From positions 36,202,784 through 36,266,783 of the forward strand of contig NC_092640.1 in assembly GCF_039555335.1 (NCBI RefSeq): 64,000 nt of DNA, in the 5' to 3' direction. Shown piece after piece: positions 1 to 64,000 of the stretch. The stretch is from Amphiura filiformis. Its lineage: Eukaryota > Echinodermata > Ophiuroidea > Amphilepidida > Amphiuridae. The position numbers and the translations under genes were made by a program. Position 1 is the first letter of the stretch; each line of letters starts with the position of its first letter. The notes beneath the pieces are model-generated. The model was not told where the DNA came from. It searched no databases and saw only the letters and a program-made list of their open reading frames with translations.

Positions 1-421
1 CCCAGATCTCGTTATTGTTTAAATCCTCCCGACGCGTACTGGTACCATTATAACTATACATGGTACACAACTATCTAGGGAATGCGGCGCTTTTGTGCTG
101 GTCGATGAACGTATGCATCTAGCGCGTATTGTACCAGCATGCTTAGTCTTGTGGTTAGATTTTATTGATAAACAAGTATGATTGACAGTGTGTGAGTCCC
201 GGGTAAAGTTCTGCTTAAAAGTGAAAGTCCATAGTCGGTTTTTCGGATAATAAACTGGCAGATTCTAAAATTAGAATTGTTCAGTATTGAAGTGTCATTA
301 TAATTATGCCATTATGATATGTTGCATTCAATAATATAAGCCTACCATGCCTACGTAGGGCATATACTTTACTTTTACTGTCACAAATATAATTATATAG
401 CCTAAACTTTTTCATAACCAT
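1..421. other. Unassigned sequence at window start
   Basis: AT-rich sequence in which I see no convincing exon, RNA gene or repeat. The open frames here are short and lack splice context. Confidence 0.4.
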
Positions 422-535
422 TTTATACTAGTATTTTGATGTACTAAATATCAGTATAATTTCGAGTTCAACTGAATGCGTTCATCATGATTAATAACAT
501 TTTTATTTATCAAAAATCGACTATGGCATAGTCTA
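422..535 (+). repeat. Dispersed repeat shared with intron 1 of the uricase-like gene
   Basis: A stretch of about 110 bp (from TACTAGTATTTTGATG to ATGGCATAGTCTAG) recurs in the same orientation at 11356-11474, inside intron 1 of the uricase-like gene, with small differences. It may be a mobile-element fragment or a trace of local duplication. Neither copy has recognisable termini. Confidence 0.6.
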
Positions 536-638
536 GTGACTGTACTGCAACAATATCGTGGCCACAATATGGAGTCTGCATCAGGATTTAAGTCATTCTG
601 CCTACCTTGATTTTCCAGTAGCCAAAGGCCAATTCCAC

Positions 639-1212
639 CGTTACGGACGTTACAGATACATGCATCTTGCAACTTTTAAGTGAATAGCACACATGTTTGC
701 TGTTAGGATAACACTTTATTTCTTAGTATGCTACTAGTACACACTCTAATGTTCAATATAATAAAGCAGTTTTGTTTTGGCTTTCTTAGTTAATTAGCTA
801 CAGAAATTAGAAACGAGCGTTACGGACGTTACGCGAAAGTGCCTGCCTTTTTGACAGATGGTACATATCCTTAAATCTCCATACAGTTCTGTGTTTTATT
901 TTTCCTGTTAACAATATTGAGCAAGCCCTGTGTCTCCATTCCATGTAAACATGAAAAGCAAGTTTGAAATTAATACTCCTGTATCGTCCTACACTGCTGA
1001 TTTAGCGTTACGGACGTTACATTTTATCTAAAATGTAACGTCCGTAACGTTTTACAAACTGAAAAAAAAACTGTCAAGGTGCTTCCTCAGATTTTTTTCT
1101 TTACTATCTTGGAGTAGGTCTGACATCAATCTATGGAGGCATGATTAGCAAGTTTGAAATAAATGCTCCTGTTTTGAGCAATAATGTTCCAAAATTTTGT
1201 TACGGACGTTAC
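639..1212. repeat. Four spaced CGTTACGGACGTTAC motifs plus one inverted copy
   Basis: The 15-base motif CGTTACGGACGTTAC lies at 639-653, 818-832 and 1006-1020, and at 1198-1212 with one changed base. Spacing is 179, 188 and 192 bp. An inverted copy lies at 1035-1049. Each motif is two CGTTAC hexamers in direct orientation, 9 bp apart. The flanks of the last two copies are also related (AGCAAGTTTGAAAT at about 957 and 1147), so this looks like a decayed tandem repeat of about 185 bp that kept this core. Confidence 0.7.
1006..1049. repeat. Perfect 21-bp inverted repeat with 2-nt centre
   Basis: Arms 1006-1026 and 1029-1049 are exact reverse complements separated only by TC. Each arm contains the CGTTACGGACGTTAC motif plus ATTTTA. 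It could form a cruciform or a transcript hairpin. Confidence 0.85.
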
Positions 1213-1984
1213 AAAAGGCACTTTTGGCATGGAATTGGCCCAAACAAAATTGTGCACGATATCACAAAAGAGCGAAGTTGAACAAAATTTAACTCTTGAT
1301 ATTAAATCCCAGATGAAAATTCCAGCACCTGATGAAAATTTTCACTGCAGAGCTCGTGGTAGTGATGTGGAGTCTGAATTGAACATATACGCAAAAGATT
1401 CAGTACTTGACTGGGTTTTCTTGACTCATGGCAAAATAAATTTAGGGGCTATCATTTTCTTTGGAAGGGGGTCCCAAATTTAAAAAAGTCGACGTCGATA
1501 AAAATGCGACCACCCCCCCCTATTTCGGCAACAAAATTTTATGACCCCCCCCACCACCGATACACCCTACCCCCTAAACAGGCTAAAATTGTATTAAAAG
1601 CAGTCATTAAATAAATAAATAAACACACTATCTGTGTACCCCCTATTTTCTTTCCAAAATTAAATAATTTATGAAATTCGAAGCTATATACACAGTTCGG
1701 GAAACGACCTCGTACAGAAGCTTACAGAATTTGGGTGCAAAGTAAACGTGGAATTACAGGAAATATTTATCACTGATAATGAATCCGAATTCATCTGAAG
1801 AATATTTTAGGTCAAACAATTACCATTGTCTCAAAACTGTAGTTGTTTTTGCAATATTAACACCTTTTTGCAGCATTTTCATCTCATCGTGACCATTGTT
1901 TACATGTTTGTCCAGGAGCAGCCATTTCTAAAACCACCAAGAGCATTAGCCTCTTGGCCAGTCGTTCAAAGTTATTTTGGGTCA

Positions 1985-2199
1985 GGGAACAAACCAAAAG
2001 ATCGAAGAAGTCCGGGTTTCGTTAGGCAGAGACGAGGTTAAAAAATGTTAATTACGTTTCTCCAACACTCTAATAAAATATCGATGTTATTTTCACGCAA
2101 TTACTGCTTTACAGGCAGGGAGAGATCGAGAGGAAGTCCGTCCGCTGTCAAGAAATACTACTAAAACTAATAGGCTTATCGATCTTTTGGTTTGTTCCC
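1985..2199. mobile_element. Short TIR element (MITE), copy 1
   Basis: Begins GGGAACAAACCAAAAGATCGA and ends with its reverse complement, 215 bp in all, with no coding capacity. A second copy with the same termini is at 45476-45697, which supports a mobile family. Flanks are TCA on the left and TTA on the right, so no exact target duplication is seen here. Confidence 0.75.
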
Positions 2200-2499
2200 T
2201 TAATGTTGATAAGTTTTATTTAAAACAGAGGGCGGTGTTGCACAATTCGGGTATGTCCATGAATATTGTTTCCCCTGGAATATCATCTCTTTAAGCTTCT
2301 TTAATATGTTTTTTTATTTAATTTGTTAATTCGTCATCATTGGTGGTACAATATTTGGGGAGGGAGAGGGACGGGGGTGTTCAAAGCAGGCATAAATGTC
2401 TGGTGAACATAATTTCACAATCATTTTCCCATTTATTTTTTTATCAGTGCATTCTCTTTGGTGTTATTTTGCAGCACTAGTCAATTATAATAATTGTAC

Positions 2500-4065
2500 A
2501 TGTTACAGGCTGTCTCTCTAATAAGCAGGACTTAATGCCCAGAAAAGATCGATTTCTGTTTCTGTAAAATATTCTCATTTTGTGGCACTCATTGACTATA
2601 ATATTGTACAGGTTTCACTCTGTCTCTCTTATAATCAGGTTTTGATGCCCAGAAAAAGTTCCATTTCCGTAAAATATTCTCATTTTGTGGTACTCTTTGA
2701 CTATATAATATTGTATAGGTTTCATTCTGTCTCTCTTATAATCAGGTTTTGATGCCCAAAAAAAAATAATTTCTGTTTCCCAAAATATTCTCATTTTGTG
2801 GCACTCTTTGACTATAATATTGTATAGGCTTCACTCAGTCTCTCTTATAATCAGGTTTTGATGCCCAGAAAATGTTCGATTTCTGTTTCTGTAAAATATT
2901 CTCCATTTTGTGGCACTCTTTGACTATAATATTGTAAATGTTTCACTCTGTCTCTCTTATAATCAGGTTTTGATGCCCAGAAAAAGGTCAATTTCTGTTT
3001 CTGTAAAATATTTTCATTTTGTGGCACTCTTTGACTATAATATTGTAAAGGTTTCATTCTGTCTCTCTTATAATCAGGTTTTGATGCCCAGAAAAGGTCG
3101 ATTTCTGTTTCCATAAAATATTTTCATTTTGTGGCACTCTTTGACTATAATATTGTATAGGCTTCATCAGTCTCTCTTATAATCAGGTTTTGATGCCCAG
3201 AAAAAGTTCTATTTCTGTTTCTGCTCATTTTGTGGCACTCTTTGACTAATGTCTCTCTCTATATAATCAGGTTTTGATGCCCAGAAAAAGGTCAATTTCT
3301 GTTTCTGTAAAATATTCTCATTTTGTGGCACTCTTTGACCATAATATTGTAAAGGTTTCATTCTGTGTCTCTTATAATCAGGTTTTGATGCCCAGAAAAA
3401 GTTCGATTTCTGTTTCCGTAAAATATTCTCATTTTGTGGCACTCTTTGACTATAATATTGTATAGGTTTCATTCTGTCTCTCTTATAATCAGGTTTTGAT
3501 GCCCAGAAAAAGGTCGATTTCTGTTTCCATAAAATATTTTCATTTTGTGGCACTCTTTGACTATAATATTGTATAGGCTTCACTCAGTCTCTCTCTATAA
3601 TCAGGTTTTGATGCCCAGAAAAAGTTCTATTTCTGTTTCTGTAAAATATTCTCATTTTGTGGCACTCTTTGACCATAATATTGTAAAGGTTTCATTCTGT
3701 GTCTCTTATAATCAGGTTTTGATGCCCAGAAAAAGTTCGATCTCTGTTTCCGTAAAATATTCTCATTTTGTGGCACTCTTTGACTATAATATTGTAAAGG
3801 TTTCATTCTGTCTCTCTTATAATCAGGTTTTGATGCCCAAAAAAAGGTCGATTTCTGTTTCCATAAAATATTTTCATTTTGTGGCACTCTTTGACTATAA
3901 TATTGTATAGGCTTCACTCAGTCTCTCTTATAATCAGGTTTTGATGCCCAGAAAATGTTCGATTTCTGTTTCTGTAAAATATTCTCATTTTGTGGCACTC
4001 TTTGACTATAATATTGTAATGGTTTCACTCTGTCTCTATTATAATCAGGTTTTGATGCCCAGATT
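2500..4065. repeat. Tandem array of a 111-bp unit, about 14 copies
   Basis: The landmark GATGCCCAG or a close variant recurs near 2645, 2752, 2861, 2973, 3084, 3193, 3277, 3388, 3499, 3611, 3722, 3833, 3944 and 4055, mostly 111 bp apart, with one 84-bp unit. Units 3277-3610 and 3611-3943 match as blocks of three, suggesting amplification in about 333-bp steps. Because 111 is divisible by three, frames stay open on both strands. I read this as a minisatellite, not a gene. Confidence 0.9.
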
Positions 4066-4274
4066 TTTCGTATATTTTCAGATAAATGTCGCATCCCCCG
4101 CATATTGAAAGAAAAAGCTTCACGTCCCTCTCGAATAGCTTCGAATCCTCCATTCCTTGTGTATAATTTCATGTCCCCCTCCAATATCAAGGTCAAAATT
4201 CCATGTCCCCCCCTCAAGCCAATCAAAAAAAGTTGCCATCCCCTGTAAATCCTCCGTTCCCCCTGGGGTAAGTG

Positions 4275-4385
4275 ATTGCTCTCTTATAATCAGGTTTTGG
4301 TACCCAGAAAAGATCGGTTTCTGTTTCTGTAAAAATTCTCATTTTGTGGCACTTTTTGACTGTAATATTGTACAGGTTTATATGC
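4275..4385. repeat. Outlying degenerate unit of the 111-bp repeat
   Basis: A diverged unit (TATAATCAGGTTTTGGTACCC, then TTTGTGGCAC and GTAATATTGTACAGG) separated from the main array by about 210 bp of C-rich sequence. Confidence 0.7.
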
Positions 4386-4810
4386 CCTGTCTCTCTCAGT
4401 GGCTTAGCCAGTGGGGGGGGCAAAGGCAAAGGGGAAAGTGGAAAGTCTTATTGTGTAATTTCATTACCATGAAGAAAAATATCAATGAATGCCAAGGCTC
4501 AAAACCATTTCCTCAATGATCAGGTAATCATGGATTTGTGTATTGGTTGGAATTTGCCTAACTTCATGATACAGGACCTGAATTTGCCTAACTTCATGAT
4601 AACATAATGGTGGGATTTTAATAATTATTTTAAAGAGTTTTCTGAAGCTGCACCTCTCATGCTTTCAGCTTAACACATGATCTCAGTGAATAGAATAAAA
4701 TATCTCACAAGTTTTTATGGTAGGCAAGGCCTTTTGTAATGGTGCAAGTATCAAAATCTGAGTCAAGTTTCCTTCTTTACATACATGTAGCATTACATGT
4801 GTAAATTCTC

Positions 4811-5352
4811 ATGGGGGGGGTGGTCACTCTCACACAAAAGTGCCACGCACCCGCGTCCGACCACCTCTGAAATGCACCCTTAATGGCAAATTTTCACATT
4901 AACCAAATTGCACCCCTTAAGGGTGAAACACATGCATAATCCTACCCTAAATGGCGTAGCACATGCAAACACCAACCCTAAATGGTGTCAACTGAGAAAT
5001 ATCTACCCTGAGAAGTGGCGTAAACAGGAAAATGAGCTAAGTTGATACCTAATGTGTCTTTTTTTGATGTTGCAGACCTATAAATACTAAGAGAAAACAT
5101 GCACAGAGGTAACAAGAATCAATTAGAAAGTGGTGATTTTTGACAAATTAGTGCAAACTCACTCAAATAATAATATTACTAACCCTAAACGTCTAAAGAT
5201 TTGGCTGAAAAGGGACCCCTAAATGGTGACGCCTTCTGAAAAAGTACACCATTTTAAAAGAGACGTGAGACAATGCTGTGTGGTGAAAAGCATACCCTTT
5301 TAGATGTTTTTTCTTGGGCGCGGATGCGTCAAGTAGTTAGTGACCCCCCCCC
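4811..5352. mobile_element. Possible TIR element with C/G-run ends
   Basis: The left end (G-run, GGTCACT, then ACCCGCGTCC) and right end (GGGCGCGGATGCG, then AGTGACC and a C-run) are imperfect reverse complements about 540 bp apart. The interior repeats short ACCCTAAATGG phrases. The ends are degenerate, so the call is tentative. Confidence 0.35.
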
Positions 5353-8280
5353 TCCGGTTTTCATATCGCATTAAGATCTATTTTGGTACATTTTCCACAC
5401 CCGACTTCAGTGTAGTGTGCTTAAAAGTGGAAAAGTCATACCAAAATACAAAATATCTCTAAACTTGAGATTATGGATCTGTTCCTCCTGATTTATGATG
5501 ATGATTCAGGGCTTGCGTTTTAAAAAATCCAGGTGAAAGATAAATCACTTTCCTGAATGGTAAGGATCCTGACATTGCAGTCGAAAGTATTTTGTTTTGT
5601 CATGTTGTAATATAACTCAAATTACTTCTCTCATTGCTAGGAATAAAAAAACCAACTGTCATATTGCACTAGGGTGCTCAGTTCAGGAGATATAAAGACA
5701 GTCCAAGTTTCAAATATCTCATGCACAGAAGCCAAATTTAAAATACACCGATATAATTAAAATTTGTCTTAATTTACAACTCTCAGCAATCCATATAGGA
5801 AAATAATTTATTTGAGAAATATATCCTCGGAATCAGATGAAATCATGGGTCAAATGTTATGCTTGTACATTTTTGTTGGATGGGTTGCATGAACACTAAA
5901 GGAGGGACAAGACAATAAAAAAATGCACTAGAATAGGGAATTAAGTATATGTTTGAGATTTCTTATGTTTAAGGGAGTATTTTGAGACCAGTTTTGATGA
6001 CATCGGACAATTTTTTAAAAATTTGGACCTCTATCTATGACATTTTTGACATTGACCTATTCAACCTTATAACTCCTGAACCTGAGTACCATAGAAAAAC
6101 ATGACAATTGATTTTTTTCCTGTGATGAGAGGAACAATTTGCACATTACAACACTGAATTATTTTCAGGTTTTTTGTTCTCACTATGAATGGAAACAATC
6201 AAATTTGTATCATTTCAGGTCTAAGGATGCCCAAAAACATTGGTTCCACTAATGTGGGAAATTTAAAATCCCAAACCCAGAGTGCCACATACTAATATTT
6301 CACATACAAATAGACATATTATATGCATGTGCACCTCAAAACTCAATCCCTGATGACGATGATAATGATTATTAGCGATTTTTGTCGTGATTATTATTAT
6401 TATTTATGGTAGAATTGGACTGGCGCCAACTGCAATTGTAATAACAATGCTACACAACTTCAAGTAAACACACTCCACCCAATTCTATTACTGTGTACAT
6501 AACACTTTTTTTATTGATCAACATAATACTTTACAGGAACCAAAGGTCCCCAGTTTGAATTCTTTGAAGAAAGCCTCTTTTGAGTGGTCATAACGTGGAG
6601 CACAATTACTGTATGAATGTATGGAGAATGTTAGCTGCAGTATGACACTTGTATAAAGACGAATCATAATGATTGAGAAATTAAAGAATAAGCGTAACTT
6701 GATGTAATTTTAAAAGTTGCACATTCAAACAATTACGCTGTGTAAAATTATATAGCCTAATATGTTCCACTCACATGAAGTGAGTGTCCTCACATGAAGT
6801 GAGTGTCTATCAGTGTCATCGATCAAATAACAACCCACCTTGAATGCAGTGTTTTCAATTTGGAGAGCATTATGCGGCATGGTTGACACCATTCCAACAT
6901 GCTTTTACACAGTAAATTTGGATGCAACTTTCGAATCACATTTACGCAAGTGTGGTACCATACTGAAGTTAACAATTTACACAATTCTCCAAACGATCAT
7001 ATACATTAATACTGCTTTTACTTAATTGTGCTCAAAGTCACGCCCCTGTGCATGCCACTCAAACTAGTGCAGACTTCCTTTTTGATGTGTTTCTTATAAC
7101 ATAATACTTCAAAAACACTCCTAGTAAAATGAGTGTTTTGAGTGAATCCCGGATCCCTGTCTTGCTTTTCAAAACCACCCGAAATCTGTGTTTTTTCTTT
7201 CACGCACATGCTTACAACTTTCATACATGAGTGACCACCTGGATAACAACAGTGGTTTTCTTCATCCCTGTCACTTCTGAGACACTAAGTAAGGCATAGG
7301 AACATTGCATGATCCAGCAAATGTTGCTAAAAATAGAGTTCCCGTTTACAAAGTATGATTCACAATAGTGAAACAACCTGGTCCATGGAGGCCAAAGGCG
7401 GCAAATTCAGAAACTGAGATAGAGGCAAAAATATGGAGTGAAAAAAAAAAAAAAAATACAAGAAAATAGATATCACAAAACTTCATACCTTTAGAACTAG
7501 GTATGCTAGACCTTTAAGCGTTTTCAATAAATGATAGCTTAAGGTAATGATTATAAATTACAATCTTTGATTGGAAATGTTAAAGTGCAAATTCATTTTC
7601 ATTGACTCCATTGTTTTCATACCTTGTGATCTTTCTCTGCAGCTCAGTCAGTATAATGTCAGACTGCATGGTTCGTTTTTGCCCGGCAAAAATCCTGTTT
7701 TTACCGGCAAAGTGGCAAAAACCAGCAAAAATGGTAAAAACTGGCAAAAAACTCATTTGTAGTTAGTCAAATATTAAAAAGTAACACTAATTATAACAAT
7801 AGCACACAACTTTTGATCAATCATTCAACATTCTAGTTGTCTCGCTTATTCCTTAAAATGAAAATGTTTTTGAATTTGATATGCCACATTGCAGTTAAAT
7901 CCACTAGTGAGCAATGAAAATCATGCCGTTAATTTTTTCTTAAAGGGGCATTTCGTGATCCACAGCCTCATCCCCACTTTTTCAAAAAAAGTTGAGATTT
8001 TATACCACTGGAAACCTCTGGCTACATAATGTTTATGTACCAAAAATTTCTTGCAGATTAATTAGTTTAGCAAAATATCATCACATTTGAATTTCGTTCT
8101 GGTGCACCAGAGCGAAATTACAACACATTGTCTATGGAGCAGTGTAATACACATAATCATGCATAACTCGCAAACGAAAAATCGGAATCAACTGAAATTT
8201 TGGAAATAAGCTTTTTTTCGTGAATATCTACTGAAAAATGTCATAAAAGAGGATGATAGGATCACGAAATCCTCCTTCAA
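5353..8280. other. Intergenic stretch, no gene recognised
   Basis: AT-rich sequence with a short ATT-rich tract near 6390, an A-run near 7441 and the small duplication at 6770. I find no splice-supported coding exon or RNA gene. Confidence 0.4.
6770..6807. repeat. Exact 19-bp tandem duplication of a small hairpin
   Basis: CTCACATGAAGTGAGTGTC occurs twice back to back (6770-6788, 6789-6807). Each copy contains the self-complementary core CTCAC-ATGAA-GTGAG. Confidence 0.85.
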
Positions 8281-8937
8281 GGGATCTAGAAATGAGCGTT
8301 TATGGCGTTTCGACAGTATTTTTTGTAGGACATGAGAGCACCTCAGGCGTATCAAATTGCATTCTGAATACGAAGCATGTCTTTCTGATATCAAATAATT
8401 TTCATTTTTGACATTCACGATATAATACAAATTTTATGACAAATTATTAAAATTTGATATTTTTCAAATTTTTGATATATACCAGTCCTCGAAATAAATT
8501 TCATAAATCTAATGATATATTCTTAAAGTGTATGTAGCTGGAGAAAAAGCCGACGATCAATTGAAAATTTTGACCTTATACTACTGAAGATATAGATTTT
8601 TTTACCTATTTTTCTGTGTGTGTTTTGGGGAAAAAATCCATATCTTCAATACGAAAAGGTCAAAATTTTCAATTGATACGTCAGCTTACTTCATCCTGCA
8701 CCTACATACAATTTTAAGTATAAATCATCAGATTTATAAAGTTTACTTCAAGTACTGTTAAATATCAAAAATATCAATTTTAATGATTTGCTATAAAATG
8801 TGTATTAAATTGCGAATTTCAAAAAAATCAAAATTATTTGATATCAGAAGGACATTCTTCATATTCAGAATGCAATTCGGTATGTCTGATGTGCTCTAAT
8901 GTCCCACAATAAATACTGTCCAAATGTTCATACCCTT
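8281..8937. mobile_element. Foldback element, family 1, copy 1
   Basis: Almost the whole 650 bp is one long palindrome. The left arm (TTTCGACAGTATTTTTTG, then GCATTCTGAATACGAAG) returns inverted on the right (CATATTCAGAATGC, then AATAAATACTGTCC), with AATTGAAAATTTTGACC and its complement flanking the centre. A second full copy is at 18785-19452 and a right half at 41205-41395. Non-coding. The assembly gap starts about 50 bp downstream. Confidence 0.85.
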
Positions 8938-8988
8938 CCTTAATATGTTACTTATAATTACCAAATCTGGCCTTGTTACACTCAGGAA

Positions 8989-9188
8989 NNNNNNNNNNNN
9001 NNNNNNNNNNNNNNNNNNNNNNNNNNNNNNNNNNNNNNNNNNNNNNNNNNNNNNNNNNNNNNNNNNNNNNNNNNNNNNNNNNNNNNNNNNNNNNNNNNNN
9101 NNNNNNNNNNNNNNNNNNNNNNNNNNNNNNNNNNNNNNNNNNNNNNNNNNNNNNNNNNNNNNNNNNNNNNNNNNNNNNNNNNNNNNNN
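8989..9188. other. Assembly gap (200 Ns)
   Basis: Exactly 200 N characters, a conventional placeholder length, so the true size is unknown. It is flanked by a foldback and a dispersed repeat, which may have caused the break. Open frames drawn across it are meaningless. Confidence 0.99.
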
Positions 9189-9545
9189 GGTTTGTTATCT
9201 GTCGTTTACATATCCTTCCTAAAACACAAAAGTGCGAATATTTCCAAACACCTAAATTAGCTAAAAATTTAGGACAAAACTATATTTTCTAGAATTTCAT
9301 AGAATACTTTAAATATTGGCCGGTTATTTTTCACACAGTGACGTTAACTAGGCAATCGTCTATACTTCTAACATACACTATTTGTAGAGGTAACACGTCA
9401 ATGGTGAGAGCACTGTGTATTGTGTATAGGAAAACGGACAGTAACTGCAGTATGAACTTCGCGTACATATAAAACTGTCTTTTATAATGTTCACTGGAAT
9501 TTATGGTCACATAATGACAGTACTTGCGTCTTTCAAACCACAATA
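9189..9545 (-). repeat. Dispersed repeat, fragment in inverse orientation
   Basis: The reverse complement matches 59037-59290 (CTGTCCGTTTTCCTATACAC, ATAACCGGCCAATATTT, CTAAATTTTTAGCTAATTTA) and part of 16370-16500. The left end is lost in the gap. Confidence 0.75.
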
Positions 9546-10148
9546 ATAGCCCGCGATTGAGGGGTCACAAAATTGACTCCGATCCCTGGTATATTCATGA
9601 TCCCCACCCTCCCGAAGAAAATGACACGCCCTGATGTAGTGTTATTAGATTTTCACGGGAATTAAAATATGGCGAGTGTTTCCTTTTAGAACTGTTGTAA
9701 AACGCCATTTTCCAGATAATAGCACTCTCTTTATTGAGCTCGAACATGCTTAGCTCATTATGTTCTCAATTATATTGGTATTTATAATGCAAGAGTTCGT
9801 AATGAGAGTTTGTAATGTAATGAAATCAAAATATCTATATTACAAAGATGCCTATTCAATTGAAATGAAACATTGGTATCGTGCACACACCCCAACAACT
9901 CTCGGAGTAACACTCATTTGGGTACATTCGAAAATTGAGTGTCCGCGTACGTTTTTGAAAAGCGTTTAATCGACGCGAAAAAAGTGACCATATCTGTATT
10001 TAACATTTTTAACTTGCAATGAACTTTATTCACTGAATATTATATATACAAATAACTCATACACGATAAATACCTCGCAATATGAACACGTCCAAATTAT
10101 GGTGGTTACGAACTTAGACAAAGTCCTACGTGACTTTGGCTTTTTAAA

Positions 10149-10192
10149 GTATACAAACACTCACGTTTTGAAAAACGTGGGTGTTTGTATAC
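10149..10192. repeat. 21-bp inverted repeat with 2-nt centre
   Basis: GTATACAAACACTCACGTTTT at 10149-10169 is followed after GA by its reverse complement at 10172-10192, with one G/A difference that still allows G-U pairing. Confidence 0.85.
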
Positions 10193-10385
10193 TATTGTAT
10201 TCAATATCATAAGAAAGGATTTATGTGAAATTTCAATACCAACAATACAAGTTTTTAACAATACAAACATAATGAATAGTTGGTATTAGTCTGATCAATT
10301 GAAAGATCAAGGGCGAATATTTTGTGATCATCCGAGTAAAAGGTGAGGTTTCGGGTCATTCGCTGTCGTGAATAAAAAAGTTCAA

Positions 10386-10835
10386 TTGTGAAAATGAAGA
10401 GTTTGTTTCCAAAAGACATTAAGTCCAATAGCTGCCTTGTGTCACATTTTTCTGGTATATTTTTTTTTTTTTTTTTAAAGTTTCACGATTGGAATGGATA
10501 TGTTTGTAACTCTAGCTTATTCTCTATTTTCAATATCATTTTGCCCCCTAAAATTCTCCAATGCCATGTTTAAAAACGGCTGCCATTGGATTTAATGCCT
10601 ATAAAAAAAAAAAAATCTTTTATATGTATTGTTCTATTCTTCGCACGTGGGCGAAATTTGCAATTTTATTTTTTTTTAAAGATAACCAAAAAATTGTTAT
10701 TACTATTCTACTGCTCTAATGTTATTAGATTTGCAAGGTTATTGCTACTCTTAGGAATATCTTCAAATACAAAATTCCACAAAGCAGCCTTTGGAATTCA
10801 ATGCCTTTTGGCACCAAGCTTTTCAAATATGAACA
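10386..10835 (+). mobile_element. Non-autonomous TIR element just upstream of the uricase-like gene
   Basis: Left end AAGAGTTTGTTTCCAAAAG and right end GCCTTTTGGCACCAAGCTTTT are imperfect reverse complements. A related copy lies in the opposite orientation at 57425-57826, with the same interior phrases (GATTGGAATGGATATGTTTG, CACGTGGGCGAA). No coding capacity. It ends about 80 bp before the first recognised exon of the uricase-like gene, so it may lie in its promoter or 5' UTR. Confidence 0.7.
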
Positions 10836-10915
10836 ATTAAATTGACTTTTTACAATATTTGTCACTCGTACAGACACCTGTAGTGTAGTTTGCAATTGCA
10901 ACTGTAATTTTTCAG

Positions 10916-11011
10916 GAGTGATAATGACGAATGTCTTTAAATCAACTTTGGTGTTGATTTTAACCGCGCTCATTGCCAGCGTAAGTCTAGCCAATGCAAA
11001 ACCCAGAAAAG
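10916..11011 (+). CDS. Uricase-like exon 1: signal peptide
   Basis: A good acceptor (AATTTTTCAG) precedes 10916 and the ATG is at 10924, so a 5'-UTR intron is likely. The 29 codons read M-T-N-V-F-K-S, a hydrophobic stretch (TLVLILTALIASVSL), then ANA before KPRK, a typical secretory signal with cleavage likely after ANA. It ends in phase 1 at the donor G|GTAAGG. A second donor-like GTAAGT at 10981 would not give an open junction. The exon joins in frame to exon 2 or directly to exon 3. Confidence 0.7.
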
Positions 11012-14000
11012 GTAAGGTATTCAGCTTGTGCATTAATTATACCGTTCGATTGTAATTGTCATGTTAAAGTGCAGTGAATGACATGAGTCCATAGTGTGTT
11101 ATCATGTTAGCATTATTCAGGCTACCTTTGAAATAATTTGTTTGGTATTTTATTAGGTGCAAATTATTACAATAACATAATAATGTTGTATTTTATTACT
11201 ATATATGATTACTTTTTGTTTTGAAGTATACAGGACTAGTAGAAAGCAAAGTTCTAGTTGAGTATTAGACTACTCCGTAGTCCACTTGCCCATTGCGCAT
11301 ACTGTTTTGTATTAATAATTAATGTGTGTACAATTGATAGATTTTCACATCTGATCTTTTTACTAGTATTTTGATGTAATAAACATGATAATAATTTCAA
11401 GTTCAACTGACTGAGCGCGTTCATGATGATTAATAACCTTTTCTTTTCAAAAATCGACTATGGCATAGTCTAGTTGAGTATGAGAAAAAGTATGGTGAGT
11501 ACTCCAATAATTTAAAAGTGAGGGGTATATGGCTGTCAAAAGAACATTTAAAAGTCGAAGTTACCTGATATCATTTTCAAAGTCAGGATGGGCCGGATTG
11601 AGAGACAATCTTATACAATTGCTTTTTTAATTGACATTCCAACATGTTTTCACAATTATTACTGTTCTTTCACAGGCCAGGAAACTCTAATAACAATAAC
11701 AATCCAATGAGCGCAGAAGATACAGAATGTGAAGGTACTTGCAAATTGAATCTAGTTTAGCTAAACAGTGCATTGTGGGTAAATTTTTAGCCTTTGTTCT
11801 TGACAGTCTTCATATTTATAATGCATAATCACCATGTGTTTCAGACTGGGTCATTACTAGAAAACAATTAACAACAATTATCGCGAGAATTTGCGGCATT
11901 TTATTTTTACCAAAATTGGCATGAGGAAAGGTAAACACATAAATCCTGAGTGCGCATACATCAAAATATTGGTGATATATTTGTTCCCCTTTTATCGAAG
12001 TGAGTCGATAAGGACACGAATTGATTGAAAGACAATCATGTCTGATGAAGTTGACTAGTCATGTTCAGGACCAAGATTGATTAATTGTAAATTGGCAACG
12101 CAAGGAATATTTTGAGAAGCATTAAATTAATTTATCTATGTATAAAATCCACTTTGCAGGATATAGGTTTAAAGAGAAGCTCACTGATTATGGCAGGAAA
12201 GGGATACGACTCATGCGCATGAGACAGGAAGGGGATGTGTACTACATTAAGGAGTTCGTAGTAGACGTCAAAATCAAGCTGGCAACCCACGATGAATACA
12301 AGTATGGCAACAATTCCATGGTATTTCCTACTGATACTATCCAAAACAGAATCAACGCTTTGGCGAAGGAAAACGAGGTAACTTTTATATTTTTTATAAT
12401 ATTAAAACAGAATACTTATATGTATTGCAAGGAAGTCCAAAGTCAATTTAAGGCAATAACGTTATGACATGCAACATTTTGTGATGGGTATAATTATTTG
12501 TGGGGAAGCACATTTCGGCACAGAAATATGTCATTGCAAATTACTTATAATTGGAAATACAATTTATAGCACTGAGAAATAAATCATGTGGATAGTTTCC
12601 ATTTTGAGCATGCACAAACAAAATTCGGTACAAAATTTGACCTCACCTTGAAATATAATATATTAATTATATATAGCTATATTTTGGTTTTAACGATAAA
12701 GCTAAACCATTCGTTTGTTAGTGCCACATGTACATGGCAATAATTGTTAGTTACACCAGTCAAGCGTGTGACACCAGATTTGTCAGCCATTTAGGCATAA
12801 TCATGATAATTGCAAATATTACTAGTAAATGTAATTTATCATTGCAATATCTGAAAATTACACACACAAAAAAAAATCACAATTTAATTTTTAAAGAAAA
12901 AGTTTGGTTTTTCAAAATTGTTTTTAGTTTTGCAATGAAGTATAATGTAGTTATGTGTGAAATATCATTCCAATATCCAATTTACATTTTTTTGGGCAAC
13001 AAGGCTAAACTTTTGATATGAGAATATTAATAAATGACACTTCTTTAACCATAGCTATTGATATGTGTGCTCAAGCAAATCAAATTAAATTGTAATGAAA
13101 CGTTTTTCACTGAAGTTGCCTTTAATAATTGAGTTTAACGAGCCTTTGATGAATTAGCTATGAAATATGAAATATTTTTTTAATTATTTTTTGCATCTTG
13201 TTTCTATTTTATAAAACCATATTTTTGCTTCAACCGTTGGGCTGTTCTATTTCGTTGCCCTCTCCCTTTTAGGTGATTGAACATCGTATGATGTTAAGGT
13301 TTATTGGTTGCTCATTGTATGCTTTATGTATTGACATTCTAGACATTTCTTATTAAGGCTTCTGTAGTCATAAGCTCATGGGGGTGGGCAGGAATATATT
13401 GAGGGATCTGTTTTTATACAAAATTAAGAGGGTCGTAATTTTTTACACTAAAAATAGAGCGGTTATAAAATCACTAATATATAATGCCCAATTATCTTTT
13501 TGTTCTTAACACTTACGATCAAATTTTCAAGCCTTCGCACCCTTTCTTTACTCTTACAATCAAAGTTTGTGCACACTCCGCGCCCTAGTTCCAACAATGA
13601 TTTATCTTTCTTGATTCTGTGTTGGGTAAATGGGGCCATAAAAATGTTTAACCTGATATGAGAAGAATTAAAAAAAATAACACTTCTTTAAGTGTAGACT
13701 AGGTATTGTCGGTCGAAGCAGCAAAAATTAAAATCGATTTTCATTATCTAAATCAATATATTATTGAAAAATAACACTTTCATGTTTTGCAAAAGTTCAT
13801 TCTACAAATCATATACTTTGAAAACCAGCTTGATTTATTGTTGTGAATGCGTTATATACATGTTTTCAAAAGTGTTGTTGTTTCAGACCTCTTTACAACA
13901 TACCTTAAGAACAAAGAATATGCGATATTTGAATTTTCCTACACATTCGCTATGAAATTTTTGACAAAGCTCACTACCATTAGCAAGATAATGTGAACTC

Positions 14001-17000
14001 CCAATCGCAACAGTTTAACACTATATCGGAGAGCATACCATTGTTATCTTCTCAGCTGAACATCGCCGTATCAATCTTTATACAAAGAAAGTCCCTGTTT
14101 GTTGCACATAACAATAAACTTGCAGAGTGACATTATTGTGATATATGTGATTAAATTTTCCGTTTCTCATAGAATTAGAGATTCCAAGCAGATTCCATAA
14201 CTACTCAGACCTCCACCTCCCCCCACCCGTGTCGCCCGGTGCGACGAGGGTGTTGACAATTAAGTCGCCGGTAGAAAGGGACGAGGTTGTCAAGCGTTAA
14301 GCCTGCAAGGCCACTAAGACTAGGTTGAATTTGTCTTGAAGAAATCCGGCTAGAGTTAAGACTCGGGCTTAGAGAGCGCGGGCTAGGCTTAGTAGCCTCA
14401 AGGCCACCTTAAGACTAAGGCTTACTAAGACTCCTGTCGGGAAACTCGCCCATAGAGTCCAACTTGATCAGGTGACATCACACTTGATGCCGTCACCGAA
14501 GTCACCGAAGTTTCCTGCGGAATCCTGCCCTCAGTGCCGCTGGTTTTGATCAGGTTGTCCCACGCAGGATCTAGTTCCAATCCTGTGTCTTGGGACACAG
14601 GACTGGAGCAGATTGACAGACATAAATAGATATTATTTGTATTTCTAAACAAAATTGTTAAGAAACCTCTTTTTTTTTTGTCATCCATTATTTGTTGTGT
14701 CTGCAGATAGAAACAGCTGAACAGTTTGCCCTGGATATCTGCCAAAACCATCTAGATGAATATGAACAAGTCATCAATTGTGTGGTGTACATAGAAGAAG
14801 TACCATGGCGAAGAATGGACAATCTTGGTTCTGAACATAACCATGCATTTCTTAGCAGCCCAGAAGCTATTAGGTTCGCAGAAGTTGAACACGACAGAGA
14901 TGGTAAGGAATAGTAATTGTATTGAGTGCCACAACTATGCTACAAGTTTACATCTGTGAAAATCATTGGTATTTTATTTTATGAGGGTATGCTTTTTTGA
15001 TGAATTGTCTCATATAAGGAGGATGACCTGCTTGACAGCCTTATTCTCACAAGGTACTTCTAGTACAAAAATAGGCACGTATAAACGACAGATAGTGTTA
15101 ATCTTAGGCGCAACACATGCGCAACATGCAAAAAATAGCTGGCATTAAGTCGCTGTGAACAGTGAATCAAGGGCAAGGGGTGTCTCGATGGCTGGAATGG
15201 CTGAGTTATGGATGGTCAGTGATCTTAATATTATAAGAGTAGGCTACGACGACTTTCTACAGACACAAAGTTTTGAGTTAAATCGTTCATGAAGATATTT
15301 CGACATTTCGACGAGTCGAGAAAAAATGAATCTTTATAACCATTTTTTACGTTATAGAAACCCTAAAGATTTATGCAGGTCTGAAAGACATGCGAATTAT
15401 AAAGACGACACAGTTTCAATTCTTGGGATTTTTATGGACGACTACACCTCACTCCCAGAATCCGATAAATGGCTGCTGTCAACTGAAGTTTGGCTGAAAT
15501 GGCTTTACAGCGAGAACACTGATTTTGATAAAACTTGGTAAGGACAGTGTATATCCTGGCCTTTTCTTAATAACTTTGTTTGGCGTATTTTGATACCTCA
15601 TTCGGCACGAATGATTTACCCCCCCCCCCCAATTTACATCAATTTGAACGACATTAGGTAGGGTTTCAAAATAGACCAATTCCCTTAGAGCGTGAAAGAT
15701 TAACGCTAATTAGCTACGGTGTGCATAGCTGTGTGTTATGAGGGAAAAAGTCTATTCATGCTCGCCATTTCATTCAGATTGTTATAAAATGGGGAAATAA
15801 AATCGCCTCGTCTTGAATGAGGAACCAAATACGCAGAACAAAATTCTCCGTCTGTCGACTACTTTATTTGGTAATTTAAATTTAGTGTTAATTAAAGTTG
15901 CCTTTGTTTTATGTATTGAAGTAGTTTGTGTGCGCAGCATACATATAGTTCGACAATTCGCGATAAATCAACAAGGATAAGAACAAAGCACCGAGCAAAC
16001 AAGCGGTCATTTCAAATATTGAGTTTAATCTTGGTTTTGGTCATGTGGTTTGCTATTATCCTGCCTAATAAACCGCAGAATATCAGGTTTGAAGATATCT
16101 TGATCAAAGTATACAAAGGAAAAATAACCAGCCAATATTTAAACTATTCTCCAAACTTCTAGCAAATATATTTCTCTAACATGACCTAAAATTACAGCTA
16201 GGTTAGATGTTCAGAAGGGGTCGCACTTTCGTAGAATATGAGTGAGGGCAAAGCATAGCTAGCTCATAGCTAGCCAACTCCCAGTGTTAATTGAATGGAA
16301 ATTTAAACAAAAATATAAAAATATATTTATAATGGACCGTTCCGTTCTGAAAAAAAAAAAAAAAAAACGGTACAAGCTACATTTACACTATTCTATGAAA
16401 TTCTAGAAAATACAGTTTTGTAACATGTCCTAAATTTTTAGCTAATTTAGGTGTTTGGAGAGGGTCGCACTTTGGTGTTTTAGGAAGGATATGTAAACGA
16501 CAAATAACACCAAAAATATGAAGAAATTATTTCCAAACTGTGTTAAGTCAACAATCATTATGTTGCCCATTTTCAAGAATGCTGGTTAACAAAAAGCAGG
16601 CCATTGTCTCATTTCGTGAACAAAAAGCAGGCCATTGTCTCATTTCGTGAACAAAGGTGCACATACCATTGTTTCCTTCCGTTTCCTTTATAATCGGTTA
16701 CCCAACTGAAGCTATAATACCAGCTTTATTGCGATATCGCACGTGTAAAACAGACACATGTGCACAACCAGAGAAGATCCGATTTAATCAGTTGAGCTGT
16801 TTCAATGAGTGTTATCTTGGTTTAATAGCTTTTAATGGGGTTTAAGTCCTGCAAAGGTCGAGATGAATTCTACTGTAGACATGACTGCATCATGATAGAC
16901 ATTTGAAGCCTACTTGAGTGTCTATTCATATACATATCGCATACACGGGGTTGATTGAAGATTGAAGTTATTATATTACAATATACAATATAAAGTCTGC

Positions 17001-18164
17001 ACAAAAGTAACTCAGCTGTTATAAATACGCCTATAGATTCAGAACTAATAATTGTTTTCACAATATTTCAACATAAAGAAGGGTGATTTTTACGCGCATT
17101 TTGATATCCCATTTGTCCAATTTCGTTCAATATTGACAATACAGCAGTGTTTTGAAGAAAAATACCCCAATTTAAAAGTTGCAGTTATTTGTATTGATTT
17201 GAAGTAAGCGCGAAGATAATGGCGGGCTTTACGTGTTTACAGTGCTGGCATTATAACCATTGATCGCTGTAAACTGCAACTTTTAAATTCGGGTATTTTT
17301 CTGTAAAAGCACTACTGTGTTGTTAATATTGAACGACATTTGACGAATGGGGTATCAAAATGCGCGTAAATAAATCATGCTTCTCTCTATGCTGAAATAG
17401 TGTGAAAACAATTATTAGTTCTGAATCTACAGGCGTATTTATAACAGCTGAGTTACTTTTGTGCAGACTTTAGTTGACTTTTATACAAGATATTTGGACA
17501 AGTCTGGACAATGTTGCTTTGATTTTGGATGTCTGTGTATTCCTAGTCAAAATACCTCTAAGATAATCCCCCTGAATGGCTACCTGGACAAAAACTACGT
17601 ATCTCTGAACGTTTACTGTGTCTATTGGTACTAAGTCGAGTACATTTGGTAGCTCAATTTGTTTACACAATAAGAAAAAACTACGCCGGCCCATTATTAT
17701 GTAGGCAACCAAAGGGCAACGAGTAGACATAGATGTTGTTAGGGTTTCTTGTTGCTGTTGTACAGGGAATGATGAAAATATAACTCTAACGGTGTTTAGT
17801 GGACCACGGAAACTGGCGAAGTCATTAACTCAATACATCAAGCTGGTTATAAAATCGTAGGAAATATTAAATAACATACCGGAGGTAAGACCAAATAATT
17901 AAATCATTGGAATAATTTTCTTCTTCTACGTCGTCCCTATTTTCATGTCATTAAATTCCCTTTCTCTACCAAGTCATAAATTAAAAAAAAAAAAAAAAAA
18001 TAGAAAACGATGCTGAACATAAATAACATGTTTATTCCATTGCTATCAATTACAGATTCAGGAAGCATCCGGCAAATTCCCCTTTACCCGTATTTCTGAC
18101 TAACCTTGCGAAAAGTAGGATGGAAAACAGCTTTGAGGTTTTGGTGAACAACTTCTATATATAA
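10924..18164 (+). CDS. Urate oxidase-like gene with signal-peptide exon (exon span)
   Basis: Seven exons (10924-11011, 11681-11734, 12160-12377, 14707-14902, 15379-15537, 17766-17856, 18056-18164) give about 300 residues, the usual uricase length. Family landmarks in order are DYGRKG, IKEF, FPTDTIQN, the Y-I-E-E-V-P-W segment, LKDMRIIKTTQ, TSLPES, FSGP and a final LPVF. Uricase oxidises urate with O2 and is normally peroxisomal. Here exon 1 encodes a signal peptide and the protein ends NNFYI without an SRL-like signal. Compared by eye with known uricases, the catalytic Lys is Arg, the urate-binding Arg is Trp, the LPN-x-H motif is LPVFL, and the Gln is probably Thr. The Thr of PTDT remains. 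Exon 5 is frame-disrupted. Family membership is firm. Secretion, loss of activity and gene-versus-pseudogene status are inference. Confidence 0.8.
11681..11734 (+). CDS. Uricase-like exon 2: Asn-rich linker and alternative start
   Basis: A 54-nt exon, phase 1 to phase 1, reading NSNNNNNPMSAEDTECE and ending at GAAG|GTACTT. The frame requires the second of two AGs (CACAGGCCAG|GAAAC). The first AG, which has the better pyrimidine tract, would put a stop in frame, so the boundary is uncertain. The internal ATG (11708) could give a conventional uricase start, M-S-A-E-D, without a signal peptide. Confidence 0.5.
12160..12377 (+). CDS. Uricase-like exon 3: first T-fold half
   Basis: Bounded by TTTGCAG and GAG|GTAACT, phase 1 to phase 0, 72 open codons. 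Recognisable uricase N-terminal segments are DYGRKGIRLMRM, YYIKEFVVDVKIKL, EYKYGNNS and FPTDTIQN. The Thr of PTDT corresponds to the catalytic Thr. The Lys expected right after Y-G is Arg, although another Lys follows it. Confidence 0.85.
14215..14610. other. GC-rich block inside intron 3
   Basis: About 400 bp markedly richer in G+C than its surroundings, ending roughly 100 bp before exon 4. It holds short repeats (GTCACCGAA twice, several GGCTTA and TAAGACT) and a hairpin, CCTGTGTC-TTGG-GACACAGG, near 14582. Its origin is unknown. It could be an insertion or an unrecognised exon on either strand. Confidence 0.5.
14707..14902 (+). CDS. Uricase-like exon 4
   Basis: Bounded by TGTCTGCAG and GATG|GTAAGG, phase 0 to phase 1, 65 open codons. 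The segments VVYIEEVPWRRM, HNHAFLSSPE and FAEVEHDRDG are close to the conserved uricase core (Y-V-E-E-I-P-W-K-R, HAF, EVE). The splice phases agree with exons 3 and 5, and the frame has no lesion. Confidence 0.9.
15379..15537 (+). CDS. Uricase-like exon 5, frame-disrupted
   Basis: Acceptor TTTATGCAG, donor TTG|GTAAGG. It starts in phase with exon 4 as GLKDMRIIKTTQFQFLGF, then the homologous reading continues one frame over as MDDYTSLPESDKW and onward to FDKTW. One missing T in the T-run near 15430 explains the shift. At the 3' end the homologous frame is also out of phase with exon 6, as if two bases were missing at the junction. Frame 1 alone meets a TGA. The Arg expected in the R-I-L-S-T segment is Trp (KWLLST). 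Either assembly error or pseudogene lesions. Confidence 0.75.
16125..16900 (+). repeat. Dispersed repeat shared with 59160-59645
   Basis: From about 16370 the sequence runs parallel to 59180-59645, including TAAATTTTTAGCTAATTTAG, GTCTCATTTCGT, ACCAGAGAAGATC and TGTAGACATGACTGCATCAT. The segment at 16125-16230 is a diverged extra copy of its start. A 31-bp exact tandem duplication (AACAAAAAGCAGGCCATTG and onward) begins at 16588. It lies in intron 5 of the uricase-like gene. Confidence 0.8.
16991..17472. mobile_element. Foldback element in uricase-like intron 5
   Basis: Arms of about 200 bp (16991-17193 and 17270-17472) are reverse complements with scattered differences. The outer ends are TAAAGTCTGCACAAAAGTAA and TTACTTTTGTGCAGACTTTA. 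The centre is about 75 bp. No coding capacity and no clear target duplication. A related fragment may lie at 15579-15700. Confidence 0.8.
17766..17856 (+). CDS. Uricase-like exon 6
   Basis: Acceptor GTTGTACAG. It reads NDENITLTVFSGP then KSLTQYIKLVIK, matching the uricase stretch between F-A-G-P and the S-V-Q helix. The Gln of S-V-Q aligns best with Thr here. The donor (ATC|GTAGGA) is weak, but the phase fits exon 7. Without that donor the frame ends two bases later at TAG. Confidence 0.65.
18056..18164 (+). CDS. Uricase-like exon 7: C-terminus
   Basis: Acceptor ATCAATTACAG. Open from the junction with exon 6 to TAA at 18162-18164. It reads PLPVFLTNLAKSRM and FEVLVNNFYI, aligning with the uricase segment from S-L-P-N-x-H-Y-F to D-N-P-Y-G. 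The Asn and His of the active-site motif are Val and Leu. The chain stops before the C-terminal tail where a peroxisomal SRL would sit. A possible AATAAA lies at 18739. Confidence 0.65.
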
Positions 18165-18784
18165 TATCTTACCAATCACTTTTAAAGGTTACAGTTTCCC
18201 GATCAAGAGATTGTGAGCTTGAAAAAGAAGTATCATGTTGCCTTTAATCGTAGTTGGGCAGGAAAAACCTCCTTTGTGTCATTGGCCCATGAACATTCTT
18301 AAAAATATTTCCTATATAACCTTTTGGCAGATTTGATTTAAACATGTTCAAGGGCCTGAAGTCAACTTCAATAAGATATATGATTTACTTTTGTTTATTT
18401 TGTATCCACTTTATAGGTATTTGCTCCATCAGACTCGCCCCATGGATATGCTCGTGCTGCTTTACAACGGAATTGATAGCCACTAATCAACCACAATTAC
18501 CGCAGCTGGATTTGTTATTTGTCATTGCCCTCATAAACTGTATTAATAATCAGTGTCTATTTGACATTAGAGTACAGTCTCAACCAAAATGAACATCAAT
18601 TCATTAAAACATTAGATTAATTGATTCGTTCTACTCGTTGAGTCAAATTACAAATGAATTGATACAGTTGATAACTAATATAAAATCCAATTAAGATACC
18701 ACTAAATATAACTTTTAAAGACATTACACAACAATGAAAATAAAATATAAACAGCTAGTGCTATGTGCTTCTCTAATTATTTAA

Positions 18785-19452
18785 GGGATCTAAAATGAGC
18801 GTTTATTGTGTTTCGACAGTATTTTTGTGTGGGACATGAGAGCACCTCAAGACCTATCGAATTGCATTCTGAATACGAAGCATGTCTTTCTGATATCAAA
18901 TAATTTTCATTTTTGAAAATTACAATATAATACAAATTTTATGACAAATTATAAAATTTGATATTTTTCAAATTTTTTTTTATATAATCGTTTTCGCAGT
19001 AAATTATATAAATCTAATGATATATTCTTAAAATTAGTATGTAGCAGGAAGGAAAAAGCCGACAGTCAATTGAAAATTTTGACCTTTCATATTGAAGATA
19101 TGGATTTTTCCCAAAATGACCTAATTTTTTTTGTGTGTTTTGGGAAAAAAATCCATATCTTCAATACGAAAGGTCAAAATTTTCAATTGATCGTCGGATT
19201 TTCATCCCACCTACATACACTTTAAGTATAAATCATCAGATTTATAAAAGTTTACTTCAAGTACCTATTAAATATCAAAAATATCCATTTTAATGATTTG
19301 CCATAAAATGTATTAAATTGCGAATTTCAAAAAATCAAAATTATTTGATATCAGAATGACATTCTTCGTATTCAGAATGCAATTCGATATGTCTGATGTG
19401 CTCTAATGTCCCCAAAATAAATGCTGTCCAAAACGTTCATACCCCAGCCCTA
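18785..19452. mobile_element. Foldback element, family 1, copy 2
   Basis: Full-length relative of 8281-8937 with the same long palindrome and central AATTGAAAATTTTGACC arms. It lies between the uricase-like gene and lectin copy A, with no coding capacity. Confidence 0.85.
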
Positions 19453-19746
19453 TAAGCCCTTACAAATAATAGCCCCACTACCTAGCGAATGCAGTGCATA
19501 TGATAAATATTTCTAGGCAAAAAAACTCATAGTAAAAATGACAAAAAAAGCCCTCCAATATCATGCCAAATTTTTGAAAATTATGTCATCCGTTAATGCT
19601 TTGATTTTACGTCAAGAGAAGCGTATTCAAATTAAAAAACAAAACACACACACAAAAAAAATACTTAACTACGAAATTTCGTGAAACATCCGCGATAAGT
19701 CTATCCGAAAAAAAAAATGTTCGGTAATTTCATTGTGTGGCAAAAT

Positions 19747-19971
19747 TTAAGTATGTTTTGAATTGCAAAGGCACTGGTTTTTACAAACAAATATCATTTC
19801 TGCAGTACAGGGGTTGTCATTCCAGCTGACTGAATTCCAAAAATGGACGCAATCTTCAATACCACCAGCATTGTCTGGCTGGCCAGACAGCCAGTGTACG
19901 TAGTTTACTTAGGTGTCATCACTCCAATTGTATGTACCTTCAGTGGCCTGGTCACTCAATCCTATCCACGT
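19747..19971 (-). pseudogene. Lectin copy A: C-type lectin C-terminal exon with nonsense codon
   Basis: After TTTGAAG|ACG it reads T-W-I-G-L-S-D-Q-A-T-E-G-T-Y-N-W-S-D-D-T, a stop (TAA, 19909-19911), then VNYVHW and GQPDNAGGIEDC, SVSWNDNPC and FVCKN, ending with a few extra residues and TAA at 19747. QPD plus WND is the galactose-type calcium and sugar site of C-type lectins. At the stop, copy B has CAA (Gln), so a single base change explains it. It joins in phase 0 to the exon at 20957-21123. Confidence 0.8.
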
Positions 19972-20956
19972 CTTCAAAAATAAAGTGCAAATTAAATACA
20001 GTTACCATCACACATTGGGATTCAGCAACCCAAAAGGCTCTAAAACAGGTTAAACCGTATTCAAAAGAGTGTCAAGTGTGCGGAGTGCGAATGGAATCAG
20101 CTATAGGTAACATTTTCAATTTGAGGGAAAGTGGTCAAAGTGTCATTTTAAAGTCACACTACCAGGTACAGGGATAAAATAGTTTCTTGTTGAAAACAGA
20201 TCCGAAGTATTCCTCTGCTCATAAGGATTTAGAAAAAAAATGTAATATAACATCGCAAAATTGTTTATGATTGTTTTGTTTTTTAATTTGAACTTGACCA
20301 CTGCTCACTCTCCCCATTATCAATATCATCTATAGCTGATTCGAACTCAGCGCCTTCGAAATGGCCTAAGACACCGCTCAGATCTTCTTTGTGTATTTTG
20401 GGTACGGTTCTCTAAAATACGGGACCCTACAAAAGGGTCGCAGCAAAACATTTTCGAGAACATCTTAAATATAATTGATTCGGATTATATTTAAAGTATT
20501 CATGGACTGGCTTGCTGAAAATAAATGGGACTAATGTAGAGAAGGATTGAAGCCTTTACCTATATCATATTTATATCAGAAATAACTTGTTTAAATTATT
20601 TTGCTGTAACCGAAAAGGGTACATTTACCATCTGGGTTATCATGCAATTCTAATATTTTTCAATAATTATTTCATCGGAATTTTTTGTTAAGTTGGTTGG
20701 TTACATATCATTATTGTCCCACCCTGTATGATACACGAAGGAATAGTTATTTATCTATATCTTCACCATGGCTGAAGTTAGCATTCTTACAAACATGATT
20801 ACTTGAAAAAGTCTACAGAAATACAATTTAAAGATAATTATTGTTTATCGATATGAAATGTTGCCTTGTGATGGACAAACATTCTATCGCTTAATATTTT
20901 CCTAATTATTGCTATGTGATCCGTTTTAATCCCTTAAAATGCAGACTGTGACTTAC

Positions 20957-21123
20957 ATCAACAGATCCACTAAGCCCGCTGACAAAGTTGTTTTCCTCTG
21001 AGGAATGAATGCTCACAAGATGAGCTCCATACTGACTGTTGCAATATATTTCAGCATCAGACCATGCTTTAGAGATTGCAACATAATTGTAACACTTTCC
21101 TTGCCATTCATGAGAACAAACAC
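20957..21123 (-). CDS. Lectin copy A: C-type lectin N-terminal exon
   Basis: Bounded by CATTGTAG and GAT|GTAAGT, phase 1 to phase 0, 55 codons open. It reads RVCSHEWQGKCYNYVAISK, then WSDAEIYCNSQYGAHLVSIH, the typical first half of a lectin domain with paired cysteines and the W-x-x-A...C...G-A-x-L-V-S-I core. It is close to the paralog at 44749-44915. Confidence 0.85.
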
Positions 21124-22052
21124 CTACAATGAGATCAAAAATAGTTGTGATAATGAAATGTATTGTACAGATGCGACAAATCTGATTTGATTTGCAGTAC
21201 ATCAACAAATGTGTTTAAAAACACAACGTGAATGGTAAAAACACATATAAAACAGTAAATAAACAAGCAACATTTATAGACATAATAGCTCATTTAAGTG
21301 CGAATAGTTTATAGGTTCAAGCCCATATATACATTTAGTGGTTCAAAAGGAATTCAAACATTTTGAAAATGTTAACCAGCTTTACCCCTTCGACACTCAA
21401 GGCTTTATTTGGTATGATAAAATATGTTACTTTTTTATGCGTATTTCTCCTGAAAAAAAAAGAGTAATTGTGTTCTTCCCCCGTTTGAAGCGAAATTTAT
21501 TTTCAAGGCAGCGGGCTGATGACGTAAGTAAATGAAGCGGACACTATATCATGCTCTCATTTACTTGTGTGATACAGTCACAATCACTTTGACAAGTTTG
21601 ACATTAGCAACAATGAATTGTACTATTATTTACCATAACAATGCTGCATAACAATATGCAGACTATTGTTCTCATTTGGGAAACAAAGCCTCACACGGTA
21701 TTTTACTATAGTGTGCTTTGTAATATTTCATCCAACTGTACATGTATATACATATTTATACAGTGAACCTCTTAGTAAAAAGCCTCAAATATATCCGCAC
21801 AGCACAACCCTTAAACCAAATTTAATAAAATTAATAAGGATTACCCCATAAATATTCATGAGCAAATCATGTCACTTTATTGGTCAATCACAAACGACAC
21901 GACCAATAACCGTGCGATAATGTTACCTATCTACATGACAACCTCATCCCTACACCTAATTTCGGATTTATTTATGGTGTAAATTTAGTCTTGTTACGAA
22001 CTGGCGCTCGAAACAAATATCTGTCCCCCTCACCACTTAAACTAAAACTTAC

Positions 22053-22166
22053 GCTGTTCACAGTTGATTCCTGTCCAGCCAGGAGAACATGTGCACCTGT
22101 ATTCGTTGACAAGATCATAACATGTTCCACCATTGAAACATGAAATACTAGCACATTCATTCACAT
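22053..22166 (-). CDS. Lectin copy A: calcium-binding EGF exon 1
   Basis: 114 nt, phase 1 at both ends (TTTCAG|AT, C|GTAAGT). It reads [20 protein letters not shown], then [18 protein letters not shown]: six cysteines and the D-x-N-E calcium-binding start of an EGF_CA domain. It lies upstream of the lectin exons in the transcript. Confidence 0.88.
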
Positions 22167-22533
22167 CTGAAATAAATGATTTATGCCAAAGGCATTCATA
22201 CAGATGGAGCTACACACAACACCGGCAATTTCATCTGAGGATCATGGGATTGTTGAGCACAAAATCAGGTTTGACCTATCAAAGATTGGTCCCAAGTCCT
22301 GAGAACTCAAAGCACACGAATCTACACAGCCAACTATTGCATAATGTGACGTTTTCCAAATCACATTCACAGATTGAATTAATAGGCGTGTATAACAGAT
22401 ACAAATTTCATATTTCATAATTTTCATATTGGTATTTTGAAATAAAAAAAAAAATGTGTTGTTTATGATGGGAATTTACTTTCATTTTGAACTTGTGCTC
22501 GAAAAAAATATACATGATTCACCTTAAACTTAC

Positions 22534-22645
22534 TCTGTTCACAGTTGATTCCTGCCCAACCAGGGTACATAAGCACATGTAGTTGTTGACAAGATCATAA
22601 CATGTTCCGCCATTGAAACATAAATACTAGCACATTCATTCACGT
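22534..22645 (-). pseudogene. Lectin copy A: EGF exon 2 with two single-base losses
   Basis: 112 nt against 114 in its three sister EGF exons. It starts DVNECASI, then loses one C (TATTTATG for TATTTCATG) and later another base before CCTGGTTGG, so the frame leaves the EGF pattern and meets TGA. The splice sites look intact. Since flanking phases are both 1, skipping this exon would keep the rest in frame. Confidence 0.8.
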
Positions 22646-22944
22646 CTGAAGAAATGATGAATTAAAAAACATCATTAAGGAATTATGTCAAAAGCTTTCA
22701 GACAGGTGGAGCTACCAACAACACCACCAATATGCCTTGACGGAAGTGGGATGATTGAGCGCTCACAAAACAAGGTTTAGCCAGTACAGGAGGTGGCACT
22801 TCCCTGGTATAAACCCACCGAAAACTGGTTCCAAGTCCAGAGGCACCAGAGCACACTAATCTAGATAGAAATACATTGCATAAGGTGACTGTCTCCTTAA
22901 CAGATTGATGTACCAGGAGTGCTTATCTTGAAACGAATAAAATG

Positions 22945-23320
22945 ACAGACCCGGCGGGAGTGGGGGGGCACATCAAAAAACTTGGTGGGTATGTTCCGCG
23001 GAATTTTGAGGTGGTGGGTCTTTGGGAGCTGACGGCGTACCGGTAAAGGGGGGGGGGGGGTCTTTTGGAGCTACAAGTAAAGTAAAATGGGGACCGTTGG
23101 GGCTGCGAAAAGCCAAAATCAAGGATCTTTCTTGGCTTTCTGGTTAATAAATTGTCTGAAAAACCAGCAATAAGAGGAATGAGCAACTTTTAGAGCTAAA
23201 ATGATCAAAATCAATGGTCTTACAGTGCTCTATTTTGATCAAATATAGGGGGTCTTTCGGAGCTGCGAAATCCAAAAAGGGGGTCTTTCCGGGGGAACAT
23301 ACCCGTATGGTCATTTGTGT
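22945..23320. mobile_element. Insertion in lectin copy A intron, GGGTATGTTCC ends
   Basis: GGGTATGTTCC near 22986 is mirrored by GGAACATACCC near 23300. Inside are repeated GGGTCTTT-GGAGCT-GCGAAA phrases and long G-runs. Homologous intron sequence in copy B (GATTGCTTATCTTAAAAC, then TGAACTATTCC near 50490) lacks it, so it inserted after the duplication or was lost from B. Confidence 0.65.
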
Positions 23321-23424
23321 TAAGTGCCTCCCCAGAGCTGGGACTCTATCAACGAACTATTCCGACCTACTACTACCACTACTATTACTAGTGCTACTGT
23401 ATAATACATGAAAAAATGTTTTAC

Positions 23425-23654
23425 CGCAATAGGCGCGGTCCAAAATTTCATCAAGTGTACTCTTCTTCCAGTTATGTCGCATGGTAAGTAGACGTGGGTC
23501 ATCAATAAACCACATATCTCTATCCTCATACTCTTTCTCCCGTCCATGACAGGTTTTCACATTTTTCGGTGCTACGAAACCTTGACAGAAACATATTTCT
23601 ACATATGATAGAGACCATCTTAAGTACCGCCTCTTGAAGGATCTGGTCTTTCTT
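23425..23654 (-). CDS. Lectin copy A: unrecognised Cys-bearing exon
   Basis: Donor TGCG|GTAAAA, ending in phase 1 to match the EGF exons. It reads RSFKRRYLRWSLSYVEICFC, then VKTCHGREKEYED, WFIDDPRLLTMRHNW and ILDRAYCG. The C-x-C followed by another Cys is faintly like a fibronectin type I/finger module, which would fit an EGF neighbour, but I do not claim the family. The 5' boundary is uncertain because a TAG occurs a little upstream in frame. The paralog is at 50598-50850. Confidence 0.55.
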
Positions 23655-24314
23655 TCAGAACACAAAGTTGGCTATGCACCACTGCCAGAGCTATACACGA
23701 AAAAAGATATTTGAAAACAAAGTTAAGATATATACTGCATTATGTGTTTTGTGAAATGTGTTTGTTTGGTACATTGTGTCGATATTTTGAAGCACAGTAT
23801 AGCATATTTACGTATTTCACAAAATCTGAATCAATTTACTTGCATTATGAAGTGAGCGATCAATCTGAATGGTTTGTAATATCCTTTCTCTAATTTGAAA
23901 TATGTGTTTTTGTTCCACTTATCCACTTGTTTAGTGTCCCGAGCTTGACATTCGTACTTTCTCAGTACTTGATTTATTTATTTCAACACATTACGCATTT
24001 AGCATATAGGCCTATATGTTGATTTCGTGTTACGAAAATGAAGAGGATCAAAACATTGTTAGACCATAAAAAGGAGATGGACTAAAAAGCCACTCTTTTA
24101 AAGGATCATACAAATTTCGATGTCCGAGGTTCCACCCCCCCCCATCCAAGGTATTCACGAACACTCACTCACATTGCAATTGAGGGGTCATAAATCAATA
24201 ATAACGATTGAAATTTGATGTACGACCTTTGACCTAGTTCATATATTACAAGATAATGGCGAGAACATGACATGCATAGGCTGATATACCAGAGAAAAGA
24301 ACTCCGGGTACATA

Positions 24315-25736
24315 CAGGGTGTCCCAGAAAAAAATACCGGGCAAACTAATTTGGCCATAACTTGAGAATTAAGCAACCGAATCGTAAAATTTAAAAAGCA
24401 GCGTGTAGCCCATTTTATTTTGCATCTTATATGTCAATTTTATTTGAATCTGTTGACCAGTTGCGAAGAAATGAGCGATTACATAACACATGCACAAATT
24501 CACTTCATCCAAGTTTGCAAGAAAGTTCACTCCACACAATGTACTAGTGGTTAACATGCTTTATATTTTGTTTGGTGAAATCCTTCTTGTTCTTCTTAAA
24601 CAATCTGTTTCTTACAAACAAACTTTACAATATTAAAATGAAACCTTGCATGATACTCAGTACTTGTAAATATCTTTCTTCGTTTAGAAAATGTTAATAT
24701 ATTGGACAACATAAAGAATGAATTCGAGCTGGTTAAAAGTATCGGTTTTCTTTTTTTTTTTTGGAATATTTCCAAGAAATGGTAATACAAACTTCTTAAA
24801 TCTTGTAGCTAGAGATTGAAGAAAATGTCCAGACGAGTAACCCTGTTAAATGATGATTTGGACATTATGTTGTTCCGCCTTGCACTCATTCTGGAATTGC
24901 GTTGGAGGGCTTGTCTGATAGCGGCTATGTTGTGCAAAGTACGTACAGTTCTTGGTCTCCTGCCTAACCTGCCCTTATTCAGGTTGACGCTCGTACATTT
25001 CTCCTGATACTTGTTGAAATTGTTCCTGATTGTTTTTTCACAAGGAGGCCATGCTGTGATATCGCCGTCTGAAATCTTGCTGGGCCTGCACAGCAATGTG
25101 TGTTTCTGCATATCTTAAGACAACGAAGGCCCTTTGACGGGCAGTAAACTGTTCGCCAACCATGTTTAACAAGAAACATTCAAGCAATGGGCATAGACTG
25201 CACTACTGTCCAGTTATTATCATGTTAATTAAAAACACATTGTTAAACCATCATTTATAAAATAATGTCCTCTCCAACCAACCTGTCGGAATATCAAAAA
25301 CCATTGTTGAAGACGGAATGAGTTGTTGGGCTTGTTGTTAGTTTTTGAGATGTAATGTCTTCATTTATCAGCTTTACCCTTGTTCATCGACTGAATTCAG
25401 GTCGTCCGCCTTCAAAGGTGAAAGCATGAATAACAAAACATTATCGATTATAAAATAGATACGAGGACTAGATTTAATGAGATACACAGAACTTAGGAAG
25501 AGGTTAGCGAATATGAAAAAGGGCCTGTTGATCAAACTTGGAATGAACTGCATTGACGCATGCATTATGTAATCGCTCATTTCTTCGCAATTGGTCTACC
25601 GATTCAAGTAAAATTAACATGTAAGATGCAAAATAAGATGAGCTACACGCTGCTCTTTAAATTTTTTGATTTGGTTGCTTAATTTTCAACTTACGGCCAA
25701 ATTAGTTTGCCCGGTAATTTTTTCTGGGACACCCTG
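24315..25736 (-). mobile_element. Mariner-like transposon remnant with TA target duplication
   Basis: Begins CAGGGTGTCCCAG and ends CTGGGACACCCTG, flanked on both sides by TA. The inverted ends are similar over about 200 bp (GCAAACTAATTTGGCC, ATTTCTTCGCAA). At 1422 bp it keeps only the N-terminal part of a transposase. Tc1/mariner transposons move by a DDE transposase and duplicate TA. Confidence 0.85.
24815..25161 (-). pseudogene. Transposase N-terminus, frameshifted
   Basis: ATG at 25161 opens MVGEQFTARQRAFVVLRYAE, continues to ARRYHS-like DNA-binding sequence and stops at TGA. One frame over it continues KTIRNNFNKYQEK, then GRRPRTVRTLHNIAAIRQAL and SRMSARRN. TVRT-x-x-N-I-A-A-x-R-Q with a following helix-turn-helix is typical of a mariner/IS630-like transposase family. 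No DDE catalytic part is seen, so it cannot move on its own. Confidence 0.75.
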
Positions 25737-25743
25737 TATACCT

Positions 25744-25816
25744 AAATGTGCGGGGACTTGAACCCTAGACCTTTTTGCGGCGAACGCTCTAACCATTGAG
25801 TTACACAGACTGCCCC
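25744..25816 (-). ncRNA. tRNA-like sequence (degenerate)
   Basis: The minus strand has a B-box-like GGGTTCAAGTCCC and an A-box-like CTCAATGGTTAGAGCG in tRNA spacing. The 5' GGGGCAG has no matching 3' acceptor strand. It is either a tRNA pseudogene or a tRNA-derived SINE head, and sits between the mariner and Penelope-like elements. Confidence 0.45.
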
Positions 25817-25968
25817 TGATAAATATGGCTCAAGCCTAATAATATATATCACTGAACATGTTCATCAGGACTGTTATGAAACATAAAATTGGAATATTTC
25901 TTACTTCTAGTCCAATAAACAGTACTCACTGTGGACGTTTCGATGTCTACCAGACATCTTTTTCTACA

Positions 25969-26838
25969 CTATTGATGTTGTGACGAACTTCTGTGTACCA
26001 CCGATGCTGATGGCTGCTTAGCAACGTGATTGCCAGTTCTCTTTCCAAGAAGATCGTCAAACACGTGACTGAGAATGTATTGCCCCTCGTCCCTGTTCAT
26101 GATGGTCTCCTGGTTTCTGATTTGTATCGCCTCCTTAATCCACCGCTTGTATCTATCTGCCTCTTTACCTACTACCTTAGCCTCTTCCCAGTCTATAATA
26201 TGGTCGTTCTCCTGCACATGGTCTGTGATGGCCGATTTATTGACAATGGTTTGGGATGCCTTTCTAACCGCGCGAGTCCGCACATTAGCCCCTGCCTTTT
26301 CCGCTTCTGTCCGGTGTTCTTCCATTCGCTTACCGAACTTTCTTCCATTTTCACCTACATATGTTGAGTCACAGTTCTTACAAGGAATCGCGTAGATGAC
26401 ATCCGTGGTGTTCTCAGGGTCACGCTTATCCTTAGGGTGAACTAACATATTCCTTAGGGAACAATGGGGTTTCATAGAAGTGGCGATGTTGTAACTTTTG
26501 AAAGTTCTAGCTATGCGTTCGGAGACACCCTCTACATAGGGAATTACGACAAGACCCTTCGACTTGCTGTTATCATCTTTCTTGTTGCTTTTTTTCTCTC
26601 TGTCAATAGTCCATGGCGGATATCCACATGTGTGAAGCGCTTTTTTGATGTTTTCTTCTTCTTCTTCCTTATCTTTGTCTTCTGTGATGATCTTGTCTTT
26701 TCTGTCCATCAGTGTTCTTATCACTCCCAGTTTCTGATGCAGAGGATGGTGCGATGCGAAATTCAGATACTGGTCAGTGTGACTGGCCTTGCGATACACT
26801 AATAACTTTACAGTGCCGTCCTCGCGCTTAACAATCAA
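25969..26838 (-). pseudogene. Penelope-like ORF, C-terminal part with GIY-YIG endonuclease
   Basis: An open frame of 289 residues, cut off from the upstream RT by a frameshift. After an acidic and lysine-rich linker it has VIYAIPCKNCDSTYVGENGR, then FGKRMEEHR, and ends SSQHQ. Y-A-I-P-C...Y-V-G-E-x-G-R and the C-x-x-C are the endonuclease signature of Penelope-like elements. Confidence 0.88.
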
Positions 26839-26842
26839 CGTA

Positions 26843-28518
26843 TCAAGAAAAGGATTTTCCCATCTTTTTCTTCCTCAAAGGTAAACTTGATTGAGTTGTA
26901 TCGTCGATTTCGTTGAGGTGGTTAGTGGGCGGTAAAACGGCATCTTTGTTGACTACTTCCAATATGCCATCATCATATCGTTTCCAGAGCTTGGGTTTGC
27001 AATTCATGGGCGCTGTAGCAATGGCTGCCTCTTCCAGATGTTCCATGAATATGTTCGCGGCTAGTGGAGAAACGGGACTAGGCCTACCCATAGCAGCTCC
27101 AAATAACTGTCTGTAGATTTTCCCTCTGAATGCAAAATATGTTGTAGAAAGGATAAAATCCAATAACCCAACCACATCATCTACATCCAGTTTATAACCA
27201 TACATCTTGTTGTACACCTTCATAAAAACCATTCTCCAGTCTCTCTTTCACAATTCCCAGAACCTTATGAATTGGCGTGCAAGTAAACAACGACACGACA
27301 TTATGTGAATTTAGGATGTCGTCTTCATCGATCACAATATTCTCTAACTCTTCCGCTAGCCGCTTGGAATTCACGACATGGTGAGCCGAGGTACCAACCA
27401 TAGGAGACAAAATACCCGCTAACCATCTTGATGTTTCGTACCCAATAGTAGCGGTATAATCCACAATAGGTCTTAGCGGTGCATTGGCTTTATGGATTTT
27501 AGGAGTACAATAAAGTCTTGGGATGTTCTCCGCAGTTGGATACAACTTTTTGTAATTCTCCTTGGGTATCTTCTCCTCCTTTACAAGTCTAGACAGAATA
27601 CTAGCCAACTTCCTTTTATACTTAGGGGTGGGGTCAGTAGAGAGCTCTTCGTATGTTTTTCATCTCCTAACATGGTGTTAACTTTCTGTTCATATTCCGT
27701 TTTGTCAAGCACAACCGTGGCTTTCCTTTGTCAGCGGGGAGGATAATGACCGAGTCAACTTTCTTAAGATCTTTAATAGCTTTCCTCTCATCCTTGCTTA
27801 TATTGGACTTAGGGGGTTTTGACGAACTGAGTGTACTGGCCACTTTAGCACGCAATTGCACGGCTTCCGAATTCGGCAGATTTCTACACGCGAGTTCCGT
27901 GGCAAGTACAAATTCTTCCGTACACACATTTGTTGGCGACACAGCAAAATTCAACCCTTTAGCTAAGACACTATTTTCTGACTTACTCAGTTTATACTGC
28001 GATAAGTTCACCACCCACTTCTTCAATTGCGTCCCGGAGAAATCCAGTTCTGGTGTCGTAAACCGGCATTTTTGGTCGATGTTTACACTTTTCTCCTTCA
28101 GAATCTGTAACTTCCGCATTTGCCGACATTTTGATTTCTCAAATGTACTCTCGCGGACTCTCGCGATGTGCGACGAGCTTTGGATGGTCAGCTCAGATTC
28201 CGCGGGGATTTCGTTATTTATCTCCTGTTCTAGCGACGATTGTTTGTCCTTCAAATTCACCAATTTGTTGTAGGTAACCCTTATTCTTTCGCGTAATAAT
28301 TCGCGTTGCGCCTTATTCACAATATTCTTGGCTTTTCTGGTGTTAATAGGGCATTTGAACTTTAAGCTAGGCGGCGTGAGGCTAAGGTCTCGGCAACGTA
28401 GGCTAAATACAACATGATTCCGATGATTGGCAATCTTGCGTTCACAATTCTCCAAGTCACGTAGTTTTTTGACAGTACTTTGTCCGTGTATTTCCCGAAC
28501 ATTACTGAACATGTTCAT
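26843..28518 (-). pseudogene. Penelope-like ORF, N-terminal and reverse transcriptase part
   Basis: Three consecutive frames (28518-27667, 27608-27192, 27232-26843). Visible landmarks are IILPADKGK, IPRLYCTPKIHK, PLRPIV, VVSLFT, AFRGKIYRQLFGAAMG, SPLAANIFMEHLE and LWKRYDDG. The usual Y-V-D-D catalytic box reads Y-D-D-G and the Asp expected before V-V-S-L-F-T is Asn, so the enzyme is dead apart from the frameshifts. Confidence 0.85.
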
Positions 28519-28613
28519 CAGGACTGTTATGAAACATAAAATTGGAATATTTCTTACTTCTAGTCCAATAAACAGTACTCACTGTGGACGTTTCGATGTC
28601 TACCAGACATCTT

Positions 28614-29090
28614 GTAAGAACTGTGACTCAAGCGAAACGGGAAGAACGTTCGGTAAGCGAATGGAAGAACACCGGGCAGAAGCGGAAAAGGCAGGGGCTA
28701 ATGTGCGGACTCGCGCGGTTAGAAAGGCATCCCAAACCATTGTCAATAAATCGGCCATCACAGACCATGTGCAGGAGAACGACCATATTATAGACTGGGA
28801 AGAGGCTAAGGTTGTAGGTAAAGAGGCAGATAGATACAAGCGCTGGAATAAGGAGGCGATACAAATCAGAAAACAGGAGACCATCATGAACAGGGACGAG
28901 GGGCAATACATTCTCAGTCACGTGTTTGACGATCTTCTTGGAAAGAGAACTGGCAATCACGTTGCTAAGCAACCATCAGCATCAGTGGTACACAGAAGTT
29001 CGTCACAACATCAATAGTGTAGAAAAAGATGTCTGGTAGACATCGAAACGTCCACAGTGAGTACTGTTTATTGGACTAGAAGTAAGAAAT
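28614..29090 (+). mobile_element. Inverted 3' fragment of the Penelope-like element
   Basis: Opposite in orientation to the main copy: CKNCDSSETGRTFGKRMEEH and onward to SSQHQ, stop at 29015-29017, then the shared tail with GTCTGGTAGACATCGAAAC. Nearly identical to 25866-26384 but lacking the bases for the T-Y-V-G motif. Head-to-head partial copies are a known arrangement for Penelope-like elements. Confidence 0.85.
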
Positions 29091-29828
29091 ATTCCAATTC
29101 TAATATATATATATATCATACAAAGAGAAGAGGCTTAGGCATGGTAAACTGGGAAATAGAAACATTCAAACATAACAAAGTAGCGCATGACATCAAATTA
29201 ATGATGCTTAATTGTAACTCTGCCCATTGTAATCTCATGTTAATTTGTGCATGAACATTAGTGTACGATGCGTGGTTCTACTTTCGCCTATTTATTGATA
29301 TTAATAATAACGATTAAGCATCATTGATTAATTAAGTTTCCGTTAATTGGGGTTATTCAAAACCTGTCCAAACCTGCAGTAACATAAACAAAATGCATAA
29401 ACTTACCTGTGATGATAATCAATATGAATGAATCAGCATAATCCATCCTAAAGTTTGATATATTCATTGTCACAAATTGTTCAATTTGAAGTATTTTCAG
29501 TAAAGAGTTATCAAATTACAATATATCAAACGGAATGTGCCCGTTAGTCATACAGTAGCTTAGACCAATGCAGAAAAGAAATGATTGCAAAAATAACGCC
29601 AGATCATCCACTGTTGCTACGCGTTCTTTCTCTCTGATTATCGTATGGTAACCAAGGGGTTCTCCTTTCAACAACATCCTCGGCTAAATATTCATGATAA
29701 TGAAATGTAAATCTTTGTATGGGGACTAGCAAACTGCATGTCATCCTATATATATATACAACGTCCATGATAGATCTTTATGCGATTAAATTCCCGTCGA
29801 CTGTTTGTCCATACTATACGTATTGTAT
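29091..29828. other. Spacer between mobile elements
   Basis: AT-rich, with (TA)n stretches near 29105 and 29750. I see no gene. Confidence 0.4.
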
Positions 29829-31994
29829 TAGGGGGTGGAATTATTTTACAAAATAACAGGTATATATACAGACCCTAGATAATAAATTATCAAAAAGAAA
29901 AAAATCAAATCGATAAAGCTAACCCCCCTGTACATACCCCCTGAAGATCTGAAATTAAGGTTGCCGAATTCGGAAGACTTGCACTGTACAAAAGTATAGG
30001 GAATTTGTGACACACATTTCAAATACAATTTATTACCACAAATGTGACAATTTAAGAGTCTATAATTGTTTGGCATACATAAAAACATATATTGTATGAT
30101 TTTTTGCATTTAATATTCAGTCAACAGAGGGGGTCAGGGGGGCACATACCCCAGCATGTATTCATTCACAGATCTCAATTCATTGAAAGTCAAAGTTTCT
30201 CTGTTTTATATTGTAACTGACCTACTTGGTAAGTAGAGTACAGCATTAAAATCACCAATGCTTACTTCAGCCTTTGATGTAACATTGTTCAGATAAACCT
30301 TCAAGTTGTTGACATAGGTGAGGGATGGTACAATAATTATGTGTACCCCCGGGTGGTGAATTCTCAAAAAGGTATGCCAAAATCGCTTCCCCAACCCTTG
30401 GACGTGCCACAAAATCTTTGCCCCCCCCTTTCAACGTGCCAAAAACCTTTGCCCCCCCCCTATATATAATTCACCACCCTGGGTACACATAATTATTGCA
30501 CCTTTTTCAGTCTACATAATTATGTCACTACTTTTTGGTATTGACAGAGCAGTATCCGGGCGTACCGTACTTCAAGATAAAGTCTTGACACCTTTTCCTC
30601 TTCTTCTATTTCACTATCTAGGTTCTACCTCATCTGCAGTTGTGAAAGGCCCACCTAGATCTTTCAGTTTCTGAAGATCCTTATTTATGACTGGAATCTG
30701 AAATAGGAAGCGCTTTAAATACCAGGGAAGGTCTAACTGTCACAAAAATCGCAAACGTTAGGGTGGATAGAAGAAGAAATAAGGATCTTCAGAAACTGAA
30801 AGATCTATAAGTGGGCATTTCACAATGATGCAGATGAGGTAGACCCCTGGGGCACTTCAATATGAAATTGATCATAGTGAAGTCTCCTTCACTATCTATG
30901 AATGGATATAGGTGCTAGAGCTGGCACTTCCGCACCAAGTGGCATTAGTTGAGAGCAAAATATCAAAAATATGGGGTCATTGGGTGAGAGTGTTTTTGGC
31001 ATTCGGTGAGAGCAAAATTTACAAAATATGGGGTCATTGGGTGAGAGAGACGGACCATTTTGATCTAAATTAGGAGGCTTCGGGTGAGAATATGACCTTT
31101 TATTAAATGGGGTCGTTGGGTGAGAGCCAAAAGAAGCCTCAAATGGAAATATAAGGATCTTTGGGTGACAGATCGAAAGGAAATATGGGGTCTTTGGGTG
31201 TCAGAGCAATGTTCAAATGGAAATATAAGGGTCTTTGGGTGACAGATCGAAAGGAAATATGAGGTCTTTCGGTGACAGAGCATGTGCTCGTAAAAAAATA
31301 TGGAGTCTTTGGGTTACAGCGATGCTGAAAAAAGGGGGTCTTAACAGCCCTATATGCGTCACTTTCAAAGTTGGAGTGCCCCCCGGGTAGCTCTGTCAAT
31401 ACCAAAAAGTAGTGATTTTAGACTGACAAAGGATCACATGAACCTGCCATTAATCACCTATGCCAAAAACTTGAAGATTTATCTGAACAATGTTACATCA
31501 AAGGCTGAAGCAAGATTTTAATGCTGCTGTTGATGTTCTACTTACCAAGTAGGTAGTTGCAAATACAGTATAAAACAGAGAAACTTTGACTTTAGTGAGT
31601 ACTTTAGCTCAATGAACTGAGATATCTGTGTGGATGTATAGCCTACATACTGGGGTATTTGACCCCCCCCCCTCTGTTGACTGAATATTAAATGCAAAAT
31701 ATCACACAATGTATGTTTTTATGTCTTCCAAACAATTATAGACTCTTAAATTACCACATTGTGTGGTAATAAATTGTATTTGAACAATGTTATCCCGAAG
31801 GTCACAAATTCCCTATACTTTTGTACAGTGCAAGTCTTCCGAATTCGGCAACCTTAATTTCAAATCTTCAGGGGCTATGTACAGGGGGTTAGAATTATTT
31901 GATTTCAAAATCAAGTTGATTTATATGTTAAGATAGGTCAGCTACATATTTTAAGAGGTGCAGAAAAAAAAGTTGGTGCTAATTCCACCCCCTA
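29829..31994. mobile_element. Foldback element with TAGGG ends and 7-bp target duplication
   Basis: Begins TAGGGGGTGGAATTA and ends with its reverse complement. The direct repeat ATTGTAT flanks it (29822-29828, 31995-32001). Inverted arms extend about 450-500 bp with differences, and an inner pair (GATCTTTCAGTTTCTGAAG and its complement) lies near 30660 and 30790. No intact transposase. Termini and duplication length match the elements at 33449 and 41005. Confidence 0.85.
30955..31345. repeat. Degenerate tandem repeat inside the foldback
   Basis: Successive phrases of the type GGGTCTTTGGGTGACAG and CGAAAGGAAATAT recur every 33-66 bp. The resulting reading frames are artefacts of the repetition. 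Confidence 0.75.
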
Positions 31995-32094
31995 ATTGTA
32001 TATCCATTTATTCCTCGCATTTACGGCCCTAGCTACTACTACGGGAAATTTACGGGGAAGAGACAAGTTTAAGTGACCACTAAGTGACCGAATC

Positions 32095-32163
32095 TCCCGT
32101 GGCCAAGTTATCAAGGCGCAGGTCTTTTAAACCAGGGGTACTGGGTTCGATTCCGGGCAGGGA
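32095..32163 (+). ncRNA. tRNA-like sequence (pseudogene or SINE head)
   Basis: Has a perfect B box (GGTTCGATTCC), a GGCCAAG-like D arm and a Lys-type anticodon loop CTTTTAA, but the acceptor stem pairs only at its first four positions. It is followed within 100 bp by an ATT microsatellite. Confidence 0.45.
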
Positions 32164-32246
32164 TCCCATTTTTTGCTTGTCTCCTTTTTTATTTGCGACG
32201 GCGAAACTAGTGAAAAATTATATTTATTTATATTAAATTCACGCGC

Positions 32247-32253
<7 letters not shown>

Positions 32254-32285
<32 letters not shown>

Positions 32286-32297
32286 GTTATTATTATT

Positions 32298-32372
<75 letters not shown>
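32254..32372. repeat. (ATT)n microsatellite
   Basis: About 40 units of ATT, with occasional GTT interruptions. The poly-leucine reading frame through it is an artefact. Confidence 0.97.
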
Positions 32373-33448
32373 GAATAAGCACGTTACACTTCTTTGTTCA
32401 ATTTTATTTTCTGGTGCCCTATGAAAGGTAATATTTTGAAGCTTAAAACGGGTTTGATTTCCACCTTTACACTGTATTTTCTATGTATTTCAATACCGCG
32501 TCTACGCTTAAGTACTAAGAAAACCCCTTCTGATCAAGGGAATACAGTATTAACGCCAATTGGATCTTTCCTATGCTGATGTATGTATCCCATCCTTGTC
32601 CATTTCCCATTTTTCAATGTTGGAGAGGGTCTCGGGGAGTATGCAGCAGTTGATCAATGCCCATAGCAGGGGTCCAACTAACATACTTTAATTACCCTTC
32701 CCATGGAGCTGACCTGATATCCTAGCCCTACCAGAAAAAGCTGACAGAAGACATTTCTTTCTGCATTTATGTCTTGTCTTTAATGAGTCTGTAGGTTTGC
32801 AAATGTATTATCGCCTAAGTTTTCCTATAGAAATGTTCCACAGGACCATAGAGGGTTTTCCTCAACATCACCTATTTGTGTTGCACGCACCAGGAGACTC
32901 AAACAGTACAGCATAATTTTAACAATCAACCTGCTGAAATGGATGTGAAATATGACATAATTTTTGAGGTCATATCCTGGCTGAAATGAAGTGCACCAAG
33001 AACCGCACATTCAATGCCATAAGATGGAAGATACGATCCAAATGACCTTACAAGTAGCGTATATTTATTTATATTGGCTGGTTGAGAAAATGAAAAAGAA
33101 ATACAATGTCAATAGTTTAAGTGGATATTCAAGTTCCAGTTTGTAAACCACCCTCTAGCAGTACCTTTTAAATAAATAGCACGATGATTTCGATTACTAT
33201 GGAACCCAATTGCTGTACAAAATTACACAGAAGCTTTGACACCGGTAAGAACTTTAAAATAGCTATTTGCAGTCCATTTTAGTCATTAAATGAAATTTTG
33301 GTGGCAATGTTTTAAAAACGCCCTCTACCATTGCTTTTCATTTTCAAAATAAAATTTTAAAAATCTAACCATTACTACAAATGACTATTTAAATGCCATT
33401 ATATGGGATTAAATTTTTTTGGCGACCAGTTTGAAAAAGCTACAATAT

Positions 33449-36400
33449 TAGGGGTGGGCACTGACCCAAAAAATTTTCAGGAAGCAGTTTTTCTATGGCC
33501 AAATTTTATCAGGAAAAAGAATCTGTCAAAAAACATTTCACCAGATGAAGTCTTAGTTCGGGTTTTGGCGAAAATTCAAAATGGCCGCCAAAATAGGTGT
33601 TTTTTAGGGATTTTACCACTATTAGACTAGTTTTAGGCCAAAAGCACTAAGTAATATGTCTTTCTATATGTTTTTGAGGCCACTGATTCCATATCTGCCA
33701 TTAATATAATACCCATATGAATATCTAGATGGCTAAAATTCAAAATGGCCGCCAAAATAGGTGTCTTTTAGGGATTTTACCACTATTAGTATAGTTTTAG
33801 GCCAAAAGCACTAAGTAATATGTCTTTCTATATGTTTTTGAGGCCGCTGATTCCATATCTGCCATTAATATAATGGCCATTTGAATATCTAGATGGCTAA
33901 AATTCAAAATGGCCGCCAAAATAGGTGCTTTTTCAAGATTTTGCCACTTTTTGTATAGGTTTAGCCAAAAGCACCAAGTAATATGTCTTCCTATATGTTT
34001 TTGAGGCTGCTAATTCCAAATCTACCATTTCTATAATGGCCAAATGAATATTTAGGTTAGATAATGGTAAAAATTCAAAACGGCCGCCAAAATCACATTT
34101 AAAAAAAAAAACTTTCTGCGGACAGTGAGCCATTTATATTGATATATTGAGTAATGTGTCTTTTTAGGTGTTTTCATTTCGCAGACTATGAATCTCTACT
34201 CTATTAAGCGATATGATTAATAGTGGCAATAATCACCTCAGTTAATACATTTTATAATGGTACATGAGGCACCATTATGTTAAATGTACCGCACCAAGGC
34301 ATTTGTTTTTATATTATTGGTAGGCATGACTGTATATGTGACCGTCCACGGCGAATGAGCCGTAAATTCCTCCCCGGTCAATTTTGTTTCATTTCGTGTT
34401 TAAAAAATAAACATCATAAACTTAAAAATGGTATATCATTTGACTTCAAACGATATCCAGAAGCGTGGTTATGGTTTGTTAAACTTTGCTCCTTCAACAA
34501 AATTATAGCTTTTTACGTTTTTACATGTGTCTCCTTTTCCACATTGCTAGCAATATATATCAAACAGTCATAATTGGCGGTCATTTCAAATCATCCCCAA
34601 GTCAACGAGGTTTAAGAAAGTTCTCTCATTGTTGGTTATGCATACCTGTACAAAATACAATGCCTGGTAACCCACCACTTGAACAGGATTTAGCAAAAGC
34701 AAACAAAGACCAGTGCTATTAAAAGTTCTATAGCCGGCCATCTAAGGTAGAAGCTTATTATCCACTTCAACAATAGGATTATTGATTAGTTTTGACTATC
34801 AAAATAAGACGGATGTCGGGCCAGCAAGTTATCGATGAATACGACCTTCGTACACATTTTACACCGTAACACAGAATACAATTTAGGGAATTTACGGCTC
34901 GTTTGTGCTGCCGGGTCACATATGGTGTCAATTGTGTCATTTCAGCTTCATAACAGCTCACCATATAACAGCGGAAAAGCAAATATGAAGCCATAATATC
35001 GCTAAAGTGTTGCTGGATCACCGGGTAGTTCAGCTCTACAGCGAGGAATACATGGTTAAGTCTTTCGCTAATCTAAGAAATGGATCCTTTGTGATCGGTA
35101 GAATGATATTTCAGTGTCCAATGGCTAAAAAAGACAATGAACAATATAAGCAAATGGTGCCAGCCAAATTGAGGCAAGTGAAATGACAGAGGACTGGATC
35201 AACATGATCAAGAAGAGTGTCTGATGACCATGATGACAGCATAATCTCTAGGCAAAAGAATCCTCGCTGACTATGACCAATTCAAATCTCTACTCAAAAA
35301 TCTGAAGATTGGTTTGATAAAGTCGGGGAAGTCAGGAAGGTGTTGCTAAGAGACCTTGAATTTTCGACATAGCCAGTGGTCATTGTATTTCTTGCTACGC
35401 TAGGCCTAGACCCATCGACCATGTGGTCACTCACCTATCATGTCATTGAGCTTGTGACCACCAGGTTTTGTGTATCGTTAAGTTTTGCGGTGACAACATT
35501 GTCTGCTCGATCGAGCGAGTGTTGGAGATTGAGATAATGTCCTCCAAGTAGCGGTTCATGGCTCAGCGACTTGGAAATACATGTGTTAGGTCTCCATTAA
35601 TTTGACCTCCGTTGTTTGGAAGTGGAAGCAATATCAGCTCTGTTTGGCTCAGGCTCTGCATCATCACTGTCAATAAAGTGTCACTTGGAAAATCAACATT
35701 TTCTTGTTCCCAACTCCTGACCAAAGACAATGTTTACTGTGTGAAATATGATGCCTGCTAGATCATCCAGACTGACTTCATAGTCTGGTAGGCATGACCA
35801 TCTATCTGGATTTGATTTACCAAAGCTTAACAGAGCTCGGAGTACTTAATGGCATGCTTCTTGTAGTCTAATTGCTAGTGTATAGGCATTCAAATTGCTC
35901 AACTCTGACAAAATATTGAAGTTAGGGTATACCAACTTGTTTATTGGATTCAAGGCATCCTGCATCTGCAGGCTCTTAGCAACACTTTCTTCTTGAATCA
36001 GTCCTCTGTTAGTTCACTTGTCACAAGCACAATTTGGCTTACATTGATTATTTGCGAATATTGGCTACTATACTATGACCATTTATATATTAATGGCAGA
36101 TGTGGAATCAGCGGCGTCAAAAACATAGGCCTATAGAAAGACATATTACTTGGTGCTTTTGTCCTAAAACTATACAAAAAGTGGCATAATCTTGAAAAAA
36201 CACCTATTTTGGTGGCCATTTTGTATTTTAGCCATCTAGATATTCATATGGCCATTATATTAATGGCAGATTTGGAATCAGCGGCCTAAAAAACATATAT
36301 AGAGACATATTACTTGGTGCATTTGGCCTAAAACTATATAGAAAGTGGCAAAATCTTGAAAAAACACCTATTTTGGCGGCCATTTTGAATTTTCGTCAAA

Positions 36401-36526
36401 ACCCGATCTAAGACTTCATCTGGTGAAAAATTTTTTGACAGATTCTTTTTCCTGATGCAATTTGGCCATAGAAAAACTGGTTCCTGTGTAAGTTTGCAGA
36501 AAAAAGGCCTTGTGTGCCCACCCCTA
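33449..36526. mobile_element. Large foldback with TAGGG ends and 7-bp target duplication
   Basis: Begins TAGGGGTGGGCAC and ends GTGCCCACCCCTA, flanked by ACAATAT on each side (33442-33448, 36527-36533). The arms contain tandem units of about 165-185 bp centred on TTCAAAATGGCCGCCAAAAT (near 33570, 33740, 33905, 34075 and inverted near 36215 and 36380). The middle carries unrelated sequence, including a possible nested element (34330-34925). No intact transposase is visible. Confidence 0.85.
34330..34925. mobile_element. Possible element nested in the large foldback
   Basis: TATATGTGACC with GAGCCGTAAATTCC on the left returns inverted near 34885-34925. The ends are imperfect and no target duplication was found. 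Confidence 0.35.
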
Positions 36527-36955
36527 ACAATATATCTTTGCTTTTCATTTACAAAAGTAGGCTTGTCACCATATTTGCAAAGAAAATAAAATGAAAAAGT
36601 CTCACAATGTCTTCAAATTGCTATTTATATGGGATTCTGGCGGCCATTTTGAAAAAGCGCCCTCATCATTTAACCCAGGGTCGACATATTTACAGACAAT
36701 CTATTTCCATATGAGTAAGGTTTCCAAAAATATCTAGAAGGGGATGGTTTTGGTTCCTAGCCTAGGGCCTAAACTACCTCTAACAACCAGTTTCAATCAG
36801 TACAACGTTGAATTTAAATTTATAATAAGCGCATTTGTTTTTTTATAGCAAAAGTGAATCTGATTATCGAAAAATAGTGCTTAATTTTATTTTATGTTGA
36901 TGGTGAAGTGACATTGCAAACTGCAAAACTGTTTCTCGGAGAGGAACTAATCATT

Positions 36956-37200
36956 TGTGATGCAATCAAGCAAAATCAGTCGGAACTCGGTAAAATTAAA
37001 TTTCCAGTTTACTATAGAATAGTTAAAAGCATTTACAAAGCTGGATTTTGCAGATAACCCCATTGAAATTGAACAACCAGTTATGAGCAATTAAAGAGTT
37101 TCCAAAACAAGAGGAAACAAAAGGAAATATTTCCTTCGTTTGGCTATATCTCAAAATCAATATTTGCGAGTTCCGACTGATTTTGCTTGATCGGATCACA
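36956..37200. mobile_element. 245-bp TIR element (MITE)
   Basis: Left TGTGATGCAATCAAGCAAAA then TCAGTCGGAACTCG, mirrored on the right by CGAGTTCCGACTGATTTTGC and TTGATCGGATCACA. Inverted ends of about 35 bp with few differences. Non-coding. Confidence 0.8.
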
Positions 37201-37319
37201 TTTTGGACACTCTGTAGATATGTTTACTTATTCAATTTTCTTATTATAACACCGTTACTTAAAATTGCTCAAAGGGCTTTCCATTATTGCAGTTAGTCAA
37301 TAACAATTAGGCGCAATGA

Positions 37320-39690
37320 TATACAGTAGCTAAAGCCAGTGGCACTTTATGGTCGATGCATGGCAAATAAATCTAGTGAGTAAATTGATGAATGATAATA
37401 CAAAATGCTAACAATTTCCTTTCTGTTGGAAAATGTTTGTCAAAATTAAACAATATTTTTTATATTTATATATGTATTATACAGTAATACTTAAAATATG
37501 TGTAAAGTCAGACCCCTTTACGCCCTATGTACAAAGTGCTACACTAAACTGCGTAAGGCGATATAACCAAATTAGTTCTATCCTTCGATCGACCATCCAT
37601 GCATGTCGAACCTTATTATTTATTTATTATTCAATTGATTGACTATTGTTAATTATGAATTGTATAAATTATGTATCTGTGCATGTATTGATATTGACCA
37701 ATACAAAGTCACCATTCATTCTGATTAATTAGTTGATAGGTCATAACTTACCAACATCGAATCTGCATCGAAGGTCGATACAAAGATCGAACAAATTTGA
37801 TTCTGGTACCTAATGTAACCGATCTTCCATAAGTGCATAATCTACAAACAGTTGTCATGAATCCCTTAAATTTATATGCACTCTAAAGAAAAAAATATGA
37901 TCATTTTGGCAAACTGAAAATTGTGTCCAAAATATATTGCCAAAACTTGTTATTTGCCTAAAATATTGCATTAAGCATTTCAAATAAATAAGTCATGCAT
38001 ACAGATCAAAATAATTAATATATCTAGTTTCCACCATTACTTAGTCTGGGATTGGTAATTGATATTTAAATGTTTCTCCCCGGGTTTGGTAGTGACGTAA
38101 GTACGGTTTTTCGGCTGCAATATCCATTCGCACGTTTCAACCTAATTCAACAGAGCAGTAGCGTAGCCAGCGTGGAGGCGGAGGAGGGAGTGTTGAGGAG
38201 GACAGGGGTCAGAGTCTCTCCCCTCCGACAAAAAATGAAAGAAAAAAAATGCCACTCTGACAAAAAATGAAAGAGAAAATCTAGAGGGCAATCGAAAAGA
38301 AAAGAGAGAAGGAGCCCTTTTCCACCCACCAGTTAGTGTAAAATACAAATTTTTGGCTCACTGTCCCAATAAAGCCTTTTTGGAAGCTCAAAGACATGTA
38401 CAGTCTCTATAAAATATAAAACCGATATGTTTATTGTATGACGTAACTCCAATTTTTTTTAACTGTTCCCCCCCCCCATGTAGTAAAATAGACGTTTGTC
38501 GGCACACAACCGCGTTTTAAAAGGATTGAGGTTACTATATATCAGCAGCTTAGCCAGCAGGGGGTATGGGGCAGAGCGCCCGCTGACAAAAATGAAAGAA
38601 AAAAGTGCCCTTCTGACAAAAAATGAAAGAGAAAATCTGGAGGGCAAAGGACAAGAAAGGGGCAAAGAACAAAGAATCTCTTTTCCACCAAAATGATTCC
38701 CGATCTTTTTATCCCTGGGCGAAAATAGTGTAAATTGCCAAATGTCTAAATAATAAAACCGGTATATGTATTGTATGATGCAAGTCCCCATTTTTTTTTT
38801 TCAACTGTGCCCTGAAATGTTATCCCTCCCCGGCAAAGAAAGCTGGCTACGCCCATAGTCACTATCAGATTCAAGGTGAAACGAGGTGCTGGACCAATTC
38901 TGTTAAACTAATTTAATTACACGGAAAAACAGTGGCATGATCGACGGAATTATATAAATAAACATGTTATGTTTATCTAATTTAATTAATTAACGCCTAG
39001 GTGCATTTTTACCTTTTGCGTCAAAAGAAGCATATTTAAAACTTTTTTTTTTTCAATTTCAATGTATCAGTGTGCTCATTCGTGCTGGTGATCTAGAGAA
39101 ATTAGATAGAAGTACCATGTGAAATGTTTCACGGAGAGGAATAAACACTCTGCAGACACATTAATCTATTACACATTAATGTTATAAACTGCGCAACACC
39201 ATCAAATGGTGCAATATTGCAATATCATCATTGCACCGAAACAATATTCATTAGGATGTGAGACGTAATAATAATAAACATGGCAAATAAACTGGGCATC
39301 AATCCGGTGAATAAATTGATAAATGGAAAATCAATTGCTGAAATATTTCTGTTGGAAAATGTTTTATTGTACATATCAATTGGTTAATATGAAACATTTT
39401 TCATACTCTGTGTCATAAAATGTGAAGGTTACAAGAGACTCGTGTAGCTGGTCAATTAGAATACACACCAATGTACAGACGTCTGTCACAAATGATCAGG
39501 GTAACATTAATAATACAATCTTACAATAAATATATTAATTTTATTACTACAATAGGATACCACGAAGGAGGTGTCACTTGCACTGAAAAATGATATTCTA
39601 GGGATCAAAAATAATATCGTAAAACATATGGAGGTAGGCGTTCATTTTCCTGCTGGCAATATATCGATTCGCAAGCGCCAACCTTAATTC
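37320..39690 (+). repeat. Local duplication downstream of lectin copy B
   Basis: Sequence at 37350-38110 (GGCAAATAAA, GTGAATAAATTGAT-like, TTTCTGTTGGAAAATG, ATCCATTCGCACG) recurs in order at 39275-39690. Two TAGCCAGC-type repeats at 38148 and 38536 were inserted between. Confidence 0.6.
38148..38850. mobile_element. Two tandem copies of a GTAGCCAG-type element
   Basis: Copy 1 starts CAGTAGCGTAGCCAGC near 38154. Copy 2 starts CAGCAGCTTAGCCAGC near 38543 and ends GCTGGCTACGCCC near 38854. Both contain TGACAAAAAATGAAAGAG and share a 3' part (ATAAAACCG-TAT, TGTATTGTATGA). The ends resemble hAT-type non-autonomous elements. Target duplications were not found. Confidence 0.55.
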
Positions 39691-40002
39691 ACAGAATATA
39701 CATATTATGCACATGTTTAGGCCTACAAGAGCGGTTTGTTGGCACGCAACCGTATAAAAGCACTGACGTTATTACCATACTCCAGGTGAAACGAGATTTA
39801 GGGACCAAGGGACCCATACGAATTAGATACTATTGCTTAAAGCCTTAAGCATTTTTCTTCCAAAATGATGGTATGCAAAGTTCACAATACATTTGGACGC
39901 GAAAAACATTGAAAATTTGCAAAGAAACAACATCATAAACTTCACCTCTATCACACGAAATATCTCGAGTTTTTTGTATTAAGACGCCGAGTGCGGCCCA
40001 GA

Positions 40003-40111
40003 GTTTGGTTATGCTCCCTCGACATGTGTGGAGGGAGCGTAACCAAACTGGCTTCGAAGGAGATGTTCCGACATATTATCATAATCTGAAAAATTATGAT
40101 AATATGTCGGA
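40003..40111. repeat. Two adjacent strong hairpins
   Basis: Hairpin 1 has arms 40003-40020 and 40031-40048 (GTTTGGTTATGCTCCCTC, one G/T difference) and a 10-nt loop. Hairpin 2 has perfect 19-bp arms 40067-40085 and 40093-40111 with loop CTGAAAA. They lie about 270 bp past the stop codon of lectin copy B on its transcript strand. Confidence 0.85.
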
Positions 40112-40380
40112 CCAACAGAAAATCATCCCGTTTGACAGTTTGCTCATGGATGTAAGTTGGAACATGTGTAAGTATTACAAATATGCCAAGAGTCGGTTTT
40201 GAAAAAATAAAGGTATACATATTCTGAAAAACGATCGTACATTAAAGCTTTAACGTCAAAAGAAGCGCATTCAAACATCAGGAAGTTACTAAAAGCGCAA
40301 TAAGTTTCTTCGAAATGAAATTGGGTTATTTCATGATGTGGCAAATTGTAATTGTAATTATGTTTTGAATTGCCGAGACA

Positions 40381-40578
40381 TTAGTTTTTACAAACAAATA
40401 TCTTTTTTGAAGAACATATGCTGTCATTCCAGGTGACGGAATGCGACCATAAATGGCCGCAATTTTCAGCACCACCACCATTTGGTTCGCCTAGGTCCCA
40501 GTGTGCGTAGTTCACTTGACTGCCATCACTCCACTTAAATGTACCTTCAGTGGCCTGGTCACTCAATCCGATCCACAC
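40381..40578 (-). CDS. Lectin copy B: C-type lectin C-terminal exon
   Basis: TTTGAAG|GTG opens V-W-I-G-L-S-D-Q-A-T-E-G-T-F, then WSDGSQVNYAHWDLGEPNGG, SVTWNDSIC and FVCKN with TAA at 40381-40383. EPN plus WND and the Glu after EPN form the mannose-type calcium-dependent sugar site. Intact, joining in phase 0 to 44749-44915. As the last exon it makes the lectin domain C-terminal. Confidence 0.9.
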   Translation of the reverse strand: MWIGLSDQATEGTFKWSDGSQVNYAHWDLGEPNGGGAENCGHLWSHSVTWNDSICSSKKIFVCKN

Positions 40579-41004
40579 CTTCAAAAATAAAGTGCACAAT
40601 TAGATCCAGTTATTAATACATGTTATACTTAATGACCAACCAAAAAAAAAAGGGCTCCATAATAGATTGCATAATAGAGATACATTGTGAGATGTGTGAG
40701 GTGAATCAGCTGTAGGTAAGGCCAAAATTGGGGAAAGGTTGTCAAATTCTCATTAAATGTCAAAAGTTTCTCATTGAACACCGTTTTAAAGTATTCCTCC
40801 AGCCATAAGGATTTCGATTCGAACAAATTATAGTTTGACCTAACCCTGACGCGTCATTCTTAAGTTATAAGCAAAACGGTCATATTTTGGGCTATAATAA
40901 TAACCATACTTATTTGAGTTACCAAAATACAAACAATACAATACAACATACAAGCAAATAAATGGTAATTTCGGAAAGAAAAAATACACTTATAAGTCCA
41001 AAAG

Positions 41005-42337
41005 TAGGGTTGGGCGAATCTGAACTTTTTTACAAAACTAATTTAAAACAAGTTGTTTCTATGGCCAAATTCGCCGTAAAATACGAATCTGCCAAAATTT
41101 TTGACCTCCGATGACGTTTGACCCCTGTCCTATTCAAAAATTCAAAATGGCTGCCAAAATAACATCTTTTTGCGTGTTTGTGGCATATTTTAATATATAC
41201 ATTTTTGTGAAATGTGAAAAATGTGAAAAATATCAAATTGTAATAATTTGTCATAAAATTTGTATTATATCGTGAATTTCAAAAAATGAAAATTATTTGA
41301 TATCAGAAAGACATTCTTCGTATTCAGAATGCAATTCGATATGCCTGATGTGCTCTCATATCCCACAAAAAATACTGTCGAAACGCTCAAAACGCGCATC
41401 CAGATCTCTTAACCGAAAAGAACTACTTTGCAAATTTTGCTAACTCCGGGTTACAGTAGCCCAGATATTCACTAAATCCGACAAATGAAAGTCAACGATA
41501 GATTTGAAGATCTGTGTAAAGAATTGAGACAATCCATTCAAAATGCTGTGAAACGAGAATCAAAGTTGTCAGCAGATATTGATGCTTTGTTGAAAAATAT
41601 CATAGTGTAAAATACAAAATGCAGGTTGCTCGCAGTTACTAGAAATTACAAAATGCAATGAAATACTATGTAAACACATGTAGACTATAATCCTGTTTAT
41701 ATTTCTACTCCTTAGAGAAGTAGATTTCAGCAGTTTTCTTCAAGTTGGATGATATTCAATGTTGGCAACTCATAATTCGTATATGGTAACTGCTAATTAA
41801 GTTAAAAGTGTCTAATTTGTGTTCCCAAACATCAAAACATAGATAAATACATTATTTGTAGCCATGTTTCTGTCAAAATATGCTAATACAAGCAAAATGA
41901 CGTCATTTTGGCAGCCATTTTGAATTTCTGTCAACTGATAACTCCTACAGGGTACTCCAAATCTTCTTATAAGTGTCAATGTTGTGCTCCCAAATCATAC
42001 AAATATATGAAAAGACTTATTTGAAGCCACGTATCTATCAAGATATGCTATTACAAGGAAAATGACGTCATTTTAGCGGCCATTTTGAATTTTCTGGCGA
42101 CTGAACTTGTACAAGGTACAGATAATCATCTCAAAAGTGTCAAATTTGTGTTTCTCAACCCCAAAAATATATAAAAAAACATATTGAAGCTCTTTATCTA
42201 TTAAAATATGCCACAAACAAGCAACAGGGGTCAAACGTCATCAGAGGTCAAAAATTTTGGCTGATTCGTGTTCTACGGCAAATTTGGCCATGGAAACAAC
42301 TTGTTTCAAAAAAAGTATGGTGATTCGCCCAACCCTA
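41005..42337. mobile_element. Foldback with TAGGG ends in lectin copy B intron
   Basis: Begins TAGGGTTGGGCGAATC and ends with its complement, flanked by CCAAAAG (40998-41004, 42338-42344). The arms share GACCTCCGATGACG-like and TATGGCCAAATT phrases. It also contains CAAAATGGCTGCC-type units and AATGACGTCATTTT at 41897 and 42062, and encloses the half foldback at 41205-41395. No transposase seen. Confidence 0.85.
41205..41395. mobile_element. Foldback family 1, right half only
   Basis: Matches the right arm of 8281-8937 and 18785-19452 (AAAATTATTTGATATCAG, CGTATTCAGAATGCAATTC). The left arm is missing. It lies within the element at 41005-42337. Confidence 0.8.
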
Positions 42338-42610
42338 CCAAAAGAGAGTGCTTTCCTTTACTGTTAAATAACATAACATATCAGCAGTAAATTGAATGGT
42401 GGTCTATTAAAATACACCAAACACAAAATAACAAGGACATTCATAATTGGTTATATAAACAGTTTGAAGCAAAATTACTAGGAGACAAAAATCGGCGATC
42501 GCTCGAAAAATCTGTTAATATCAACCAGTCACAGATGTTTCACGGAAAAAATTGTAATCATATATTGCTACGGTAGTTATTCCGATTATTATATCACTTC
42601 TAGGGCGAAT

Positions 42611-44731
42611 TAGGGGAGAGCGGGGAGTGTTCGCCCTATTTTTTTCTGACCAGCCTAGCGATGTCAATTTTAAGGTAAGGGATGACCTGTCTAGCCCATG
42701 TGATGGCCCTATGTCTTAGCTATATACGGCCACAATCCCATAACTATTATAGGCCTTATAAGGTTGGCCCATATGGTGGGGTCGGGTAAGTTCACCCTAA
42801 TCACAAAAAAAGGTTTAAACATTGCACAACAATAACATATTCAATGCAAACATTTAGCAAGAGTATATAGGGCACTCATTCTCTTCTGGGGAGTTACTAA
42901 ATTTGTTGCAGAGGTCGGGTTCGGGTAAAATGTAAGGGTCCAAAGTGAGCTTAAACGTATCATGTTTACAACTTCGGGGAGATTATGGATTAGGACATAA
43001 ACGGTGTTATGAGTATTAAATACTGATACCACATAACTTTTAAAAACATGCTTTTCAGTAGTTTTACCTTGTTTAATGGTATAATAATCAATATTTTGCA
43101 TAATACGCTGATGGGGCAGGTCCGCCCTCCAGTTTGGGGTAAGTCCGCCCGGGGAAGATATAGGGCGAAAATGACCCAGCCTCGAAAGGGTGAACGTGCC
43201 CCTTGTGCACATTTTTGTATTTTCTTCAGGGTATGCAAAATATAAATCGAATAAGGAGTTTCTAACTGCATTAAGGCTACATACTCTTTTTGGTTGAAAT
43301 TTTTGGCGGGAAATAATCCCGCCAAAACATTAAAGTAATCTTTTCCCAAAACTAAATATCATAGTCAGGAAATTAATGATGCATCTGGTAGCTTAGATCA
43401 TAACTTTCATTATACTTAGTTGCAATAATCCCAGATAATTCTTGATTTGGTTTTACAGAGTCTTGAATTGTCGATGTTTTTGATCGAAAAACATCACTCG
43501 GTGTATTTTGAAACTCGAGGCATTAACTTTTCTCAAATTAGCCCCAAATCATAATGTATTATATGCACGTGTAGCAAACACCAATGGGAATAATTGGACG
43601 TTGTTTGCGGAAAGTAAATTTGGTTTGATTTTATTTCACAATAATTCTAAGGTGAGAATTTTGACCTGACATTTCCTTTTTGGATTTCCAATTTAAATTC
43701 ATTGATATGTGATATTTTGAATAAATAAAGAGTACGCTTACCTTTCTGCAATACTTCCCGGTATCATTGAGCATCTGCTGATAGCCAACATTTTAGCTGA
43801 AAACAGTCCCTTCTTCCTATCATTTTTGAACAAAATATGGTTCAAAAGTACGTACACTGCGCAGGTAATGAAGAGAGCTATTTACGGTGGGGTATCTATT
43901 GTAAGTATTTGTATCTATTATCGCAAGTGACAAGACGTGTCAAGCAGGTGCATACATAAGGGCGGTATATTCAAACGGTATTGTCTGGATCATTGAGTAT
44001 CGATTGCGCACGTATACACGGATGTGTGTGGTCCTCCCCAGGTTTTAACATGAATTACAAATGACGTCGTGAATGACCCAGCGTTTTCATTTTATTATTA
44101 CAAAATTAATCATCGTTTATCACGAGTCCTAAGAGTCGTACCAGTTCAATTCATCAAAATCCATTTGTATTAAATAAAAAACAAACAGACAAGTAGAGTC
44201 ATATGTCTTTCTATGACTGTATTCCTACGAAAATCTGATTTTCAATACACTATAAACGTGTTGATATGTATATCTTTGACAATCGCCGAACGTTAAGCAC
44301 AGTCACCGTGGCACAATATGCATCTTTAGCATTCATAGTGCCTTGGCAGTGGTTCGGACCCTGGTGAAAATTTTAGTATTTTTATTCTTTTTACTAATGC
44401 GCTGTGCCGTTTTTCAAACACGCCCCTGAATGAAATTGATGGGCAAGTACCCTTAAATCTTTGACAAATCCCATATGTTCCCAATACAAATATCCATTAA
44501 AACCCCGCCTATGTATTTATGTATGAATGATAATACAACATTATTAATGCAAGAAAAAATTACGTTTTGATGTAATTGTTTTGTTTTGGCTGCAGTTCAC
44601 TGAACACGTCCCTATATGTCGCGTAGCTAACATGAGAAGTTTATAATGACCTATGTCGACTAATTTTGCCATCCCCAAATTCCCCGATAGCCGCAGTGCT
44701 GAGAAACAAGGGGTGGGCGAACCTGCCCCTA
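42611..44731. mobile_element. Probable TAGGGG-ended element in lectin copy B intron
   Basis: Left TAGGGGAGAG with GTTCGCCC, right GGGCGAACCTGCCCCTA. The flanks GGCGAAT and TGCAAAT agree at five of seven positions, as a decayed 7-bp duplication would. GGGGTAAGTCCGCCC-like phrases recur inside (43110-43200). Ends 18 bp before the exon at 44749. Confidence 0.55.
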
Positions 44732-44748
44732 TGCAAATTGTGACTCAC

Positions 44749-44915
44749 ATTATACGATCCACTAATCCCGTTGACAAAGCTGTTTTCGGCTGAGGAATGG
44801 ATGCTCACAAGATGAGCTCCATACTGATTGTTGCAATATATTTCAGCAGCAGACCATGATTTAGAAATGGCAACATAATTGTAGCAATTTCCTTGCCATT
44901 CATGAGAACAAACAC
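44749..44915 (-). CDS. Lectin copy B: C-type lectin N-terminal exon
   Basis: CATTGTAG acceptor, AAT|GTGAGT donor, phase 1 to 0, 55 open codons. It reads RVCSHEWQGNCYNYVAISKS, then WSAAEIYCNNQYGAHLVSIH. Same length and boundaries as copy A. Confidence 0.9.
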
Positions 44916-45475
44916 CTACAATGAGAAAAAAGTAAGGGCAACATAATAGTTGTGCTAATGAAATGTGTTATGCAGACACGACGGTGTGATCCGCACACAC
45001 TTCCAATACAAATACAAAGTCTGTTTCTATTATTGAGTGCAAACAAGAAACGTGTTTTTCAAACACATTTCGCGAAAAGATATAAAATAAATAAATACAT
45101 AAATAAATAAAAAATAAATAAACTTCGAGCTACATTTATAGACATAATCCAGAACGTTTAATTTTCAATATTGAGCCCAGCTATATAATTAACTTGCAGC
45201 TATGGCGTGAATTAAAGTTTGAAAGCCGAAAATGTAGGAATTGGTCGTATATGTAGTGCATAAAAGTCCAGGATATTATAATATTTTAACTTAATTAACA
45301 ATAAACATAGTGTTTCATGTCCCAGATTCAATTATCCACACACGTGTTATGTTATGGTAGCAGTCTAGCAGACACTCTATCCATGTTCACTTCAGTTCAG
45401 TTCAGTTAGTAAGTAAAGAATATTGTAATGCAGATGGGACATATTTAGAACCACTTCAATAAATGCAATATTTAA

Positions 45476-45697
45476 GGGAACAAACCAAAAGATCGATGAC
45501 ATCCTATAAACGAAACTAGTTTTGTTCAGGGGGGAGGGGGTAAAAATACTCGATTACGTTTGTACAATGAAGAATGTGTCATTATGTCAAAATTTTCAAC
45601 ATTTCATTATTACGTTTCTGGCAGGGAGGGAGGGGGTCGGCTGAGAAACGAAACTAGTTGCATTTATAGGACAACATCGATCTTTTGGTTTGTTCCC
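45476..45697. mobile_element. Short TIR element (MITE), copy 2
   Basis: 222 bp with the same GGGAACAAACCAAAAGATCG ends as 1985-2199. Flanked by TAA on both sides, suggesting a 3-bp target duplication as in PIF/Harbinger-type elements (inference). Confidence 0.8.
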
Positions 45698-45972
45698 TAA
45701 TAATATTAATGAGATGATGATGGTATTAATACAAAGTAATTCTATAATAATTACTTTGTTCAGACGGACATAAACATTTTCAAGATTTTAAGCCTCAAAA
45801 AGTAGAAATTAAATTCTAAGCATACCGCGGAATGTGGGGATGTTGCCCGTGGGGTCGACGCTAAGTCAGGTGTGCGTGAGCGAGCTCAAAAATAGGGCAA
45901 ATAGCGCGAATAGGGCAAAAAAACTTCGAGCAATATGGTGAGTGATGTCGACAGATCTGAACGCTGTACCGG

Positions 45973-48643
45973 CGCACAGTGGGCCAGAATCGCCTCAAAG
46001 TGTGCCAAAATTATAAACGGACAATCAAACGCATACAAACATGGTAAAATGACTATATTAGGGGTTTTCGAGGCTGCAGAATTCAATGGAAGCATTTTTA
46101 GAAATGTATGACGTCATCAAAATGCTGAACGGTGATTGGTCGGTTATTTTACAACAGTATTTCAGATGATATATGTTAAAATTTTAATTGAAAAAGCAAA
46201 ATAGGGGTTCAAGGGGAGCAAAATTCAATGATGACATTTTGGAAAGCGTATGACGTCATTAATATGCTGATATATGATTGGTCAATTATTCCTCCCGCCA
46301 TAATTCAAATGCCTGTGTAAGAATTATTATAAAACTTTCAAATCGGGGGTTTTAAGGACTGCGGAATCCAATAGAGCCATTTTCCAAGGCATATGACGTC
46401 ATTAAAATAACGAGCCGTGATTGGTTAATTACTCTTACAACAGTGATTCAAATGTCCGATTGGAAAGTATTATCAAATAGCATATTCAAGGTTATACGGA
46501 TTGCAAAATTCACTGACGGCATTTTCTAATACGTATGACATCAATAAAATGCAGACATTGTAATTGTTTAAATAAGTAAACAAACAACCAGCCAGACTAA
46601 ATGTTGGGGTGGGCCTGGGGTGCAGACAGGTGGGGGGAAAAATTTGTAGGTGATTCTTCCTGCCGGACTCCAAAACGTTGCCATTGTCTTAAACGTAATT
46701 TTGGCCCTAATTTGCAACCCATTAATATACCAATTTCCTTGAAAAAGCAACCGATTTTGCTCAAATTGGGTGCTTTTACCAATATGTTTATCAAAATACA
46801 CAATAATACTGGGCGTTTTCGTCTATGGTGAAAAACCACCCATCGCTTTATCAAAATTGTAAAAAAAAGCACCTAAAAAGGCAAGCACATAATACGTATA
46901 CCATGTCAATGGATGATCCCCACCCCGGATGTTACAACTTCAACGTCATCACAAACGACAATAAATAATTTGATTCAAATTGCAATTCTCCATTACAGAC
47001 ACGTGATTTGGTCGTTCGCTATAAATGCGAATGTGAATTAGATTTTTTTCAAGTAGGCCTAGACGTAATACCAAATCTAGATGTCACATTTAAAATTGGC
47101 AGACCATGGGGTTCTTGTGTCTTGAGTTTCTTTCATGCATAAAGTCTATAATTTATATGAATGTTCAAAGCAGAATAGAATGTGCATGTAATATATGAAT
47201 GCACGTTTCAATCAAAAGGCTAATGAGGTTAGAATAGACCTAGGCCTACTCTAATTCCCTGATATTCATAATTTTAAAAACAATTATTTTCCGACCAAAA
47301 CGACCACAACTTTATCACATGTCCTTAATGTCAGCACAGAGCTTAGGGTTTTTCATATGAACTGTGAAACTGAGCTACTTTCATGAAATTGTTTTTATGA
47401 TATATACCATTATCATGATTAAAACGTCACAAAACTAATCCAAAAACTAATCCAAATGTATAGTTAGCATATGCCTTGTGATGCTGCGTATATCAGGCTC
47501 TTTTTCTTCTAAAAGATCATGTGCTTTCCTTTTCTTTGAACGATCGACAGTGCCTCCCACATATTCGATGGACGTCTCGGCCCTTCTAGGAGGTGCTGGT
47601 GCTGATAAGTTCCTTCAGAATGAGCAGTGCTACGAACCTCTGCAGCTGAAAGTTCAGCTGCTGCATTGGAGTTCTTCATCAAATGTCAGTTTCCGGTTAA
47701 GCCAGTCTTTATTTTGAGTGTAAAATAATCCACATAGTGTCTACAGTGTCTTTTAATACCTTTCAAAATGTTAAGCTATATGTTATCTGGCAGTTCAATT
47801 CTATGATGAATGTGCAAAGCATCCATACAAACATGGTAGGGCCTATGATAAATTTATATCTGAAAGTGAGCCTGCTGCATAAGCAGCATAAAAAACGTTT
47901 TTGATAAAGATTCCATGATTTTGTTTTATCTCGAACAATGATGTTTTAAAATATTGAGACCTTATATGCTATTTCTTAGAGCAGAGTTGTAGTGAAAACC
48001 GCAAAATCCCAAGGGTATTTAAGCAATATGAGGGCGCCATGCACATGACATGATAAACCCGTACGCCGTACTGATCCATCAAAATCAGCTGAAATGTGAG
48101 CAAATAGGGTACATTGTATGGACCCTGGAATGCAGGCTGGCAAATATTTGAAAAACCATTGCCATCAACATAGTTCTAAGACTTGTCTACAACTGATAAC
48201 ATTATTTTTTGAACAGGAATCGACAGGAATCCAAACTAAATTTCTATTTTTTCCCAAAAATGCATATTTTTACCGTATTTCACCAAATTAGCCCCCTCAT
48301 TACTCCTGATTAATACAATTATTTATATTTTGGCTTGAATGATCTGGTTTGACTACTACTAGGTATGACATATGCACAATGGCAAGACAACAGTTTCTCA
48401 TTTACTAACGTTACATTAGTTGTTCTCAAAATTCACACTTTTACCATTTTAAGAGAAAATTTGACACTTTTGGGTCAAATTCATGACTAAACGACACTTA
48501 TGAAATCCATCGAAACATATATTATGGGCCAAATAATATACTTCAGAATGTTTTCTTTCTCAAACAACTGAAAAAGTTTGGAAATTCCACATTCACCAAA
48601 TTTTAATTTTGGCACACTTTGATTCCGCCCTGGCCCACTGTGC
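45973..48643. mobile_element. TIR element of about 2.7 kb in lectin copy B intron
   Basis: GCACAGTGGGCCAG, then AAAGTGTGCCAAAATTA on the left, returns inverted near 48605-48643. It contains a 142-bp tandem repeat (46040-46560). On the minus strand near 47470-47640 is an open stretch with KKRKAHDLLEEK, possibly decayed transposase. I could not assign a superfamily. Confidence 0.6.
46040..46560. repeat. 142-bp tandem repeat carrying TGACGTCAT
   Basis: Four units. TGACGTCAT occurs at 46109, 46251 and 46394, and as TGACATCAA at 46536, spaced 142, 143 and 142 bp. The first three also hold TGATTGGT, a CCAAT-type box, about 20-25 bp later. Confidence 0.8.
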
Positions 48644-49026
48644 GGCGTCAGGTGAATTCAAGAACACTTAGGGAGCACAGACATCGAACATTCCAATCTA
48701 TGCGTTATTAATCTATGAATCTAAGTAAGTCACTGAGTTGTGTCCGCATGAGCAAGGTGGTTGCACTGGAGTGGTGAATTATGGGAAGGGGAACATATTC
48801 TCTATGCGTTGAAGCTCTGATATCTCAGTGTCGATTACAGTAAGTATTCGGTCAGCAAACAACATTTTATATCCACACACATTCTTCTGGGCTACAATTA
48901 ATAACCGCATTCAGTAAAAGATAATAATTATAGTATGCTTTACATGGAAATGCTGTTTATGATGACAATTTAGTCTTATTTAGAACTTGTGCTCTACAAA
49001 AATATCTGACTCCCCTTTAAACTTAC

Positions 49027-49140
49027 GCTGTTCACAGTTGATTCCTGTCCAGCCAGGAGCACATGTGCACCTGTAGTCGTTGATAAGATCATAACATGTT
49101 CCACCATTGAAACATGAAATACTAGCACATTCATTCACGT
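49027..49140 (-). CDS. Lectin copy B: calcium-binding EGF exon 1
   Basis: 114 nt, phase 1 at both ends. It reads [20 protein letters not shown], then [18 protein letters not shown]: six cysteines and a calcium-binding start. Intact. The flanking intron (about 48860-49020) is homologous to that of the next EGF exon, pointing to exon duplication. Confidence 0.92.
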
Positions 49141-50087
49141 CTGAAATAAATGAAGAATTAAAAACATCATTAACGAAACTTGATTTATATCAAAGGCATT
49201 CAGACTTTCGCACAAATATTAGGACACCATTTCGATATTATGCGCTATAACAGGTGTAGGATTAGAAACATGTAAGGAAACATTTAAATATGCAAATTTT
49301 GTGTTCGCTACGCTCTCATTTTGGTATGTTGAAATGGGGCAGGCAAATATTTTTAGGCAAGTCGAAAGGAGGGCAAGCGATTATTGGCAGACTATTTTGA
49401 GAATTCACCATCCGTTGGAATACATACACGTACACATAACCAGCATACGCAAGCGTTTTTTAACATATTATATTTTGAGTTTTGATTTGGGCTAATGCAC
49501 TTAATTGTTGCGTTTAATAAAGGTCATGAAAATGTTTGGTTTTTTTTATCAAAACACAAAACGTTGTCAAAATACTATTGTAAAATAGTTTAGGCAAACA
49601 TTTTTGCCAACTATTTTGTCAACACTTAAATAAAATTGATAGAATATTTTGTTTTTGTAAAATATTTTTGAACATTGTGAAGACGTTTTATATCCTTTAG
49701 TTTCCCTTTAGTAAGCATGATAAGTAGACATTTGAACGTTTTCTTGCAACCTGTTCTAATCTTTTGCGAATAATGTCCAAGACATTTTGTGTTTGCTGGG
49801 TAATTGTGGCACAGCACCTACGTAACTAACATGTGTTTATGGTCTAGAAACAGGTATTTGCTAATCAATATGCATAGTTATACAGTGATGTAACCCTCAA
49901 TGTTTCAGCACAGAACAAACCTTCAAATATCCGCACACATTATTCTAGAATACAATTATTAATAGCCGCATTCAATAAAAGATAATACAGTGTGCTTTAC
50001 ACCCCTTTAGGTGTTGTTTATGATGGAAATTTAGTCTTATTTGGAACTTGTGCTTGAAAATCTATCTGATTTCCCCCTCAAACCTAC

Positions 50088-50201
50088 TCTGTTCGCAGTT
50101 GATTCCTGTCCATCCAGGAACACATATGCACGTGTAGTTGTTGACAAGATCATAACATGTTCCACCATTGAAACACGAAATACTAGCACATTCATCCACG
50201 T
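50088..50201 (-). CDS. Lectin copy B: calcium-binding EGF exon 2
   Basis: 114 nt, phase 1 at both ends (donor A|GTAGGT). It reads [20 protein letters not shown], then [18 protein letters not shown]. The counterpart of the broken exon 22534-22645 in copy A. Confidence 0.92.
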
Positions 50202-50597
50202 CTGAAATGATTAAAGAATTAAACATCATCAATAATGAAACTTGATTTATGTCAAAGGGATGCAGACAGGTGGTACGGAGCTACAAACAACATTTATACG
50301 CAGTAATGCTATGAGGAGGTGGGGTGGTTGAGCGCTCATAAAACCAGGGTTGACCCACCAAAGACTGGTCCTAAGTAAAGGTGAATTTTCCCAACAACTA
50401 AATCAACCTCAAAGATTGATGTACCAGGATTGCTTATCTTAAAACAGTAAAAAAAATAGGCTAAGAAGGTGGAAGCGCTGGTTATACCAATGAACTATTC
50501 CTCCCTACTAATACTACTATTACTACTACCACCACCACTACTACTACATGTATTATATATTATCAATTAATGCTTCTATACATGATCATTGTTTTAC

Positions 50598-50850
50598 CAC
50601 AATAAGCGCGGTCCAAAAGTACATCAAGTATATCCTTCTCCCAGTTATGTCGCATAGTAAGTGGCCACGGGTCATCCACAAACCAAAGATCTCCATCTTC
50701 ATACTCTTCATCCAGTCCTGGACAGGTTTTCATATTTTTGGTGCTACAACACCTTGACAGAAACATATTTCTAGATACGATAGAGACCATCTTAAGGCAC
50801 CACCTCTTGAAGGATCTGGTCTTTCTTTCAGGACACATACTTGGCTCTGC
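50598..50850 (-). CDS. Lectin copy B: unrecognised Cys-bearing exon
   Basis: Homolog of 23425-23654. Donor TGTG|GTAAAA, phase 1. It opens AEPSMCPERKTRSFKR, later MKTCPGLDEEYEDGDLWFVD, LTMRHNWEK and LLDRAYCG. Over about 60 bp in the middle its frame differs from copy A: one extra base near 50797 and one fewer near 50737, so the exon length stays equal. The frame open in copy A gives the C-F-C pattern, and both frames are open. No upstream signal-peptide exon was recognised. Confidence 0.55.
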
Positions 50851-51046
50851 ACCACTGCCAGAGTTGTAAACGAAAAAGATATTGAAAACAAAGTTAAGAT
50901 TTATACTACATTATGATAGTGTTTTTTGTGAAATATGTTTGTTTACGAGTAGTATACTTTATCTCTATTATATAGCAGTGGCGTTCCGAAAATTAATCAA
51001 ATTAGTGATGTTCCTGTTTGTCCTGTTTTAGTCACACTTATTGCAT

Positions 51047-51086
51047 TTTTTTTCTTCTTCTTTTTTTTTTTTTTTTTTTTTTTTTG
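51047..51086. repeat. Poly-T tract
   Basis: Nearly pure T run followed by GCAGCAGG. Possibly the reversed tail of a retroposed sequence. Confidence 0.85.
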
Positions 51087-51339
51087 CAGCAGGTATTTTG
51101 GTAGAGGGTCAGTTGGACGTTGTTTCATTTTTGTCCACCTTGGATATTTGCTCGGGAAAACATGCTAAATAATAGACACTAAGACAGCGCCTGATCGCTT
51201 TTAGGAGCAGACTACCATGCGGGCTAATTGCTTTTTTTTGCTGAATTATACACAATAACCAACATAACACATTTACAGTTATCTCACAAAATCCGAAGCA
51301 ATTATTCGACTTTTTATATAAAAATGACTGCGAGCATCT

Positions 51340-52150
51340 GACGATGTAACTACACCTCCGAAAGAGTACTCTCTTGATTCTTTAATATGCAATTGAATAC
51401 ATGAATACAAAAGCCACCCAAGTCCATGGGAAGTGATTTTGAGAGAAAAACCTGTGCATCATTTTAATTCCTTCAGTTAGATTTACCTGGTCAATATGGT
51501 AAGTTTTACTTGCAGATGAGTGGATTAACCTGTATTAGGTATGACGATTAGCATTTCAGGGACTTCGTGGGGTTCATTTTAAATTTTGGACTTGGGTGGT
51601 TTTTGAATCATATACAAAGACAACAATGTTAGAATGAGATTACCACTAGTAAGATAATACAAAATAAAGCACACAGGCATGTATAATGTTGATAAGCATT
51701 CTGCCATGTAATATAAACCACACACTTTCCTTTATTAAACCCATTTTTTTTTCCAAAAGTCACTCTCTAGCAATGAATGTGTTACAAGTGGACTTTTATA
51801 CATACTGGATTTCAATAAATGTGTTACAAGACTCAAATCATGGAATTGGGTGATTCTTTCATACATGCTATTTTTCACATGCTCAATAGACACAGAGGAT
51901 GACATTGAGTTGTTCTTTCATACATATGACAGGCCTATGTATAGCAATAATTTCCCATGCTTAACTCAATTTGGCCAAAGTATGGACTTGGGTGGCTTTT
52001 GTATTCATATATTCAATTGAATCTGCACATATTACCATTCAAATCCAAACCAATCCTCCTGATATGCTCCCAACGAGTCATCATTGCCTAGTGTTGAACC
52101 CGGGTCAACATGCACCAGAGGAGAGTACTTTAACCTTATTAAATTTAGGC
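51340..52150. mobile_element. Foldback-like inverted repeat
   Basis: GAATACAAAAGCCACCCAAG with GAGTACTCTC on the left side returns inverted near 51985-52130 (CTTGGGTGGCTTTTGTATTC, GAGAGTACTTT). The middle has two further related arms. Outer limits are approximate. Confidence 0.55.
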
Positions 52151-52608
52151 CGCAAACTTTCGCATCAGGCGCAATAGGCAACAACATATCATCAATTTTG
52201 AAATTCCCATTGAACAATGTGCGAGTAATAATATAGGTTAACCCACAAGAACAACACATCGGTATAACGATAAGCAAACATTACGACACAGTTCATCATC
52301 AAGAAATATTTGGGGATTTCGAAACAAAAGACCTAACAATCAGTGACAATTTCTTTTTAAACATGTAGAACGGGGTTGGAAAGGAAAAGGCTTGAAGTAA
52401 AATGAATCCAGCACCTTTTGGCGACAAAATAAGTTAAGGGTACAAATCTGCGTTTGCCATATTGAAGCTAAATTCTGAAATATGGTACAAAAGTGGAGCA
52501 AATGCGCTCGAAGAGCACATAAACTGCCACTTTTTAGGTTAAATGCCCTAAAATTATGTTAATTTGGTCAAAAACCCACATGCAGGCGTCAACATGGGAG
52601 ATGATTGT

Positions 52609-52617
52609 CTATTGTTT

Positions 52618-52713
<96 letters not shown>

Positions 52714-52722
52714 CTTATTTGG
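52609..52722. repeat. (ATTT)n microsatellite
   Basis: About 27 ATTT units. Three overlapping poly-IYLF frames across it are artefacts. Confidence 0.97.
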
Positions 52723-53704
52723 ATATTCTTTTACGACGGGAGTTCATAACAATAAGTACGTCTTTAGCGGGTTCTAAACTTTCCGACGGCTAACCCGCTA
52801 AAACCTTTCTAATTGTCCCATGTATGCGAAACATACTTGAACGGCCATTCTATACTGATTTCCCCCAATCATATTCATCCGACTTATCCGAATTGAAATA
52901 TTGAAGGATGTATAAAAGTATGGAACAATCGGTCGTTTGAAATATTGAGCCTTAGTATTGGGGTTGGTTTTGGTCCCGTGGTTTCCTATTATCCTGCTTA
53001 AACTCTTGAGTGACGTCATTATCGGTGTCTTTGTTTGTACCCTTTGTTAGACCCATTCCATGTCAACTCCAGGGATGTGCACCGCAGCACCTCTTCAATT
53101 TATTTCTTTTTCTGTGTGGTGGTAGATATTGATGAGAAAGTACAATCCCGAAAATTTGAGCTTCATACTCCATCCCGTGGCATCAATTTGAAATTTAGGG
53201 GGGCCAGCATAAAAAATGTGTCGCAACGCGAAAGACGACGTTTGGAGGTCCATAAATGTATAAAGGGAACCCTTTACAACTTTGAAAAGTATGTATCCTG
53301 GGGTACTTATTTGTGTAGAATTCAAATCTGGCATAAGAAAACTTGTAACTCCTTTACTTTAAAAGATATAGGGCCCTGAAAATGCAACTTCGTCCATCCA
53401 GGACCAACTTTGGGGGGTCAGAACTCCAAAAGTAAAAATAATTTTATTGTCCATTTTTTTGCCAGTCAGAGCCCTTTGATAGGACATTACTCTTATCCAA
53501 TATTGAGCCTATTAGCCGAGATATTACCCATGCAAAACCCCAATTGTACATTTTTTGTACATTTTGACCCCCCTGAAAACCAATGTCAGACATTTTGATC
53601 CACCGTCAACTTCAGGTATGTTGAATATTTGTCCTTGGACAACATTTCTGAGAGATATTGGCTTTGGGACTCGATGACTTCAACACATCAGTGAGGTTTG
53701 CATT

Positions 53705-53768
53705 CTCCATAGAGTTGTACATAGGTCATTATACATGCGAAATCAAAAATGTGTACAACTCTATGGAG
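53705..53768. repeat. 17-bp inverted repeat, 30-nt loop
   Basis: CTCCATAGAGTTGTACA at 53705-53721 and its exact complement at 53752-53768. Confidence 0.85.
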
Positions 53769-54189
53769 TAGGCAAACCTAAGTTATCTATTTGTTTTCAT
53801 GAATTGGAAGACATTCTTTGATGTATTACTGAGCTCAATGGTCTGAAATTACTGGAGTGTGAGGTCAGCATAGTATTTTATTAACAGAAAGTATAGAGGC
53901 CCTGCATGAAATTATCGATTGGCTCCAAACCAAGGATTTGAGCCGGTGTCCTTCACCGTAGTTCATTCAATCAAATGTTGTCATCAACCTATTTGATTGC
54001 AATCATGATTTTGTTGAATGCATTTGAGTAGTCCACCATATTTACGGGATGATATGTCACATGCAAGGCCTCTACTCTCCAAATTCATTTCCTAATGTAT
54101 GTGAGGATGATACAATAATGACATGATGAACATAGTCATTGATGCATCAGTTTTAAAATAGACTAGGCGGTTACCATATTTGGTGGTTC

Positions 54190-55145
54190 TCGACAGTTTT
54201 TACTAATTTGACCTCAGATGATCCCTGGCGACCCCAAAATGACCTTCCAAAATTTGGCTCTAAATGTTAACTGTACCCACCAAGTTTCATGTCCATACGA
54301 CAGTTTTTACTAATTTGACCTCAGATGACCACTGGGTGACCTTGGATGACCCCAAAATGATCTAAACTTATAACTCTGAATGTTGACTGTACCCACCAAG
54401 TTTCATGCCCATATATGCGTGTTTACTAATTTGACCTCAGATGACCCGTGGTGACCTTGGATAACCCCAAAATGACCTTCAAAAAATGTTGTTTTAAATG
54501 TTGACTGTACCTAGTACCAAGTTTCATGCCCATACGACACTTTTTAGTAATTTGACCTCAGATGACCCCTGGGAGCGGACCCCGGTGTCAGATGACTTTA
54601 AAACAGGCCTTCTCAACTAGTTTATTTGAAGCGCCAACTGGAAAATTTCTGTGATCATGAAGTGCCAAAATGTTTAAGGGCGCCTGAGGACTTTGTGAGT
54701 TAGAAAGGGCGCATAGCGGGTACGGTGTAGTGATGAAGTTTTATCGGGGGTCCAGGGGGCAGCGCCCCCGTAAGCTCATGGATTTTAAGGTTTTTTAAAG
54801 GCCCAGATTGAGTATTTTCACCTCTTTTTTGTTCAAGATTTATGTGAAAAATATATTAAAATTACCGTGCGCCACTTTGTGCGCCACTTCGACTGACTCG
54901 AAGTTGAGAAGGCCTGCTTTAAAACGAACATAAACATCTTCTTGACAGGACAGAACTACACCCACCCACCGAGTTTGAGCCCCGTACGACCTAGTTTCAT
55001 GCCCATATGACAGTTTTTAGTCATTTGACCTCAAATGACCCCTTGGAGGGGGCCGGGGTCGGATGACTTAACGAACATAAACTTCTTCTTGCCAGGACAG
55101 AACTACACCCACCCACCGAGTTTGAGCCCCGTACGACCTACGACG
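54190..55145. repeat. Tandem repeat with TGACCT half-sites
   Basis: Units of about 110-120 bp built from TTTGACCTCAGATGACCC, GGTGACCTTGGATGACCCC and CCACCAAGTTTCATGCCCAT recur from 54195 to 54600 and, diverged, at 54990-55145. An intervening block has different sequence. Many units hold two TGACCT-like hexamers four bases apart. Confidence 0.75.
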
Positions 55146-55149
55146 GCCT

Positions 55150-57420
55150 CACATTAGCAGTCACAGACAAAACCTAAATCTACAGAATATATCCATTACT
55201 CGTCTCGAAAGAGCTCAAAATAAATAACTTAGAAAATGATCTTGATGTCCTTTAACATGTTTCCATAGTTAACCATCGTTAGCCATGGATATCTATACTG
55301 TAGAACTGACCGGTGAAGTCCGATTTATTGGGACGTCTATCGACCATCAACGAGTAATGAGTGCAGAGATAATGTAGGCCTAATCAGTGTTAACAAAAAG
55401 TTATTTGTATAATTCTAGGTTTGTTTTCTTTTTTAGTTAATATTGTCACATTTGTCGATAGGCCTAACCATGATACCATTAAAAAAGCTAAAAGAACATC
55501 AATTCTACATACCGTTTATTTGGAACTGAACTTTGATTTATTAAAGTCATAATGTACGATCTTATAATATGGATTTGGTTAATTTTTTTCAAACCTGATT
55601 TTATGGCATATTTGTAATGTATACACATGCCACACGACGACCGATCTGGGAATCTTGTTCGCACTGCCCTCTATACACGTTATTGAATAATTTTTCACTA
55701 TGGATCCATCATCAACTGTACCGTTAGTTATTGATTATTCCCCAATTCTGACCCATCTATTGTTAACCCGACCATCCGTTATTTGTTTAACAATGAACTT
55801 TATTAAAAATCGATACACCATTTCCTTGCTATATCTACAGTGCATAGGCGTACACGCATCGTGGCATTTTAATATCGAGACATTATATAGCGTGATCATT
55901 TCTTGCATGATTTCTATATTATATTAATTTTGTTCACTTTAAAAAGTATCAAATCACAGAATATAATTTTTGCTTCTTTTACTATAATAAAACATACATG
56001 CAGTAGACCTTTATAGCGCTGAGACCCACTCATTTTTTAATGTTTTAATGCCAAAATTCTGTGCATAATACGGCCCACAAATATCGTTCAAATTCACTAC
56101 TTTCATTTCATTTCCGACCAAATGTGTTTCTAGTTTTGATGAGCACGACAGTCAATGTTTATGGTATTGAAATAAAAAGTTTGGATTATTAATGGTATAA
56201 ATCTAAATTTCTTGTTTGAAAACAGTCAAAATATCCATTTTTTCTGTAAAAAATATGCCATATATAAAACATCGTATCTCGCTTATTTTTAGGTCGATTT
56301 AACTTGGGTTTTTTGCAATTAATTTATTTGACTGTAAAATAAAATTTAGAAACACAAACTGGCCTGGTAGTCTCATACCTAGACAGAACAACCTGTATTT
56401 TGTATCAATCCCAAGCGGGATGACGTCACCACGAGGAACTAAATAGACGCGACTATTCGGCAACTGGCGTTGCATGATGGGTAATTTCTGGTTCGGTGAA
56501 CAGGAACAAGACTGCACAGTGTCAACGGTGATCGGCCCTCGTGGCCACAACTTGCATCTAAATGGAATCAGCCAAATTTGTTGTGTTTGTAGGTAAACAT
56601 TGCAAAGTTCGACATAAAGTCATAATTCAAGAATTATGACTTATTGTCCTCCTATAGAACTGCGTGTTAAACGGCCAAAATAACAAGCAGTGTTTACCTT
56701 GTCATTTCAGTTCAAAATGGACAGAAGCCATTCCCGATAATTAGGGCCTATTACTGGTATTATTTTAGCATTTTGAATATATAATGACACATTTAAAATT
56801 TGAAGAAATCGTACATGATTAAGCCTTTAACACCTAACTGGAAATAACAGAGTTTATATGAGGCGAGGTCCAAAAGAGGAACACTGTTTTTAAGCCTAAT
56901 TTGCCATATTTGGTAGAGATACAGTACTTAAAGAGGTACGGGAACGTTCATAAATACTTGGGGCTGGAAAATTTTGATTTCGGTATGTCAAAACTTTTTT
57001 GACCCCCCTACATATATGTTAAACTTTTAGAACCACTTTTTTTATAGATTCAAAACTTTTTGGATCCCTTTTTCAGTATACACCAAAATATTTTGTACCC
57101 CACACCAAAATCACTCAAAATACCCGTTTTAGGCCTACTTCCAAGGGGTCATAGGTCAAAAACCATAGGTCGCAATAAAATGTTATGATTGACGTTTTTG
57201 ATCCAAACATCCATCTTAGTAAACTGATACACTTTGCAAGATGTATATGTCAATTTTCAAAAAAATTCCCATATAAAAATTTGTTCTTTTGGTCAAAACT
57301 GAACAAAAATCACCAAAAAATGCCAATTTTACCCATAAATTAAATGTATTGAGTTAAGCGATGGTCTTTTTTTGCCTTATTCCAGGGTCCCAAAATAATG
57401 GAGAAAATTTGAACATCATT
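55150..57420. other. Region without recognised gene
   Basis: AT-rich. The one point of note is 56410-56600: a CpG-containing stretch with ATGACGTCACC and TTGCATGATGGGTAATT, followed by an ATG at 56560 and an in-frame GTAG|GTAAAC, a possible promoter and first exon. No further exons could be linked, so no gene is called. Confidence 0.3.
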
Positions 57421-57424
57421 AAAT

Positions 57425-57826
57425 GAAGAGTTTGGTTCCAAAATGAATTAAGTCCAAAGACTGTTTTCGGGATTTTTTATTTGAAAATATTGAGTAGCAG
57501 TAACCTTGCCACTCTAATAACATTGGCGTAGTAGAATATTTAGTTATAACAATTTGGGCAAATGATTGCAAATATCTTTAACTTCCCACGTGCGAAGAAG
57601 AAAAAGGCATCAAGTGCAATGGCAGCCATTTTAAAACCTTGGATTTGACAATTTTAGGGGACAAATCTATTATTGAAAGAGAATAAGCCAGATGTGCAAA
57701 CATATCCATTCCAATCGTTAAATGTCATTTAAACTTTAGAATGTAAAAATATTCCAGCAAATTGTTACACAAGGCAGCTATTGAACTAATGCCTTTTGGA
57801 AACAAACTCTTGAAATATTGTGTTAG
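57425..57826 (-). mobile_element. Non-autonomous TIR element, second copy
   Basis: Ends AAGAGTTTGGTTCCAAAATG and CTTTTGGAAACAAACTCTTG. The reverse complement matches 10386-10835. No coding capacity. Confidence 0.75.
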
Positions 57827-58686
57827 TAAAGAAAGTGATTAGCCCTACTTCACTTTAATAGGGATTGGACTAAACTACAAATCAAGTAAATGACTACATT
57901 TTATGGCGATGTCGACATTTTAAAGAAAATTAACACAAATTGGCGCTGACTGGAAAATAAAGCTCTTCCCATATCCTGTCGGAAAACCATGTCCATGTAA
58001 AAAACTTGTAACTCCCTTCGTCTGTTGGCGGGTAACTTCTTGAATTCCTAGTTTATTCGAAGCATGCAAAATAGTGGCGTCATCCATTTTTATATTATTG
58101 TAAAACAAATAATAATAACTGAGGCCTAATGATAAAATCTAACGATGGCCACCCCCAAAAAAAAAAAAAAAACACTGTATAATGTGCGCAACCTACAAAG
58201 TGAAGAACTTGAAAAAGAACATTTCAGCCCGAATCACGGGTCAAATAATCGCCAAGTATCTTCTTAACCATTGATTTATATGGGACAGGAATAGAGGTTA
58301 TCCATGTTCTATAAGCTGCATGTCCTATCAACGACTGCTATACCTTGTTTAAGACATTCTAAAGAAGTACCTGCATGTGCAACCATGACTGTTTCTGAAC
58401 AAAAGAGAAACCAAAACTATATATTTGAAATGAGGGAGTGTATTGCAGCTGGATTTTACATGCATTTCTTTATATTATTATTTTCTCAAAGAGTTGAATA
58501 TGCTCACAGTTTTTACCCAGGATTTCAATTTTTTTACCCGCAAATTGCAGTTAAACATATCCACAGAAAAATACCGGTCCTCACTAATTAGTGTATTTAA
58601 TTTCCAGTTAGTGTATTTAAGATAAAACCTGACAACAAATAAAATTTTCTTGCAATAGAAATATCATATGGGATACTGATATGGTA

Positions 58687-60033
58687 GGCCGCAACCGCCA
58701 CAACGTGGAGCTGCTACGCGTAGCTGACTTTTTGCTCCGTGGAGCCAAATTGACCAATCATGATCATGTTAGAGTTTTTCATTACTCGGAGGTAAAACTG
58801 ACCAATTAAGTACGACTTACTCATTACGTGAAGCGAATTTATTCATTAAGAATTTGCCAGACGAGCGTCACGTAGTTGCAAGATATCCTCGGTCACGAAA
58901 GTTATGATTCAAAAAGTAGTTTATGAAAAGTACGAACTGCACTCATAAGAAACTCATACCGGGACTTGCGCGGTGTGGCCTGCGGAATTCGACCTTCAGC
59001 AAACTGCAAACCAGTTCGGATTTACTTTATATACTAGTAGTAGGCCATACATACTGTAGTTACTGTCCGTTTTCCTATACACAATACTCAGTGCGCTCAC
59101 CATTGACGCGTGACCTCTACAAATAGTGTATGTTAGAAGTATAGGCCATTGCCTAGTTGACGTCTCTGTGTAAAAAATAACCGGCCAATATTTGAAGTAT
59201 TCTCTGAAATTCTAGAAAATATAGTTTTGTAACATGTCCTAAATTTTTAGCTAATTTAGGTGTTTGGAAATATTGGTACTTTTGTACCAAAAATATGAAG
59301 AAATTATTTCTAAACCGTGTTAAGTCATTAAGCTTCTCATTTTCAAGAACGCTGGTTAACAATAAGCAGACTATTGTCTCATTTCGTAAACAAAAGCCCA
59401 CAGTATTGTTACCTTGCGTTCGCTTTATAATCGTTCACCCAACTGAAACTATAATACCAGCTCATTGCTCATTGCACAGGTAAAACAGACACAAGTGCAG
59501 TGTGTATTTAACCAGAGAAGATCTGATGTAACATAGTTGAGCTGTTTTCATTGAATGCTATCTTGGTTTAATAGCTTTTAATAGGGTTTAAGTCCTTCAA
59601 AGGTCGTGGTGAGTTCTACTGTAGACATGACTGCATCATGATTATTTTAAAGTCAACAACATTCAACAATATGATCACCGTGATAGTATGAGAGTATCAG
59701 TACCGTAGGTGTCAGTGATCCTGGCCTGACACAGTAGACAAACAAACAAACAAACAAACAAACACGCCACACACATGACACATGCATGCAAGATAACATT
59801 GACCAATCAAACAATGGTATTGATCCTGTACAACTGGTCGTGGTTTATTTACAATCGATTCATTTAAAATCCCCATAGTAAACATTAATTTTGGCAAGAG
59901 TTTTCTCTCTCTGGAACGAGGATGCATCCACTGGCTCCGCGTAATGAAAAGATCTAACATGATTGGTCAATTTAGCTCCGCGAAGTGAAAAGTAAGCTAC
60001 GCGTAGCAGCTCCACGTTGTGGCGGTTACGGCC
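58687..60033. mobile_element. TIR element of 1.35 kb
   Basis: GGCCGCAACCGCCACAACGT, then GGAGCTGCTACGCGTAGC on the left; the right end is the complement with one change. Similarity continues about 90 bp inward (AATTGACCAATCATG). The interior from 59040 to 59645 is the dispersed repeat also seen at 9189 and 16370. No transposase seen and target duplication not resolved. Confidence 0.8.
59736..59765. repeat. (CAAA)n microsatellite
   Basis: Seven CAAA units within the 58687-60033 element. Confidence 0.95.
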
Positions 60034-60238
60034 AGCCATATATTGATCATGCGAAAATCGTAAAACATAGAATAGAAACAGTGTGGCAGGCTCTCAAAAT
60101 CTCAAATTGTATGCTTAGCCTGAGTCGCACGGCCTATCTCGAACAAAATCACCATGCGTAGTTGTTGAAAAACGTGAGGATTCATCGTACTATCACGGCA
60201 ATTTTTAACACGAAGATATAGGGACGATGACGGTGTGC

Positions 60239-61113
60239 CAGGGACAATAAACTAAATCATAATCAACTCATCCCCATCATCATTCATCGTTTATGTTTCA
60301 TACAAACAAACAAAAACAAACGTTTTTATGACGCTTATATTTCCAGTACCCATGCCACAGCCCTGTTACTGTCCAAGTGTGATTGATATCCGATCCATAT
60401 TTTTATTCAATATAAACACGGCCGGATGTGTTCGATTGCTTAGCACAATCAAGACAATAGTCTCCCTCATTTCAAATATTTAGTTTTGGTTTCTCTTTTG
60501 TTTAGAAACCAAAAAACAAGGGATTAAAAAGTAGAGCTGATCTGGTCTGCAATCATAACACTATTATGCTGGGAGGACACAGTATAGGGTATATAACCAG
60601 AAGTATACAATAGCCTATTGTGCTAACATAATTATTATCATGATTGATATCGGAAATCTATCCGCGGACGACAGTTGATGCTCTCTGTCGAAGATAGGTG
60701 GCATATTACACTCAGGCGGCGGATGACATGATTGCGCCGGCAACTTGTGAAACCGCCTGGCCGTATGGCATTTTCCAATATACTCGGTTAGTTTAGTGGG
60801 GTTCATTATCGAACCCCAACGGTTTTAGCTTGTATTTATATTATTTATCAACATATGCCTATTTGTTTGTGATATTTCAAGCGTTTTAAAATTTCAAAAT
60901 AATCCTATTCAATTACACGGTTGACGATGGAAATGTACTGAATTTAGAGAATGCACGTCGTACACCACCTGATTACACTCGTGAGTTCTAGGCCTAGAAA
61001 TCATATAAATGCGCGTCATTTGAAGGATGGGGCGGGGTGGGGGATTTGTTTGTTTGTATGAAACATAAACGATGCATGGAGATGATTTGATTATGAATTA
61101 GTTTATTATCCCC
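60239..61113. mobile_element. Inverted-repeat element with AATAAACTAA ends
   Basis: About 70 bp at each end are complementary: AATAAACTAAATCATAATCA and CATCGTTTATGTTTCATAC on the left, mirrored at 61045-61113. It overlaps another inverted pair (60462-60500 with 62155-62196, CCTCATTTCAAATATTTAG and complement), so the region is a mosaic. Confidence 0.65.
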
Positions 61114-61140
61114 GGGAAGCACAACACATACCTCTTTAAG

Positions 61141-61352
61141 AGGGGCTCCCCTCCCTATATAACCACCTCTTCCCTAAATTACCCCTTTCCCCCTCCTCCT
61201 CCCCTACATTCGATATCTTCATCTCGAGCTCTCCTTCCCCTTCTCTTTCACTTCCAATGGTCTCTCTCATCTGTTTCTCTCTCTCTCCGGCCCATATCCC
61301 CTTGCCCTCCACCCCCCCCACACACACACCACACAATCTCTTCTCCCCTCTA
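61141..61352. repeat. Pyrimidine-rich tract
   Basis: About 210 bp dominated by C and T on the + strand, ending in a CACACA run. Low complexity. Confidence 0.8.
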
Positions 61353-61962
61353 TCTTCTAATTTTTGCAGAAAAAAATGCTTCATTAAAAGTCATTAGGTT
61401 ATTAGAGGTCATATAATGGCCTTCCATCGATTCTGGTACCGGTACATGGGATTAAGGACATGAATCGATTTTGTTTATAGCACCTATACAATTGCAATAG
61501 TGGCCCCTTTTGTAATGTCGAATGCAAATATTTCGATGGTGTATATTTTTTCACAGGTGAATTAGCCTAGGCTTATTCGGTTTTGTAAACCACATCTTTC
61601 AATGTAGATTTTCATGCTCGATTTCTCTGCTCGTGAATATTGCATTGCGAAATTTAAACATTTCTTTTGTATACTTAGAGTAGGTAACTTCAAATCAAAT
61701 AATTTTACGATTCACACCGCTTATAAGAAACTGAAACCAAAACCGAAACTGACTGACACAAATGTTCGGTTTTAAACAAAAGGTAGAAACAATGAGTTCG
61801 ATATCTTATGATTCAAGTGGTTAGGCAGGACAATAGGAAACCACGTGACCAAAACCAAAACCAAAACTAAAACTAAACATTTGAAATGAGGCTCTGAATA
61901 AGCTATTATATATATATAATTATGGTCTTCTCTACACTAACGTTTAATTTATTGCTCTATCA

Positions 61963-62073
61963 CTGAGCTAAATGCGGTTGGTATTTGACCAATGAGGTAG
62001 TAGCGCTTTTCCCACCGCAACAAAAAGCGCTCTACCTCATTGGGTAAAAGCCAATCGCTGTCGCTCAGCTATG
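61963..62073. repeat. Long imperfect hairpin
   Basis: TGAGCTAAATGCGGTTGG...CCAATGAGGTAG...AGCGCTTTT pairs with AAAAAGCGCTCTACCTCATT and onward to GCTCAGCT. Arms of about 48 bp with a short loop. A small palindromic MITE is the simplest reading. Confidence 0.75.
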
Positions 62074-62199
62074 TAGTATAAATTTAGCTTTAGATGTTAT
62101 GATTGCAGACAAGTTCTGTCCCTCTTTTTAATCTGCTGATTTTTGGTTTCTGAACAAAAGAGAAACCAAAACTTATAATTTGAAATGAGGGAATGTAAA

Positions 62200-64000
62200 C
62201 CCTATCATTGCACGTTTAACAGAGAGTAATGGGAAGTATATTCAATAGATCGTTTGGATTTTACATTTAATATTTTATAGCTAATTAATCAAACGCTAAT
62301 TTTACATGTCACGAAGAAGCATAGTTCTTCCAGCATGTCATTTTAATGATAAAGTAGGCCTAATTTAATTGTGCATTCGGTTGTTATTAACGACAGTCAT
62401 GCAAAGAGCCCTAGCAACGACCTACATTCTGTTCTAACCTTTAATACTTTATTTTAACCCAACAATAAAGTTGATGAACAAAATTAATGTTCAGGATATT
62501 TCTTGGCGTTGTGTACTTTCTGTGGTGTGAAGGTATAGAGTCCTGATAGTGTTATTTTATCAGGCGCAGAGTGGGAATTATAAATAACAAGACAATATTA
62601 AAGTTGGGTTCTAATTTGAGCTAATATTTTCATTTAGTTATAGGATTATGTATAATGAACCCGAATAAATTTTTTTTTAAATACAATCAGAATAGTCGAG
62701 TCAATATTGCGAATAAAGACAAAGTAATAATAGAGATGGTCATATTTCAACTCACAACAAGACATGCGTATCATTAAGATATATATCCGGGAATAAATAT
62801 CCGACACACTGATTCAAACTAGATTAAATAATGAAGTCATTAACTTGCTTTTAATATTACTGATGCACTCGAAGTATATGATGGATAATCAACTCGTGCA
62901 AATGCACTTGTCAATGTAATCGCACTTGACCACGTTATTGTAATAACTCTAAGGCGCGTGTGATTATTTTGCATATATGAGGATTTGTATTGAATAGTAA
63001 ACCTACCTATAACAACATACAGACCGATAGCCGGCCTACATAATTGCTTTAGCCGATTTTTACACCAATATTAACCTAAACATATTTCAAAATTAATTTG
63101 AAGCTACAAATATAATACAAACAATATAGTATAAAAATAAGACAATTTAGGGAATTGTAGCGATGATCTTTTTCCCTGGTCTCAATTTTTAAACCGATTA
63201 AAACAGAATAGTAACCGTAACCAAGTAGGTCATGGCCGTGTTACTAATGTGAATGGAATAAAAAAAGCCTTGATGTATTAATCCTTCTTTGCTTTTAATT
63301 ATTCATTGACACCAACGTGTTAATAAATCATGATTTTAATGTACAATGCCAAAAATGGTAAATCAATTTCATCCTACTAATGTATCCGTGCGCAAATGAC
63401 AAATTAAAAAAGGAAGGTTTTATTTCAAACTCTAAACTCTAAATTATTAATGGACAAACATCATTCCATTTAAAACCAAAATGTAACCATTGAAGTATTT
63501 TTAAATTTATTGTTACATATTCTAACGATATACACCAAGAATATGCGTGAAAAATGAAGGGAAATGAAAATGAATTGACAAAATGATGCTATTTGTTTAA
63601 GTCAGCTGGTGCAAAATCATTTTCTCCAAACGTCAATGGGAAGTTTCGATTAGCATTGCGTTAGGCATATATAATAAAGAAAACGGTAAACACTCTCGGC
63701 TTGTCATCAAAGTTATAAATGTTTTACATACATGAATGAATTACAATCAAAGATTTTAATCCTCACTATTCATGTTAGATACAACAATGTACCCGAACTT
63801 CACTTCCATCATTGTTACAGAATTATCTTAACAATCACAATTTTTTTTCAACAAGAACTATTTAAAAAGGTGTTCTTAAAAATAGGCAATAACAATTCAA
63901 AACTTCATTCGTGGTATGTGAGGCACACTGTTGCGTCTATAAATGACACCGTCCTATACAGTATGTAGTTACATAGGTAATTACTTCTTTTGTAGACTTA
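62200..64000. other. Window end, no gene recognised
   Basis: AT-rich sequence. I see no splice-supported exon, RNA gene or clear mobile element. Confidence 0.4.

Follow-up and report, generated by a model that had tools for sequence, protein, structure and literature searches.

The plus strand of Amphiura filiformis carries, between positions 12160 and 18479, a uricase-derived gene with introns that is probably a pseudogene of the non-processed kind: a copy of an animal uricase gene that has kept its introns and has lost the ability to encode uricase. Positions are those of the window, the whole stretch of 64,000 nucleotides that was analyzed. Because the reading frame is broken, the locus is most likely a gene copy that has died rather than one that makes a functional secreted protein; enzymatic activity is most likely absent. 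One mark of a pseudogene is the presence of frame breaks or stops in a homologue of a functional gene, and the locus bears it. This reading is supported by the frame break in exon 5, the stop at 15495, the lack of an intact frame for residues 212 to 280, the replacement of the catalytic Lys by Arg, and the poor donor after candidate exon 7. A sequence-only reading of the same DNA had offered two views of the gene, a uricase-fold pseudoenzyme moved to the secretory pathway or a dying duplicate. The first, as a full-length protein, is unsupported because the analysis revealed no open frame covering the second half, whereas the second agrees with a frame-broken exon 5, residues 212 to 280 without an intact counterpart, and the same poor donor. 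We infer that the copy is a duplicate.

The relationship to uricase is real. Over exons 3 to 5, the best phmmer match was to chain 5ll1 (E value, 1.1e-50), with weaker matches to chains of other types, which we take to be fungal (approximately 1e-20) and Arthrobacter-type (approximately 1e-18) uricases, and by these comparisons the gene is of the animal type. The translation e1-e5a scored 50.7 bits against the Pfam family Uricase (PF01014; cut-off, 25), which makes it a family member by descent over the first T-fold. At the level of sequence similarity, exons 3, 4, and 5 are certain uricase exons, and homology to uricase is established for exons 3, 4, 5, and 8 (Table 1). The locus shares with animal uricase its descent, the order of its motifs, co-linear exons, and the TDT and HAF motifs; it differs in the Lys-to-Arg change, the exon 5 frame break, a second half that is not intact, and the absence of SRL.

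Exons were mapped with a home-made aligner that permits introns, frame changes, and stops. The references of the first round were four vertebrate uricases, their sequences taken from solved-structure rows; those of the second round formed a profile of 14 sequences, the four vertebrate and 10 bacterial uricases. The many cysteines of one reference, chain 8ofk, together with PMC10517255, suggest that it is from chicken. No second uricase copy was found in the window with the four vertebrate references, tblastn matches outside 12 to 18.5 kb having E values of at least 1.8. The sequence-only reading had ended the gene at 18164, a stop; the best fit places the end of exon 7 before it, at 18137, and the C-terminal exon had been missed.

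Table 1. Candidate and uricase-derived exons of the locus, with the evidence for each
Feature	Position	Strand	Description and evidence
Candidate first exon, e1	10924..11011	+	Signal-peptide-like MTNVFKSTLVLILTALIASVSLANAKPRK; phase 1 out; hydrophobic core 3.13, donor 14.9
Candidate exon e2, rival first exon	11676..11734	+	Own ATG at 11707 (MSAEDTECE); phase 1 out; acceptor 7.6, donor 4.5
Uricase exon e3	12160..12377	+	Pig positions ~11-83; YGR replaces YGK; TDT kept; tblastn E 2e-13 to 5e-11, phmmer, alignment
Uricase exon e4	14707..14902	+	Pig positions 84-148; Pfam Uricase 27.7 bits (cut-off 25); tblastn E 1e-16 to 1e-13
Uricase exon e5	15358..15537	+	Frame break within 15425-15437; stop TGA 15495-15497
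Probable remnant of exon e6, placement uncertain	17766..17884	+	~3 frame discrepancies; order, length, acceptor 4.9, donor 12.6
Probable remnant of exon e7	18056..18137	+	One frame change near 18083-18092; acceptor 3.6, poor donor -7.8; alignment
C-terminal uricase exon e8	18417..18479	+	VFAPSDSPHGYARAALQRN then two stops; no SRL; profile score, translation

The two parts of exon 5 match uricase in different frames, the first in frame +3 up to approximately 15434 and the second in frame +2 starting at 15425, and each part gives a tblastn match of its own (for example, E values of 6e-5 and 9e-5). When the exons are spliced without correction, residue 214 is a stop, the TGA at 15495, 40 bases from the end of exon 5. 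With frame changes forbidden, the profile alignment stops at 15434 with a score of 287.2; with frame changes permitted, it extends to residue 298 with a score of 350.3 and five breaks. Control alignments of the same DNA scored 36.7 (reversed profile) and 29.0 (reverse strand). In the profile alignment, residues 212 to 280 have no intact match, and no break-free alignment beyond 15434, and hence no open frame over both halves of the T-fold, was found. Of the proposal that exons align with uricase from the Y-G-K region to the C terminus, the homology of exons 3, 4, and 5 thus stands, but continuous coding through exons 5 to 7 does not.

What remains of the second half is clearest at its end. Exon 8 alone scored 32.7 against the profile, the maximum in 50 simulated sequences being 26.6 (simulated sequences were first-order Markov chains throughout). 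The stretch behind exon 5 was not above chance against single references, scoring 43.7 with pig (60 simulated sequences: mean, 33.4; maximum, 49.1) and 44.7 with zebrafish (30 simulated sequences: maximum, 46.1), and 24 other pieces of the window scored up to 53.0 in such comparisons. Against the 14-sequence profile the stretch scored 43.2, above the maximum of 29.6 in 50 simulated sequences, a signal that comes mainly from exon 8. Without exon 8, exons 6 and 7 scored 26.6 to 35.8, depending on settings (26.6 and 29.8 at an intron cost of 14), values close to the highest that simulated sequences reached under the most similar settings. As the similarity of exons 6 and 7, taken alone, does not clearly exceed chance, the numbers of breaks counted inside these exons depend on the alignment and are an estimate, a point that weighs against the pseudogene reading. 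Whether these remnants are eroded exons or the true exons have disappeared, no intact second half was found. The joining of exons 6 and 7 in the sequence-only reading avoids a TAG by use of a poor donor at 17856 (-3.3), and we rejected it because this donor is needed instead of the strong one at 17884 (12.6). Foldback (self-inverted) repeats occupy 16991-17472, in intron 5, and 18780-19444, just behind the uricase remnant; the latter has a further copy at 8276-8935 (88.5% alike).

Active-site columns of the reference uricases are nearly invariant, Lys, Thr, Arg, Gln, and Asn each being present in 14/14 sequences and His in 13/14. Thr and Lys form the catalytic dyad of uricase (PMC10517255). 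The locus keeps the Thr (TDT) and has Arg for the catalytic Lys (YGR; pig position 23), as the sequence-only reading had noticed. The other substitutions that it listed fared less well. Trp for the urate-binding Arg, in exon 5, is fairly aligned but lies 3' of the frame break. Thr for Gln is read in a frame other than the one followed by the best alignment, which places His in the column, an assignment that depends on the alignment. The Asn/His motif is lost, its position lying at or after frame breaks, and the LPVFL proposed in place of LPN-x-H is readable in the DNA but adjoins a frame change, so that its placement is insecure. Since the residue losses 3' of exon 4 lie at or after frame breaks, they have little bearing on a working protein. 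The HAF motif is kept. The last exon ends in LQRN and two stops, in agreement with the earlier remark that a peroxisomal PTS1 tripeptide such as SRL is absent. The last codon of exon 3 (12375-12377) encodes Glu at pig position 83, as does the inactive human sequence, in which restoration of Gly helped activity according to the sections of PMC4881585 consulted; the shared Glu is probably a coincidence.

Upstream of exon 3 the evidence concerns the N terminus. A crude scan of our own for a signal peptide followed by a donor, run on both strands of the window, returned two candidates, of which the exon at 10924 was the stronger (hydrophobic core, 3.13 versus 2.02; donor, 14.9 versus 8.4). Thirty simulated windows held a mean of 0.43 candidates, 0.17 in phase 1, and none of the 30 contained a phase-1 candidate with a core of at least 2.3 and a donor of at least 12. 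This strength beyond the simulated windows indicates that e1 is probably a real exon of something. The scan places cleavage after residue 19; by eye, an A-N-A at residues 23 to 25 is suggested. The phase of e1 fits exon 3, and the claim that a signal-peptide exon with a strong donor can be joined in compatible phase to the uricase exons is borne out by the predicted splice. Judged on its phase, position, and strength, the signal exon may have been the former first exon, with a new promoter and start, and a fusion of a signal exon to a uricase gene is plausible. Joining e1, e2, and e3 is out of frame, and e2 cannot sit between the other two. A dispersed repeat at 10397-10825, 70.7% like 57424-57811 in inverse orientation, ends approximately 100 bases before the signal exon.

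It is possible, though we favor it less, that the signal exon is part of some other gene, or of a short transcript of its own, and that the uricase copy started at the ATG of exon 2 or elsewhere. Exon 2 has the best of eight acceptors tested, and its coding part of 28 bases is in phase with exon 3 and similar in length to the first exon of human uricase, given as 30 bp (PMC4881585); a second in-phase ATG-to-donor stretch lies at 11921-11999 (donor, 8.1). Approximately 0.54 in-phase starts would, however, be expected there by chance (5 donors x 0.108), and the donor of exon 2 is modest. An origin in another gene is opposed by a signal exon far stronger than chance and by the absence of any further Pfam domain on the plus strand from 10 to 40 kb at an E value of 0.01, in a weak scan that caught exon 4 and missed exon 3. 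A start at exon 2 or elsewhere is compatible with a pseudogene and bears on the N terminus alone. Introns near the border of codons 10 and 11, which match the 30-bp first exon of the human gene (PMC4881585), are in keeping with the pseudogene.

The first half of the gene probably has a different history from the second. All four vertebrate references agree at 56 residues of exons 3 and 4, of which the locus keeps 37; of the 23 such residues that at least 8 of the 10 bacterial sequences share, it keeps 18. Changes at invariant sites are often conservative (for example, K27R, L29M, L49I, V75I, and F102Y). We simulated neutral decay with the pig sequence as a stand-in ancestor, random codons, and an assumed 0.12 indels per substitution (400 runs each). 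The chance that exons 3 and 4 would show no stop and no indel was 0.22, 0.03, and 0.008 at 5, 10, and 15% residue change, respectively, so that the first half probably acquired much of its divergence while it was coding. By sequence, these exons look constrained in the past. Exons 3 and 4 and the first part of exon 5, 491 of 855 bases, are free of breaks; if breaks fell evenly, this would happen by chance with a probability of 0.014 for five breaks, 0.033 for four, and 0.077 for three, the split having been chosen post hoc. Both observations count against the pseudogene, as lesions are missing from more than half of the bases and neutral decay of exons 3 and 4 is expected to leave stops or indels.

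They also bear on an alternative that we regard as unlikely, a shortened gene still in use, in which e1, e3, e4, and e5 would yield a secreted first T-fold of 213 residues with a short new tail and without uricase activity. The frame of the spliced exons is open for 213 residues, exons 3 and 4 are lesion-free with the conserved residues and the many conservative changes just given, and the signal exon is strong. Against this stand a tail beyond 15434 that is former uricase sequence read out of frame, a stop that lies 5' of further splice sites, and an unevenness of lesions that is only weakly significant. Transcripts in which splice sites follow the stop are often targeted for decay. It is correspondingly improbable that a duplicated animal uricase has here been pared to an extracellular single-T-fold protein with a new role, its catalytic Lys gone and its second half discarded. 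A pattern search for relatives gave 149 matches among genome contigs and 45 among viral contigs, none of which was confirmed. It is very improbable that assembly errors conceal an intact secreted pseudoenzyme or that one is read by programmed frameshifting at the T-run in exon 5. The exon 5 break does coincide with five consecutive T (GGGATTTTTATGG), a context prone to sequencing indels and to slippage, but the second frame of exon 5 joined to 17766 reads Trp, Glu, TGA, residues 212 to 280 lack an intact match, and the one near-identical repeat pair examined shows little indel noise (one gap opening, of 9 positions, in 501 columns at 95.8% identity). The apparently low assembly noise in that pair favors the pseudogene. 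Under the pseudogene reading, the need for catalysis would have been lost first, with the fold of the first half still under constraint, and the second half would have decayed afterwards.

Several other elements of the window can be recognized. Two C-type lectin exons on the minus strand, at 20912-21214 and 44641-44967 (Pfam Lectin_C, 27.1 and 26.5 bits; cut-off, 22.6), are 83.7% alike over 252 columns and represent a duplicated lectin gene. A second duplicated pair on the same strand, near the lectin exons (23404-23767 and 50578-50944; 84.9% alike), has minus-strand open frames that match no convincing Pfam family. The stretch 25884-29102 is a broken mobile element, presumably Penelope-like, with a weak GIY-YIG match (18.7 bits, below the cut-off of 22.6) and with one end present again, nearly identical, in inverse orientation (95.8% alike). 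A tandem array with a unit of approximately 111 bases, taken from the self-match offset, lies at 2466-4063.

The human uricase pseudogene is the single orthologue in its genome. According to PMC4881585, it comprises eight exons, of which the first measures 30 bp, and carries two stop codons, and from that description it resembles the present locus as an intron-bearing uricase gene out of use; in A. filiformis the divergence is much larger, frame breaks are present, and an intact parent is assumed. Reptilian cysteine-rich urate oxidase (CRUOX) is reported to be intact, to have kept all but one of its active-site residues, and to show some activity (PMC10517255). Like the gene described here, it has no peroxisomal C-terminal signal, and it has acquired a new first exon and promoter (PMC10517255), as the present gene may have done; by analogy it would be the closest precedent for a new first exon with loss of the peroxisomal signal; it differs in being intact, and the consulted sections of PMC10517255 mention neither a signal peptide nor secretion. 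Turtle Uox2 is a second uricase copy, of a kind that the authors call exceptional, and in the same sections it is a named paralogue with an active-site difference and no described frame breaks (PMC10517255). In the titles and abstracts of the uricase literature that we searched, no secreted uricase or uricase pseudoenzyme is described. Animal Uox genes are, according to the parts of PMC9208542 consulted, commonly arranged head-to-head with DNase2b. No such neighbor was seen here in two weak tests, a search for Pfam matches on the minus strand from 1 to 19 kb and a query with one human DNase II sequence (single match, E value of 3.1), and its absence, by these tests, would fit a dispersed copy.

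The main lesson of the case, at present, is that frame breaks can escape notice when exons are joined by eye. Given that multiple uricase copies are called exceptional in the sections of PMC10517255 cited, a decayed extra copy would record both a duplication and a loss of catalysis in an animal lineage. If the clean first half were expressed and conserved, it would show a two-fold enzyme pared to a secreted single fold.
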